Assembly (NCBI GenBank): GCA_907163375.1
Contig: CAJQUW010005215.1
Span: 40,468 to 104,467 of the forward strand
Source: Prostheceraeus crozeri
Lineage: Eukaryota; Platyhelminthes; Polycladida; Euryleptidae
DNA: 64,000 nucleotides
Direction of reading: 5' to 3'
In this document: positions 1 through 64,000 of the stretch, one piece after another
Numbering within the stretch: position 1 is the first letter of the stretch
How the letters are laid out: the number at the start of each line of letters is the position of its first letter
Position numbers and translations under genes: made by a program
The notes under the pieces: model-generated
The model's input: only the letters and a program-made list of their open reading frames with translations
The model's database searches: none
What the model was told of the DNA's origin: nothing

Positions 1-796
1 CCGAATGATCATTTACTAGAGATTTTACGATTTTCTACTGCCTTCCAAAATCGCTACAGATATTTGATTTGGCAGTAAGCTTTTTATGGTTTTTAGAGAC
101 ATTTGTATGAGCTAATAATGCCTACTGCAATTCTAGAGAATTCTTACTGGCATTCATGGCATCCATAGAATGTTTAGCAGACAAATATATCTGTAAATGT
201 TTGCTGGAGACACGTGTCTCTAAACATTTATCGGCGACAGACATAACCTCTACAAGAACGTTGAACTCAAACATTTTTGTATAATACAGCAATTCTTTTG
301 CTGTAATATACAAAAGAAAGATATTTGTATATAAATCTCGTATTATTGCCATCTAATGTATTCATCGGAATATATACATGTAATACAATTTTATACGCAA
401 TTACAAAATTCTATCTTATCAAACATATGGTTATGTTTGTATATTTGATATATTGATATTATGTCTACATCACATTTAATACTTATTATATTAAATATCA
501 CATGAATAAATGAATGTGATATGTAAATGTGCATGTACTATATTCATTTATTACTTGCTTTACACCTGTAAAAAGAACATTTGGTTTTATACATGCGTCC
601 CTTCTCTTGCTACTTTGTCTCCTCTAAATGATTCGCTTTTGATGGAGTGTCACAATGCACGAGGCACAGAACTAAGTCCTTCTAGTCTCTTCTTATCTCT
701 CTTTCTCTCTCCGGGAACTCCGGAGTCTCCTCGAACTGTTTGTTTTTGATCGGGGCCATAGTGCGCGAAGCACAGGGGAACAAGCTTCCTCTTTTT

Positions 797-829
<33 letters not shown>

Positions 830-1410
830 TACACACACTCTCTCTCTCTCTCCTTATCTCCATCTCTCCATTCATCATTTATTTTCTTTTCTCCATTTGA
901 AAGCTGATTTTCTGATTTTGAATGTATCTCAGCTGGAATATTCAAGGTCACAATGCGGATCAGTTGTTCCCCTATTTGCAAGACTATGATGACTAAAGGA
1001 CGTAATGTATATACCGGTATCCGTCACAATTTTCCTCTACACACATCTCTCTCCCTACTGTGGAATGAACAACTCGTCGCTCGCATGCCTGTTAATGACT
1101 AATGAATGCCCTCATAACGACCTTCGGTCCATGAGGCACACGACAAAGAGGATGCGAGCGGACAGACTGTGTATGCTATATCAACCAGGCGTCATCAATT
1201 GCAGAGTCATTCCTCTCAGTGCATCGTGCATGTTTCAGTCATCCCAGCAGCGTCAATGCATGTCGTTCTACTGTCTTATACTTGTGGATTTACAAAACTT
1301 TTAAATACGCCTCAAGTCAGTCATTTGTGCTTTGGACATTCAGAGGATTCTGTCGTAATTCGACTTTCACAACCAATTTCAGGATTACGCCGACGCATTT
1401 TTTCACTATG
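1..1410. other. Intergenic spacer, no gene recognised
   Basis: AT-rich sequence with only short, low-complexity open frames on both strands. None has a recognisable domain, and those between 650 and 980 are created by the CT/CA microsatellite. I see no coding support here. Confidence 0.6.
797..853. repeat. Compound (CT)n(CA)n(CT)n microsatellite
   Basis: A run of CT dinucleotides passes into CA dinucleotides with one interruption and then back into CT. It is a simple-sequence repeat and generates spurious Arg/Glu- and Val/Cys-rich open frames on the minus strand. Confidence 0.95.
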
Positions 1411-1414
1411 GAAA

Positions 1415-1728
1415 TCTTTTCACTATCGATCTTCTCTTTTCCTGTCATTGTACTAAAACCAAGCGGGTCACTCCTTTGTATTTGCCTTTGAAGTTATGCA
1501 CAAGATAGAAAATCAATAAGGTAAAACCACAGCGCTTCGTGTCACAGACACATCAAGGGGTAGAACCTTGCAGTGCGAATGTTTACTGCACGGTCCCACC
1601 TGACACTAGAAGCGCTGTGGTGTTACCTTGCTGGATTTCTATCTTGCACATAACCTCAAATAAAAGGCAAATACAAACGAGAGACCAGCTTGTTTTTAGC
1701 ACAATGCCAGGAAAATTGAACAACCTCC
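1415..1728. repeat. Foldback / MITE-like inverted repeat
   Basis: Two arms of roughly 110 bp (about 1415-1543 and 1601-1728) are imperfect reverse complements around a loop of about 57 bp. Shared blocks in opposite orientation include CACAGCGCTTC against GAAGCGCTGTG, the TTTCTATCTTG / CAAGATAGAAA pair, and GGCAAATACAAA against TTTGTATTTGCC. No transposase is encoded, so this is probably a non-autonomous foldback element. The outer boundaries are approximate and I did not establish a target-site duplication. Confidence 0.75.
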
Positions 1729-2167
1729 TGTTCCTAACCTTCAACATCATCTTCATCTACACGTTTTGATTCGCATCATTCTGACTCAACTACCTAATAT
1801 CTTTTCACTTTCGCTGAAAACCATTAAACAAGTGATTGATTACATTGCTGAAAAGTCATTTGAAGTGAAATTATATTGTAATCAAATATTCGATCCACAC
1901 ACAGCTACAGTCGAACAAATACAAGTTGAATAATACAAGTTGAATCTCTGAAGGAGGATTGGAGAAAATGGAAAATATAATGTGAGTTTTATAATTATTT
2001 TTAGGTACTGTTCAATACCTCAAATTCGGTAGTTTTGAATCCTAGTGGATGATTTAATGCATCCACGGGACTTAAAATTACGCTTGCTTGAGGTTCGATC
2101 GGCATTTATATTATTCCTAATTAATCGCAAAATATCGTGAAATTTGTTGCTTGTCTGAATGCGTTTA

Positions 2168-2260
2168 TAAATTGATGTCTGTAGGCCTTTTTGGCAGTAG
2201 ACGATTGATGTCTGTAGGTCTTTTTGGCAGTAGAGAATTAGTGCTTTTTGCAGTAGACAA
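2168..2260. repeat. Short tandem repeat, about 36-bp unit
   Basis: A unit of about 36 bp containing TTGATGTCTGTAGG and TTTTTGGCAGTAGA occurs twice in direct order, followed by a shorter decayed third copy ending in TTTTTGCAGTAGA. No coding role is apparent. Confidence 0.75.
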
Positions 2261-2389
2261 TGCGCGATAATTCTACTGCGAAATTTTGTGGGATTTCCAT
2301 AGAAAATGATCACTAGGGAATGAACTATTCCAATCATGTGTAAAAAATAAAAGAGTGAAATCCACGTGACTACCGGAGTGGTGGACCGG

Positions 2390-4170
2390 TGATATCACTG
2401 ATGCTAGGATTGATAAAAAGACTAACATGCACAAGTTAGCCAAACGTGAACATTATCAGAAACGTCTAACACCTAACAGCTCTTCCACATCTAAATTCTG
2501 GAAACATTTCCGTGAGCTTGTTACAAAAAACCAATCAAACCTTCCGGTATTACACGAGATGGAAAAGATTTTTCTAACCATCAGGAAATGGCAAATATTC
2601 TGAACGACGCTTTTTTCAACCGCAGTTTTGCTAAGTGTGATATCCATTCAGATACTGTGCCCTCCACAGAATATGCTGACCGATTACTGAAAGAGTATGC
2701 AAGCAGTAAAAGCATTTACCATCCCAAAAATATCTCACGATTTTGTTCATAGTGAGCTAACGAAACTTGACTCTAAGAAATCGCCTGGTTATGATAACAT
2801 CAGCGATTTCATTTTGAAGATTGGCGCTGAAGTCATTACACACTCCCTTACTGCTCTCATGAATAAGTTCATTAAAAGTTGTCATATTCCCTCACTATGG
2901 AATAGGGCTAGACTGACCCCTATATTCAAGTCTGGAAAGACCACTGACAGCTGAAATTGCAGACCTATCAATATCTTGCCTGGCTTGGCTAAAATGTTTG
3001 AGCGTCATATACAAAATCATGTAATGCTATTTTTGGAGGACAACAAATTGTTGTACATGAATCAATCCGGATTCAGACCTGGTCATTCGTTTGAATATTT
3101 ATTAATAAAGACATGGGATTCCTGGTTGAACAGCATTTCAGATAAGAATATGGTCAGCAGCTTGTTTTTGGATATCCGAAAGGCCTTCGAATCTGTTTCG
3201 CATGAGATACTACTGAAAAATACTTTAAATATATCAGCTGGGTGACACCTCGTGTCTTCTTTTTCGAAATTACTTGACAAATCGAAAGCAAGTGGGTAAA
3301 GTACAAAACGTGTTGTCTGATACAAGAGGAGTACCGCAAGGTTCGACTCTCTGGCCAACATTATTTCTGATCTTTATAGATGACCTCAGCCTTCAAACAC
3401 AAAAGTGTGATATTGAAATTTACGCTGATGATGCTACTACTCTATATACAGCTGCAGCATCTGTCTCAAACATCAATGCTGATTTGAATTTGGATCTGCT
3501 GAATATAAGAAATTGGTGCTCATCAAATGAGCTGACAACTAACACTAAGAAAACTTTTTTTATGTTTCTTGTGCCCAATGAGTTTACAGGTCAATTTGAA
3601 TGGCGACCTCATAAATCTTTGTGGGTCCAAGTGCAAAACTGTTTCTCTTGGAATCTACATAGAGACAGTATTTATAGGAAATTATGGCCTAGGCTTCACT
3701 CGCTTTCTAAAATGAGAAAATACTTGACATTTAAAGGTGGCAAAAGATTTGCGACAAGTTTATTTTGCCTCTTATTGAACATTGTGTTTTTGCACGTCTG
3801 CTAATCTTGATGAAATTGACAGGCTCCTGCACAAAACCATGCGAACGATTCTGTCAGTTAGACTGACTGATCATGTCCCAAGTGTAAAGATACTTGAAAC
3901 AATGGGTTGGTTGCCTATTCGCGCGCTGATCAAGTACAAAACCTCAATCATGGTATACAAATCCATTTAAAGCACCGTGATCACATCTTTTATGCCTGTT
4001 TTATTGAAGTTCCGCAAACAAACTCCCTTCAATCTTGCTCAAGTCAAAAACTATTGATTCCTCATCGACGAATCAAGTTATGTGAAAATACTTTTGGTTT
4101 TATGGGACCTTGCATATTTAATTCACTGCCAAAAAACCTTGCATATTTAATTCACTGCCCAAGATGAAGG
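2390..4170 (+). pseudogene. Non-LTR retrotransposon (LINE) reverse transcriptase, broken
   Basis: Several overlapping frames together encode a LINE-type reverse transcriptase. In order they show a fingers block with KSPGYDNI (from 2697), a CRPIN block near 2958, GFRP near 3072, the palm LFLDIRKAF block near 3163, GVPQGS near 3325, and the catalytic FADD-box equivalent YADDATTL near 3421. A thumb and C-terminal region follows (3782-4167). Frameshifts and stops lie near 2954, 3245 and 3804 and around 3970, so it is inactive. No endonuclease domain or poly(A) tail was identified and the 5' end is truncated. Family placement (Jockey/CR1/I-like) cannot be settled by eye. Confidence 0.85.
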
Positions 4171-4254
4171 ATTCGCTTTGACACGTTTGTGCGAATGTAT
4201 TTGGCACGTTTGACACTTGGTTACATAACCATTAATATCCAAATCGATATTAGG

Positions 4255-7045
4255 TCAACAGTAATACTGCCTTGCAAGTCTTACCATTCGGCATATTCCT
4301 TGATGGTCTGAATGCAACAACGTCAGCATCTCCAATCGCATATCCTTGGGAGGAACCACACGAAGGCCATGATGAATGATGCCATTCTGAATGGAATATT
4401 CTTGACGTGATTTCGAATATGGCTGCATCGTGTGAGGAACATTGTTAGGCCATCCATCCACAATGTAGGATCGCAAGCATTTCAAAGTAGGATCTCGAGA
4501 AGATGCGATCTTCGACAACAAGGATCGATTGTCGGTAAATTCCTCAAGAGAATGTAATTTCAACAAATTGACTTCATGAGTTAGAGAAACACTGGACTTA
4601 TCCGGAATTCTCGATAAGGTATGCGTTGTTGGCATTTCTTCACCACGGATGCGCTGCAACTCAAAATCATTGGCCGGCAAGGTAACAGCCCACCTTTGAA
4701 TTCTGGCTGATAAGCGATCCGGAACTTTCTGAGGATTGAAAATAAACTTGAGTGGACGATGATCACTGCATGTCGTAAACTTCTGTCCTGCTATAAACTT
4801 ATGGAAATATTTCACAGCTTTCACTATTGAAAGGGATTCGCGTTCAATGTTGGAATAGTTGAGTTCCGAAGACATCAGTACTCGACTTTCCAGCCAGACA
4901 ATTTCCTTCTGATTTGAATCGTGGCACAAGATGTAGCCTGTACCATCCTTGCTTCCATCAGCAAAAATAAACAGAGGTCTTGATTGGTCATAAAGCGTAA
5001 TTTGTCCTACTTGTCCTTTTGAAATATGAGACATGGATACACCAACTGCCTTCTTACGTTGATGGGTCCAATTCCAGGCTATATTCTTCAAAAGATTGTA
5101 TAATGGTCTAGCAATAGCTGAGAAATTTCTACAGAAAAGACCGCAATGTTTAAGAGTTCCCTTAAGACTGCGAAGCTAGTCTTCGCTTCTTGGAGATTTC
5201 AGTTTGGAGAAATTCGTAATTTTTTCTGGAATTGGCAGCATTTTGCCATTTTCAAATACAAAACCCAAGAATTTGACACGTCGCTTTTGTATTCCAGAAT
5301 TTGAATCATTAATTTGAAATCCAAATTTCTCCATGCGCTTTCTAACTGAATCCAAAAGCTGTGAATGGTCTTTCTCGCCATTAGTTGCAATGATAATATC
5401 GTCCATCTACGCCATGTCGCAAGGTAAATTGCATAAAACTTTGTCCATCACTTCCTGGAAAATCAAAGGAGATGCCGAAATGCCAAAAGGCAGACTTGTA
5501 TATAGAAATTGACCAATATGGGTGGATATGCAAGTACATGCTTGGCTATCCAGTGAAAGGGGAACTTGCAAGAATGCATCTGTCAAATCTAGAACAGAAA
5601 ATGCAGTAGAATTGGAAACTTTCTCCAGAATCTGTGGTGGTAATGGAATTCTTGTGCAGGCATCTCTGTCGATAATTTATTGAGAGTAACAGAGTAATCT
5701 CCACATGTGCGAATAGGATGCGAAGCTCCAGCTTGTTTGATAACAGGTACAATGGGAACAGAGATCTTCGGATTATCAACAGAATAATTGACCCCCAAAT
5801 TAAGAAGTCTTTGAATCTCAGTCTCAACCATGTGCTTCGAGAAAGGTAATGATCTAGCCGGATAACATCTTCCATCCATAGAAACATCAGACTTGATACG
5901 AAAACTTGCCACAAAATTTGATTCGTCCTTGCAAGTTACAGGATTTACCAAGATAGTTTCATCGTGTACAAATCCCAAAGGATAAAGAAAATTGGATCCC
6001 AAAACTGAACGAGCCCCAGGATTGGAAAGGAATATAGTACCAGTATGAGATTTGTTCTTGTTCCTGAGAGCAACGTTGCGAACCACTGCAAGAATAGTAA
6101 CACTGATATTACCATACTCACTGACTTTTTTGACACATCATTTGAATAAGCCAATCCAGTCGATAAGAAAATGTCTGTAGAAATAAGTGTCACTTCAGAA
6201 CCACAATCTGTAAGGAATCCAACTTTCATATCTTTATACCAAAGATGACCAGAATCAGAGTAATCATGTTGCAAAGTCATTACCACCTTCTTTTCCTCTT
6301 GGTTTGAACAGGCTGCAACTGTCAACATATTTGTCTGATTGTCATTATCCTTGAACTGGCATACAGTAGATATATGTCCATGCCTTTTGCAGATTCGACA
6401 AGTGGCATTTCGAAATTTGCAAAGATCTCTCTCGTGATTTCGCCTACCACAGCTCATACACCGGTTATTCTTTCCCAAAGTGATTCTGAGAATAAGGAAA
6501 GAAACTCTGAAAACCTTGTCGCGGCTTAGCAGGATGCTCACTTTTCAGAGTGGAAACTGATAATTCTGGTTTCTTAAAAGCTTGATTTACAGTTTTTTGG
6601 AATAGACATTTCTGAAGAGCAGTCTCGATAGTCAATCTGGACTTGGCCAACAATTTAGCTCGCAATGACTGATTTCGAAGACCAAAGATAAATTGAGATA
6701 GGATCAAATCATCCTCCAGAGAATCAAATTCGCAGCGCATAGCTTGATCCTTCAGTCTCTGTATAAAAAAGCTAGCAATGTCTTTATCGGGTTTCGGAAC
6801 AAGTAAGTGCATATCAAATGACGCTCGTAATGGAAAATCCGTTTTGGTTTCAAATGTTTGATGAACAAATCTTCAATTTTAGTGAATGTGACATCTTTAT
6901 TTCCCACATCGACCGGTGAAAGTAATACTTGAATCAAAGAAAATGCTTCTTGGCCACAAGTGGATAATAACACCGCTTTGTCCAGATTTTCATGCTTATT
7001 TGCAGCAATTGAAAATCGCAATCGCTTGAAAAAAGCTCAACAGCA
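4255..7045 (-). pseudogene. Ty3/gypsy-type LTR retrotransposon gag-pol, truncated and frameshifted
   Basis: Read on the minus strand from about 7045 downwards, this encodes a gag-like segment (7021-6465), two CCHC zinc knuckles near 6450-6350, an aspartic protease with the core DCGSEVTLIS near 6195, and a reverse transcriptase whose MDDIIIATNG catalytic box lies at about 5406-5377. RNase H follows (FADGS near 4980), then a segment with HSDHQGICRM near 4300 that resembles the integrase zinc-binding region. The integrase catalytic core is missing because the match stops at 4255. Several frameshifts separate the parts (about 6500, 5900-5600, 5410 and 5175). I found no flanking LTRs, so this is a truncated copy. 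The domain order protease-RT-RNase H-integrase is that of the Ty3/gypsy group. Confidence 0.9.
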
Positions 7046-7049
7046 GGAT

Positions 7050-8030
7050 AATCCATTGGCATTTCACCAAAACCAATTCTCGTCGCTATGCTATAAATTA
7101 GAATTCGCTGGTGTCGTTGATGTTCACTTTATTGCCAGAACGCATAAAAGGTTGTGCCTGCTGAATGCAGAGTGACAATACGCAACAGAAATATGAGTAG
7201 TCATCACTTCAGTAGCTGCACTGCCAGTGAAGACGTCATACAATCTATTATCTGACACAGGTGTGAGAGGGTTTGTTTTGATTGCGTGCAATAGTGATAC
7301 TAACTTTGTGTTGGGCTTCAGTCCAATATGTGATGCAATGAGCGGAAGTGATACTTGTCCACTTGATGTGAAGCCAGACATTGTTTTGTCGCACCGTATG
7401 GATCTTTGTCCTTTTGTGATGGGTTTGTTACATGTGGTGCAGAAGTATGTAGGGGTAGGACCTGGTTTCTTTCGATATCTCCTTCAGGAGGATGTGGATC
7501 GCCAGCCACCATGCGGGAGCAAGACGGTCGGCACAGCAAAAACCCGACGGCTCCGGCCCTCTTGTGAGGCAGGTAGTGTAGGGATGGACTTTCCACCACA
7601 GGAAGGAACAGGCAGCCGATCTGCGTGCAGGCTCTATCCATGTTTCACTGCACCCACTTCGATATGCAGAAATGCAGCAAACCGTCATATCCAGTTGTTG
7701 GCACTCGCTACCTGAGACAGAAGCGATGCGATTGACGATTTCACTGCAGGAACTATGATCAACTCTGTCGACTAGCTGATTCACGCTATCCTTCCCACAG
7801 TCTCTATTCATCTCATCGTCGACAATGCACTCTTAGATGGCGACAAGAAGACTTATACAGATACGCCCTCATTGCCGGCTGCATACTGACTCACTGAATT
7901 TGACATCGTGTCGCGCCATTTATTGATATTGATATTTCATCATACTAGTACTCAACAAACATCTTTGTACTTCTGTGTATTTAAGTTCGGTAATTCTAGT
8001 ACTCTTCTGTTTAGTACTCAGATTCATGAC
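7050..8030. other. Spacer without recognisable gene
   Basis: Open frames of 85-162 codons exist on both strands between 7124 and 7811, but they overlap each other and show no domain, signal peptide or repeat structure. The segment may be remaining 5' sequence of the adjacent retroelement or unrelated spacer. Confidence 0.4.
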
Positions 8031-8036
8031 CTGCAA

Positions 8037-8616
8037 TTAGCAAGCAAGTGAAATTACTGTTGACATTCATTAAATATCACTTTGAACACAGTGCTGGCAA
8101 ATCGCCTAAGTTAGCGCGCCTGCTGCAATAATTAATAAATGCTGTTTCTTGCAAGTACAATGTAAATAGAATAATCAAATATTGAGCTTTATCCTCATTT
8201 GAAAAATGGAAACAGACCTGAATAGCTCCCATTTCATCAATTATCAGGAATCATCAGCAAGCCTAGTTCACATCGAAGCAGGCCTAGATCACATAGAATG
8301 ATATTTGATTTTTCTGTTTACATTGTGTTCGAAGAAGGAGATGAATTAGTGCAGGCGATAGTGCACATTTGCCAGCAATGTGTTAAAAGTGATATTTTAT
8401 TAATGTGTGTTGAAATTTCACTATCTTGCTAATTGCAAATCTCAAATTTACCCACGCATGGCCGCAGCCTTAAATAGGGAGTTGTGTTGATGTTGAGAGT
8501 GTGGACTAGGCCTGCTGATGATTCCACACATTGGACGAAATGGCAGCTACTCAGGTCTGTTTTCATTTTTCAACAGAGAATGCAACTCAATATTTAATTA
8601 TTCTATTTACACTCAG
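8037..8616. repeat. Interleaved inverted repeats (MITE-like cluster)
   Basis: Two inverted-repeat pairs interlock. Pair A is about 8035-8107 with about 8352-8438; shared blocks include GTGATATTT, TTGCCAGCA and TTGCTAATTGCA. Pair B is about 8158-8268 with 8506-8616; shared blocks include CTGCTGATGATTCC, CAGGTCTGTTT and TTATTCTATTTACA, each opposite in orientation. The order is A-B-A'-B', so the arms cannot come from one simple foldback. There is no coding content. Non-autonomous transposons are the likely source. Confidence 0.75.
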
Positions 8617-8829
8617 ATTCATACTTAAATAGAACTTTGGGATTTACAGTGTCTGGAAGGTTCCGTACAATTCGTCCGTTTCACCACTGAACAGTGGCGA
8701 AAATCTACAAGAGCGGGTGCCAAAAAGTTTGTTGGAACTACGGCATCTATATCTAACCAATATAATTTCATCTTATATCATTGAAGTATAATGATTCGCA
8801 ATAATGCCAAATGCATCATTGTGATGGTA

Positions 8830-8945
8830 AATAGTTTTTATTACAATATCTTAGCCAATACATTCCCTAGGGAGACACCTCTACGCTCTTTTGATCACAT
8901 AATTAGAAATTGAATGGTCAGATGACAAAGAAGAAGTGCTTCGAG
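8830..8945 (-). other. 3' flank conserved between the two LRR-Ig copies
   Basis: Immediately downstream of the LRR-Ig stop codon, sequence resembling 38760-38850 continues (for example GATGGTAAATAG here against GATGGTACATAG there, and ATTGAATGGTC in both). The duplication therefore included non-coding 3' sequence, which argues for DNA-level duplication or a shared 3' UTR. No polyadenylation signal was assigned. Confidence 0.6.
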
Positions 8946-10187
8946 TCAATCAACATCTCCATTTTGAAGGATTTCATATTGAAATATCTGTGCTGTTGCT
9001 GTGCAATGTTTAAACCTCCAAACACCAATACCAAAAGACACAATAATCATTACTGCTGCTATTCCAATGACGATTACCATGATATAGTTCTGCATGATAT
9101 GGCTCTGCACCATGATATGCGTTGCAGAGCTATCGATTTGCAGGAGTATGCTGGCGGTAGCCTTTCCACGATCATTGACAGCACTGCAATTCCATTCTCC
9201 AGCATGAGCGGCCTTTGCATTCAGGATGGTCAGTTGATATTGAAATCTTGGTCCTGCTGTCTTGGAGATAAGGAACGATGTGGAGTCATTTTTGATTCTG
9301 ACTCCATCCTTCCACCAAGACAGTGCGCCAATGGGATCGCAGAACACATGGCAGATAATTGTGACATTGTCTCCAGCCTTTGCGGTGATGCTTGAATCGT
9401 TGGCTGTGACTTCTGGAATGCATTGAAAGTCTTCAGGTTTTAAAGCGATGATTCGTTTGTCTTTTAAGCGAATCGGAGAGGCGCATGCTCCATACATTCT
9501 AAATTTAATCTTTATGAACGGATCAATCATCCATCGAATGCGACAGTCACAGTTCCATGGATTGTCATAGATGTAAAGCAAACTCAACATAATTGCGTTC
9601 AGATCCTCATCCGTTCCTTCTGGAAGTGTCTTCAGGCTGTTGTTTGAAAGAAAAAGGCTGTCTAATTTGTTAAAACCAGAAAATGAATGTTTGTGCAATT
9701 TCAAACCTCCAACACTGCCGCTGAGTTCAAGCTGCAAAAGTGTCCCGAAATTCTTGAACCAATGATTCGGAATTGCTCCAAGAGGATTTTTGTCGAGGAT
9801 TAGCGCCGATAGATTTGGAATTGGGATGAAAACAGATGCATTTAATCCTTCACCAATCGTCAAGCGGTTTGCACTGAGGTATAGTTTCTTCAAACTTCTC
9901 AGTGGTTTGAAAGCTCCTGAAGTGATTGTCTGAAGTCCATTGAACCTGATAGCAAGTGTACTCAAGCCGGAACTGTTCCAAGTTGTGAATGAGTTATTTG
10001 TTAATTTTGTTATTTTGTTTTCATCAAGATGAAGGGATGTCACGTTTCCCCATCGATTAATTGGTACAGCTTTCAAATTCAATCCATTGCATCGAACTTC
10101 AGATCTATCCTTTAGACATCCATCATTTCCACTTGTTCCTGCACACGCAACAACAATGAGAAACAAGATCTTCATCAATTCAAACAT
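8946..10187 (-). CDS. LRR-Ig single-pass membrane protein
   Basis: A 413-residue predicted type I membrane protein. The start at 10187 is chosen because it is followed directly by a hydrophobic signal peptide (MKILFLIVVACAG); an upstream extension of 52 codons is open but not signal-like. Order: signal peptide (about 1-22), a cysteine-containing LRR N-cap, several leucine-rich repeats (about 45-205), an LRR C-cap with NPWNCDCRIRW (about 206-257), and one Ig domain (about 258-352) with cysteines in CHVFC and WNCSAV and the Ig tryptophan in SWWKDG. A transmembrane helix (about 368-390) and a 23-residue tail ending NGDVD complete it. Layout resembles AMIGO, LRIG or LINGO-type cell-surface receptors; ligand and role are unknown. 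The coding part is intronless, and a paralog at 38851-39688 has been split by a transposon. Confidence 0.85.
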   Translation of the reverse strand: MFELMKILFLIVVACAGTSGNDGCLKDRSEVRCNGLNLKAVPINRWGNVTSLHLDENKITKLTNNSFTTWNSSGLSTLAIRFNGLQTITSGAFKPLRSLKKLYLSANRLTIGEGLNASVFIPIPNLSALILDKNPLGAIPNHWFKNFGTLLQLELSGSVGGLKLHKHSFSGFNKLDSLFLSNNSLKTLPEGTDEDLNAIMLSLLYIYDNPWNCDCRIRWMIDPFIKIKFRMYGACASPIRLKDKRIIALKPEDFQCIPEVTANDSSITAKAGDNVTIICHVFCDPIGALSWWKDGVRIKNDSTSFLISKTAGPRFQYQLTILNAKAAHAGEWNCSAVNDRGKATASILLQIDSSATHIMVQSHIMQNYIMVIVIGIAAVMIIVSFGIGVWRFKHCTATAQIFQYEILQNGDVD

Positions 10188-10409
10188 TTGCTCACGTACT
10201 TTCAAGAAAAGTTGCCGAAAGTGATGAAAATATCTGAAAGGGAGAAAAGGACAAAGGTTAATGAGCAGAAGTGAGGATTGTAAGCGTCTTTTCAATGTCG
10301 TTCCAACATAAGCAAGCAAGTAAAGTGTATATTTCAGTAACAAATGAAAATCAATATTGCTTCATTGATACAAAGCGATAAGGCGGCAAATAGATGACAT
10401 ATACAAACA

Positions 10410-11525
10410 ACATTTACAAACTGATGTTATCAGTGAAGTTATTTAGGAGACATGTTGTGTAAGGGACAAATGATTTCTTTTCAGTTCTGCAATAGGGAAT
10501 TGATGGGAGACAACTACGAGGGAGTCTTTCCGGGATAACTCGATTCATAATGTGAGTCTCATCTGCTTCGAGTTGTCTGTACACTTTTTTGCTCATCTCT
10601 TGCCTTCGTATTGCTAGTTCAGCAGCATTGTTGCATTGATATTATCGTTGTTTGCTTCCATAAATGATCTTGTGGGCACGCTTGTGCACTGATTCTAATT
10701 TAGGGGAAAGACTTTCAGTAACAGTTCATCACTGTCTGCATAAGGTCAATGTTGACAAAAAGCATAATAACGAGTGTTCGACTTCTTCACCAAACAACGA
10801 ATATGACCTTCCCAAATCAAATCTTTCGCTATTGTAATACCAAGAATTGTAATAGCTTCAACAATCTCAATCGGAAAATTACCGTCATCATTGAAATCAA
10901 CATGATTGCTTCTAGGGCAAAGTAATAACTTTGACTTTCACATATTGAGTGATAAACAATTGTTGTCACACCAAAATCTCATGTTTTCAAGTGGTTTTTC
11001 AGTTGTGTTTCAAGTGTTTCATGTTACGCCAACATTCAAGTTGTATGCAACGGTTCGAACAGAAATGACTGGCAAAACTAATATCAGATCGTCTCGTCTG
11101 CATATTTAACAACTTGTGGAGACAGTACAATACAATGTTGGTCTCCAACAAACATTGAAAACATATGGTGCTCGCGCTTCCTGGGGAACACCAGATCGTG
11201 CACAAAAATCGTCAGAAAATTGGTCATGAAGTTTTACACGTGCCAACCGGTGGGTGAGATAATTTTTCAAAAGTATGACAAAACGATTTGTTATTATTTT
11301 ACTCAAGAGTTTTTTTGAGCAAAATGCTGTGATCTAAATGATCAAACACCTTTTGCAGATAAAGTGCTATAAGAAGAGATCCAAAAAGTTCTCTGTTATT
11401 GCTATTGCTACTGTTATAGTTCTCGAACAAATTACTCATTATTGGAGATGAGAGAAGTTGTTGTGGAGCAAGACTTACGGTTTGATCAACAAAACTTTTT
11501 CAAATATTATTGCAGGCAAAATACC
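10410..11525 (-). pseudogene. LINE reverse transcriptase, 3' part, split by Polinton E1
   Basis: Read on the minus strand this is a decayed non-LTR reverse transcriptase. Visible pieces are a palm-type block with FDHLDHSILL (about 11354-11325), GVPQ near 11192, NCLSLNM (about 10970), a thumb region with AITILGITIA near 10860, and a C-terminal part ending near 10414. Many stops and frameshifts are present. The upstream part of the same domain lies beyond the transposon at 28296-28480, in matching orientation. The copy was therefore already present when E1 inserted. Confidence 0.75.
11520..11525. repeat. Target-site duplication of Polinton E1, left copy (AATACC)
   Basis: The six bases AATACC directly precede the AGTAATGTATATAAG terminus and recur directly after the opposite terminus at 28290-28295. 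A perfect 6-bp duplication is the hallmark of Polinton integration. Confidence 0.95.
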
Positions 11526-12135
11526 AGTAATGTATATAAGACGGTTCTAGGACAAACAAAAAATGGAAAAAATAAGGTACCCCAAAAATGCAAAAAAATG
11601 AATATATGACCGATTCAGGACAACTAAAGAGAAAATAAGATACCTCCAGAATGAGTATAGGAAATATTTCATACACTGAAAAAGAGTTTCATAAATAAAA
11701 ATAACTTTAAGGATAAAATCAAAAAAACAGTTTTAAGATCGTTGGGATTTTTTCATATTCTGAAAAGAGGTTTCAAAAATTTAAGTTGTCTCAAAATATC
11801 ACGTAATCTAAAAATTTACGTAGTCTTTTCACATAGACCAAAAAATATCAAAATATTTATTAAAAAATTGAAACCTCAAAAGTGGAAGAAACCTCAAAAA
11901 TGGAAGTAACCTCAAATATGGAAGAAACTTCGACGGGGACGACGACAACGAGAATATATCCTTCGTTATCACAATTAAAAACAAGTGAAATGGACATTGA
12001 AAAATGAATAGAGAAAAGCACAAAGATAGAGTTAGGTATATGAAAGATAAGGAATCTCAATTATTATTAAGATTAGAACATTATAAAAAATTAAGAAAGA
12101 GAAGGTCTAAAGTTAAGAATTTAACATGGAATTGA
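11526..12135 (+). repeat. E1 left terminal inverted repeat
   Basis: The reverse complement of 27543-28289 with small gaps. It contains two copies of an 18-bp motif (11537-11554 and 11605-11622; reverse complement of TGTCCTRRAWCGGTCWTA) against four copies at the right end. A block at 11789-11817 (TCTCAAAATAT, then ACGTAATCT) is also found in the E2 terminus. The inner part duplicates the first codons of the membrane-protein gene. Confidence 0.9.
11871..12125 (+). pseudogene. Truncated 5' copy of the E1 membrane-protein gene inside the TIR
   Basis: This is the inverted-repeat copy of the start of the gene at 27793. The initiation codon is changed from ATG to ATT near 11870, and a base is missing near 12006, creating a TGA. 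The copy ends where the inverted repeat ends, before the membrane segments, so it cannot make the protein. Confidence 0.75.
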
Positions 12136-12395
12136 TCGTGATGAGATCTCTTTTTCCTCTTACTCATCGACATAACTAAAAATCGCACTTGACAATTGTT
12201 CTCGTGATGCGGCTAATTGTCTGAGTGATCTGATGTCTATTCATTGTCTTTGTTGTTCCGTGTCATATGATATGTATACCATGCCATGACATTGTTTGGT
12301 TGGACAACACAATTAAAACTTTTTACGGAGCAGCGTGACTTCTCTCTCTCTCTCTCTCTCTTCTCTCTTTCTCTTCTCTCTCTCTCCCTCTCTCT

Positions 12396-12486
<91 letters not shown>

Positions 12487-12982
12487 CCTGTCTGTTACAG
12501 GAATATTGTATTCACAATGACATGCATTCTTTAAAACAATTGTTTGTCTTCAATGAGAATAATTTCCGTATGCTTTTAATAGAATGACCTTGAACGCTAA
12601 TGGAAATTTACACCAAAACCGTTCTGGGAGCTAGAAAAAGTGTCAGAAAGTTTGTCGACATGGCTGTCGATAAAAGTGCCGACATGGTTCGACAGTCGGT
12701 GTATTTTTCCATTCAAAATAATTTCGCATGAATGATTGTTATAGAAACCAAAAAGAATAGAAATGCACATTCATTCATTCATTTATCTTCTCTCTCTCAT
12801 ATGTCTATTGCTTTTAGATTGCATTTGTTCTTTTGTTCTTATATTGTGGAGGAGATTTCACACCCCGCATTATGCGCTATTGTCTGTGATTTGCCTCACC
12901 CCTATCAGCTGTCACAATTTTAGCAGCTGCTACACGCCAATTCTTTTGAGAAATTTCTGAAATAGATTTTATTCCATTTAAA
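12136..12982. other. E1 terminal spacer with long CT microsatellite
   Basis: About 850 bp between the inverted repeat and the protease gene with no gene. A (CT)n tract at about 12340-12483 dominates. The rest has no similarity that I can see to the matching E2 spacer at 54690-55427, so this interval evolves freely or was exchanged. Confidence 0.7.
12340..12483. repeat. (CT)n microsatellite
   Basis: Nearly pure CT dinucleotide repeat of about 140 bp with a few TT and CC interruptions. Open frames of Ser/Leu repeats across it are artefacts. Confidence 0.97.
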
Positions 12983-13408
12983 ATGATTAACATGACTGAG
13001 TTCTTAAAACAATACGGTAAACAAACAACTACGAATTTTGATCTAAAGAAAATTGCTAATCAATTGGGAATAAAGAATTTTCACATATTGATGAGAAATG
13101 AATTACTATTGATAGAAGATGTACCTGAAATAAATTTCGTAACAAATCTCCACACGTCAGATCAAAAAGGAGTACATTGGTCAGCAGCTTTGCCTAATAA
13201 AAATGGAGATAATTACTATTTTGACTCTTATGGACTTCCACCTACAAATGAAGTAAGAGAAATACTTGGCAATGGAACATACAATACGTTTGAAATTCAA
13301 ACACCAGGAACTACTTATTGTGGTCAATTATGTATATATGTTTTGCATAAAATACAAAAAGGAGTACCATTTCTAGATATTATGTTCGAATTGAATAAGG
13401 GAATTTAA
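12983..13408 (+). CDS. Adenain-like cysteine protease (E1), capsid maturation
   Basis: A 141-residue open frame without stops, near the length expected for a short adenain-type protease. The catalytic histidine is in GVHWSA (about residue 61), an acidic residue in YYFDSYG (about 75-81), and glutamine and cysteine in the C-terminal block TYCGQLCIYVLH (about 112-123). In adenoviruses and Polintons this enzyme cleaves capsid precursors. The start follows an A-rich TTTAAAATG context shared with the other genes of the element. It is transcribed towards the integrase gene, which converges from the right. It is the best-preserved E1 gene and lacks the extra in-frame segments seen in the E2 copy. Confidence 0.9.
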   Translation: MINMTEFLKQYGKQTTTNFDLKKIANQLGIKNFHILMRNELLLIEDVPEINFVTNLHTSDQKGVHWSAALPNKNGDNYYFDSYGLPPTNEVREILGNGTYNTFEIQTPGTTYCGQLCIYVLHKIQKGVPFLDIMFELNKGI

Positions 13409-13478
13409 TTCTCGAAACGTTAGTTCCAATTACTGTAATTAAAGTTCGAACGAAGCTAGCTAAAGCGCCACCTAAAGG

Positions 13479-14720
13479 TTAAAGCTTGGTTATTTGTAAT
13501 TCGTTTTCATAAAATCGGCCTCTGATTTCCTCATTATCTAAATCTCTAATTTCATAAGTAATCGCATAAGTTTGATTTATTTTAGAAACTTCAAATATCT
13601 CTTTAGTCCAATAGCCAACAAAACCTTTTTCAAATTTGTTTTTATACTTAAATATTCGTACCCTATCTCCAATTTTAAATTTCGGCTTTCGCTTCTGTAA
13701 ATTCGGATTACTCTCATTCGAATAATTATTTTCGAATATTTTCTTTCGTATCAAATCAGGATCGTCAGAAGCATTCTTTGGAGTTTCTTCAATACCTGAA
13801 TGAACTTCATTATTGTACTGATCTACAATTCCTGGTAATATCTTCAACCATTTCTGATTACCTTGCTCAGTAAATTTCTTGGATATATTATTTTTCAAAG
13901 TTATATTAAACCTCTCTATTACTACAGATTTGCCAGCTTTTTCTGCGGAATAAACAGTTTCAAATAGTGGCTTAACATTTCTATTATAAAATTCAGATCC
14001 TTTATTAACGAATAGCTTCTTTGGTTTTCTATTACTTTCTTTAAAGATTTCTTCAAACGCATATTTAACTAACAGACCACTTTTGTTTTTTAAAGGCTTT
14101 GCCCAAGCGTATCGTGTATATGAATCTATAACGGTCAACCCTCTTTCATTCGGCATATTGATTAGATCAGCACTCCAAATATCATCTTTAATAAATGCTT
14201 TTACTTTCAATAGATATTTTGGTTTTCTATATTCTTTATGAATTTCGGAGGCATAAGTTTCACTATTCTCTAAACCCTGGCCGAACAATATTTTAGTTTG
14301 TAAAGCTTTTTTAACAAACATTCTTTCAATTCTTTCTCTAAATGTAGGATTATCTAATTCTTGAATCATTTTCTTATCTGCTTCATGACGAAATTTTAGG
14401 TCATGATTTCGATAAGCTAAATCATGTCTATAAGCATCTGCATCTACTCTGTTTATTGGTTTACTATTTTCTCTAGGTGTATTATCATCGTTTAATCTTA
14501 AATCTAATCTTGTACCGGGACCAGTAAAATTATGACCAGGTAAATGTTTTTCTTTCGAAAATTTACTCCAAATGAATCAAGGAAACTTTTTTAATGCTTT
14601 CTGTATGTCACCTCCTTTATAACGGTGATCATATGGATAATTTAATAAATCTAGATTCGAAATTTTTAATTTAATTAAATTTTTGGGATTTATGCAATTT
14701 GTAGAATTTGTAGAATACAT
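13479..14720 (-). pseudogene. PLA2-domain / retroviral-type integrase fusion (E1), one nonsense codon
   Basis: A single 414-codon frame starting at 14720, with one in-frame TGA at 14579-14577 (codon 48). Residues about 60-118 form a parvovirus-type phospholipase A2 motif: a Ca-binding-loop-like FTGPGTRLD followed by the active-site block YRHDLAY. An rve integrase core follows, with the first aspartate in WSADLI (about 185), the second position in VNKGSEF (about 239, Asn where the E2 copy has Asp) and the glutamate in VIERFN (about 269). A C-terminal SH3-like segment starts FKIGDRVRIF. Polinton integrases (the C. elegans F54H12.3 type) insert the element. The stop and the Asp-to-Asn change make this copy inactive. 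Confidence 0.88.
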
Positions 14721-14740
14721 TTTAAAGATAAAAAAATATT

Positions 14741-15103
14741 CTAACTAATCATACTAGGGCTTAGATATATTCCAGAACCATCTTTAGTTTCTTTTATTTG
14801 TATCAAGTCATCAACATTGTGGATAATATTTTTAAGAACTCGTTTTCCTTCATCAACTAAATTTAATTTACTAATAAAATTATCTACTATTCCTTGCCCC
14901 CTAGCAACTTTCTCTAACTCTCTATTATGACGTTTTTGTTCTTCTAATGCTGCCTTCTCTGATTTATTTTTATTTACTGCTTGAACAGTACCAGCTGTCC
15001 CACCTGCTCCACTTCCTGCTGCTGCTATGCCACCTATTATTAGAGGAATTAATGGGAGAATTCCACCATTCTTTTCTTCTTGTAATTTAATATTCTCTAT
15101 CAT
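14741..15103 (-). CDS. Small Gly-rich hydrophobic conserved protein (E1)
   Basis: A 120-residue open frame conserved with 52402-52764 in E2. Residues about 13-45 form a hydrophobic Gly/Ala/Ile segment (LIIGGIAAAGSGAGGTAG), followed by a charged, possibly helical part rich in Lys and Glu. A membrane-active or membrane-spanning minor virion protein is plausible from composition and from its place between the capsid and integrase genes, but I do not recognise a family. The start follows the stop of the small basic peptide by 8 nt. Confidence 0.7.
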   Translation of the reverse strand: MIENIKLQEEKNGGILPLIPLIIGGIAAAGSGAGGTAGTVQAVNKNKSEKAALEEQKRHNRELEKVARGQGIVDNFISKLNLVDEGKRVLKNIIHNVDDLIQIKETKDGSGIYLSPSMIS

Positions 15104-15111
15104 TGGTTTAC

Positions 15112-15228
15112 TTATGTAATATTTCTTTTTGTTAATCGTAATAGTTTTAGGTGTATTTTGCCAACAATTTTACGCAGTTTTAATTCAACAGTTTTATTGT
15201 TATTATTATTATTTTTCGTTTGCGACAT
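15112..15228 (-). pseudogene. Small basic peptide gene (E1), frameshifted
   Basis: Matches the 35-residue peptide at 52286-52393 in E2. It begins in the conserved TTATTAAAAATG context. About 38 codons are present, with a longer Asn run near the start and a one-base loss in the middle that shifts the frame. Composition is rich in Lys, Asn and Thr; a nucleic-acid-binding core peptide is conceivable but unproven. Confidence 0.55.
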
Positions 15229-15341
15229 TTTTAATAAAAAATTTTAAGTTAAGAACAAATTTTAAGTTACCAAAAATTTTAATTGACCTATAGAACTTTT
15301 TTCAGAGGCTTTAGTCGATCAGACGAAAGGTCCTCAGGCTA

Positions 15342-16676
15342 CTAACCTATCCTAACCATCTTTCCATCAAGAATTTCAATAGAATATTTCACATCTTCTA
15401 GCAGTAAACCATAAACCATTAATGAAGTTGTGGAATCTTTCTTTTCAATATTAATTGTTATATCACATCAATTTTTAATAATATCTTCAGATTGTGCACT
15501 TAAATCGAAACAGAAAACAGGATATAAATGTCTCCAATCTCTCGGAGTTAATTGTGGTTCAACCCCAAATTCTATACAAAGATTTCTATAAGCATCATAT
15601 CCTTCCATAAATTGATTATTGGTATCATCAAATCTTGATGGATCAATAGGATAACGTGTTTGATTTCAAGAAATTTGTAAACTTCAAATTGTATTAATAT
15701 GAAAAAGATAGTTGTTCTTATCAAAACTTGGAGAATCATTTCTTTGAAAAGTTAGCAATAAATATCTTGGAGTATTCGAAGTTCTAGTAAAATGCCAGTT
15801 AAATCTTTGTTCAGAAAAAGTTACAGAACTAGCAGTACGCTTTAGAAAATTTACTGGAAATGGTTTGTTAGTGTTTAATCTTTTTGCAATAGTTGATTCA
15901 ACCTCGAAACTAGGAGTCATATGCTTTATCCACCACTCAAGTCTATCAATTTTTAAATATGCTTTTTTTCCAGTCTTACCATAAAAGATTAATTCATTAT
16001 GTGCTGTGCGATGAATTATCAATTTAAATTTTAATTGATATGATATTTTGTCATAATCTAAATATCCGAATAATGGAGACAATGACCAATTTACTGTCTG
16101 TTTACTTTTCTTGTTAAAATCACGTCTTTCTTTATATGCACAATTGTTTGTTTTATTTAAATGATTTGCAATATTTTCTACATCTTTCGCAATTCCTGCT
16201 CCATCTGTTCCAGCGTGAGTGAAATCATCAACAATTATACCATCATTATTATCTGGAAATCAACCTTCGATTTCACACTTTCTATTATTTTCACCAATTG
16301 TTACAAATCTAAGCATTGTATCAATTACGCCTGGAGAATCACTTATTGTTTCTATATTTTGAGTTGCAACATCTAAACCCATTTGTGTAAATAATCTTGG
16401 AAAGAAATTATTCTCTAATGCAATATTATCGGTATCTGGTAATGGTGTTGTAAAATTGGCATCACTATATAAAGAATATTCACAGTGCAAAAAGGGATCA
16501 GGTAAATATAAATAGCTTTGTTGATTATCAACTTCAAAGATTAAATCTCCTCCAGTATTTACTCTACTAGAAGATCCGGGATTCATAGCAATTCTTATAT
16601 AGTCATTCTTTTTTTGATTATAACTGACGAACGGAGGATCATCTAATCTAAATTTACTTTCAATCAGGGAAGACAT
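15342..16676 (-). pseudogene. Polinton major capsid protein (E1), four in-frame TGA stops
   Basis: A continuous 445-codon frame matching the E2 copy at 50802-52137. Family markers are the opening with DDPPFVSYNQKKNDYIR, then a segment with SYLYLPDPFLHCEYSL, a FARL-like turn FFPRLFTQM (about residue 90), KAYLKIDRLEWWIK (about 240), and a C-terminal part with a YPVFCFDLS-type block. This is the layout of the C. elegans F54H12.2-like Polinton capsid family, thought to form a double jelly roll. In-frame stops lie near 16262, 15686, 15665 and 15471, all TGA, aligned with Trp, Arg, Leu and Gly codons in E2. The protein could not be made in full with the standard code. Confidence 0.88.
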
Positions 16677-17195
16677 TTTTATAAAAAATAATTTGACTTT
16701 TTTGTTTTTTCTAAAAGTAATTTTCTTAGGATTCCTTTTTAGAATATATTTTAGAATTTTGCTAAAACCATTACCTCTTATTTCTTCAATTGATTTCTCC
16801 TCATGTTTACTATCAGCTGCTATGTTAGCAATTTTGTTTTTTGCTTCCTCTGAGAGTTTTTTAATTTTTTTTAGTTCTTCAGAATCATTCTTAAGTTTAC
16901 GAATAGTTTCTAGTTGTTTTAATTGGTTTTGAGACTTAACAGCATTTCATATTGCACTAGCTGTACTACCTATAGCAGCTGCTCCTTTTGCAGCAGATGT
17001 AATTAAATCTTTATTATTTTTGATAACATCAACGATACTTCCTATATCATCACTGATGCCAGAAAATATACCAGCTCCTTCTTTTTGAATAGTTTCTACA
17101 ATGTTATAATGGTAAACAGATTTCATAGATGGTTCATGGGCAATATTTTTATTTGAAGCAAAATTTTTAAGATTGTGTTTATAAATTATAGGCAT
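16677..17195 (-). pseudogene. Small Ala/Lys-rich conserved protein (E1), in frame with the capsid gene
   Basis: Matches the 163-residue E2 protein at 50107-50598. It has an N-terminal segment beginning MPIIYKHNLK, a hydrophobic alanine-rich stretch (SAAKGAAAIGSTASAI, about 67-82) and a lysine-rich helical C-terminus. A TGA at 16949-16947 interrupts it; the E2 codon there is TCA. Past that stop the frame stays open and runs directly into the capsid ATG without a terminator, unlike E2 where a stop and a minisatellite intervene. Its function is not recognised. A minor virion component is plausible from its location upstream of the capsid gene. Confidence 0.65.
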
Positions 17196-17227
17196 TTTTT
17201 AGGATTAAATTTGACTTTAGGGGGAAA

Positions 17228-18118
17228 TCATTTACGTTGATGATTAAGATTTACGTGTGTGAATGGACAACAACCGCGTGATAACTTTATTAATTTTCTG
17301 TTGCACTTTTCTATTGCGTCAAGCAGCGTGTGATGTACGTTAATTTCTTTTCTATTAACTTGCATTTTCTCCTGATTCATCTTCAACGCCGTTTTAAGTG
17401 CATTCAATTGAACTTTAAGAACATCTAACTGATTTTTAACAGCATCTAATTGTTCTTTATTTCCTTTATAATTTTTCTTTAATTCATTTTCTAAATTGAT
17501 TTTAAGAGTTTTCATATTATCAACTTTTTGATTTAGTGAGTTTACTTCATTAATTATTCTATTCATCTTTTTCATTTGTTCAGTAATTTTAGAACTTAAT
17601 TCATCAACACTTTTTTGGAACGTAGCTTGTAACTTATTTAAATTTTGAAAAATTTTTTTAAGAAGTCTTTCTAATTCATTTTCTAATTGTTCTTTCAATA
17701 GTTGTATCTGATGTTTATTTTTAATGACTGCAGATTCTAACTTTATTAAAAGTAATATTAAAATTTTTAATTGTTCTGAATATTTTTTAAAAAGTTTTGC
17801 TATATTTACTTCTAGCTCTCTATCCTTTTTATCAAGTTTTAATAATTTTTCGTTTAATGATTTGTCATTAATTTTAAGCAACTTTAATTCATTCATCAGT
17901 GGAACCAAAACATCATTTATATATTTTCCTTTTAAGTCATTAATTTGCGTATCAACATATTGTTTATTCGTTAATTCTGTATTTTGTTGCGGGAGAATAG
18001 AAAGATGTAATGGGCCAGATAAAACGTCTCCAGTTTTCATGATATAATTTTCTATTTCTATTTCAGATTCATGATTATTCGGGATACATGCACCTCCACC
18101 AACATTTGGTAACATCAT
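17228..18118 (-). CDS. Coiled-coil fibre-like protein with tail-fibre-type motif (E1)
   Basis: A 296-residue open frame. Residues about 28-60 contain MKTGDVLSGPLHLS followed by LTNKQYVDTQI, which looks like the 'GPLxL...KQYVD' repeat of bacteriophage tail fibres. The remainder (about 60-290) is an almost unbroken Lys/Glu/Leu/Asn heptad-rich coiled coil. A trimeric fibre or spike attached to the capsid is a reasonable inference; no family was confirmed. It diverges from the clamp-like gene at 18164, with only 45 bp between the two start codons and an A-rich context on both sides. Confidence 0.7.
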   Translation of the reverse strand: MMLPNVGGGACIPNNHESEIEIENYIMKTGDVLSGPLHLSILPQQNTELTNKQYVDTQINDLKGKYINDVLVPLMNELKLLKINDKSLNEKLLKLDKKDRELEVNIAKLFKKYSEQLKILILLLIKLESAVIKNKHQIQLLKEQLENELERLLKKIFQNLNKLQATFQKSVDELSSKITEQMKKMNRIINEVNSLNQKVDNMKTLKINLENELKKNYKGNKEQLDAVKNQLDVLKVQLNALKTALKMNQEKMQVNRKEINVHHTLLDAIEKCNRKLIKLSRGCCPFTHVNLNHQRK

Positions 18119-18163
18119 TTTTTAAACAGTAAAAAAATAATTTTTTCTGATAAAAATAAAAAA

Positions 18164-19886
18164 ATGGAAATGAGTCAAATGTGCCAAATTATGAATCCTA
18201 AGTCAGAGCTCTATGATAGTAAATATCAGTGTACGGATTGTTTAAAAACAAAAAAAATGTGTTTAGGTTGTCAAAAAATTATATTGGAGAAAAAAATGGA
18301 AAAAGGAAATTTAGAAAAATTATATTCGCCCGTATCATCCTGTTCTTCTTATTCGACGATATCATCGAGATTTGAAAATAAATGTTTTGATAATAATAGT
18401 AATAATCCATGTATAGATATTAATCTTTTTTTTGAATTACAAGCTAAAATATTTAAAGAACAAACTAAAGGTTAACCTAAAGGTTTTTGGAAACAAATTA
18501 TTGTATATTTCCAGGTGAACCATTTATTAAATTTATGGATATTGTAAGTAAATATAATGATGTTGCATATGTAGAACTGAATAAAGAAAATATGGTTATC
18601 ATAGGGTATAATAGTGTATATGGGTTAATTAGAGCGGTTTTACCAATTAGTAATATTGATTGGATTGAAACTAAAACTATCAATCATATCAACATTAGAG
18701 AATTAGTAAAAAACTTAAAATCTTTCTCAAAATCTAAAATTAGATTATTTGTTGATGAATTAAAGCAATATAATATTCATATTGAAAGTAAAAAACATAA
18801 TAATGAATTATTATGTCAAGTATATTATAGAGATACTGTTTATAAAAGAGAAATGGTAGAAATGTCCCAAAGATAGGATAATGATACATATGTGGGATTC
18901 TATTCTAATTTTAACATCAATTTATTAAAATCTTATATAAATGGTTTAGCACAACAAGAAAAAATTTATATGTGGACAACACCTTATACTATTAACAATA
19001 ACCATAATCATAATCATAATAATAATAATCCTGTGCATCATATTGAAGAATCTGATAATAATGATGATAATAATGATAATAATAAAGATAATAATGATTC
19101 TAATACAGTAAAACAAATAAATAATAAAATTACTAGTAATTATTAAAATTTATATCTCAACATGATATTAATACTACATATAATCAAAATTTATCTAAAT
19201 TTCATTTTTTAACAATTGAAAATAATAATAATGGAATAGTTGAAGATACTATTAGACAACTATGTGTTGGGTCTGCAAAATTTAAATTAGGAGTTACATC
19301 TAATCAATTTAAAATTTTATCACCTTTAATAAAAACTAAAAATGATTCAGATTATGGTGGTGTTATTAAATTTCCCAATAGAGATCAAAGACCAATATTT
19401 TTCTCTATTATATTATTATCAGATAATAAATATAATTTGGAATTAGATATTCCTATCAGAGAATGTCATCCTATACCAAAAAGTGTAATTTATAATGTTG
19501 ATGAAGAACCAATAGTTAGTGAAAATAAATTCAAATAATCTTTTAATAAGACTTTATATGATAAAGAAAATAAAATAACTAAAGAACGTGATATTATACG
19601 TGAAATATTTCATTATCTTCCTAATTATTATTCTAGTCATGAAATTAATGTTACAAAAGAAATGTATGCTGACCGTGATAAAGAAATATATTATTTTATT
19701 TCACATTATGATAAAACGGTAATTCATTGTATACATTTAAATGTCGGAGAATATAAAAATACTATCCCTTATTTGAAAGAAATTAATAATATTAAAAAAT
19801 TTGATATTGAAGTTTTAGAAATTATAAAAAAACAATTAGAGACAAAATATTCTATAAATAAATTTTTAGATGTAATAAAGTTTTAG
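18164..19886 (+). pseudogene. Unrecognised conserved protein, possible sliding-clamp fold (E1), broken
   Basis: Frames at 18164-18475, 18487-18876, 18892-19146 and 19160-19886 together match one gene also found in E2 (49040-47712). Breaks are a frameshift near 18478, a TAG at 18873 where E2 has a Tyr codon, and a stop near 19146. An Asn/His-rich linker (about 19000-19130) divides two globular parts. The first has FMDIVSKYNDVAYVELNKE, and the second has KLGVTSNQFKILSPLIK. These recall the two half-repeats of PCNA-like clamps, a guess from pattern only. E1 keeps about 100 C-terminal residues that E2 has lost. Confidence 0.6.
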
Positions 19887-19950
19887 ATGTAATAAAATTT
19901 TGATATGTAATGAAATTTTTAGATGCAATAAATTTTTAGATGTAATAAAA
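19866..19950 (+). repeat. Minisatellite TTAGATGTAATAAA (E1)
   Basis: About five imperfect copies of a 14-18-bp unit TTAGATGTAATAAAATTT overlap the end of the clamp-like gene. The reverse-complement unit is expanded at the syntenic position in E2 (47508-47660). Confidence 0.85.
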
Positions 19951-19979
19951 AATTATTATTCCCACGTGTCATCATTTGA
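19951..19979 (-). other. Short block resembling the 3' end of the E2-type polymerase gene
   Basis: Read on the minus strand, ATGATGACACGTGGGA followed by AATAATT matches the final codons and stop region of the E2 polymerase (47488-47510) at about 26 of 28 positions. Its position and orientation are exactly where the end of that gene would lie if E1 had once had the E2 arrangement. Confidence 0.6.
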
Positions 19980-20036
19980 TATTAAAATGTCTATATCTAA
20001 AATTAAAACACAAATTTTTTCTTTAAAAAACAAATA

Positions 20037-23000
20037 ATGGAAAATACCAAGTTTTATTGTGCCTTATGTAAAAGACAGTTACAAACAAAAAGAAGTTATC
20101 AATCTCATTTAAAAAGTATAATGCATTTACAAAATGAAGATCGAGCTTATGAGGGAAATATATCAAAATTAAATAATTACAAAAACTATCTAGATACATT
20201 ACCTACTGATATAAAAGTTAAAAAAATATTTGATGATTATTCACATTCGGAATATAAAAAAGTTTTTAATAGTGAAGATTTTTTTGGTGAAATCGAAGGA
20301 TCTAGTACTTCGCCCGAAACAGATAAAAGATATTTATTCAATGAAACTGACGAAACTGAGAAAACCGACGAAGCTGTAACAGATACAAAATATTTATTTG
20401 ATGAGTCTGTTGAACATAATGAAGCCGATGAAACCTTTTATGATGTACTCATATTAACAAACTTCTATAATATATTTAAGAAATCTTTTAAATGTTATAT
20501 GAATGTAGAAGTACTCTATACAAAAACTGGATCCGATGGAATGACTGAAGAAATAATACAAGGGCATTTTACACAGACACAAGAAATTCATAATGTAAAT
20601 GATATACAACCCATATTTGAAACAATGATAAATATATTGAAAGATGCTTTAGCTGAAGTTCAGTTTGCGTGAATCTGGTTGGAGATTTATTGCAATACTA
20701 TCTAAGAAAATAACAATTGACAAATATGAAAATAATACTGATGGTAGTTACATACCCCTTCCTTTCAGTTCTCCACAAATTATCAACATACAGAATGAAG
20801 ATGAATATTGTTTTCTGTGGAGTGTTATAGCACATTTACATCGTGCAATATATCACAAAGAAAGACTAAGTCATTATAATAAAGAAGAATATATAAATGA
20901 ACTTGATCTTTCTGATGACTTAGATGAAGGTCCGTATAATTATAATAAATTAATGAAGTTTCATAAAAAGAATAAAAATCTAATAGAAGTAAATGTTTTT
21001 GAATTAAATGTGAAGTATATTTCTATTGGTGATGTTGCTCCCCTATATCCCGGAGATATTGAAGTTAATAACATTGTTTATAACAACTTTAAAGAATTTT
21101 ATTTGAAAAACAAAAATTTATGCCAAACAGAAATAGTATACAATGAAAGAGGAAATTACATGCATCATAATATTATTTACAAAGGAATTGTAATATGTAC
21201 TGAAAAATATGAAATTATAAAAACATTATCACCAATAATGATTAATCACAATAATTGTAAAGGACATGGATTTCCCTATGAGTATGAAACAGAATATTCA
21301 TCTCTATCATCAGAATATAGACATAAATTAGAGATGTTACCGCAACTATATAAAAAACAATATCAACAAGAATATCAACAAGAGTTACAAATGTTACATA
21401 ATCAATATCAACAAGAAGAAACTATATTATTTCACAAATATATTGAAGACGAAAGGAATCTTGAAGATGAAGAATATTTTAAATTATTATACATAATCAA
21501 CCAACAATACTCAATTCAATGAACTAGAATGTCATCCAAAAAATCTGCAACAATATAAAAAATATTGTCACCAAAAAAATCTAAAAGAATATATTAAGAG
21601 TAAAAATATATTAAGTAAGGAATATCGCGAACAATATGAATAACAATGTCGAAAACATTACGAAGAACAATTTCAAAAAATATATCAAGAACAATATCAA
21701 GAACAGCTAGGAATATTACAACAGGAATATCAACAAAAGTTAAAAATGTTAAAGCATCAGTTAATGCAACCAGCACAAGCGAATATACTATATTATCAAG
21801 GTCATTACATATTGTGTAAAGATATTTCTATATTTACAAAAACTTCAGATAATGCTAATTTTCCTTGTCTCCAATGTATGACGAGCTTTAGAACTAAAGA
21901 AGAAATGAATAGACATTTGGAGAATTGTCAACAAAATGAAGCGGTTAATAATACTTTTACTACAGAAGATTATTTAGTATATAATAAATGGTATTACAAA
22001 AATAAAGTACCCTTTATTATATATTGTGATTTTGAAGCATATAATGTTAACATGACACAAAGTTCTGGTAAGCATTTGCTTGAACAAAACCATTATGTTG
22101 GGGAATGTACATTCATTCAAATTATCCTGAATTATTTAAATCAGAATATTATCAATACTATGGTGAAGATAGTTCAGAAATGTTTACAAAGAATATAGAA
22201 GAATTACAAAAATATTTTTCACAATTGATTAAAACAAATAAACCATTGCTTCCATTAACGTATGACCAATTAGTAGAAATTTGATAATGAAAAAAATTGT
22301 TATTACTGTGGAAAAGAATATACAACTTATAAAGTAAAAGATCATGATCATCTAAATGGATTATATAGAGGTGAAGCACATAATTCTTGTAATCTTAATG
22401 CTAATAAATTTAGATATAACTTTGTACCTGTATATTTCTACAATGGCTCTAAATATGATTTCCATTTAATAATAAAAGATCTATTCTCATCTGAAAAATT
22501 ACAACAACTAAGAACAAACGTACTATGTCAAACAGAAGAAGAATATTTTTCAATGCAATTTGGTGTATTAGAATATTAGATGCATTTAGATTTTTTAATC
22601 CTTATTCATTAGAGTTCATGGGAAACACTTTGAAACCTGAACAATGTAAAATATTAAATAAATATAATTTAAAACCTTTAAAAGGTATTTTTCCCTACGA
22701 ATATTTAACTGGAGATATAGATAGAATAAATGAAATAATGCAAGAACATCAACTTTCTTCACGCGATAGACTTAAATCAACATTAAAACAATCACAACTA
22801 TCTGAAGAAGATTATGCAGAAGCTGAAAAAAATTGGAAAGAGTTAAATTGTAGAACAATGTATGATTATACAATGAAATATCTTCAGATAGATGTATTAA
22901 TCCTTGCTGATCTTTTTGAAAACTTTCGTGACATGTGTTTAGAATATTATGGAATAGATCCATGTTATTGTTATTCTACACCAGGTTTAACATGGTTAGC

Positions 23001-24465
23001 AGGATTAAAACATACTGGTGTTAAACTTAAATATTATAAAGAAAGTTCTTATGATAAATTATTATTTTTGGAATCTGGAATTAGAGGTGGTGTTTAATCT
23101 GTCCTAGGTAATAGATATGTTAAATGTTGTAATAAGAAAGTAAATCCTGATGATTACGATTATTTAAAAATTTTAAATCCAGAAGAGAAAGATCGATTTA
23201 TAAAATTGTTTAATCAAAAATAGAAGGACGTATATCAAATGAAGAGAGTCAAGCAGCAGTTGATGTTACATTATGATTTTAGTAGCTTATATTTTTCTTG
23301 CATGATACAAGAATTACCAACAGGTGAAATGGAATGGAGCACCATTCTTGAATACGAACCTACATTAGATGGGGAAAATAATTATGGTAATATATATGAA
23401 GTTGATTTAGCAGACCCTGATTATATAAAAGGCGCAACAAAATATTATCCTTTCTGTCCCGAAAACAAAATTCCCAATAAAGAAGATTTTTCAGATTATC
23501 AAAAATCTTTAAGTCCTAAGAAATACAGGCCAACAAAAAAACTTATGTTAACACAAAGTAATAAAGGAAAGTATGTTGTTGAAGGAAGAATGCTAGATTG
23601 GTATTTAGATCATGGAATGATTCTTTTTAAAATTCACCGGAAACTAGTGTATAGAAAATCTAGGTGGTTAAAAGATTATGTAGAGTTCAATATTGAAAAA
23701 CGTAAAATAGCTAAAAGAAATAAAGATGATTTTGGAAACGTGTTCTTCAAATTAATGAATAATGCATTTTATGGTAAGACTTTAGAAAATGTGCGTAATA
23801 GACAAAATATTGAAATAGTTTATGATAGAGCTAGGTTTCAAAATTTAACAAGGAAACCTACATATAAAAGAACTACTAGATTTAGTGATGAACTATGTGC
23901 AGTGCATCTAAGACGAAGCATTATAAAACATGATAAGTTTAATTTTATAGGATTCACTATATTAGAATTAGCTTAACTATTTATGCATACATTTATATAT
24001 GATTATTTAGCACCTGCTTATGGCGAAAACTATAAATTACACTTTACAGATACAGATAGCGTTTTCTTAGAATTAACAATACCGTATAATCCTTCTGATT
24101 TATGTAAAGTAAATGATGAACTAGAAGGAAATGAAGCGTACATAAATGAAGCTGTATTTTTAAAAGCGAAATGTTATTGTTTTAATACAAAGTCTAACAC
24201 AAATTCTAACACAAATTCAAAAACATCTAAAACATTAAAAGGAATTTCAAAGGCATCAGTAGCTAACCAAATAACATTTCAAGATTATAAGAATGCATTA
24301 TTTAATAATGAAATAAAAACAGCATGTAATTATAGACTTAATTCAAAGAAACATAAAATGTATTTAAAAGAGGAACATGAATTAGCACTAGATCCATTTG
24401 ATGATAAAAGAAAAATTTTACTTGATGTAATAACTACTTTACCTTTTAAATTTTCTAATTTTTAA
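20037..24465 (+). pseudogene. Family B DNA polymerase, type I with N-terminal zinc finger (E1), broken
   Basis: Successive frames encode a protein-primed-type polymerase. It opens with a C2H2 finger (FYCALCKRQLQTKRSYQSHL from about 20046), then an ESGWRF block after a frameshift near 20665, and a Gln-rich expansion (21340-21760). A second finger near 21860 is followed by the exonuclease block YCDFEAYN (near 22025), HDHLNGLYRGEAH near 22345, NGSKYDFHL near 22445, STPGLTWL near 22980, motif A YDFSSLYF near 23275, motif B KLMNNAFYGKT near 23750 and motif C FTDTDSVF near 24047. Stops and frameshifts occur at several places (20672, 21522-21745, 22198, 23097, 23220 and 23976). It runs opposite to its E2 counterpart and is not similar to it. 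Confidence 0.88.
21340..21760 (+). repeat. Gln/Tyr-Gln codon repeat expansion in the E1 polymerase
   Basis: Units such as TATCAACAAGAATATCAACA recur, coding QQEYQQ-type repeats, and continue past a frame break towards 21760. Most polymerases of this type have no such Gln-rich insert, so it looks like a microsatellite-like expansion between the N-terminal region and the second zinc finger. Confidence 0.7.
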
Positions 24466-24546
24466 ATTTCTAAAGATTAAGAAAAGAATAAATTATTCGA
24501 TCACTCCGAGAAAATATTTTCTATCGACTTTCAGTCGGGGCGAAGC
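24466..24546. other. Convergent gene gap with GC-rich hairpin (E1)
   Basis: Only 81 bp separate the convergent polymerase and ATPase stop codons. It contains GACTTTCAGTC, an imperfect palindrome, next to GGGGCGAAGC, a decayed form of the hairpins expanded in E2 at 43500-43545. It may serve as a bidirectional 3'-end signal. Homology with E2 ends near 24480, marking one edge of the exchanged polymerase block. Confidence 0.6.
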
Positions 24547-25322
24547 TTAGTCAGAGAACAATTGTTCGATAACTCTATCATGTATTTTTTTATCAATATT
24601 AATTGTAATGAAGCCATAATTTTCTGACCAAGCATTATTACACGAATGCTTAAATTCATCTTTATCTCTTATACATAAATCTCTTAACAAATCACATAAA
24701 TTTCTTGCATTTATTTCAAACAGTATAAATATATTTGCATTCTTTCTAATAACACTTCCATCCAATGAATACATACTTTGTGTTAAATAAAAAACACTAC
24801 AGTTGTTAAGTCTACCTCCTGTAAAATAATTTCTCTGAACTGACTGATTTCTATCATTAACACAATCATCAAAAATTACACAATGTTTCATTCTTTTATC
24901 TAATTTACAAGGATCTTTTATATTATCAATGTCATCTATTAATTGTATCGTTATGTGGTTATTTTTATTAGATTGTACTAATTGTTTATTTTTCGCTGCT
25001 TCTTCACACCACGAACTTATTTCCTCTTCATATTCAGATTTTTCATATTCTTTGAATAATGAAGCAATTGCTATTTTTTAAGATTATTTTCAAATCCATA
25101 TTTTAAAAATTGATAAGCAGGTTGTTCTGCTGCTGTTGTATAAATTATAAGGTTGCTATAATCTAAAAAGTTTGGAGTAGTTAGAATTTTAAATAATAGA
25201 CATGTTTTAACACATCCTGATCTTCCACAAATAACTGATAAAGCTTTATTAGATAGATTACGGGGATGATTGAAATTAAGTTTTTTATTCAATGCTAGGT
25301 TTGTAGAAATTTCTTCACTCAT
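24547..25322 (-). pseudogene. Genome-packaging ATPase, FtsK/HerA type (E1), damaged
   Basis: About 258 codons. The P-loop reads GRSGCVKTCL, with Val in place of the invariant Gly found in E2 (GRSGCGKT). Walker B lies in HCVIFDDCVND near 24890. The frame from 25322 stops at 25071 in an A-run and a second frame resumes upstream of 24891. In Polintons this ATPase is presumed to package DNA into the capsid. The P-loop substitution and frame break make this copy non-functional. It is transcribed in the same direction as the penton-like gene upstream, 39 bp away. Confidence 0.88.
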
Positions 25323-25361
25323 TTTTAATAAAATAATTTTTATTTTTTAAGAAGAAGAAAA

Positions 25362-26154
25362 TTAAACTTCTCTAACCAAAAGATCTATCATAATCTCTTC
25401 ACCTCTAAAATTTATTTCTTGTCCTTTCTCATCCGTTATTCTAATGTTAATACTGTTAATAGTTTTTCTTGTAATAGGGAAATATATTAATGTTTGCGGA
25501 ATTACATTTAATCTATAACCAATGGGTATAGTAAAAGCTGGAAAACTGAATATTAAATTTGACAATTTACCATTAATATATCCTCCTTCAATTATGTCAC
25601 AATGTACAACAATTGAATTTATTTCAGTTATTTTAGGAATCTTCTCACCTAAATGATTACCTTGACTATAGGTTTGTTTATTAAATCCTAATAGTTTTGA
25701 CAATGATCTATCATGATTAAAATCAACTTGATGATTTTCGTCTAAAGTAAGAGAAAATTTATCAACTGCTGTTCAACTGCGAAATGTAATTGTTTCTTAT
25801 CTTTAAATGATATACCTAAATGTCTCTTAATTTCATTTGATATTGATTCAACTTCGTAAGAACCAGGAAGAAAAGTTGGTACTTTCCACGTTTTGCCTTT
25901 ATCAGTAGAATATCCAAATTGATCATTCACATCTTTTATAACTTTTTGAATAGTGTTAAATGTGGAGAAACTAGTTAATGCAATTTGATAATTTTTATTA
26001 TTTCCAAATGTAAAATGGATTCTAAATTACAAGTACATGTATGTGATGAAGTAGTTGTTATAATTTTTAACGTCGTGCTAAATTTTGATGAACCCAAAAT
26101 CTCTGTTAGATTTTCTAAATGATTGTTAATTTTTTCTAAATCTACTCAACACAT
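25362..26154 (-). pseudogene. Penton-like minor capsid protein (E1), broken
   Basis: The first ATG of the shared gene is at 26154 and codon 3 is TGA. The frame is open in pieces (25930-25742, 25703-25362). The C-terminus has the family signature of an I-N-I-R-I-T-D-E-K-G stretch followed by a GEEIMIDLLVREV ending, typical of the single-jelly-roll minor capsid (penton) proteins of Polintons, which form the capsid vertices. A break lies near 25780. The equivalent E2 gene is 41859-42647. Confidence 0.82.
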
Positions 26155-26209
26155 TTTTTAGATAAAAATTTTAAATAAACATTTTTTATTAAATATTTTT
26201 TTATAAAAA

Positions 26210-27020
26210 TTAAAAGCAACATATTTCAGCTATACTTTTATAATCCTCTTCATTTATATTCTTCTTTTCTAATAGTCTTTTTAATATAGCATGAATTTCA
26301 TTGAAACTAGAATTATGTCCTTTTATTTCAGATATTAAAATATTTAATCTATTTAGTAATTCTTGTGGATCATCTGGTAAAAATATAGTTGTTTCTGTTT
26401 TAAAACCTTTTCCTACTTTAGGTGCCGTTGGTAATAAATTTTCTAATTGTTTACAACGTCCAAGAGATTTCACTGCACCAACGCTAACTAACAGAGCTTT
26501 ATATTTTATAAGATCTTCTACGGCATATTTTTTTAAATCTGCTCCTCTCAAAAGATCAACAAAATTTCTATTTAAACTAATAGGTGATTTATCTGGTGAA
26601 AAAATTAAACCCCGTAAAGGTTGTGGAAATATTTTTTTCCGCCAAGATAAAATCTTGCAAATAATTTTTTATCTAAAAAGAAAGTAGAATGTTCAAATAA
26701 CATAGATTTTGGTAATTTTTTTCTATATTTGCTTCTAACAATCCATAATCATCTAATAATATTTTAAGTACTGGATCTGTTATATTTACTTGGTTATCCT
26801 GATTAGCAAGTTCTTTCTCAAGAGATTTAAATGGTTCAATAGTTTTTTCAAAATCAGTTTTTACTTGTTCGGCTTGGCGCATTTTTTCAAACATATCAGA
26901 TTGAATACCAGCTTTTGTCATTCTATGCTGAGTATGATTTTCTTTCATAATATTTTTTTGCTTTATTAACTCATCTAATTGTTGAATTCTTTTTTTATTA
27001 TCAGCTTTAATTTTATCCAT
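26210..27020 (-). pseudogene. Conserved Polinton protein of unknown function (E1), broken
   Basis: Matches the roughly 270-residue E2 protein at 40941-41765. The start at 27020 follows the conserved TTTTAAAAATG context, although E1 is open upstream to 27116. The N-terminal half is Lys/Gln-rich and probably helical. A segment with PQPFRGLIFSPDKSPF lies near 26635, and a C-terminal leucine-rich helical part includes LPDDPQELLNRLNILI. A frameshift lies near 26680. Function is unknown; its location next to the penton gene suggests a virion protein. Confidence 0.6.
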
Positions 27021-27157
27021 TTTTAAAATATAATATTTGAATTTTGTGGTAACATTGGAATACAACAAAAACATTTTACTGAACAAATTATTTTTTATTG
27101 CTTTGTCGTCTGACATCCTTTCGTCTAAAGTTTTGTTTAATAAAGTTTTTAGTTCTT

Positions 27158-27793
27158 CTAAAAAAAATTATCATTTTCTTCATTAGAAATTTCACCAACC
27201 TGTTTATTCTTGTCATTAACTTGTGTCTGTGATTGAATTGATATTTTACTAGCTTCATTAGCTATTTGATCAAATTTTTCAATCTCATCTAACGTGATAA
27301 CATTATCATCACATACTCTTTGAAAGTAACAATGCAGTTTATCATAAACTTCTTTAACGTGAGAATATTTATTTTTTAATGATTTTCGTTTCTTAGTAAT
27401 TAAAGATTTATCTGACATTGTAACAAGTGAAGCTGTAAAAACACCCGTACCTGTTAAAGCTGTAGCAACTACTGGAATTACTAAAACACCCGAAGTTATT
27501 ATAATTATGAATACCCCTAAACTTAATGTTATAAATATTCCGATTCCTTGTGTTGCATTCTTAACTTTAGACCATCTCTTTCTTAATTTATCATAATGAT
27601 CTAATCTTAATAATAATGGAGATTCCTTATCTTTCATATACCTAACTCTATCTTTGTGCTTTTCTTTATTCAATTTTTCAATGTCCATTTCACTTGTTTT
27701 TAATTGTGATAACGAAGGATATATTCTCGTCGTCGTCGTCCCCGTCGAAGTTTCTTCCATATTTGAAGTTTCTTCCACTTTTGAGGTTTCCAT
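27158..27793 (-). CDS. Two-helix membrane protein (E1)
   Basis: A 211-residue open frame without stops. It has a Thr/Glu-rich N-terminus (about 1-30), a basic segment, two adjacent hydrophobic helices (about 80-130, with GIFITLSLGVFIIII and VLVIPVVATALTGTG) and a charged helical C-terminus. The family is not recognised. Conserved in both elements next to the terminus, its first codons lie within the inverted repeat, so the other end carries a truncated start. Start context TTATTAAAAAATG. Confidence 0.7.
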   Translation of the reverse strand: METSKVEETSNMEETSTGTTTTRIYPSLSQLKTSEMDIEKLNKEKHKDRVRYMKDKESPLLLRLDHYDKLRKRWSKVKNATQGIGIFITLSLGVFIIIITSGVLVIPVVATALTGTGVFTASLVTMSDKSLITKKRKSLKNKYSHVKEVYDKLHCYFQRVCDDNVITLDEIEKFDQIANEASKISIQSQTQVNDKNKQVGEISNEENDNFF

Positions 27794-28289
27794 TTTTTAA
27801 TAAATATTCTGATATTTTTTGGTCTATGTGAAAAGACTACGTAAATTTTTGGACTACGTGAAATTTTGAGACAACTTAAATTTTCGACCACGTGCTATTT
27901 TGAGACAACTTAAATTTTCGACTACGTGAAACTTTTAAAACCTCTTTTCAGTATAAGAAAAAATCCCAACGATCTTAAAACTGTTTTTTTTTTATTTTAT
28001 CCTTAAAATTATTTTTATTTATGAAACTCTTTTTCAGTGTATGAAATATTTCCTATACTCATTCTGGAGGTATCCTATTTTCTTTTTAGTTGTCCTGAAT
28101 CGGTCATATATTCATTTTTTTGTATTTTTGGGGTACCTTATTTTTTTTTGCTTGTCCTGGACCGGTCATATATTCATTTTTTTCTCTTTAGTTGTCCTGA
28201 ATCGGTCATATATTCATTTTTTTGCATTTTTGGGTACCTTATTTTTTTCTATTTTTTGTTTGTCCTAGAACGGTCTTATATACATTACT
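27543..28289 (-). repeat. E1 right terminal inverted repeat
   Basis: The inverted counterpart of 11526-12135, ending CATTACT before the target duplication. It is longer than the left copy because of an internal tandem duplication: the motif TGTCCTGAATCGGTCATA or a variant occurs at 28091, 28153, 28193 and 28261. An ACGTGAAATTTTGAGACAAC-type subterminal repeat lies at 27850-27930. Confidence 0.9.
28091..28278 (-). repeat. Terminal iterons TGTCCTRRAWCGGTCWTA (E1, right end)
   Basis: Four 18-bp copies begin at 28091, 28153, 28193 and 28261. The left end has two copies in inverse orientation. The same core (TGTCCTGGAACGGTCATG) is iterated in the E2 termini, although the sequence between copies differs. 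Repeated, orientation-specific motifs at both ends suggest binding sites for integrase or replication proteins. Confidence 0.8.
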
Positions 28290-28295
28290 AATACC
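28290..28295. repeat. Target-site duplication of E1, right copy (AATACC)
   Basis: Identical to 11520-11525. With the element removed and one copy kept, the flanking LINE reading continues through the RPIS block of the reverse transcriptase. Confidence 0.95.
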
Positions 28296-28480
28296 TTGTG
28301 AAATTGGTCTTAGTCGTGTCAACTGAACAGGCTTTTCTTTTGGGATCGGACTTATTGTCAACTTTTCCACTCAGATGGGATGCTTCTTTGATCAATACAA
28401 GATTGAAATATGTGAGTTAAAGGAACATTTATTGATGAGGCTAAACGCTTGTATACAAATGCAGAAATATTTGGATCACC
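28296..28480 (-). pseudogene. LINE reverse transcriptase, 5' part, right of E1
   Basis: On the minus strand this reads IPSEWK and, after a frameshift, PIPKEKPVQ and RLRPIS, the standard fingers-domain order of non-LTR reverse transcriptases. It continues across the E1 insertion into the fragment ending at 11525, where FEKVLL follows. The upstream limit is unclear. Confidence 0.7.
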
Positions 28481-28499
28481 AGAGAATTAATTGGTCTTG

Positions 28500-28882
28500 A
28501 AACCCCAAAGCGGTCTCAAAACCAGTGAGTGACTCGGATAAAATAAACCAGTGACATTGCAGTAAAGCGCATCTTTCTTTCAAATTCTTTAGGATTCACT
28601 CATAAAAGCTGTTTAGCAGGATTGACGGTCACTTATTCTACATTCATTTAAGCATGCTGATGACCACGACTTCTGTTACTCGGGCTATTGTGTGCCGCGA
28701 ACCTTCAGGGCACCTGCAGGCCTGGTGATTTTGATGTTCTGATGAGCCACTCGTTCAGTGAATTACTGCACTTGGCAATTGGCGTAGCTTTTTCCAATAG
28801 CACCGGCTTTTACCAACTCGGTCGTCGCTTTCCATGGACAGCAACTCGAAATTTGAATTCCACTTTATTCAAGTATTCCATG
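28500..28882. other. Spacer between LINE fragment and Tc1 element
   Basis: A short open frame at 28688-28924 crosses the left end of the Tc1 element and shows no domain. I see nothing further; the stretch may be more decayed LINE sequence. Confidence 0.4.
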
Positions 28883-28884
28883 TA

Positions 28885-30458
28885 TACTGCCCGTCAAAAG
28901 TCTTTGCACCCCTCAGAAAAATAGCGTTTTCAATGTTTTCATACTTTATTACGTGTATATAATAGCTTTCAGAGGTAGAAGTCGTGAATGTGGACAGATT
29001 TGTCCAACTTTAGTTACTGCAATATGTGTGGATCGCCTATAATTTCTTCACAAAAAATGTAATAAGAGAATAAAAAACTGCGAAATGCTACCAATTTCCA
29101 TTTTAATAGAAATGAAACGTAACATACAAGCATACTGATACTGAACATATTTACAATTATATATATTTTACACAACAAACTCTGTATAATGTCATCAGTA
29201 CCTAGTGGCACTGCCTTGAGCTGCGATCACACTGTCGCAGCGTGAACGCATCGAACGAATGATACGACGAATGGAGTTCTGAGGAATACTGCACCATTCA
29301 TCTTTCAGAGCAGATTTCAGATCAGCAATATTTCGAATTTGTCGCTTTGAGATTCGCCTACCAAGCTCGTCCCACACATGTTCAATAGGATTGAGGTCGG
29401 GACTGCGACTCGGCCACTCCATGTGAGTGTAGTCATGATTCTCGAGGTGGAGTGTCTCAAGAAGACGGCAGCGATGGGGTCGAGCATTATCGTCCTGTAG
29501 AAGGAACCCTGGACCTATAACACTGAGTCCAAAAGGAGTACCAACGGTGGTCAAAATCTCACGGTACTTTTCACCGTTCACAGAACCGTTTGGCATCACA
29601 AGATCAGATTTGCCGTTCCAGGCGATAGCTGCCCAGACCATTACTGAACCACCACCAAAACCTCGCCGATCTTGGGTCTGTACTGCAGCGAAGTTTGCGT
29701 ACCGAGTATTTCTCTTTCTCCAAACCCTCAAGCGACCATCAGTACGACGGAGACAGAAAACACTTTCATCAGTGAAAATTACTTGACGCCATTCTTGAAG
29801 TGCCGACCATGAGCGATGCTGTCGTGCCCATTGCAAACGTGCAAGCTTATGACTATCGCTAAGTGGAAGAAATCTGAAAGGACGAAAGCTGTGAAGACAA
29901 GCATCATGTAGGCGTCTACTTATTGATGACTGGGACACTCGAACATTCCTCTCACGAAGAAGTCTCTGTAATTCTGGAATGCTTACAAACGGATTTGCTT
30001 CAGCTGTGGAAGTAATGAAAGAACAGGAGTCTTCAGCAAGAACTGAAGGTCTGCCGGATCTGTTTCTGTCTTTCACTGAATGTGTCTCCCTATACCGTTT
30101 AATTTGATACCTAACGGTTGATTTTGGAACATTCAAATGACTGGCGATTCGATTGTAAGACCACTTAGCATCAATACTGAGTGTGACAATACGCCACCGC
30201 TTTTCTTCGCTCAATTCACGCGTCGCCATGATTGCTGACTACGTTTGTTGACGCTTGTCCGCACTTTTATTCTTACGACCGCTTGTCACTGAATGGTGTT
30301 CACAGCTAATTAACTCCGTGTCATGACCCAAATTGTTTTTATCTAAGTGAAGCATTATAAGACATTAAACTAGAGACATTCGCTAAGAATAAACTGCCAC
30401 TTAATTGGCTTGAAACTTCAAAAAATCTTAGGGGTGCAAAGACTTTTGACAGACAGTA
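28885..30458 (-). mobile_element. Tc1/mariner-type transposon with intact transposase frame
   Basis: A 1,574-bp element with inverted ends beginning TACTG, then Y-C-Y-GTCAAAAGTCTTTGCACCCCT (about 32 bp, two mismatches seen), flanked by the TA duplication at 28883-28884 and 30459-30460. It encodes one transposase on the minus strand. Ends and coding frame are both complete, so this copy could be recent. Confidence 0.93.
29195..30229 (-). CDS. Tc1-like DDE transposase, full-length frame
   Basis: 344 residues, the usual length for Tc1 transposases (about 340). The N-terminal paired-type helix-turn-helix region (about 1-110) includes SYNRIASHLNVPKSTVRYQI and a GRPS hinge. The catalytic triad is D154 in FTDESVF, D247 in QDDNARPH and E283 in SPDLNPIEHVWDELG. 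I count 35 residues between the second Asp and the Glu, so it fits the DD35E branch rather than the classical DD34E. It performs cut-and-paste transposition into TA sites. No stop or frameshift is seen. The start was chosen as the ATG preceding the conserved N-terminal helix, 229 bp inside the right end. Confidence 0.93.
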   Translation of the reverse strand: MATRELSEEKRWRIVTLSIDAKWSYNRIASHLNVPKSTVRYQIKRYRETHSVKDRNRSGRPSVLAEDSCSFITSTAEANPFVSIPELQRLLRERNVRVSQSSISRRLHDACLHSFRPFRFLPLSDSHKLARLQWARQHRSWSALQEWRQVIFTDESVFCLRRTDGRLRVWRKRNTRYANFAAVQTQDRRGFGGGSVMVWAAIAWNGKSDLVMPNGSVNGEKYREILTTVGTPFGLSVIGPGFLLQDDNARPHRCRLLETLHLENHDYTHMEWPSRSPDLNPIEHVWDELGRRISKRQIRNIADLKSALKDEWCSIPQNSIRRIIRSMRSRCDSVIAAQGSATRY

Positions 30459-30460
30459 TA

Positions 30461-32324
30461 TTTTAGGATCTGCGAGGCATTGATGGCGGATGACTTTGAT
30501 GAACGACACATTTTGATCAGTTATCAAATAAAGAAGTCATTGTTTCAAATGTTCCTGTCCGAGGCGACGAACGGGGTGGAAAACATGGTTTGTCTTGAAT
30601 CGGGACACTTTGCAATACTTACAAAAGAAGCAGAATCAAAGTGTAGCACCATGGAAGCGAATTTCCCACTCAACCCGTACACATGTATTGTTGGATATGA
30701 GTACTAAACACAGCTTGGCAAAATCAAATACTTACAACTCATTTAAATACAAATCAATCCAAAATGATGACAAATAATGCAGAATTCACAATTGAATTAA
30801 ATTTAAAGTCAACTATTTCAAATGTAAAACCATTTTAATTCAGCATGACGTTTCCGAATGTCTTCAAAATGACTATAGTTGGTCACAAAATCCTTTCTCT
30901 TACCATGGAAATGCTTGTAACTGCTCAGTCACTTGAAATATTATATAAAACGAATGTCCCTTACCGACAACTGCGCCTTCTGAAATGATTGTTTGTAAAT
31001 AGAACTTGAGATTTTCAACTACAGATGAGAATGACCTGTCCTTATTCTTGACTAATCAGGTTCGTATTTGCAATGCACTCTCTTATCTTACATGTTGACA
31101 TGAAAATGCAGAGAAATTGACATCAGCTGGCGAATTGGTGAACGAAAAGATGACAACAATTGAACAGACGTTATAACATGACTAGATCATTGCAGAAGCT
31201 CAGCATTGCTTCATGGAATCCATGTTGAACTTTCTTCAAAGAAAAACATTGGTCATGTCTTGATTCACAAGATCTTCCTAACCTCACTTCAAAGAGCTTT
31301 GTGCTGTTTTGTTGATGAATTTGTGACGTCACACAGCAACTTCTTGTCCACTGCTGTGACCACAGAATTTGATTGTTTAAATCCTTCAGTTTTCTAGACA
31401 TGTAGACCACTTTAAAATGGCATATAATGGAACCTAGTAAGTGGGCAAAAAGGAATTTCTAATACCCTACAGAGATAGGCAAAAAGTCGTGCGTCACTTG
31501 CGGATTGTTGATAACAAATTTTAAAAATTCTGATACTACTATGACTTGAGAATACATAGCTTTTGATAATTTCTCGTCTCAAATAACAATTTGCTACTTT
31601 AGCCTTGTCTGTTTGAAAGTTGAGGTCTGGAAATTGACGAAGAGCAAAAACTTATTTGAAGCTACAAAATTAAATGCATGTATAATATGAATCAGATGAT
31701 GAAAATGAAACACTTTGTGACCATTAGAAAGTACGAATAATGACCCCTTCTATCGTGGTAAAATCATTCAGATCTCATAGATATCTCACTGGACTACAAG
31801 CCTTATCATCTGTGCTTGTTTAACAAAATAGTTAACCGGATAAAATGTGAACTGTATGTAGGAATAATAAAGTCTATTCAAAAAGCTTTTATGGTTCTGA
31901 TTACTTTCACGAACAAGAGACTTTGTGAAATAAATGACATCAAATTTTTATAGGACATCAGCCGAGACCGCACTCTTGAAATATTTTATTTGGCTATCGA
32001 TTAGAAATGCAGAGTTCTTTGTAAGAGACATGCATAGGTGCATATTGCAGTCAACAGGAAACACATGTATTCCCAGGACTTTCATTGCTAGACCATATTT
32101 TTCTTGACATGTGGCATACGCTAGCAAAATCGTTTTGATAAGTTGCATCGAATGGCATTGATCAACTTATTTTTCGTGTTTCAGAAATAGTCATGACCGG
32201 AGAACAAAATCTTCATCGCTAGAAGAAGCTCCAGACGTTTCCGTGTACTAGTGAGCCCATCTTGGGTCGCGACTCCGACATTTGGAAGCACATTGGATGG
32301 ATTTTTCATGATCTTTTGTGAGGT
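30461..32324. other. Spacer without recognisable gene
   Basis: Only short overlapping open frames (up to about 80 codons) on both strands, with no recognisable domain, repeat array or RNA gene. Confidence 0.5.
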
Positions 32325-32328
32325 TTAA

Positions 32329-33721
32329 CCCTTTCGCTGCTGAGGCAAATTTCGTCTCATTCCCTCAGGTGCGGATGGTTAACTTACCATTTATAAAATC
32401 ACTCATCTTATCACCTAAAACCCATGTTCGATTGCAAATGACACATGTTCAACTTGTTTCTCTTCATTGCTTCCTCAACTCCTGTATGCGCCCCACCGCG
32501 ATCGCTGATGTTTTTTCTAATATCTGACATTCTCATTATCTCATTCTCTTGATAAGGTGTCACAAACAATTTTGAAGCCCCTCTTGCAGAAATCGTCTTC
32601 GCTACAACGTTTTCGCTCCTTATCAAATTGACGGTTGTTTTGTTCATTGGTTGAAAACTCAGGTCTATGTGATCATAAGGAAGCGATAATTTTTCCATTG
32701 GCCTCAAGATTATTTGACCAACACAATAATCAGTCGATCCACAGATGATTTATCAGGCTGAGAAGGAATAGTTTACTAGTATTATTATTATCCTTTAAGG
32801 TATTTATTAGTTATTTATTATCCTTAATAATTTTCTTTTACTTCGTCCTATATATGAACTGTCTCCTTTTTATCTTGTTTGTATGAATCCCCCCTACCCC
32901 ATTCATATGGGAGAAAGGGGTTGTTAAAATAAAAATAAAAAATAAACTTCTTCCACCACTGCTAATCAATGACATGAATGGAAGCCGAGAATTAGTACCA
33001 ATTGATTGAACTGGAAAACTGTAGAGATTTGCAGTGATAATGTCAGTTCATTTTTATGGGTTCATATTATTAATTTTCCTGGATACACCTACATGTATAT
33101 ACTCACAATTCACATTGCATTGCATTTTTCCTAATGAAGTAATGCTATGCTCTGTGTTACCATGTCTCTTGCATCCAGTCAAGTGAATTTTTCCATATTG
33201 TCGAAATGCAGCCCATCCTTTGTCGCATTATTTTATATGTTGATTTTTCACTTCCCTTTTCCTATACCTGCTTGCTGCATATTGAGATGTTTTTGTACAA
33301 GATTTTTACATTTCTATACTTTTTGAAAGCTGTTGTGCCTGTCAATATGAATTTTGAATCTGTGGTCAGTCTCTCTGGGATGATCAGTGCATTTTTGACC
33401 GAAGTGAATTACAACAATTTGAGTTCAATATCAAAATTCTTCACTCTTTCCGCCACTCACGAAGTTGAAATTCATTATCCATTTGAGCCATACTGTAGCC
33501 TATTAAATTATGTCACTCATCAATAAAATGATGATAAGAAGTGCAGTAATAGCAATTTAAAGTCAGGACGTATAAGCTCTGGTGCGTAAATGATGGATGA
33601 CCAATGCATGATCAAAAATAGAATTTCATCATCGATTATTTACATGACATTTTATTCATCCTTGGTCCGATAACCCAATTAAATGTGTGAAGGGACAAAA
33701 CTGCCTCAGCAGTGATGGGGC
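32329..33721. mobile_element. Candidate piggyBac-type non-autonomous element (TTAA-flanked)
   Basis: The left end reads TTAA then CCCTTTCGCTGCTGAGGC. The right end reads GCCTCAGCAGTGATGGGG then CTAA, an imperfect reverse complement with a one-base-changed TTAA. CCCTTT ends at TTAA sites are typical of piggyBac elements. No piggyBac transposase is recognisable inside; open frames at 32411-32707 and 33206-33526 have no known domain. A similar end in the same orientation as the right end occurs at 36541-36560, so the extent is uncertain. Confidence 0.5.
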
Positions 33722-33991
33722 TAATGCGTCGGCAGTCTCAAGAGCAGTTATGATAAGTAAAGCAAAGTACCTGTAATTTCGATAACATGTTATTCGTTTA
33801 TTGATTGAGTTGCATGTTTATATCATAGCACTTATATTTTCTGAAAAAATACTTAATTTTTCGAAATTTTTCCAAATTTTTGCGATAGAGAAAATATATC
33901 ATACATTTTTACAGTAAATCCTATAGGAATATTGAAACCTATATATAAGGTTTTATATACCAGTATATCCTATAGGTTGATAAAACGCATA

Positions 33992-34420
33992 CACTGTAAA
34001 CCGTAGACCGACAATTATCCTACAAAATCACTGACAAAATCAACCGACGATTGTCACCTCCAATATCCTGCGATATCCGACGAATTTGTAGGTTCTCCAC
34101 CAACATCGAAACAGATGCTATCTATGTAAATTTACTAAAAAAACCTGTTGAATATTGACTGATTTTTTCGATTAGTGATTGCTTGACGTTTGGACAAAGT
34201 GTATTATTGTGTGGCAAAACCATGATTTATTTTGATATAATTTAATTAATTACCTACATTTTTTGAAATTTAAGCAATAATTTATTGCTATCCATTTTGT
34301 CGCTTTTTGTCAAATATTGTAGGTGTTCAGTTGCAATCACCCTACAAGAACTAACAATGACCGACAAAATAGATTTTGTAGGATAAATGTCTGTCAATTG
34401 TCAGTCAACGGTTTACAGTG
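33992..34420. mobile_element. TA-flanked MITE, 429 bp
   Basis: Starts CACTGTAAACCG and ends CGGTTTACAGTG, with TA on both outer sides (33990-33991 and 34421-34422). The arms continue inward with GACAATTATCCTACAAAATC on the left and its imperfect inverse on the right (about 40-50 bp). No coding frame. This is typical of Tc1/mariner-mobilised MITEs. Confidence 0.85.
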
Positions 34421-34422
34421 TA

Positions 34423-37400
34423 GGCATACTATGCTTATAGCCTTAATTTAACTCTATTCAGACTCAATATCTACGGTCTCTCGTTGACAGGAAACTGTGT
34501 AATTATGGAATGTGGAATTGGTAGCTATGGGACAAGGGATGAGCCCCTGAAAAATCTAATTCTCGCCTAGCGCCCATAGTTGATACGAGGAAGGAAGTGT
34601 GGGGCATCATTTTTTCGCAAGAAGAAAGAATTCAGAATGTCAGTTTGAAGCTTGAATTATTTAAATCTTATATTTGCTGGTGCCATAAAAAATGGATTAT
34701 ATGAATTTAGAGAAGCGGAAACACATTTATAATTGTTTGTTATGTATGCTCAAATAATTTATAGGAAGTGTATAAGAAGACAACGGATGTGCATGTGTAT
34801 ACGACAGGTCCTATTTTTCAGGCTATGGTACATATTAAACATTACACGACCCGATGGAAGTAGATGTATGCCCATCACGAAGTGATGAAATGATCATTTA
34901 GCTATTAACCTTTGTGCTATCAGCTTGGAGGACATGCCAAATGAAAATTGGTTTGCAGTGCAGCATAAGAAATTAATCGCAATTGATTAAGTAATTGCAT
35001 GAAGAAGCAACAAACATATGGATTGATGATTCAAATGTATTTTTCATTGATTCATAAAGTTCTTTTTCTTACGAGACGAGATTGCTTATCTTCATTTAGA
35101 GATTCAGAATTAGTCAATCAGACACCGATGGCAAAGCGAAACACACTAAATCAACTTGCTAAACATGAATGCCTCGTTGCACGCACGTTTGCATATCCAT
35201 GATAATCAGCGATAATCACGTGATGTGCAATAGGAGAGACTCCAATTTTTGTCAGATAATTGCTAGACCACTACTGTACCACAACACATCGAATTTTAGA
35301 ACATAGATATGTTATTTCATCTTTTCTCATGAAAGTTTAAATAATTTTCAGTCACACCTTATAATATCTGTTAAATCGATAATATTTAAGATGATTAACG
35401 ATCAAAACATACATGTATTTTAGGGAAATTTTAAATTATATCACTAAGCTGGAAACAATTGGAAATAAACATGCGCATTTCTTTTCTTATGAAGACAGAA
35501 ATATAATGTAATGAATTATTATCAAGTTCGCAGAACATTTCGACTCATTCCAATACCGACGATTTTCAAGTTTGCATACATGAAAATCGCAAAAAGGTAG
35601 CTGGTTTTCTAATAACTCTGCTGATTGCTGACTTCATTTCTTTATCTTTCTTAACTGCTTCTGCACCATCAAATAAAGCAGATCGTTATCTATCGCAGCA
35701 ATATATTAAGCTTTTGATGCTGTTAGATAGTCAGGAGCGAGCTTAGAAAAAGACAATCCGTGTTCATTAATTAGGACCCACTAGACAGGGAGGCAGATAT
35801 TTTTGAAAATTCGAGTGACTGAGAGAAAATTTCGGGCATGTGCTACAATTGTACCAAAAAGCTCAACCTATTGCTAGAACCTATAAAAATCGCTGTATTA
35901 TACATGTAAGATAAATAAGATGGTGAATAATGAATGCACATTCGGCAACACTTTGATGGAAAATGCATATATATCAGTAGGCTGCATTAGTGAACCTTCT
36001 GTGGAATCAAACTTTGATGCAAAAGTACATGTATTTCAGGGACGTCGCCAAGATGTTTCGAAGAGAGGGCGGTCTTGGTGGTGAGGCTACATGTACACAG
36101 ACCATGAGTCATGACAAATGAACAATTTCCGTCATTTTCTTCCTGAGGTTTCTTACATCCAGACAAGCATTTGCAGAGACCGTTTCATTCTCCTGCTTCG
36201 TCGCACCTTTGCCCTAATGTCCTTTTATCACGCTTGCTTTGTAGACGGTCATCAGACGCTTGAGGTTTGTGATTCCGTGCCAAAAATGTGAGAGTTTGAC
36301 ATTCACAGTTGTATTCCGATACTCCAATATAATTGGATGTCAAAGCTCTTATCTCGAAACTTGTCGTCATTCCACGCCTCTAATGAGCTGTACTGTAAGC
36401 GGAACCAAAACACATGTTTTTTGATTGAAACTGTCATTATCTGTCGGTGGATTTTGCAGGGAAGCATAAAGCACGGGAGAGAATGAAGTATAAAACTGAC
36501 TTAGCACAGGAGAGAATGCACCCATGGCTAGTATATTACCATCAGCAGTGAAAGGGTTAAGAACTCATCACCATTGACTTTTTTTCGAAATTACAATAAA
36601 AACTGTGGTGCACTTTTTTGTCTATGCCAGCGTTGGTAGAATTTTGTTGGCATGATATCTTTTCTAAACCGTGTGTGGATGTCAGGGATGGTCACTGGAA
36701 TGGGGCTTGGGATTGGGCTGGGACGAGAACAATCCGAATATACATGTATATAATATATTAATGCACAGATAACAATGCGAATAACTATACGTATACATGA
36801 AAAACATTATTTAAGTGTATTTTGACACTTTGAATATTTTGGATCATCGTTTTAGGAAGCTTGTTAATCAAAATTGACAATTAAGCTTATCTAAATAAGA
36901 AATTCATCCAAAATGCTGAAGTTTTGAAGACTGCGGGTCAGTCTGTTGCGGTAGGTCGAGCAGAGGTCTCGCTGTTCGATCTAAAGAACATATTCCTAAT
37001 TGGCTCATCAATGGTGACGGTTCGGCGCCGCAGTGCCTCTGCCATAGCTTCTCATGTCATTGACTGTAAGTGCGATCGTAGATATCTTCGTGACAACTTT
37101 TCAATTGTCTTTCACGCTAGAAATGACAGGTTATTGCGCATTTCTGAAGCTTTGTATATTCGGTACTTCAAGCCACATTTGTGCAAGCAACGTGAGCAGC
37201 TAATTGGTATTCATCTACCGTGGTGAAGTCATCTCCTTTCTAGCATGCAGTTGTACTTCTCATTTGTCATCACTCATTTGCATTCTTTCTACCGGGTATG
37301 TTCTATTGAGAAGACCAGCGAAAGGCCTCCAGAGCAATAAAGATTATGAATTCGGCTGGATGCGCACTGCCATTTGTCTACAAGTTGTAAAATGGACGTA

Positions 37401-38750
37401 AATGTTTCATGCAAATAATAGTTCAAATACAAACTCAAATACATTATTAGTCTAGATCTGTTAGTGTCAGCAATCAGCAGAAAATGACAGATATCTGACT
37501 TATATGCCTATGACAGCGCATTCCAGTAGTATTGAAATGAGTAGTATAGTGTGCATAATTAATTGTCAATATGAAATGTTTGATTTATCTCTCCGTGCTT
37601 TGACCAACTCATTCACATAAATAAATGATTAATAATTTCACATCGATGGTTTGGTCTGGTTACTTGTTGTCAGGGGTGATCCTTATTGGGCTCCTGACCC
37701 TCACGAGCTGGTGCTTCTGACTGGACAGACACTCCTGTAACTGTCAATGTGTCCCTGAGACGCCTGTGTCAGCGCTAGTGAGCACGTCCATGATGATGTA
37801 GAGGATTGCTGACAGGTGCAAGCGAGTCGGGGAATGAAGAGCTTTATGGAGACCTTCACATAAGAGCAGCAATGTCCCTTGTCGGCTTAATGCAGTGTCG
37901 CTGTGTACCTGCATCCTTTGTAGCACATCAGGGTCTCCAACGGCCGTGCGGGGCTGCTGTTAGTTTGACGCTGGCTGGAGTGGGCCACATTGTTGCTGCT
38001 TGGAATGAATCAATTTCAATGAAATTGACTATCTGAGGTGCTCTTGCAACAGCAAGCACAATGAGACTTTCTCCCAATGCAATTGATCTTGCGACAAATG
38101 TCATTGACTTATAAAAACACCACGCTTTCGTACAGCGCATGCCTGGTCTCAAAAGATCGATTATATTCGTGTGCTACACGCAGGCATCATTCTTATGCTT
38201 AAAATCAGCTTTCCCAATGTTTTAATTTCGATCTAAACAAGCTCAGCCGTCATAGAAGTGATCCACTGCACCCTTCCTCATGTCTCAGACGATTACAGAA
38301 AAGCTCTGACTGATGGATTTGTAACTTTGTCAACATGAGCTCTGTAGAGTAAGTAGAGAGAATAGTGACTTAGACATTACTTCGATCAAATCGCTGCAGC
38401 AAAACGACAGACATCAAGAGGCGTGGAACTAAGCGAGGAACACTTCCGAGCTTGCAATTTTCTCTAATTTCAACATTGCTGCAAGCTGGTAGAAGTTTCT
38501 AATCAATTTACTCGACAAATCGTGCAGTTTTCATGTCGGACGGTTACAGAGATGGACAAACGATTGCAGAGGGAATATTGCCGTTCGAATACGTCCGTCC
38601 ATAAGTGGCAAGCAAGAAGACTGAAATAAGATAGTAACCAATGTAATGTACTTATTAAGTAGAGCATCTTCACTGTTGCATAAAACAATTCCAATGCGAG
38701 ATCCTGACACGCCCAACAGTTCAAATAATGAGAAGTAGATGCATATGATG
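34423..38750. other. Long spacer without recognisable gene
   Basis: Scattered short open frames without domains. At 36541-36560 there is a TTAA-bordered terminus (ATCAGCAGTGAAAGGGTTAA) related to that at 32325-32342. I see no tRNA, rRNA or conserved coding block. Confidence 0.5.
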
Positions 38751-38850
38751 GTCTATGCAGTTTATGATGGTACATAGCTTTTATTACACTATCTTAGACA
38801 ATAAAGTCCCGAAATTGAATGGTCGGATGAGGAAGAAAAAATGCTTCGGG

Positions 38851-39688
38851 TCAGTCCACATCACCATTTTGATGGACTGCAAAGTGAAATATCTGTGCTG
38901 TTGCTGTGCAATGTTTAAACCTCCAAACTCCAATACCAAAAGACACACTAATCATTACTGCTGCTATTCCGATGACGATTGGCATAATATGCGTTGCAGA
39001 TCTTTCGATCTGGAGGAATATGCTAGCGGTATCCTTTCCACGATCATTGACAGCACTGCAATTCCATTCTCCAGCATTAGTGTCCTTTGCATTCAGGATG
39101 ATCAGTTGATATTGAAATCTTGGTCCTGCTGTCTGGGAGATAAGGAACGACGTGGAGTCAGTTTTGATTCTGACTCCATCCTTCCACCAAGACAGTGCGC
39201 CAATGGGATCGCAGAAGACATGGCAGACAAGTGTGACATTGTCTCTAGCCTTTGCGGTGATACTTGAATCGTTGGCTGTGACTTCTGGAGCGCATTGAAA
39301 GTCTTCAGGTTTTAAAGTGATGATTGGTTTGTCTTTTAGGCGAAATGGCGAAGCACATATTGCATTATGTCTATAATCTACTTCATTTTCGATTCGCCAA
39401 GCAGTAAGCCAACGAATGCGACAGTCACAGTTCCATGGATTGTCAAAGCTGGTAAAACGCTTCAATTTCATGCTGTTCAGATCCTCCTCAATTCCTTCTG
39501 GAAGTGTCTTCAGGCTGTTGTTTGAAAGATAAAGCTTTTCTAATTTCTTTAAACCAGAAAATGAATGTTTGTGCAATTTCAAACCTCCAACTGTGTTGCT
39601 GAGGCCAAGCACTGAAAGTTTCCTCAAATTCTTCTTGAACCAATGATTCGGAATTGCTCCAGGAGGATTTCCGTCCAGGCGCAACACC
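38851..39688 (-). pseudogene. LRR-Ig paralog, 3' part, interrupted by Polinton E2
   Basis: Homologous to the C-terminal two-thirds of the LRR-Ig gene at 8946-10187. It has the last leucine-rich repeats, the LRR C-cap with NPWNCDCRIRW, the Ig domain with SWWKDGVRIK and WNCSAV, a transmembrane helix (VIGIAAVMISVSFGIGVW) and a tail ending NGDVD. The frame is open up to the insertion at 39688, so it was probably coding when E2 arrived. The remaining piece of the 5' part lies at 56075-56190. Relative to the intact paralog, the stalk between Ig and membrane helix is shorter. Confidence 0.88.
39683..39688. repeat. Target-site duplication of Polinton E2, left copy (AACACC)
   Basis: AACACC immediately precedes the AGTAGTATATA terminus and is repeated at 56075-56080 after the other end. 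Comparison with the intact LRR-Ig gene near 9800 shows no such duplication there. Confidence 0.95.
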
Positions 39689-40325
39689 AGTAGTATATAG
39701 TGTGACATCCGGCGCGACGCTTCGCTTCGCTTGCGCCGGATGTCACACTTTTGCGGGTTTTTTTTCAAAAAATCAAAATTTCAAAAATTTAGGTAGACTT
39801 CAAATTTCACGTGGCCGAAGGCCGAAGGGGCGAAAATTTAGGTAGTGACAAATTTTCAAAAAAATCAAAATTTCAAAAATTTAGCCGGTCTCAAAATATT
39901 ACGTAATCTCAAAATTTGAGAATTACAATTTTCACCCTTAAAATCATGACCGTTCCAGGTAACAGAAAAAATCATAAAAGTTAAGAATCCCAAATTTGAG
40001 AATTACAATTTTTACCTTGAAAATCATGACCGTTCCAGGACACCGAAAATCATAAAAGTTGAGAATTTCAAATTCATGAATTTTATCTTTCTTTCATTTT
40101 TTCAAAATATATCATGTGACTGAAAATATTTCTTTAAAAATGGAAGAAAAAAAAGTGGATGAAACCGCAAGAATATATCCTTCGTTATCATATGAACGTA
40201 GTTCTACTTTAATGGACATTGAAAAAATGAATAAAGAAAAACACAAAGATAGAGTACGTTATATGAAAGATAAGGAATCTCAATTATTATTAAGATTAGA
40301 GCATTATAAAAAGTTAAGAAAGAGA
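39689..40325 (+). repeat. E2 left terminal inverted repeat
   Basis: Inverted copy at 55428-56074. It contains the terminal palindrome (39699-39749), a GGCCGAAGGCC hairpin near 39812-39822, a block at 39889-39917 nearly identical to E1 11789-11817, two copies of the ATGACCGTTCCAGG motif (near 39946 and 40026), and the start of the membrane-protein gene. Confidence 0.9.
39699..39749. repeat. Terminal palindrome/hairpin of E2, left
   Basis: Seventeen-base arms (39699-39715 and 39733-39749) built on TGTGACATCCGGCGC and its perfect reverse complement enclose a 17-nt loop of GCTTC repeats. It lies 10 bp from the transposon terminus. The right end has the same arms with a longer loop. A role in replication initiation or end protection is possible. 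Confidence 0.9.
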
Positions 40326-40791
40326 TGGTGTAAAGTTAAGAATGTAACACAAGGAATTGGCATATTCTTAACAATAAGTTTAGGTGCTTTAACAATTGTT
40401 ATATCTTCAGGTGTTTTAGTAATTCCAGTAGTTGCTACAGCTTTAACAGGTACGGGTGTTTTTGCAACTTCATTTGTTACAATGTTAGATAAATCCTTAA
40501 TAACTAAGAAACGAAAATCATTAAAAACTAAGCATTTACATATTAAAGAAGTCTATGATAAACTACATTACTACTTTCAAAGAGTATGCGATGATAATGT
40601 TATTACGTTAGATGAGATTGAAAAATTGGATCAAATAGCTAATAAAGCTAATAAAACGCCATTTTATTAAAGTCCGAAAAAGTTGATGATAAGAATAAAC
40701 AGGATGGCAAAATTTCTAGTGATGGTAAAATTTCTAATGAAGAAAATGACAAAATTTTTTTAGAAGAGCTAAAAACTTTAAGCGAAAATTA
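40140..40791 (+). pseudogene. Two-helix membrane protein (E2), frame broken near the 3' end
   Basis: Homolog of the 211-residue E1 protein. The start at 40140 follows TTTAAAAATG and matches the E1 start. The Thr-rich N-terminus is shorter. The double hydrophobic segment (GIFLTISLGALTIVI, VLVIPVVATALTGTG) is intact. The frame ends early at 40670 (NKTPFY), after which E1-like codons continue in another frame to about 40791. The unbroken part, 176 residues, keeps both membrane helices. Confidence 0.7.
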
Positions 40792-40940
40792 AAACAAAAC
40801 TTTATTAAACAAAACTTAAAACGAGAAAACTTTAAACGAAAAGATGTCAGACAACAAAGCAATAAAAAAATAATTTGTTCAGTAAAATGTTTTTGCCGTA
40901 TTCCAATGTTACCACAAAATTCAAATATTATATTTTAAAA

Positions 40941-41765
40941 ATGGATAAAATTAGAGCTGATAATTTGAAAAGAATTAAACAATTAGAAGAGTTAATAAAA
41001 CAAAGAAATATTATGAAAGAAAATCATCTTCAACATAGAATGATAAAAGCTGGTATTCAATCTGATATGTTTGAAAAAATGCAGCAAACTGAGCAAGTAA
41101 AAACTGATTTTGAAAAAACTATGAAACCATTTAAAACTCTTGAAAAAGAAAGTACAAATAATGATAAACAAATTGATATAACAGATCCAGAGCACAAAAC
41201 TATATTAGATGACTATGGATTACTAGAATCAAACATTAATAAGAAATTACCAAAATCTATGCAATTTGAACATTCTATTTCATTTATAGATGGAAAAACA
41301 ATACCTAGATTTTATCTCGGACAAAAAGAAATATTTCCACAACCTTTTCGAGGTTTAATTTTTTCACCAGATAAATCTCCTTTTAATTTAGATAGAAATT
41401 TTGTTGATCTTTTAAGAGGAGCAGATTTAGATAATTATGCTGTAGAAGATCTCATAAAATATAAAGCTATGTTAGATAGAGTTGGTGCAGTAAAATCTCT
41501 TAGACGTTATAAACAATTAGAAAATTTATTATCAACGGGAGTTAAAGTAGGAAAAGGTTTATCTGAAAAACAGAAAACAGAAACAACTGTATTCTTACCA
41601 GATGATCCACAAGAATTACTAAATAGATTAAATATTTTAATATATGCAATAAAAGGAGGACATAATTCTAATTTCAATGAAATTCATGCTATATTGAAAA
41701 GACTGTTAGAAAAGAAGATTCTAAATGAAGAGGATTATAAAAGTATAACGAACCGATGGTTCTAG
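40941..41765 (+). CDS. Conserved Polinton protein of unknown function (E2)
   Basis: 274 residues from the ATG at 40941 (context TTTTAAAAATG; 22 further codons are open upstream). The N-terminal half is helical and Lys/Gln-rich, the middle block contains PQPFRGLIFSPDKSPF, and the C-terminal part includes LPDDPQELLNRLNIL. The last four residues (NRWF) come from an inserted double hairpin at 41748-41778 that replaces the E1 C-terminus and supplies the stop. No family is recognised. Its position between membrane and penton genes is conserved, suggesting a structural role. Confidence 0.65.
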   Translation: MDKIRADNLKRIKQLEELIKQRNIMKENHLQHRMIKAGIQSDMFEKMQQTEQVKTDFEKTMKPFKTLEKESTNNDKQIDITDPEHKTILDDYGLLESNINKKLPKSMQFEHSISFIDGKTIPRFYLGQKEIFPQPFRGLIFSPDKSPFNLDRNFVDLLRGADLDNYAVEDLIKYKAMLDRVGAVKSLRRYKQLENLLSTGVKVGKGLSEKQKTETTVFLPDDPQELLNRLNILIYAIKGGHNSNFNEIHAILKRLLEKKILNEEDYKSITNRWF

Positions 41766-41778
41766 GGCTTCGCCCGTA
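41748..41778. repeat. GC-rich double hairpin insertion (31 bp)
   Basis: Stem 1 is GAACC-GAT-GGTTC (41750-41762), followed by TA, then stem 2 GGGC-TTC-GCCC (41765-41775). Comparison with E1 (minus strand near 26230) shows AAGTATA joined directly to GCTGAAAT there, so these 31 bp are a clean insertion in E2. Confidence 0.9.
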
Positions 41779-41858
41779 GCTGAAATATGTTGTTGTTTTT
41801 AATTTTTTATAAAAAAAATATTTCATAAAAAAATAGTTATTCAAAATTTTAACTAAAA

Positions 41859-42647
41859 ATGTGTTCAGTAGATTAAGACAAAATTAATTATCATTTAGAA
41901 AATTTGACAGAGATTTTGGGTTCATCAAAATTTAGTACGACGTTAAAAATTATAACAACTACTTCATCACACACTTGTAATTTAGAACCCATTCTACATT
42001 TGGAACAAAATAAAAATTATCAAATTGCATTGACTAGTTTCTCTACATTTAACACTATTCAAAATGTTATAAAAGATGTGAATGATCAATTTAGATATTC
42101 TACTGATAAAGGCAAAACATGGAAAATATTAACTTTTCTTCCTGGTTCTTACGAAGTTGAATCAATATCAAATGAAATTAAGAGACATTTAGGTATACCA
42201 TTTAAAGATAAGAAACAATTACATTTTGCAGTTGAACCGGCAGTCAATAAATTTTCTCTTACTTTAGACGAAAATCATCAAGTTGATTTTAATCATGATA
42301 GATCATTGTCAAAGCTACTAGGATTCAATAAACAAACCTATAGTCAAGGTTATCATTTAGGTGAGAAGATTCCAAAAATAACTGAAATAAATTCAATTGT
42401 TGTACATTATGACATTATTGAAGGAGGATATATAAATGGTAAATTGTCAAATTTAATATCCAGTTTTCCAGCTTTTACTGTACCCATTGGTTATAGATTA
42501 AATGTAATTCCGCAAACATTAATATATTTCCCTATTACAAGAAAAACTATTAACAACATTAACATGAGAATCACTGATGAAAAAGGAAAAGAAATAAATT
42601 TTGGAGGTGAAGAGATTATGATAGATCTTTTGGTTCGGGAGGTATAA
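41859..42647 (+). pseudogene. Penton-like minor capsid protein (E2), early stop
   Basis: 262 codons in one frame from the ATG at 41859, with a TAA at codon 6. From 41904 it is open to the end. It has the same domain as E1 penton, with a central YSTDKGKTWK stretch, GYRLNVIPQTLIYF near the middle and the closing GEEIMIDLLVREV, typical of the single-jelly-roll vertex protein of Polintons. The last codons and stop come from a GC-rich insertion that recreates the REV ending. A start downstream of the TAA, without the first 15 codons, would still leave most of the domain. Confidence 0.85.
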
Positions 42648-42733
42648 ACTCCTACGCGAAGCTAGAGAAGTTTAATTTTCTTCTTCTTCTTTAAAAATAA
42701 AAATAAAATAAAAATAAATTTTTTTATTAAAAA

Positions 42734-43501
42734 ATGAGTGAAGTACCCCCATTAAATAAAAAGAAACTGAAATTTAATCATCATCCAAATTTATCTAATA
42801 AAGTTTTGTCAGTTATTTGCGGAAGATCAGGATGTGGAAAAACATATCTATTATTTAAAATTTTAACGACTCCAAATTTTTTGGATTATAACAATCTTAT
42901 AATTTATACAACAACGGCAGAACAACCCGTCTATCAATTTTTAAAATATGGATTTGAAAATAATCTTTAAAAAACAGCAATTGCTTCATTATTCAAAGAA
43001 TATGAAAAATCTGAAGATGAAGAAGAAATAAGTTCGTGGTGTGAAGAAGCAGCAAAAAATAATCAGTTAGTTGAAACCAATAAAAATAAGCATATAAAGA
43101 TACAATTAATAGATGATAGTGGTAATATGCAAGATCCTAGTAAACTAGATAAAACAATGAAACATTGTGTAATTTTTGATGATTTTGTTAATGATAGAAA
43201 TCAGTCAGTTCAGAGAAATTATTTCACAAGAGGTAGACATAATAACTGTAGTGTATTTTATTTAACACAAAGTATGTATTCATTAGACGGAAGTGTTATT
43301 AGAAAGAATGCAAATATATTTATACTATTTGAAATAAATGCAAGAAACTTAAGTGATTTGTTAAGAGATTTATGTGTAAGAAATAAAGATGAATTTAAAC
43401 AATCGTGTAACAATGCTTGGTCAAAAGATTATGGATTTATCACAATTAATATTGATAACAAAATACATGATAGAGTTATCGAACAATTGTTCTCTGACTA
43501 G
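42734..43501 (+). pseudogene. Genome-packaging ATPase, FtsK/HerA type (E2), single stop
   Basis: 256 codons in one frame, interrupted only by a TAA at 42968-42970 in a T/A run. The P-loop GRSGCGKTYLLF is intact (about residues 33-44), and Walker B lies in HCVIFDDFVND (about 138-148), followed by a YLTQSMYSLD sensor-like segment. Length and motifs fit Polinton packaging ATPases. The E1 copy is broken at the same A-run, by a different change. Start context TTATTAAAAAATG. Confidence 0.9.
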
Positions 43502-43588
43502 GCTTCGCCTCGAGGGGCTTCGCCCCGACTGAAAGTCTATAGAAAATATTTTCGCGGAGTGATCGAACGGAGTGACCGAATAATTTTT
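43500..43588. repeat. GC-rich hairpin cluster after the E2 ATPase gene
   Basis: GGCTTCGCC is followed by GGGGCTTCGCCCC, then GACTGAAAGTC, and then CGGAGTGATCG repeated as CGGAGTGACCG. E1 (24480-24546, minus strand) has one copy of each where E2 has two, so short hairpin-sized units were duplicated in E2. Confidence 0.8.
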
Positions 43589-43622
43589 TCTTATAAATTT
43601 TTGTTAATAAAAATAAAAAAAT

Positions 43623-43928
43623 ATGTTGAATGCTTACAAGATAGAGCATGTACCAGTTTCAAAAGATTATCGTCATCCTACAAATCCTGTAAATTCGAAG
43701 AAAGAAGTTAGATTTTATTATCATCATAAATACGTAGCGCTCGTTACAGATTATAAAACAAAACATGGTATTAAACCGTGTGTTAAAACAAAAGACTTTC
43801 CACTTTGTTTAAGAAGTTTCCGAGTATTTTTGGCGTATAATAATTTATGGTGGTTGGTTAAGAAAGAACATTTAACAACACATGAATTAGAAACATTACA
43901 TCAATTACATATTCCTGTATATATGTAA
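43623..43928 (+). CDS. Unrecognised 101-residue protein, E2 only
   Basis: An intact frame with an A-rich start context (AAAAAAATATG). It is basic and aromatic (HPTNPVNSKKEVRFYYHHK, NNLWWLVKKEHL) with no recognised domain. It has no counterpart in E1 because it lies inside the exchanged polymerase block, directly upstream of the type II polymerase. It may be a replication accessory protein or a terminal-protein-like partner, but this is speculation. Confidence 0.55.
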   Translation: MLNAYKIEHVPVSKDYRHPTNPVNSKKEVRFYYHHKYVALVTDYKTKHGIKPCVKTKDFPLCLRSFRVFLAYNNLWWLVKKEHLTTHELETLHQLHIPVYM

Positions 43929-43946
43929 AAACGGAACCGAGGTTCT
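43929..43946. repeat. Single GC-rich mini-hairpin
   Basis: GGAACC-GA-GGTTCT is a stem identical in class to stem 1 of the double hairpins. It lies directly after the stop codon of the 101-residue gene. Confidence 0.7.
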
Positions 43947-43977
43947 ATGTAAAAATTCATTTTTTCTTTTAAAAAAT

Positions 43978-46900
43978 ATGAATCGTGAAATGTCTCTCGG
44001 AAAAACGTCTAGGATTGATGAATTAATCAAGAAACAAACTACTGAGTCTGATACGCAAATTAAACATAGTAAACGTATTAAAAAACAGAAACGTACTAGG
44101 CGTAGTATTAGACGTAATACTAAAAAACAGAAAAGTGGAACAAAAGAAATATTAGAAACTCCTATTACTGATATCTTTTTTGATGATAGAATTAAGGATG
44201 AACTTGGTGATGATTTATGTAATTTATTTAATCCAAATGAAATTAAATATGAAAATTTATCTTTCATTAATGTAGTAAATGATATGCGGAAACTTTTAGC
44301 AAATGGTAAAATTATTAATTTACTTGGAAAAGTTGTTAAAGATCAGGAAAATGCAATTCAAAATTTTTACGTAACCTTCTATAATAAAAAATCATTTGAA
44401 ACATGGTTTTCGAATCTGGATGAGAAATCCGATGCTAACGAATGGATTTTTACAGGTAACATTAAATATGAAGATTTTGGAATGAAGTTAGTACAAAGAT
44501 CACATAGGGGGGCAGGGATTAATATGAAATATAGAATCAAAGAATATTTCGGTGAATATTGTTATATTCCTTCTGAAGATTTTTGTTTTATTAAATGTTA
44601 TAATGTTTTACGAGGTTTTAATGAAGAACAAGGAGAAATGATGAAAGAAATGTTTAATAATTTTTTATATAAAGAGAAAGCCACATCTAGAACAGGACTA
44701 ATGTCAAACTGCAAATTTTCTCAATTCAATAAATATTTTGGAGAATGTGTTCAATATTATAGTCCTGCCAATCGTCATTTAAATCCTAGAGGAATTGAAA
44801 CGTTTCATAATTATGTTTATTACAATTATTTTCACGCAGGTTCAACAATTGGTCACTATTGTTTAATTAATAAATCTCATAAATTAAAAGCTATTAGAGA
44901 AATTGAAAATAATTTCAAACCCATATATAAAACAGTTACTGATGAAAATCTAACAACGCGTCCATATAAAATCATAACAAAGAAAAAAATTGACTATGGT
45001 TCAACATATATTTGGGATCTCGAAACTTTTCCCGATCCTAACTGTTCAACAGCTCATCCTATTCCTTACGCTGTAGGAGCTATTAATTTTAATAAATTTA
45101 TATGTTGTTTACCGAAACAAAGATTGAAAGAATTAGAAACACGTTTGTTAAGTGATATGATTAAAATTAAACGATCAAAAGATGAAGATGAAATTAAAAA
45201 ACTTAAAAAACAGGTTAATGAGTATAATAATTTAACTGAATTAGAATTTAATGAACTTCAAAATTGTGTGAAAATATTTACGAGAACTGAGGATGATGAA
45301 TGTTCATTCGGGGGAAACCCAGAGGACGTATGTCCGATCCATCAATTTTTTAAAACTCTTGGAAAATTTAATTATTCTAGAATAACTTTAATAGCTCACA
45401 ATTCATCAGGTTTTGATTCCTATTTTCCGATAAAAGCTAATTTTAAACTATCTAAACCGCCTCTTAAAACTTCAAGAGGAATATTGACTGCTTCATTACA
45501 AAATCCTTATACAACTGAATGTGTTAGTAGATACATTCAAAAATCTTTTAGATTTAAAAACAATATGAAAAAAGATTCACTTTCAGGTAAATTAGCACTT
45601 CAAACTATTATAATGAAATGTAGTTATCAACATGTAAAAACAAGTCTTTCGAAATGGTGTGAGAATTTTAAAATTCCTACGAATGTGTGTAAATTAAATT
45701 ATGAAATTGGAGACATAACGAATGAAAATTATAAAGAAAAAGAAATTGAATGGAGACCATATTTAGTTAACGATATTCTTTCTTTAGCTTTTTGTATCTA
45801 CAAATATAATAATGTTATGCGAGATTTAGTTGGTGAAGATATAACTACTAATTTAACATCCTCTGCTTTAACATTTAACGGTTGGATGAAAAGCGTACAA
45901 AATGACAATATAAATATTCATTCTCATATAGATTTATGGGCTAGAAATTATATTAGAAAATCTGTTAAAGGTGGAAGAGTTTCAGCAAATATAAGAAAAT
46001 ACATATCGCCATTTTGTAACATCTTGTTACCAATATTAAAACAGTATTTACCTGGTCGCTGGGCTGGGGGGACTTTGTCCCTTGGTCGCTACGCTGGTGG
46101 GGCTTTGTGCCCTGGAAGTAATTTAATAGATTTAATGAAACAGCATCGAGATTTAGGAGATAAAACTGAAATTTGTAAGAAAATTTCAAATCAACTACTT
46201 GAACAAAAAAATGAATTTCTAATGGCTTTTGATGCAACATCTTTATATCCATCAGCTATGTATGATGAAAATTCAGAATACCCTAAAGCTGAATCAGCTA
46301 GAAAATTTCGTCAAGAAGAAGAGCGGGAAATAGTATATAAATTTAATACACAAACATTTAGACCTAAAACTGGAATATTCTCTGTTGTGTTTCAATATCC
46401 GAATGATATGTTTTTCCAACCAGTTCCTATAAAAGATAAAGTTAAAAATCAAAATAATAATTCTCATGTAAAAGTAATCAGGTTTAGAAATGGTATATGT
46501 TATGATGTATTAACTTCTGTAGACATACAAGAAATTGTTAGATGTGGGGGAAAAATCTTACATATTACTGATGGTATAATTTATGAAAAAAATTATCAAG
46601 TTTCACCATTTCGAAATTATATTGAAAAACTTTTTTATTTGAGAAAAAGATATAAAACAGAAGGAAATACTGTAGGTGATGAGTTAATTAAATTATTGAT
46701 GAATTCGCTATATGGCAAAACTGTGCAAAAAGATATAACCACAAGATCATTTATGGAATGATAATACATTGAGAAAAAATTTCACTCAAGAAGTAAAAGA
46801 TTATGAAAAATTAAATGATGAACAATATTTAGCGAAAGTAGAAATGGAAGATGATGAATTTCTCAAAACTAATATTGTAAAAGATGGGAAGACGTCATTC

Positions 46901-47502
46901 ATGCCATCACACTTAGGTTCTTTCATTCTTTCTCACTCTAGAAGAATCATGAATAACTTTATTTTAGAAATTAATGGTTTCAAAGAAAAATACATTCATT
47001 ATACAGATACTGATTCAATATATATTTCCAATGAGGTCTTTAATAAATTAGACGCTGCTGGATATGTTGGAGGAGAATTGTGTCAAGGGAAAAATGATTA
47101 TGGAAATGGTGGAATTATTTTTGCAATGTTTATTGCACCTAAAGTAAAATACTGTATTACTGTAGATGAGCAAGGGAGACTTGGTGAAAAGAGAACATTC
47201 AAAGGATATTCAGAAGATAAAGTAAAAGTAGAAGATTTTCTAAAATTATATTCGGGGAAAACATTATCGACTACAGTTAATAAACCATGGAAAAGATCTT
47301 TAGAAACTGGAATTAGCATTCCTGATAAAGATAATAATACTGAAAAAAAAAATTTTCTGGTCAAATAAATATTCTTAAACGTCAAGCACCTGATGAAAAT
47401 GAAATTATGTTACCTTATAACGGAGAAGATATTCAAGCTGAAATATTTCAAACAATCATCTGTGAGAGTAATTTAAGTGATGATGATGACACGTGGGATT
47501 AA
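43978..47502 (+). pseudogene. Family B DNA polymerase, type II (E2), two frameshifts
   Basis: About 1,170 codons. A basic N-terminal tail (KRIKKQKRTRRSIRRNTKKQ, about 30-50) precedes a long family-specific domain. The exonuclease block WDLETF is near residue 346 and AHNSSGFDSYF near 475. Polymerase motif A is FDATSLYPSAM (about 753-763), motif B is KLLMNSLYGKT (about 904-914), and motif C is HYTDTDSIYI after a frameshift near 46750. A second shift at an A10 run (about 47343) leads into the tail ending DDDDTWD. It shows no close similarity to the E1 polymerase outside the catalytic motifs and lacks its zinc finger. It probably replicates the element by protein priming. Confidence 0.9.
46045..46118. 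repeat. GC-rich hairpin block inserted in the E2 polymerase reading frame
   Basis: Two tandem units, each with GGTCGCT..GCTGG followed by GGGGACTTTGTCCC or GGGGCTTTGTGCCC, lie in otherwise AT-rich coding DNA and keep the frame open. They add Gly/Trp/Arg residues (PGRWAGGTLSLGRYAGG), unlike the flanking Lys/Asn-rich protein. Confidence 0.8.
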
Positions 47503-47507
47503 TAATT

Positions 47508-47660
47508 TTTTTATAACATCTAAAAGATTTATTACATCTAAAAAATTTATAACATCTAAAAAATTTATTGCATCTAAAAAATTTATTACATCTAAAAACT
47601 TATTACATCTAAAGACTTATTACATCTAAAAACTTATTACATCTAAAAACTTATTACATA
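47508..47660. repeat. Minisatellite TTATTACATCTAAAAA (E2)
   Basis: About nine copies of a 16-18-bp unit between the convergent polymerase and clamp-like genes. The reverse complement of the unit also occurs in E1 (19866-19950), so it predates the split of the two elements and expanded in E2. Confidence 0.9.
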
Positions 47661-47711
47661 TGAAAATATATTTATCGAATATTTTGGTATTTTCTATTAA
47701 GTTTTATCATA

Positions 47712-49040
47712 TTAAGTTTCATCATATAATGTTTTATCAAAAGATAATTTAAATTTATTTTCACTAACTATTGATTCTTCATCATCATCATCAATTGATT
47801 CTTCATCATCATCATAAATTGATTCTTCAACATCATAAATTACATTTTTTGGTATAGGATGCCATTCCCTGATAGGATACCATTCTCTTATTGGAATATC
47901 TAACTCTAAATTACATCTTTTATCTGATAATAATATAATAGAGAAAAATATTAGTCTTTGATCTCTTTTGGAAAATTTAATAACACCACCATAATCTGAA
48001 TCACTTTTAGTTTTTATTAAAGATGATAAAATTTTAAATTGATTAGATGTAAATCCTAATTTAAATTTTGTAGACCCGACACATAGTTGTCTAACAGTAT
48101 CTTCAACTATACCATCATTATTATTTTCAATTGTAAGAAAATGAAATTTAGATAAATTTTTATAATTACTAATATTTTTATAATCTTTTTTACCATTTAC
48201 ACCATTTTCAGATGTTTCAGAATCATCATCTATATTATCATCATCTATATTATTATCATCATTATTATCATAAGATTCTTTAAGATCGGGCAAAGCCCTA
48301 GAACCTTCAGTTCGTTTATTATGATTATGATTATGGACATTGTTAATAGTATGAGGTGTTGTCCACATATAAATTTTTTCTTGTTGAGCTAAACCATTTA
48401 TGTAAGATTTTAATAAATTAATATTTAAATTGGAATACAATCCTATATATGTATCATCATCATATCTTTGCGGCATTTCTAATGTTTCTTGTTTATAAAT
48501 TGTATCTCTATAATATACTTGACATAATAATTCTTCGTTATGCTTTTTACTCTCTATGTGAATGTTATATTGATTTTGATCGTCAACAAATAATCTAATT
48601 TTTTTCTTTCGAAAAAGATTTTAATTTTTTAACTAATTCTTTAATATTGATATAATTAATAATTTTTTTTCTATCCAATCAGTATTACTAATTGGCAACA
48701 CTGCTCTAATAAAACCGAAAACATTATTATGACCTATTATAACCATATTTTCTTTATTTAATTCAACATAAGCTACATTATTATATTTACTTACTATATC
48801 CATAAATTCAATAAATGGATCACCCGGAAATAAACAATAGTTAGTTTCTACAGAAGGTAAACCTTTTGTTTGTTCTCTAAATATTTCGGCTTGTAATTCA
48901 AATAAAATATTTACATCTATACATGGATTATTATTATTATTATTATCAAAACATTTATTTTCAAATGCCGTTGATCTCGTCGAATAAAATGAACAGGATG
49001 ATGTGGACGAATATAATTTTTTTAAATTTGCTTTATCCAT
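47712..49040 (-). pseudogene. Unrecognised conserved protein, possible sliding-clamp fold (E2), frameshifted
   Basis: Counterpart of E1 18164-19886. The start at 49040 follows AAAAAATG. The first part includes FMDIVSKYNNVAYVELNKE. A frameshift in an A8 run near 48660 separates it from the second frame (48476-47712), which has the segment FKLGFTSNQFKILSSLIKT and an Asp/Glu-rich C-terminus. A 30-bp in-frame double hairpin (48288-48322) adds RTEGSRALPD after a His/Asn linker. The last ~100 codons seen in E1 are absent. A processivity factor is a guess from fold-like pattern and from its position beside the polymerase. Confidence 0.6.
48290..48320. repeat. In-frame double hairpin in the clamp-like gene
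   Basis: On the minus strand it reads CGAACTGAAGGTTC, TA, GGGCTTTGCCC. It agrees with the 41748-41778 copy at about nine of ten positions. E1 has only Asn/His codons at this place, so it is an insertion, and its length preserves the frame. Confidence 0.85.
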
Positions 49041-49115
49041 TTTTTTATTTTTATTAGATAAAATTTTAATTTTTTATTTTTAATAGAAAAAATTTTATTT
49101 TTTTATTGTTAAAAA

Positions 49116-50001
49116 ATGATGTTACCAAATTTTGGTGGAGGTGCATATATCCCGAATAATCGTGAATTAGAAATAGAAATAGAAAATTATATTATGAAAA
49201 CTGGAGACGTTTTATCTGGTCCATTGCATCTTTCTATTCTTCCGCAACAAAATACAGAGTTAACAAATAAACAATATGTTGATACACAAATCAATGACTT
49301 AAAAAATATATATAAACGATGTTTTGGTTCCACTGATGAATGAATTAAAGTTGCTTAAACTTAATGACAAATCATTAAACGAAAAATTATTAAAACTTGA
49401 TCAAAAGGATAGAGAGCTAGAAGCAGATATAGCAAAACTTTTTAAAAAGATTTCAGAACAATCGAAAATTTTAATATTACTTTCTATAAATTTAAAATCT
49501 GCAGTCATTAAGAATAAACATCAGATAAAAATGTTAAAAGAACAATTAGAAGATGAAATAGAAAAACTACCTGAAAGAATTAAAAAAAATTTAAAGCAGT
49601 TACAAACTACATTCCAAAAAAGTGTTGATGAATTAAGTTCTAAAATTACTCAACAAATGAAAAAGATGAATAGAATAATAAATGAAGTAAACTCGCTTAA
49701 TCAAAGAGTTGATAAAATGAAAACTCTTAAAATCAATTTAGAAAATGAATTAAAGAAAAATTTACAAGAAAACTCTAAAGAAAATAAAGAACAGTTAGAT
49801 GCTGTTAAAAGACAATTAGATGTTCTTAAAATTAAGTTAAATGCACTTAAAACGGCATTGAAGATTAATCAGCAGAAAATGCAAGTTAATAGAAAAGAAA
49901 TTAAAGTACATCACACGCTGCTTGACGCAATAGATAAAGTGCAACAGTCAATTAATAAAGTTATCTCGAAGTTGTTGTCCATTCACAAACGTAAATCTTA
50001 A
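49116..50001 (+). pseudogene. Coiled-coil fibre-like protein with tail-fibre-type motif (E2), one frameshift
   Basis: Homolog of E1 18118-17228. The N-terminal frame 49116-49343 carries MKTGDVLSGPLHLS and LTNKQYVDTQI; a shift at an A6 run near 49300 moves to the frame 49324-50001, a Lys/Glu/Leu coiled coil of about 220 residues ending in a basic tail. The phage-like motif followed by a long coiled coil suggests a trimeric fibre. The only defect is the single shift in the A-run. Confidence 0.68.
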
Positions 50002-50002
50002 T

Positions 50003-50070
50003 CGGACCAAAGGTCCTCGAGGCTTTAGCCGATCGGACCAAAGGTCCTCAGGTTACTAACCAATCGTAAC
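50003..50070. repeat. Tandem double hairpins after the E2 fibre-like gene
   Basis: Order: GGACC-AAA-GGTCC, then GGCTTTAGCC, then GGACC-AAA-GGTCC, then GGTT-ACT-AACC. A decayed version of the same string (GGCTTTAGTC ... AAAGGTCC ... CTACTAACC) lies in E1 at 15307-15348 after the capsid gene, so the same hairpins occupy different places in the two elements. Confidence 0.85.
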
Positions 50071-50106
50071 TATTTTTTCCCCAAAAGTCAAATTTAATCC
50101 TAAAAA

Positions 50107-50598
50107 ATGCCTATAATTTATAAACAAAATCTTAAACATTTTGCTTCAAATCAAAAAATTGCTCATGAACCATCTATGAAATCTGTTTACCATTATGACA
50201 GTGTAGAAACAATCGGAACACAAAAGTTCCTAAACACCGCAGGTGCCGTTCAAAAAGAAGGGGCTGGTATATTTTCTGGTATTGGAAGTATCGTTAACTT
50301 CATTAAAAATAATAAAGATTTGATTACATCTGCTGCAAAAGGAGCAGCTGCTATAGATAGTACAGCTAGTGCAATATCAAATGCTGTTAAGTCTCAAAAC
50401 GAATTAAAGCAACTAGAAGCTATCCGTAAACTTAGGAATGATTCCGAAGAACTAAAAAAATTAAAAAAACTTTCAGAGGAAACAAAAAACAAAATTGCTA
50501 ACATAGCTGTGGAGGGTGATAGTAAACATAATGAAAAAACAATTGAAGAAATAAGAGGTAATGGCGTGAGCAGCGCAGCTGGTCTAGCAAAATTCTAA
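50107..50598 (+). CDS. Small Ala/Lys-rich conserved protein (E2)
   Basis: 163 residues, intact. The N-terminus begins MPIIYKQNLKHF, then a Gly/Ala/Ile hydrophobic segment (about 55-95, with SAAKGAAAIDSTASAI), then a Lys/Glu-rich helical C-terminus ending GLAKF. It is conserved with E1 17195-16677, where it runs in frame into the capsid gene. It is probably a minor virion protein, but no family is recognised. A start context of CCTAAAAAATG is shared with E1. Confidence 0.7.
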   Translation: MPIIYKQNLKHFASNQKIAHEPSMKSVYHYDSVETIGTQKFLNTAGAVQKEGAGIFSGIGSIVNFIKNNKDLITSAAKGAAAIDSTASAISNAVKSQNELKQLEAIRKLRNDSEELKKLKKLSEETKNKIANIAVEGDSKHNEKTIEEIRGNGVSSAAGLAKF

Positions 50599-50760
50599 AA
50601 TTATATTTTAGTAAAAAATTTTTTAGTAAAATTTTTTTAGTAAAATTTTTTGTAAAATTTTTAGCAAATTTTTTTAGTAAAATTATTTTAGTAAAATTAT
50701 TTTAGTAAAATTTTTTAGTAAACATTTTTTAGTAAACATTTTTTAGTAAACATTTTTTCT
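50599..50760. repeat. Minisatellite TTTTAGTAAAA between small protein and capsid genes (E2)
   Basis: About eleven imperfect copies of a 13-16-bp unit (TTTTTTAGTAAAA). It is absent from E1, where the reading frame is continuous through this position. It probably grew from the end of the upstream gene and introduced its present stop and spacing. Confidence 0.88.
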
Positions 50761-50801
50761 GTCTGTGAGAAAAACAAAAAGTCAAATTATTTTTTATAAA
50801 A

Positions 50802-52137
50802 ATGTCTTCGCTTATCGAAAATAAATTTAGAGTAGACGATCCTCCGTTCGTCAGTTATAATCAAAAAAAGAATGACTATATAAGAATTGCTATGAATCCC
50901 GGATCTTCCAGTAGAGTGAATACTGGAGGTGATTTAATTTTTGAAGTTGATAATCAACAAAGTTATTTATATCTACCTGATTCATTTTTACACTGTGAAT
51001 ATTCTTTATATAGTGATGCCAATTTTGCAACACCATTACCAGATACCGATAATATTGCACCAGAGAATAATTTCTTTCCAAAATTATTTACACAAATGCG
51101 TTTAGATGTTGCAACTCAAAATATAGAAACAATAAGTGATTCTCCAGGTGTAATTGATACAATGCTTAGATTTGTAACAATTGGTGAAAATAATAAAAAG
51201 TATGAAATCGAAGGTTGGTTTCCTGATACTAATGATGGTATAATTGTTGATGATTTAACTCACGCTGGAACAGATGCAGCAGGAATTGCGAATGATGTAG
51301 AAAATATTGCAAAACATTTAAATAAAACAAATAATGATGCATATAAAGAAAGACGTGAATTTAACAAGAAAAGTAAGCAAACAGTAAATTGGTCATTGTC
51401 TCCATTATTCGGATATTTAGATTATGATAAAATATCATATCAATTAAAGATTAAATTAATAATTCATCGCACAGCAAATAATGAATTAATCTTTTTTGGT
51501 AAGACTGGAAAAAAAGCATATTTAAAAATTGATAGACTTGAATGGTGGATTAAGCATATTACTCCTAGTTTAGAGATTGAAACAGCTATTGCAAAAAGAT
51601 TAAATACTAACAAACCAATTCCAGTAAATCTTCTAAAGAGAACCGCTAGTTTAGTAACTTTTTTTGTAAAAAAGATTTAACTGGCATTTTACTAGAACAG
51701 CGAATACACCAAGATATTTATTACTAACTTTTCAAAGAAATAATTCTCCAAGTTTTGATAAGAACAATAATCTCTTCCATATTAATACAATTCGAAGTTT
51801 ACAAGTTTCATTAAATCAAACCCGATATCCAATTGATCCATCAAGATTCGATGATACCAATAATCAATTTATGGAAGGATATGATTCTTATCGAAATCTT
51901 TGTATAGAATTTGGAGTTGAACCACAATTAACTCCTGGAGATTGGAGACATTTATATCCTGTTTTCTGTTTCGATTTAAGTGCACAATCTGAAGATATTA
52001 TCAAGACTGGTTGTGATGTAACAATTAATATTGAAAAGAAAGATTCCACAACTTCATTGATGGCTTATGGTTTATTGCTAGAAGATGTGAAATATTCTAT
52101 TGAAATTCTTAGTGGAAAGATGGCTAGGATCGGTTAA
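50802..52137 (+). pseudogene. Polinton major capsid protein (E2), one frameshift
   Basis: About 445 codons. The first 293 are open (50802-51680). The frame shifts within a T7/A6 run near 51660-51676, and the remainder continues to 52137 (open from 51683, with YPVFCFDLSAQ about 60 residues before the end). The opening segment (DDPPFVSYNQKKNDYIR), FFPKLFTQM and KAYLKIDRLEWWIK identify the F54H12.2-like capsid family, which has the double-jelly-roll fold used by Polinton virions. The single-base shift in a homopolymer is the only obvious defect, and unlike E1 there are no TGA stops. Confidence 0.88.
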
Positions 52138-52164
52138 GGCCCAAGACTTCGTCGATTAATTAAT

Positions 52165-52285
52165 TTTTTTCATAACTAGAGTAGATTAAAATTTTTTGAT
52201 AACTTAAAATTTTTTGGTAACTTGAAATTTTTTCATAACTAGAATAGATTAAAATTTTTCGTAACTTAAAATTTTTTTATTAAAA
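52165..52285. repeat. Minisatellite of AACTTAAAATTTTTT type (E2)
   Basis: Four to five imperfect copies of a unit of about 22 bp, alternating AAATTTTTT with AACTT or AACTAGA. It fills the gap between capsid gene and small basic peptide. E1 has a shorter related string at 15236-15300. Confidence 0.75.
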
Positions 52286-52393
52286 ATGTCGCGAGCGAAA
52301 AGTAATAATAAAACTGTTGAATTAAAATTACGTAATATTGTTGACAAAAATACCCCTAAAACTATTACGATTAACAAAAAAAGTATTACATAA
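52286..52393 (+). CDS. Small basic peptide, 35 residues (E2)
   Basis: Begins MSRAKSNNKTVELK in the conserved TTATTAAAAATG context and ends KKSIT. It is also present in E1, where it is frameshifted. Rich in Lys, Asn and Thr. Its place between the capsid and Gly-rich genes suggests a core or scaffold peptide. It is too small for confident recognition; its conservation and start context are the evidence that it is a gene. Confidence 0.6.
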   Translation: MSRAKSNNKTVELKLRNIVDKNTPKTITINKKSIT

Positions 52394-52401
52394 GTAAACC
52401 A

Positions 52402-52764
52402 ATGATAGAGAATATTCAATTACAAGAAGAAAAGAATGGTGGAATTCTCCCATTAATTCCACTAAAATTAGGTGGCATAGCAGCAGCAGGAAGTGTCGCA
52501 GGTGGGACAGCTGGTATTGTTCAAGCAGTAAATAAAAATAAATCAGAGAAGGCAGCATTGGAAGAACAAAAACGACATAATAGAGAGTTAGAGAAAGTTG
52601 CTAGGGGTGAAGGAGTGGTAGATAATTTTATTAGTAAATTAAAATTAGTTGATGAAGGAAAACGAGTTCTTAAAAATATTCTCCGCAATGTTGATGATTT
52701 AATTGAAATTAAAGAAACTAAAGATGGTTCTGGAATATATCTAAGTCCTAGTATGATTCGGTAA
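52402..52764 (+). CDS. Small Gly-rich hydrophobic conserved protein (E2)
   Basis: 120 residues, intact, and very similar to E1 15103-14741. The hydrophobic segment (LKLGGIAAAGSVAGGTAG, about 20-38) is followed by a Lys/Glu-rich helix and a C-terminal KETKDGSGIYLSPSMIR. It starts 8 nt after the basic peptide stop. It may interact with membranes as a minor capsid protein, from composition only. Confidence 0.7.
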   Translation: MIENIQLQEEKNGGILPLIPLKLGGIAAAGSVAGGTAGIVQAVNKNKSEKAALEEQKRHNRELEKVARGEGVVDNFISKLKLVDEGKRVLKNILRNVDDLIEIKETKDGSGIYLSPSMIR

Positions 52765-52767
52765 TAA

Positions 52768-52797
52768 CCTCAGGACCTTTGGTCCATAAGGTAAACA
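52768..52797. repeat. GC-rich hairpin after the Gly-rich gene (E2)
   Basis: ACCTCAGGACC-TTT-GGTCC then ATAAGGT. The core stem is GGACC/GGTCC with a TTT loop and an outer ACCT/AGGT pairing. E1 lacks it at the same gene end. Confidence 0.8.
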
Positions 52798-52832
52798 TTT
52801 ATTTTATCTTTTAAATTTTTTTATCTTTTAAA

Positions 52833-54160
52833 ATGAATTCTACAAATTCCGAAAATTTAATTAAATTAAAAATTTCTAATTTAGATTTATTAAATTATCT
52901 ATTAAACAAAAATAAAAACTCAAATTGTAAAATTTATGAAGGTAACGACGACAAACAAAGTTTGGCTACTACCTACGGTGGTGACATACAAAAAACATTA
53001 GAAAACTTTCCTGGCTTTATTTGGAGTAAATATTTGAAAGAAAAACATCTTCCTGGTCATTCATATACTGGTCCAGGAACTCGATTAGATATAAGACTAG
53101 ATGAGAATAATAATCCGAAACCAGGTGAAGAACCAATAAATAGAGTAGATGCCGCCGCTTATAGACATGATTTAGCTTATCGAAATCATGATCTAAGTTC
53201 TCGTCATGCAGCTGATAAGAAGATGATTCAAGAATTAGATAGTATTCAAAATCCTACATTTAGAGAAAAAATTGAAAGAATGTTTGTTAACAAAGCTTTA
53301 CAAGCTAAAATATTATTCGGCCAGGGTTTAAATGAAACGACAGCAAAGCTGTCTGAGAGCAACGCTCGAACCTACGCGTCTGAAATTCATAAAGAATACA
53401 GAAAGCCTAAATATCTATTAAAAGTAAAAGTATTTAATAAAGATGATATTTGGAGTGCTGATCTTATTCATATGCCGAATGAAAGGTACTACAAATACGC
53501 ATTGACCGTTATAGATTTATATACACGATAGGCTTGGGTAAAGCCTTTAAAAAATAAAAGTGGTCTATCAGCCAAATATGCGTTTGAAGAAATCTTTAAA
53601 GAAAGTAAGAGAAAGCCAAGGAAATTGTTTGTTGATAAAGGGTCGGAATTTTATAACCGAAACGTTCAGCCACTATTTGAAACTGTTTATTCAACTGAAA
53701 ACGCTGGAAAAGCTGTAGTGATAGAAAGATTCAATCGGACGTTAAAAAATTAATTATTCAAGAAATTTACTGAGCAAAGAAATCAGAAATGGTTGAAGAT
53801 ATTGCCAGGAATTGTAGAGCAGTACAATAATAAAGTTCATTCAGGTATTGAAGAAACTCCAAAGAATGATTCTGACGACCCTGATTTGATAAGAAAAAAA
53901 TACTCGAGAATAATTATTTGAATGAGAGTAATCCGAATTTGCAGAAACTTAAGCCGAAATTTAAAATTGGAGATAGAGTTAGAATATTTAAATATAAGAA
54001 TGAATTTGAAAAAGGCTTTGTTGGCTATTGGACTAAAGAAATATTTGAAGTTTGCAAAATAAATCAAACTTATCCGATTACTTACGAAATCAAAGATTTA
54101 GATGATGAAAATATCAGAGGCCGATTTTATCAAAATGAATTACAACGAACTGATTTTTAA
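52833..54160 (+). pseudogene. PLA2-domain / retroviral-type integrase fusion (E2), broken
   Basis: About 440 codons. The PLA2-like module (about 75-130) has YTGPGTRLD and AAYRHDLAY and is followed without a gap by the integrase core. The first Asp is in WSADLI, the second in VDKGSEF (the expected Asp, unlike E1), and Glu in VIERFN. A C-terminal SH3-like part starts FKIGDRVRIF. Defects are a TAG at 53529 in place of a Tyr codon, a stop near 53750, and a one-base loss in an A-run near 53895. An in-frame hairpin insertion at 53337-53370 lengthens the linker between the two modules. The start follows CTTTTAAAATG. Confidence 0.88.
53337..53370. repeat. In-frame double hairpin in the integrase linker
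   Basis: GACAGC-AAA-GCTGTC followed by T and GAGAGC-AAC-GCTC. E1 lacks about 27 bp here (nine codons), so the insertion is a multiple of three. It lies between the PLA2-like and integrase domains. Confidence 0.82.
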
Positions 54161-54180
54161 TTATCATTATTTTCATTAGG

Positions 54181-54212
54181 CGTAGCCATAGAACCTACGG
54201 TTCGTTCAATTC
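54181..54212. repeat. Double hairpin at the end of the protease gene
   Basis: On the minus strand it reads CGAACCGTAGGTTC, TAT, GGCTACGCC, the same pattern as 41748-41778. It provides the last codons and stop of the E2 protease; E1 ends with different residues. Confidence 0.85.
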
Positions 54213-54680
54213 TAACATAATATCTAGAAATGGTACTCCTTCCTGTAATTTAAATAAAACATAAAGACATAATTGACCGCAATATGTAGTTCCTGGATTT
54301 TGAATTTGAAATGTATTATAAATTCCATTGCCAAGTAATTTTTTGACTTCGTTTGTAGGTGGAAGTCCGTATGAGTCGAACCAATGGTTCTCAGCCTCCG
54401 GGCGGTCAAAATAATAATTAGAACAGTTTATATTTCTTTGTCCTGCTGACCAATGTACACCTTTTTCATCTGACATATGAAGATTTGTTATGAAATTTAC
54501 AGTTTGAACTTTGTTCCGGGAACTGAAGGTTCCTGTTGGCTTATTTTTTAGGAATTGTAATTCATCTCTCATTAGAACATGAAAATTCTTTATTCCTAAT
54601 TCATTTGCGATTTTCTTTAGGTCGAAATTTGTCGTGGTTTGCGTTCCATATAATTTAAAAAACTCCTTTATGTTGCTCAT
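54195..54680 (-). CDS. Adenain-like cysteine protease (E2) with hairpin-derived insertions
   Basis: 161 residues, open throughout. The His is in GVHWSA, the acidic residue in NYYFD, and Cys in TYCGQLCLYVL. Compared with E1 (141 residues) it has two in-frame additions: TGTFSSRNKVQ (54517-54545) and RPEAENHWFD (54384-54413) directly after the YYFD motif, close to the catalytic acid. Both derive from GC-rich palindromes. Whether the enzyme tolerates an insertion so near the active site is uncertain. It converges with the integrase gene. Start context TTATAAAATG. Confidence 0.88.
   Translation of the reverse strand: MSNIKEFFKLYGTQTTTNFDLKKIANELGIKNFHVLMRDELQFLKNKPTGTFSSRNKVQTVNFITNLHMSDEKGVHWSAGQRNINCSNYYFDRPEAENHWFDSYGLPPTNEVKKLLGNGIYNTFQIQNPGTTYCGQLCLYVLFKLQEGVPFLDIMLELNEP
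54384..54415. repeat. In-frame double hairpin next to the protease catalytic residue
   Basis: On the plus strand it reads CGAACC-AAT-GGTTC, TCA, GCC-TCC-GGGC. It is 30 bp, including a GAC that is also present on the other side, which suggests a 3-bp target duplication. E1 lacks it. Confidence 0.85.
54517..54545. repeat. In-frame hairpin in the protease N-terminal half
   Basis: GGAAC-TGAA-GGTTCC flanked by CCGG and GTTGG. It adds about ten codons relative to E1 and keeps the frame. Confidence 0.75.
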
Positions 54681-54689
54681 TTTATAAAA

Positions 54690-55427
54690 AAAATTTCTTA
54701 AGGTACCCCTAGAAGTCAGAAGGGAGGGGGTATTGATTTAAAACTGTTCTCTAATGATGACTTTCCTTACTACTTATTCGATTTTGAAATGATTATATTA
54801 TTATTATTCTAATCTATATTGTTTTATATATGTCCATTTTCTTCATGAACTTCATTTGTTAATATGTTTTATCGTTAAAATGATTGTTTAAAATTGCCAT
54901 AACAACTAACCCGCATATCGGCGTTTATGCGTTCTGAGTTCACAAGAAGAATTTTATTGTCATTTGCTTTTATTGTCAATGCACTCTTATGTGCTTAATC
55001 TATTCATGTCTTCACAATGGGAAGTACTGTACTACCCGTATGTGTTTGGCAAACGCTAAATGAATTTTGCAAATCGATTTCTAAAACTGAATTTGAAAAC
55101 AGACTTTGCAAATGGATTTTGAAAATAGATTTTGAAAACAGATTCTGAAAATAATTTACGTAGGGGTAAATTGAAATGTCAAAACTTTTACGCACGCGTA
55201 AGTTGAAATGTCAAAAGTTTACCGATGGGTAAATTGAAATGACAAGAGATAGCACGATAATTTTAGGGGAAAGCTGCTAGATGTTTCTCTCTCTTCAATT
55301 ATCAGCCAGTGTACGGGTTCATTGAATAATTTTGAGTTTATGAGTTACAATGATCTTCTAGTTCACACAATTAGTACTTTAAATAATGTTGAGCATACAA
55401 TAACGAAGAATGTCTAAGTAATAATTG
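54690..55427. other. E2 terminal spacer with two small tandem arrays
   Basis: No gene. Between 55080 and 55150 a unit like GATTTTGAAAACAGA repeats three to four times, and between 55155 and 55245 a unit GTAAATTGAAATGTCAAAA repeats three times with CpG-rich variants. It corresponds in position, not in sequence, to E1 12136-12982. Confidence 0.7.
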
Positions 55428-55548
55428 CGTCTTCTTAATTTATCATAATGCTCTAATCTTAATAATAATTGAGAACCATTTCATCTGTTTTTAATTGAGA
55501 TAACGAAGGATATATTCTTGCGAGTTCATCCACTTTTGTTTCTTCCAT
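55428..55548 (-). pseudogene. Truncated 5' copy of the E2 membrane-protein gene inside the TIR
   Basis: The ATG at 55548 is retained in the TTTAAAAATG context and codes for an N-terminus like that at 40140. An internal deletion of about 70 bp and the end of the inverted repeat remove the rest, including the membrane helices. Confidence 0.75.
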
Positions 55549-55645
55549 TTTTAAAGAAATATTATTAGTCACACGATATATTTTAAAAACCTGAAAGATG
55601 GATAAAATTCATGAATTTGGAATTCTCAACTTTTATGATTTTCGG

Positions 55646-55819
55646 TGTCCTGGAACGGTCATGATTTAAGCGAGAAAATTGTAATTCTCAAATTTTGAGT
55701 TTCTTAACTTTTATGATTTTCGGTGTCCTGGAACGGTCATGATTTAAGCGAGAAAATTGTAATTCTCAAATTTTGAGTTTCTTAACTTTTATGATTTTCG
55801 GTGTCCTGGAACGGTCATG
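55646..55819 (-). repeat. Terminal iterons TGTCCTGGAACGGTCATG at exact 78-bp spacing (E2)
   Basis: Identical 18-bp motifs begin at 55646, 55724 and 55802, each in a 78-bp repeat unit that also contains AATTGTAATTCTCAAATTTT. The left end has two copies. The motif is the same class as the E1 iterons. Confidence 0.9.
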
Positions 55820-55996
55820 ATTTTATGGGTGAAAATTGTAATTCTCAAATTTTGAGATTTTGAAAAATTTGAAAATTGGGTATTTTTAAAAACGCTTAAA
55901 TTTTCGCCCTTCGGCCTTCGGCCACGTGAAATTTGAAGTCTACCTAAATTTTTGAAATTTTTGAAATTTTGATTTTTTGAAAACCCCCGCAAAAGT

Positions 55997-56062
55997 GTGA
56001 CATCCGGCGCAAGCGAAGCGAAGCGAAGCAAAGCGAAGCGAAGCGTCGCGCCGGATGTCACA
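55997..56062. repeat. Terminal palindrome/hairpin of E2, right
   Basis: Arms TGTGACATCCGGCGC at 55997-56011 and its perfect reverse complement at 56048-56062. The 36-nt loop consists of AAGCG repeats and is 19 nt longer than the loop at the left end. Confidence 0.92.
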
Positions 56063-56074
56063 ATATATACTACT

Positions 56075-56190
56075 AACACCAACAGATTTGGAATTGGAAT
56101 GAAAACAGATGCATTTAATCCTTCACCAATCGTCAAGAGGTTTGACCTGAAGTATAGGCGAGTCAGACTTCTCAGTGGTGTGAAAGCTCC
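56075..56190 (-). pseudogene. LRR-Ig paralog, 5' fragment, right of E2
   Basis: On the minus strand it codes for LTIGEGLNASVFIPIPNLL, matching the LRR region of the intact gene near 9838-9925, with the E2 target duplication AACACC at its end. Homology stops at about 56190, so the signal peptide and first repeats are absent here. The paralog was therefore 5'-truncated, or has diverged or an intron at this point. Confidence 0.85.
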
Positions 56191-59100
56191 TATAGCACGC
56201 GGCCTCACGCGTAGACAGCTGCATCGTTAAAAAACAGTCAATATGCGTTACTCGCGCAAAACAAGAATTGCGCTGTCATTTTCCCGATCTACATCTACCA
56301 ATGCTGAATTATGCAGTCATCCTCTTGCAAGCGACCTTCTTTACTCAAGAGAAATCGATGAGACAGCTGACGGTATGAAGTTTTGCCTGAACCAGCGCTT
56401 CCTGTCATCTTTTTGGATGGTGAGTGACAGCTTGATTTCACTTCGGTTGATTAAGGTTTACGAAACATATACCGAACATATCGTGTTTTCTTTTACCTGG
56501 GTCGGCGCTCAGCAGTAATTTAATCTGCTACGGGGTGGGGGATGAGCTTGGCGTCAGCAGTCAGTTTTCTTGGTGTTGACAGGACATGGAGACGGATGAA
56601 CACAAGTGAGTGCTGATGCCAAGTATATGAAACAGCCATTGGTGTAAGAAATTCATTTTCTTGAAAAAATCATCAGTCGTTCCAACTAACTACAGACCCG
56701 ACCAGAAGTACTTTGCATTACATCAACGAAACATAAGTCAGTAGATTGCTGGTGCTTATGTATTCTTTTAATTAGAATTTGTAGAATATCATTTTAAGAT
56801 ACTTTAAATTGATAATTTGACAGAGTGACTCCTAGGAGGCTTTTTTTTCCTTTTTGTTAAACGATGCGCAAATGCATCAGACCATATTTATACCTTAACT
56901 AACTTTGTGTTCTGCAAGATGATGATTAGACATAATTATAACCAACAGCTGTTCTAGATTGTTTCAGTTTTAGACAAATAGCATAGATTTGAAGATTCCG
57001 TTTCCAAGTAGTGTTGAAGAAAATCAAAAAACTAGCGTTAGAAAATTGAGCAGAATGAATGTCATTTTGTAATGTGTAATGTGGCTGATGACATTTCTTT
57101 AACTTCCATGCTTCCAACTAACAAATCAGACAAAGTTTTGACCTCTGACATCTCCTTTATCTGAATATTCCCAAAATATGCAGATATTTTCAAGTATTTA
57201 TAAGATGGAAATTAAAGTCATGTCAGGTATATCATACATCACGAGTAAGGGAGGCTGCGGTTTTTACGTCAATATGACAACTATTTCATACAGTGACTGA
57301 ATGTACACAAGGCTTCCATCTGATGAGCATTGTATTTTTTTTCACCACACCTAATACTTTGTTATTAAAAGTGGCTCCTTTTTAAGGAAGATCATTATCA
57401 CATTAAAGTTTTATTGTTGAAACAAAATTTTTTTATTAAGCAGACCAACGTTGTAGATGTCAATTTAGATGTGAAAGTGTCAACTGATCAGTCATTTTGT
57501 TTTTAATGGTGAATGAAACTGACATTGCTGAATTAGAATTACACGCGTGTCGAGTGACCAGACGACAAAATATTTCTAAAATGGAATTTTTCAGACAACA
57601 TACGGCTGCGAAAAAAAGATGAAATTAAGTAGTTTTGAAGAAATTCTTTAAAGAACTCTTTTGTGAAGCTTCTGATTATACAAGCACCTATAATTATTTC
57701 AGATATCAAAACTGCCTCCTAGGAGGCATTTTTATAATTTTCCAATTTTAACTTTTCAGTGTAAAGATGCATCAATATTCTAAATCTAAATCAATGATAA
57801 ACGACGACAAATGCCAATATTGGATAAATCTCTAAAAACATTTTATTAAAAATCACTAAAACCTATCTTCAAAAACCAATTGATTATCAAGATCATGCTT
57901 CATGTATGTCCATTACGCGATAGAGTTCCAGCCATGCAAACACGACTAATAAGTTTCTCAGTGTCTTTGACTTTCGACCCCACTTTTCTCTTATAATCTT
58001 TTACCTTAGACATTCCTGTTTCTTGGTGTATTTGCCAGCAGTCACAAGTTGTTGAGGTATGAGATAGTCAATGCTGCATAGTGTAGGGGAACTATGAAAA
58101 TGCATAACGGATGAAGCATGACGGAATCTACATTGGCCGTAGCAAAACTGCTATCAAATAGCACATTGCTAGTACCGATAGATCCAATATTTCAATCTAC
58201 AACTTAAAAAGTTTCAAGTGATTATATAATGATAGGCTTCACATATCCGTATCATTATTAGTAGATGCAAAATGATCATCATATATATAGGCCTCTTGCC
58301 TTACTAGGCCTACGTTGGCTACAACTTCACAAAAATTCCAATGAAAGTGAGTGTGATCAAAAAGAATCACCGGAAAATATTTTCATAGCCTCATTGATCA
58401 GGCTTATACTGTGCTTTATTTATCTCAGGAACAGTCCTGCCGAGCTGATAGAAATAGCATATTTTCTGAAAACCTGATTTATTTTGATTTCCTTAAATGC
58501 ATTTGGAAATCCTTCTTCGCATCCTTCTTCGATTCCATCTAGATCCTTCTTCGAGAAATATGTTATTGCATGATGGGAGTTGCTCATACAAAAAGTTCAA
58601 AGTCGATGATGGTGTTGAATTCATGCATGAATTACCAGCAGGTGTCTTCAAATCCAATTGACTCGGCCCGCAGTTTCTTCTGAATCGATTCCACGTGAAT
58701 ATTTCAAGTGTCCAGCAGTCACATTTGGTCTTTGAATTATATCATGGCTGTGAGTTTTTGGAGTTTCTCATATTGAGCTGGTTGAAGAGGTTAATAAGAA
58801 TTGGTTGTCCTTCAATCTCACAGCCTTCGAAGGCTCTCTCTCTCGAAGAGATCTCTCTCCTTTCAGGTTCCTCTCACAAAGTATTTCTTCTATGTATAAT
58901 GTTTGGGACGTATTTATCAGCATAATACCATACAACTCACTCATTTGCATAAACTGAACAGCTTGTTTCACTCAAAGTGTACATATGAAACTTGTAAGTT
59001 TGATTTCACTGATCCAAATAATCAATCTCCTACAATAACTCGGTGCAGTTCGGTGGCAGGCCTACTTTTTCAGTCTCAGGCAAGTCGGTGTTGATTAATA

Positions 59101-62100
59101 CCTCGAATTCCTTTACTTATTCTTCATTCTTCATAATTTCTTGTCCTTCGTATAATGCGACTTAAAGTACCGCATAATCTGGTTAGACGAAAGAATAATC
59201 ATCACAGAGCTTTGAATACATTGCCGATTGGTCATCTTTCTCGTCATTTTCATTTTGCCAGTCAAGTTCCTGTGGTATGCTTTCACCGAGTTCTCATATA
59301 TGCACAAGAAGTATCCCAGCAGTAAAACTGTTTCCTGTAAATGTTTGATCATCGACAACATCGATGAAATCCACTATTTGTTGGTTCTGATCATCAGAAC
59401 TGGAATCCATTGAGTCTTCATAATCAGCAAAAATGTGTTTCGATTCATGGCTTTTTCATAGTTTGGAGTTATGCAGACATAGTTTGGCCATCAATTCCAT
59501 AGAGCAACGGTATGGAAGCATTTGGTTTTGTCTTGGTAGCACTTGATGCTCATCCAGCAAATTACTAGTCCAGATTTGCTTTTTTTATAGACATATGAAT
59601 ATTAAGAAAAGTGCCTCGGAGGTATAATTCAATTTTGATTTTCAGTGTTATGAATAGAATTCATATGAACGTGACATGTGAACTGTTTTTTATCGAATGA
59701 ATCTGTATATAATTCCCAAAGTTACGAGTAAGTGACTCTTTACCTTTCCTATAGTTGAAAGAATATTACAGCTATATTACTATTAGCCTATAGCGATTAT
59801 TACTTTCTAAATTTAATGGAAGAGTTACATAATTTCAGCCATTTATGAAAATGAAAACTACCTCCTATGAAAATGTATAATTTGTCATATTTTCATAATC
59901 TGATCGCGTAAATACAATTCTGAGTAAGCGCACATGTTGCATGTACATGTATTTGGTCTATGCATGTGTCTCTGATCAAGTGGAAACATTGATGTTTGGA
60001 TTTTATTGACAGAGACCTTTCAGAAAATGTATCATTAGTCATGTGCTCTTTTTACTTTACACGAAATTACAGTGAAATGCCGTATTTTTGATTAGGCCTA
60101 ATTGTGATCCGATGAATTGCATGAAATTAATGATTGAAAACATAAGTTCAGTTTTACTACCCTTAGAATAGTCATGTTTGCCATGTATGCTTTTTGAAAT
60201 TGGTTAGGTAATTTCTTGAATTAAACAATGATCGTTACATTTTTGACAGCAAATGAGAGATCTGGATACAGCGCGATCGTTGGGCTCTCCTGTTTCTATG
60301 ATGTTCAGTATAATGGTCATGGAGACAGTCGTTAATCTGACCCTCGGTCAGTTTGTCTCTGTTCATGTACAATCTCATTCTTGAGGTGGCCGAGTTCGAT
60401 AGCAGAAGTTGTCAACACGCGTGCATTCTGTCACTGCGATAAACACCAACCTAGTCACACCCGAAGTCCCTCTCCTCTTCATTCGATAGGTTGAGGAGGT
60501 ATTGATTGGCGAGGTATGATAAAGACCACTCATTACGCGCAGAGAATCACGCACGAGTAATCTTCAATTCAGTTTGAGTAATCGTCGTGCGCAAAAGAAG
60601 CATGCGTGCGTAAGACCGAGTCCCCGGGATATCACCGTGGCTCAGAGCGCGGTCTGGATAGGTTTGGCTTATTAGCATAAATACATGTATTCATGCATTG
60701 ATTCTGAAAATGCAACATCTCAATTTCAATTCTATAAGTGCTTTATAAGCTCCATGAAACTATTGTTTACTCTAAGCGCCTAACCATCGCGCACTCGGCC
60801 CCCTTGCTGATCTGCCAAACTGTTACAGTAGACCCTGTCATTAACGACCCTGCTTTTAACGACAACTTGTCGATTACAACCAAAAACTTTGGCACCGATG
60901 TAAAATTACTATATCTCCTATATAATTTAGCCTGTGCACTTCCTGTCTAACGCGACTTACGATCTCAGTAATTTAGCAAATTGTTTTCTGATCCCTGTTT
61001 ATTACGACCGCAGATTGCGGGGAACGATACGTGTAGATGTTTCGCTAACTTTATCTATTAATAACAGACAAACATCAATGGTCTTATTACAGAACAGCTG
61101 TCAGCTATACGTCTCAAACTCTCACTTTTAGCTCTGACAGATACATGAGTCTAAATGCTCTCAACTTACTGGCTTTATCTTCCCTCTAGCTTGTTAGACA
61201 CGATAAGGTTATATTAAATATTGTAGAATTGAAAGTTTAAATTTGCATTTTCTCAAAACAACAACGCCATGGTCGAATTGTTAGTGAATTTCGCTAATGA
61301 AATCTACAATGCCAAACAAAGTAAGTCAAGCGAAACAAACTAAAGTAATTGTAAGTGACTTTTTCAAAAAGAACTAGAACTAAAGATTCATATGATTTAT
61401 GAATGGATTCAGAAAAAAAATGAGTTGATTTATGGAATAACATAACTTTTTTCACTTTACAATCATGTACAAATTACCATAATTTTGAATTGGTGCTATT
61501 GGATGCTTCTATGTGTATATGCACATGTATATTGTACATATTATGTAGGCCTAAGTATAGTGGTACTATTACATGACACATATATTATCGGAGTTAAGTT
61601 GTATGCTGAAAACACAATCGAGTGTACATACATACGTACATTGTACATACTGTAGCAGGACTGAATCTGAATTTATTCAGTAATTCTGCATAATTGTACC
61701 GATAGTATAATCATATAACTTTTCATAATGTCTACATATAGTGCCTAATACAGGGAATCATCAAATTTTCTCATTGATTAATGTGTGCTTTATACTTATG
61801 TTAGTGTATCACATTATTGTTATATTTCTATACAATTTTCTAAATTTTCATTAAATTTTGCATAGACTCTGAAACTATAAAGGCTGGTATCATTCGCGCA
61901 ATCATGCTGTGTTGGACTTGTGACGCGTAGGCTTATGATTGGATATTACTATAATGTCATATATCATACACATAAAAAGGTAGCCAAAAGTTTACCTGCA
62001 AATAAAGACCGCTAAGATGGTTCATAAAATAATGACTATTGATCATCATGAAATTACATTAGATGAGGTCAAAGGTCAAATAATTAAAACTTGAAGTTCA

Positions 62101-64000
62101 ATTCAAATAGCACTGAAATCGCACTTTTTAGCTTTTGGTTTCTCCAGGTGAAGAAACAACCTGATTCGGTGAACATTTATCGAATAATGAAGTCGCATTC
62201 GTCTGAATTTCAAAAATGAGGATGAAGTTCTTTTAGACATAATGCTAGATTCAAAATGATAGAAAATTCACTTTGGCGCTGTTTTCATGATACAATTCAG
62301 ATACCCAAAACAAAAATAATCAAGAGGCAGTTGCTGTCCATTCTTGTTCCAATTACTAAGTGAAAACTCGGATTTCTGTGAAAGAGATGGAATAGACGAA
62401 TGAACAGGGAAATTTGATACCATTAGATGCTAGTGCACAGCGGAGAGTGTTCCCTTTAAAGGCAAAACCAATCCAATGAACGTGTAAAGTGATATTTTCA
62501 AGTTCTTAATGACGTCCAAATGTGAGTAAAAAGAGAAAGACGCTGAAAGAATTCAATTTATTAGGTAAAGATGCAAAAATGACTACTCACGGTTGATAGT
62601 AAAACGAGTAGTATCTAACAATTGAATATCTTGCACTGTTCGATGTGTTTGGTGCAATGACTGACATGACTGCATTAAATATTGCACTCATATTGAAATC
62701 ACTTAATAATTGCCTATGAAATATTGATACGAGAATAACTCACTTCTCCGTTTCTTTTTATGAAGTAAATCACGACTTGTATGACGCAAAGAAAGCGATT
62801 TGGTATCCAGGACACACTCTCTATATACTTTGTTTCATGTTCACACGTTGTCTGTATGCGTGTCTAACAAGTCTAAAAATGAAGCATATTGGAAATCTGT
62901 TTACAAATCCGTTCAAAGAAAATTACATGCGTGATCAAGGAAGTTTGAAAAACGAGAAATTTGGACAAGATGTAGAGTTTTGTCAATTTATGAGACGCCT
63001 TTCACAGCCATTTCTCCGTGCTCAATAAGTTTACAACTGCTGATATCCGATTCAGTAAATTATATTCAACAATTGTGGTTTTGAACAGCGCACGTCGCGT
63101 ACATGCACAAGGAGCAATTTACTCACAACATGTCGTCAAATGAGAACCAAATCTTGAAGTTTCTTAAAATCTTTGCTCACAGATAATAACTCCGAGAGTC
63201 AGACTTGAAAAAGAAATGAAAAACTTTGGTTTAGTTATACGTATTGGTGAAATGTAATGAATTGAAAATTATGAACGAACGAATCCGCATTTCTACGTTC
63301 ATTGACCCTCCATGATTTACTTGCTCAGCTGCCTCTTCATCCAATATCAGGAATCATCAGCAGGCCTCCCACTGATTCGAATCCTACTTGTCTGGCAAGA
63401 ATCCTATGTTTCCTATCATAACCTGTGAAAACCGCCATTTCCTGGTAATTTCCTGGCAGGTTTCGTAGGAACTGCAATAGTTCCTCTATTCTTAATAGGA
63501 TCTTAATAGGAAACACCAGAGAAATATGCTTGACAAGAGCTGTTAGGATCTTAATAGGAAACAAAGTATTAGGCATTATTAGGCAGTATTAGGAATTATT
63601 GAGATTAAACATTGAGATTACCACCAAATTGAATCAATCTTTTAATAAGATATCAGATGATATGAAGTTTTCAAGTTTTGTTCACATTTTGAACACTTAA
63701 ATTCAAGTTAAAAGCACCTGTCAATAGCAACTTCAAGTGTATTTCACGGTGTGATGTTCTACCTTATCTACTTATATTAGAACATTCGAGTCAGGTCTTA
63801 AAAGAAAGGAAATCTGATGAGCTCCAAGAATATGTAACTTTTATCAAATTTGGTCCATCGGTTATCTTACAAACTTTAGAGTATTGACCACTCCCATACT
63901 TTTTTACTGAGATCATCGAGATTCAGAAAAAGTGCATCAGACACATACACACACGTGTGTGCACTGCTTACTGTCTCGTCTTCCCCGTCGGCTTCGCGAC
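56191..64000. other. Spacer without recognisable gene
   Basis: About 7.8 kb with only short open frames and no domains. Local features: CTCCTAGGAG palindromes at 56828 and 57717, a stretch near 60830-61000 with TTAACGACCCTGCTTTTAACG that may be a DNA-transposon terminus, and a direct repeat near 63497 and 63545. Confidence 0.5.
63496..63565. repeat. Direct repeat TAGGATCTTAATAGGAAAC
   Basis: The 19-bp word occurs at about 63496 and 63544, and further AGGATCTT- and TATTAGG-type words follow towards 63597. No coding content. Confidence 0.7.

Follow-up and report, generated by a model that had tools for sequence, protein, structure and literature searches.

Mobile-looking palindromic mini-elements are known from organelles and some bacteria, and their mechanism is unsettled. 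The GC clusters of yeast mitochondria are accompanied by a short flanking duplication, while the palindromic elements of Rickettsia are mobile palindromes of ~100-150 bp that lie in frame in protein genes of these bacteria. MITEs are short and non-coding, carry a target-site duplication and reach high copy number. The movement of yeast mitochondrial GC clusters is considered to take place as DNA, and the double-hairpin elements of Allomyces are described as having no flanking duplications (PMC2800124). Our literature searches naming Polintons, Mavericks or adintoviruses found nothing like the inserts described below, which lie in Polintons of the polyclad flatworm Prostheceraeus crozeri. The window analyzed is a stretch of 64,000 nucleotides that holds the unit-bearing Polinton E2 and a comparison copy, E1.

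Paired mini-hairpins in Polinton E2

Polintons (Mavericks) are characterized by AG...CT terminal inverted repeats, a 6-bp target duplication, a PolB of protein-primed type, an rve integrase and a double jelly-roll capsid. Both E2 and E1 possess the terminal inverted repeats and the target duplication (Table 1), and they are ~90% identical outside gaps. The PolB of E2 is of the protein-primed type (PF03175, 2.4e-28), and the Pfam matches of this element comprise DNA_pol_B_2, a PLA2-like domain and a weak DJR-like domain; the DJR-like match in E2 (7.1e-4) and the rve match in E1 (7.1e-4) both lie below the curated cut-off. Relatives of the MCP, of PolB (searched with one sequence and with an alignment) and of the protease were not confirmed in a collection of viral contigs, nor were relatives of the gene bearing unit P in a collection of genome contigs, and a phage collection held no relatives of the MCP.

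Hairpins were scored as a 3-nt loop closed by a stem of at least 4 with at least 3 G/C. By this measure E2 contains 18 single hairpins versus a shuffle mean of 2.0 (maximum 6 in 50 shuffles), E1 contains 2 versus 1.3, and three host stretches contain 6, 6 and 4 versus 5.1, 4.8 and 2.4. Double hairpins counted with no linker rule (60 shuffles) occupy 10 places in E2 versus 0.03 expected, bearing out the preliminary description of this element as rich in paired mini-hairpins; E1 has no intact pair and the three host stretches have 0, 0 and 1. A linker rule derived from the same data gives 9 places in E2 versus 0.00. Each of the seven copies originally named overlaps a unit in Table 1, with an offset of at most ~12 bp. 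Units B, C, E, I, P and Q lie beyond that list.

Table 1. Polintons and hairpin units of the window, with the state of each site in other element copies
Feature	Position	Strand	Sequence and context	Other copies
Polinton E2	39689..56074	+	ends AGTAGTATATA...TATATACTACT; 6-bp TSD AACACC (39683-39688 / 56075-56080)
Polinton E1, comparison copy	11526..28289	-	6-bp TSD AATACC (11520-11525 / 28290-28295)
Unit A	41749..41776	+	C-GAACC GAT GGTTC-TA-GGGC TTC GCCC-G; end of gene 40941-41765, adds TNRWF*	15/18 copies filled; empty in E1, L014, L027
Unit C	42635..42664	+	GGGAG-loop-CTCCC hairpin; 21-bp minisatellite	1-5 copies across element copies; empty in E1
Unit B	43500..43527	+	AGGC TTC GCCT-CGA-GGGGC TTC GCCCC; ATPase stop codon; GACT repeats on both sides	one shortened hairpin kept in E1
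13-bp tandem	43555..43583	+	CGGAGTGAYCGAA	copy number variable
Unit D	43933..43948	+	single GAAC hairpin after stop codon	no counterpart in E1, which differs in the polymerase region
Unit E	46046..46112	+	GC-rich unit, tandem x2, inside PolB (GRWAGGTLSL GRYAGGALCP)	single copy in a 97%-identical database PolB
Unit F	48287..48313	-	GAAC TGAAG GTTC-TA-GGGC TTT GCCC; in frame within gene 47712-48620	flanks diverged in E1
Units G1, G2	50004..50062	+	GGACC AAA GGTCC + GGCTTTAGCC / GGTTACTAACC; directly 3' of stop codon; ATC before, between and after G1 and G2
Unit P	50213..50248	+	GTQKFLNTAGAV; 36-bp in-frame insertion in gene 50107-50598; flanks ATC/GTT	flanks GTC/GTC in L035, L038, L040, L041, L042
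Unit Q	50564..50584	+	in-frame insertion VSSAAG in gene 50107-50598	longer nested form
Site H	52128..52160	-	degraded unit after MCP gene	fuller in E1 (15305-15352); empty in L019, L021, L038, L044, L046
Unit I	52759..52785	-	GGACC AAA GGTCC-TGA-GGTTATTACC; stop codon	longer arrays in L038, L044, L045
Unit J	53336..53371 (unit 53338-53368)	+	AAC/AAC duplication; linker joining the PLA2-like part to the integrase part	27-bp in-frame tandem; flanks diverged in E1
Unit K	54178..54203	-	protease gene 3' end	another GC-rich sequence in E1
Unit L	54375..54407 (unit 54378-54404)	+	GTC/GTC duplication; 10 codons in protease gene, antisense to gene	GTC/GTC in L039; ATC/ATC in L021
Unit M	54500..54540 (unit 54506-54533)	-	GGAAC CTTCA GTTCC + GAAC AAA GTTC; AAC duplication; 11 codons in protease gene	flanks diverged in E1

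The units consist of two adjacent mini-hairpins with stems mostly of 3-7 bp, loops usually of 3 nt and a linker of a few nucleotides, giving a core that is mostly ~26-36 bp long. Their ends (e.g., CGAACC...GCCCG) show no mutual inversion beyond the outer C/G. C-GNA-G loops, which form very stable DNA mini-hairpins, close 10 of 44 distinct hairpins versus 4 of 97 shuffled ones, a difference that is suggestive but is not taken as proof. Six single units folded as single-stranded DNA were only modestly stable (z -1.2 to -2.4), and the case for the family thus rests on recurrence and insertion rather than on fold energy.

Insertion sites across Polinton copies

The sequence GGGCTTCGCCC occurs 13,298 times in the 2-Gb genome of P. 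crozeri versus 36 times for its reversed control, and in 17 of the 18 contigs examined it lies within a Polinton copy. This count and the other Polinton copies exclude a family limited to a single element: the units, once tied to E2, are carried by many Polintons of this genome. Unit-like places number 130 in 240.8 kb of element DNA versus 4 in 83.4 kb outside, where all four, judged by eye, are unrelated sequence. A candidate host copy (L032) was rejected, its 11-mer sitting within a longer unrelated inverted repeat. The contigs carrying the examined units are large and are taken to be nuclear. Searching for the unit pattern returned 5 stretches in the collection of viral contigs and 0 in that of genome contigs.

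Sites were compared in a small sample, consisting of 19 copies chosen for carrying the motif together with E1 and E2. Thirteen second pieces were taken at the expected distance, their membership in the same element being assumed, and 11 of them gave right-half sites. The clean presence/absence relative to E1 that had been reported for the units holds at A, C, L and P, and nearly so at G and I, but not elsewhere: B persists in E1 in shortened form, H is a degraded pair there, K is replaced by other GC-rich sequence, and the flanks of F, J and M have diverged. Inserts L, M and P are absent from distant database relatives and are therefore gains, which excludes for these three the alternative of ancestral sequences deleted in E1; B and H, however, predate the split of E1 and E2. 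Sites L, M, P and R are filled only in subsets of close relatives.

Entry lists count some sites repeatedly, and a merged set was used to join the repeats of one insertion. Among merged GC-rich insertions picked by presence/absence alone, 23 of 34 form double hairpins (shuffle mean 0.81, maximum 3); with looser merging this is 42 of 71 entries versus 2.22 shuffled. The merged double-hairpin insertions are exactly 30 bp long in 11 of 25 cases. Aligning empty and occupied sites across copies, as had been proposed, revealed 2-3 bp direct repeats at the junctions: 3 bp in 12 of the 25 and 2 bp in 7, versus null rates of 3.1% and 10.4%. The other six have repeats of 0 (one), 1 (two) or 4 or more (three), and looser merging gives 20 and 9 of 48 entries with 3-bp and 2-bp repeats (entries with repeats of at least 13 bp dropped). 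Chance alone would account for some of the 2-bp repeats. The triplets are varied (AAC, ATC, GTC, GTT, TTA, GAT, TAC, GTA), and at site L the triplet follows the local allele, both alleles (GTC and ATC) also being found in empty copies. Identical units occur in 3, 3 and 6 different contexts with no common flank, and different units can occupy one site. Many sites were inherited in common, and a count of copies therefore overstates the number of independent events.

Inside genes, where 24 of 51 entries lie, every one of the 24 (~12 sites) has a length divisible by three and contains no stop, which extends to all such entries the frame neutrality first noted in a few genes. Hairpin insertion is thus a fast way for virus-like transposons to acquire in-frame protein segments: many hairpin sites already distinguish copies that are only ~1-2% apart per branch in the capsid gene. 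In a tree of 14 capsid sequences every fork fell short of at least one of the two support limits, and this tree was therefore not used to tally gains and losses.

Probable mobility of the units and its alternatives

Empty and occupied sites, 2-3 bp duplications and derived insertions in database relatives support the insertion of a structured family. We consider it probable, judging from these sequence patterns, that the units represent very short palindromic mobile cassettes living in Polinton DNA. They would insert at the DNA level, at a nick or break staggered by 2-3 nt, perhaps while Polinton DNA is replicating or extrachromosomal; protein-primed strand displacement would expose single strands on which the hairpins could fold. 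Recombination may then spread inserted units among Polinton copies, and selection would purge frame-breaking insertions from genes. Several sites (A, C, G, I and J) are occupied by tandem arrays or minisatellites and not by single insertions.

These arrays would suit a different history, in which units now immobile arose a few times and were reshuffled by homologous recombination or gene conversion, with slippage driving tandem growth and loss and the triplets being relics or microhomology. All four presence/absence combinations occur in 34 of 91 pairs among 14 scored features (some sharing a site), as recombination alone can produce once units exist, and the state of B in E1 resembles a deletion between two copies of GGCTTCGCC. 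We nevertheless regard this history as unlikely, as it does not readily account for identical units in 3-6 contexts lacking a common flank, for flanking triplets of many sequences, or for triplets that track the allele, the latter seen at site L only. A local origin of each hairpin, through slippage or template switching within AT-rich sequence instead of copying from another place, would explain why the codons REV* are recreated before the hairpin at site C, suggesting local duplication; but this origin is largely refuted, and rejected here as highly improbable, by the recurrence of 26-31 bp unit sequences in unrelated contexts. Low-GC insertions of the same size are also structured less often (5 of 34 double hairpins, though versus 0.01 in shuffles).

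Roles at the RNA level were also weighed. Hairpins have been reported at mimivirus mRNA ends, and eight E2 sites (A, B, C, D, G, H, I and K) lie at or just past stop codons, as selected signals for 3'-end formation or termination, lost in E1, would. Such a function has little probability and was rejected given the nearly half of entries located inside genes and the gene ends left empty in other copies (A in 3 of 18; H in those listed in Table 1); an Rfam search matched none of the units, its single match lying elsewhere and below the gathering score. In mitochondrial bypass elements the ribosome skips a segment that is untranslated and whose length and stops are free. Hairpins framed by identical triplets, as potential take-off and landing codons, recall this arrangement, but the in-gene entries all keep frame and lack stops, which argues against bypass since skipping would demand neither, and we rejected it as very improbable.

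Within the mobile-cassette reading, a bolder version is offered tentatively, as somewhat doubtful: the units may be hyperparasites of ~27-36 bp, among the smallest mobile elements known, moving only inside a virus-like element as folded single-stranded DNA and spreading in a frame-neutral manner. If so, a unit of the most frequent form, together with the 2-3 bp of target that it duplicates, would add whole codons, typically 30 bp, and would therefore pass through gene-dense DNA; segments of ~9-13 residues would be added continually to the structural, protease, integrase and polymerase proteins of Polintons.

Relation to described hairpin elements

The very many nuclear copies, the many empty/occupied pairs and the 2-3 bp duplications make the mechanism testable by sequence alone. 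The closest analogues are the GC clusters of yeast mitochondria and the hairpin elements of fungi or sponges. Like the yeast clusters, the P. crozeri units are GC-rich palindromes in AT-rich DNA, sometimes within genes (PMC2800124). Unlike them, they reside in nuclear animal Polintons, are built of two hairpins with a core of ~26-36 bp, and are flanked by 2-3 bp duplications that take many different sequences. With the double-hairpin elements of Allomyces and the mitochondrial hairpin elements of sponges they share neighboring small hairpins, optional presence and, in some cases, location in genes without frameshift (PMC2800124). The fungal analogy drawn in the preliminary description holds for shape, but the Allomyces elements are described without flanking duplications (PMC2800124), whereas 2-3 bp repeats flank 19 of 25 merged Polinton insertions. 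The Allomyces and sponge elements are moreover mitochondrial, while the units examined here lie in Polintons on contigs taken as nuclear. The palindromic elements of Rickettsia resemble the Polinton units in being palindromic and in frame in protein genes, but the latter are shorter. Similarly, the units are like MITEs in being short, non-coding, present in many copies and associated with a target-site duplication, but they are far shorter and nearly absent from the sampled host DNA, and no terminal inverted repeats were seen beyond their hairpins.

The two carrier Polintons

The window (G000:C4333:40468-104467 within a 2.05-Gb genome) contains two Polintons, E1 and E2, which are about 90% identical over 9,751 ungapped columns in six aligned blocks; across these blocks, insertions of 9 bp or longer number 28 in E2 and 12 in E1. 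Pfam searches of E2 identified a PolB (2.4e-28), a weak match to the double jelly-roll capsid and a PLA2-like domain, and one E1 ORF combines a PLA2-like domain with a weak rve match. E2 is a damaged copy, with stops interrupting its polymerase and integrase reading frames. A DNA comparison of the E1 and E2 polymerase genes returned no match. These genes are very different and point in opposite directions within their elements, with about 27% identity where tblastn aligns them; most sampled element copies possess the E1 type, and L026, L027 and L029 the E2 type. In the copies L023 and L025, the ATPase-penton-g41 block is inverted relative to g40.

Coordinates of the elements and associated features
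Feature	Sequence	Position	Remark
Polinton E2	window	39689-56074	6-bp target duplication AACACC
Polinton E1	window	11526-28289	6-bp target duplication AATACC
PLA2-like domain (PF08398)	E1	13479-14576	one reading frame with weak integrase core match
PLA2-like domain (PF08398)	E2	52815-53528	
Polymerase gene	E1	20000-24460	
Polymerase gene	E2	43981-47500	
Site E unit, in PolB	E2	46046-46112	tandem pair
End palindrome	E2	39700-39748 and ~56018-56063	long palindrome (TGTGACATCCGGCGC...GCGCCGGATGTCACA) around GCTTC repeats; GACATC/GATGTC arms resemble fam3 hairpin 1
347-aa open frame	window, minus strand	29195-30238	putative Tc1/mariner-type transposase
g41-like fragment	L019	5902-6063	between P gene and coiled-coil gene; adjoined by fam3 hairpin unit
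g41-like fragment	L021	5426-5586	between P gene and coiled-coil gene; adjoined by fam3 hairpin unit

Structure, flanks and distribution of the hairpin units

E2 has 18 GC-rich hairpins with 3-nt loops where 2.0 are expected, and E1 has 2 where 1.3 are expected; host DNA is near expectation. Double-hairpin places number 10 in E2 (0.03 expected); E1 has none, and roughly 31 kb of host DNA has one. The clean presence/absence relative to E1 proposed in the preliminary description held at unit sites A, C, L and P and nearly so at G and I, but not at B and H, where E1 retains remnants, at K, where it has other GC-rich sequence, or at F, J and M, where the flanks have diverged.

A comparison of the 35 sequences (1,487 alignments) yielded 498 different insertions measuring 15 bp or more. 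After merging, 34 were GC-rich and 24-42 bp long, of which 23 fold as double hairpins (0.81 when shuffled, maximum 3) and 14 measure exactly 30 bp; among low-GC insertions the fold occurs in 5 of 34 (0.01 shuffled). The 25 merged double-hairpin insertions, 11 of them 30 bp long, are flanked by a repeat of 3 bp in 12 cases, 2 bp in seven, 0-1 bp in three and longer in three, against a null of 3.1% for 3 bp and 10.4% for 2 bp. Looser merging, which counts some sites repeatedly, gave double hairpins in 42 of 71 entries versus 2.22 shuffled, and repeats of 3 bp in 20 and 2 bp in nine of 48 entries, a count that leaves out entries whose repeat reaches at least 13 bp. Three units recur with identical sequence, in 3, 3 and 6 contexts.

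Individual sites display these flanks directly. In the protease gene, site L reads GAGTC-unit-GTC in E2 and L039 and GAATC-unit-ATC in L021, and five other copies are empty, reading AGTC or AATC. Relative to empty copies, AAC is duplicated at M and J and GAT at H. Site P is flanked by GTC/GTC in five copies and ATC/GTT in E2; E1, the sole empty copy here, lacks the GTC. At site A, 15 of 18 copies are occupied and E1, L014 and L027 are empty; hairpin 1 of this site is of two kinds, at times both in tandem. At site C a 21-bp hairpin minisatellite varies between 1 and 5 copies, and the expansion at J consists of 27-bp in-frame repeats.

Copies outside E2 are abundant: the host genome contains 6,782 + 6,516 occurrences of GGGCTTCGCCC, compared to 17 + 19 of its reversed-letter control. 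Polinton copies hold 19 of 20 sampled 10-kb stretches around listed motif places and all eight additional 3-kb motif loci (six in contigs already sampled). The motif lies within a Polinton in 17 of the 18 contigs examined, from 23 among the 100 places listed. The one exception, L032, was rejected as a host-DNA copy, as its motif is part of an unrelated long inverted repeat. Element DNA contains 130 double-hairpin places in 240.8 kb, a density biased upward by the selection of motif-bearing stretches; outside elements there are four, of unrelated sequence, in 83.4 kb.

Reading frame and direction of change

As the preliminary description had claimed, in-gene additions are multiples of three and in frame; this applies to all 24 entries (about 12 distinct sites by our reading), none of which contains a stop. 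The other 27 entries comprise 15 multiples of three and 12 that are not, and some of these sit in coding sequence outside the gene set used. Most simply read, the insertion process is blind to frame, which is then maintained by selection.

In an alignment of the E2 and E1 proteases with 20 of 39 database matches, the site-L insert is present in E2, P0019 and P0020 and the site-M insert in E2, P0019 and P0021; the remaining rows, including E1 and all distant ones, lack the L and M inserts. Near M, the relative P0030, at about 50% identity, carries another insert, which is missing from the similar P0032. Among 17 P-gene rows (E2 and all 16 matches, several partial), site P is occupied in four (E2, P0059, P0061, P0063), Q in five (E2, P0059, P0060, P0068, P0073; P0071 is ambiguous) and R in three, E2 not among them. 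P0004, a 97% identical database protein, has a single E unit. Identity to the best match among the sampled copies is about 97% for P0004 and P0021 and 94% for P0061; the other 28 relatives tested are 49-87% identical, and thus represent other lineages or unsampled copies. Since distant relatives lack the inserts, those at L, M and P are gains, ruling out at these sites that units are ancestral and were deleted in E1; at B and H, E1 remnants are present.

Mode of spread and comparison with known elements

In a capsid tree of 14 copies, end branches measure 0.004-0.022 (E1, 0.056) and no fork exceeds both support limits. Despite these small capsid differences, the copies vary at many hairpin sites, and all four presence/absence combinations occur in 34 of 91 scored-feature pairs. 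These mixtures may reflect recombination or recurrent gain or loss.

The units are gained with a short flanking duplication, disperse as identical sequence, are structured, pass a frame filter and are nearly absent from sampled host DNA. Insertion would occur at the DNA level, at ends staggered by 2-3 nt, perhaps during an extrachromosomal phase of the Polinton. Strand displacement in protein-primed PolB replication exposes single strands, on which hairpins could form; the excess of C-GNA-G loops among unit hairpins fits such formation, but single units are not exceptionally stable. The Polinton's own target duplication is 6 bp, in contrast to the 2-3 bp of the units.

Papers listed in searches on Polintons or adintoviruses include none on such an element. 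According to PMC2800124, sponge mitochondria possess hairpin elements, including gene insertions without frameshift, yeast GC clusters are believed to be mobile at the level of DNA, and Allomyces elements have no flanking duplications. The Polinton family works most like the yeast GC clusters, but its location excludes it from both these and the Allomyces elements.
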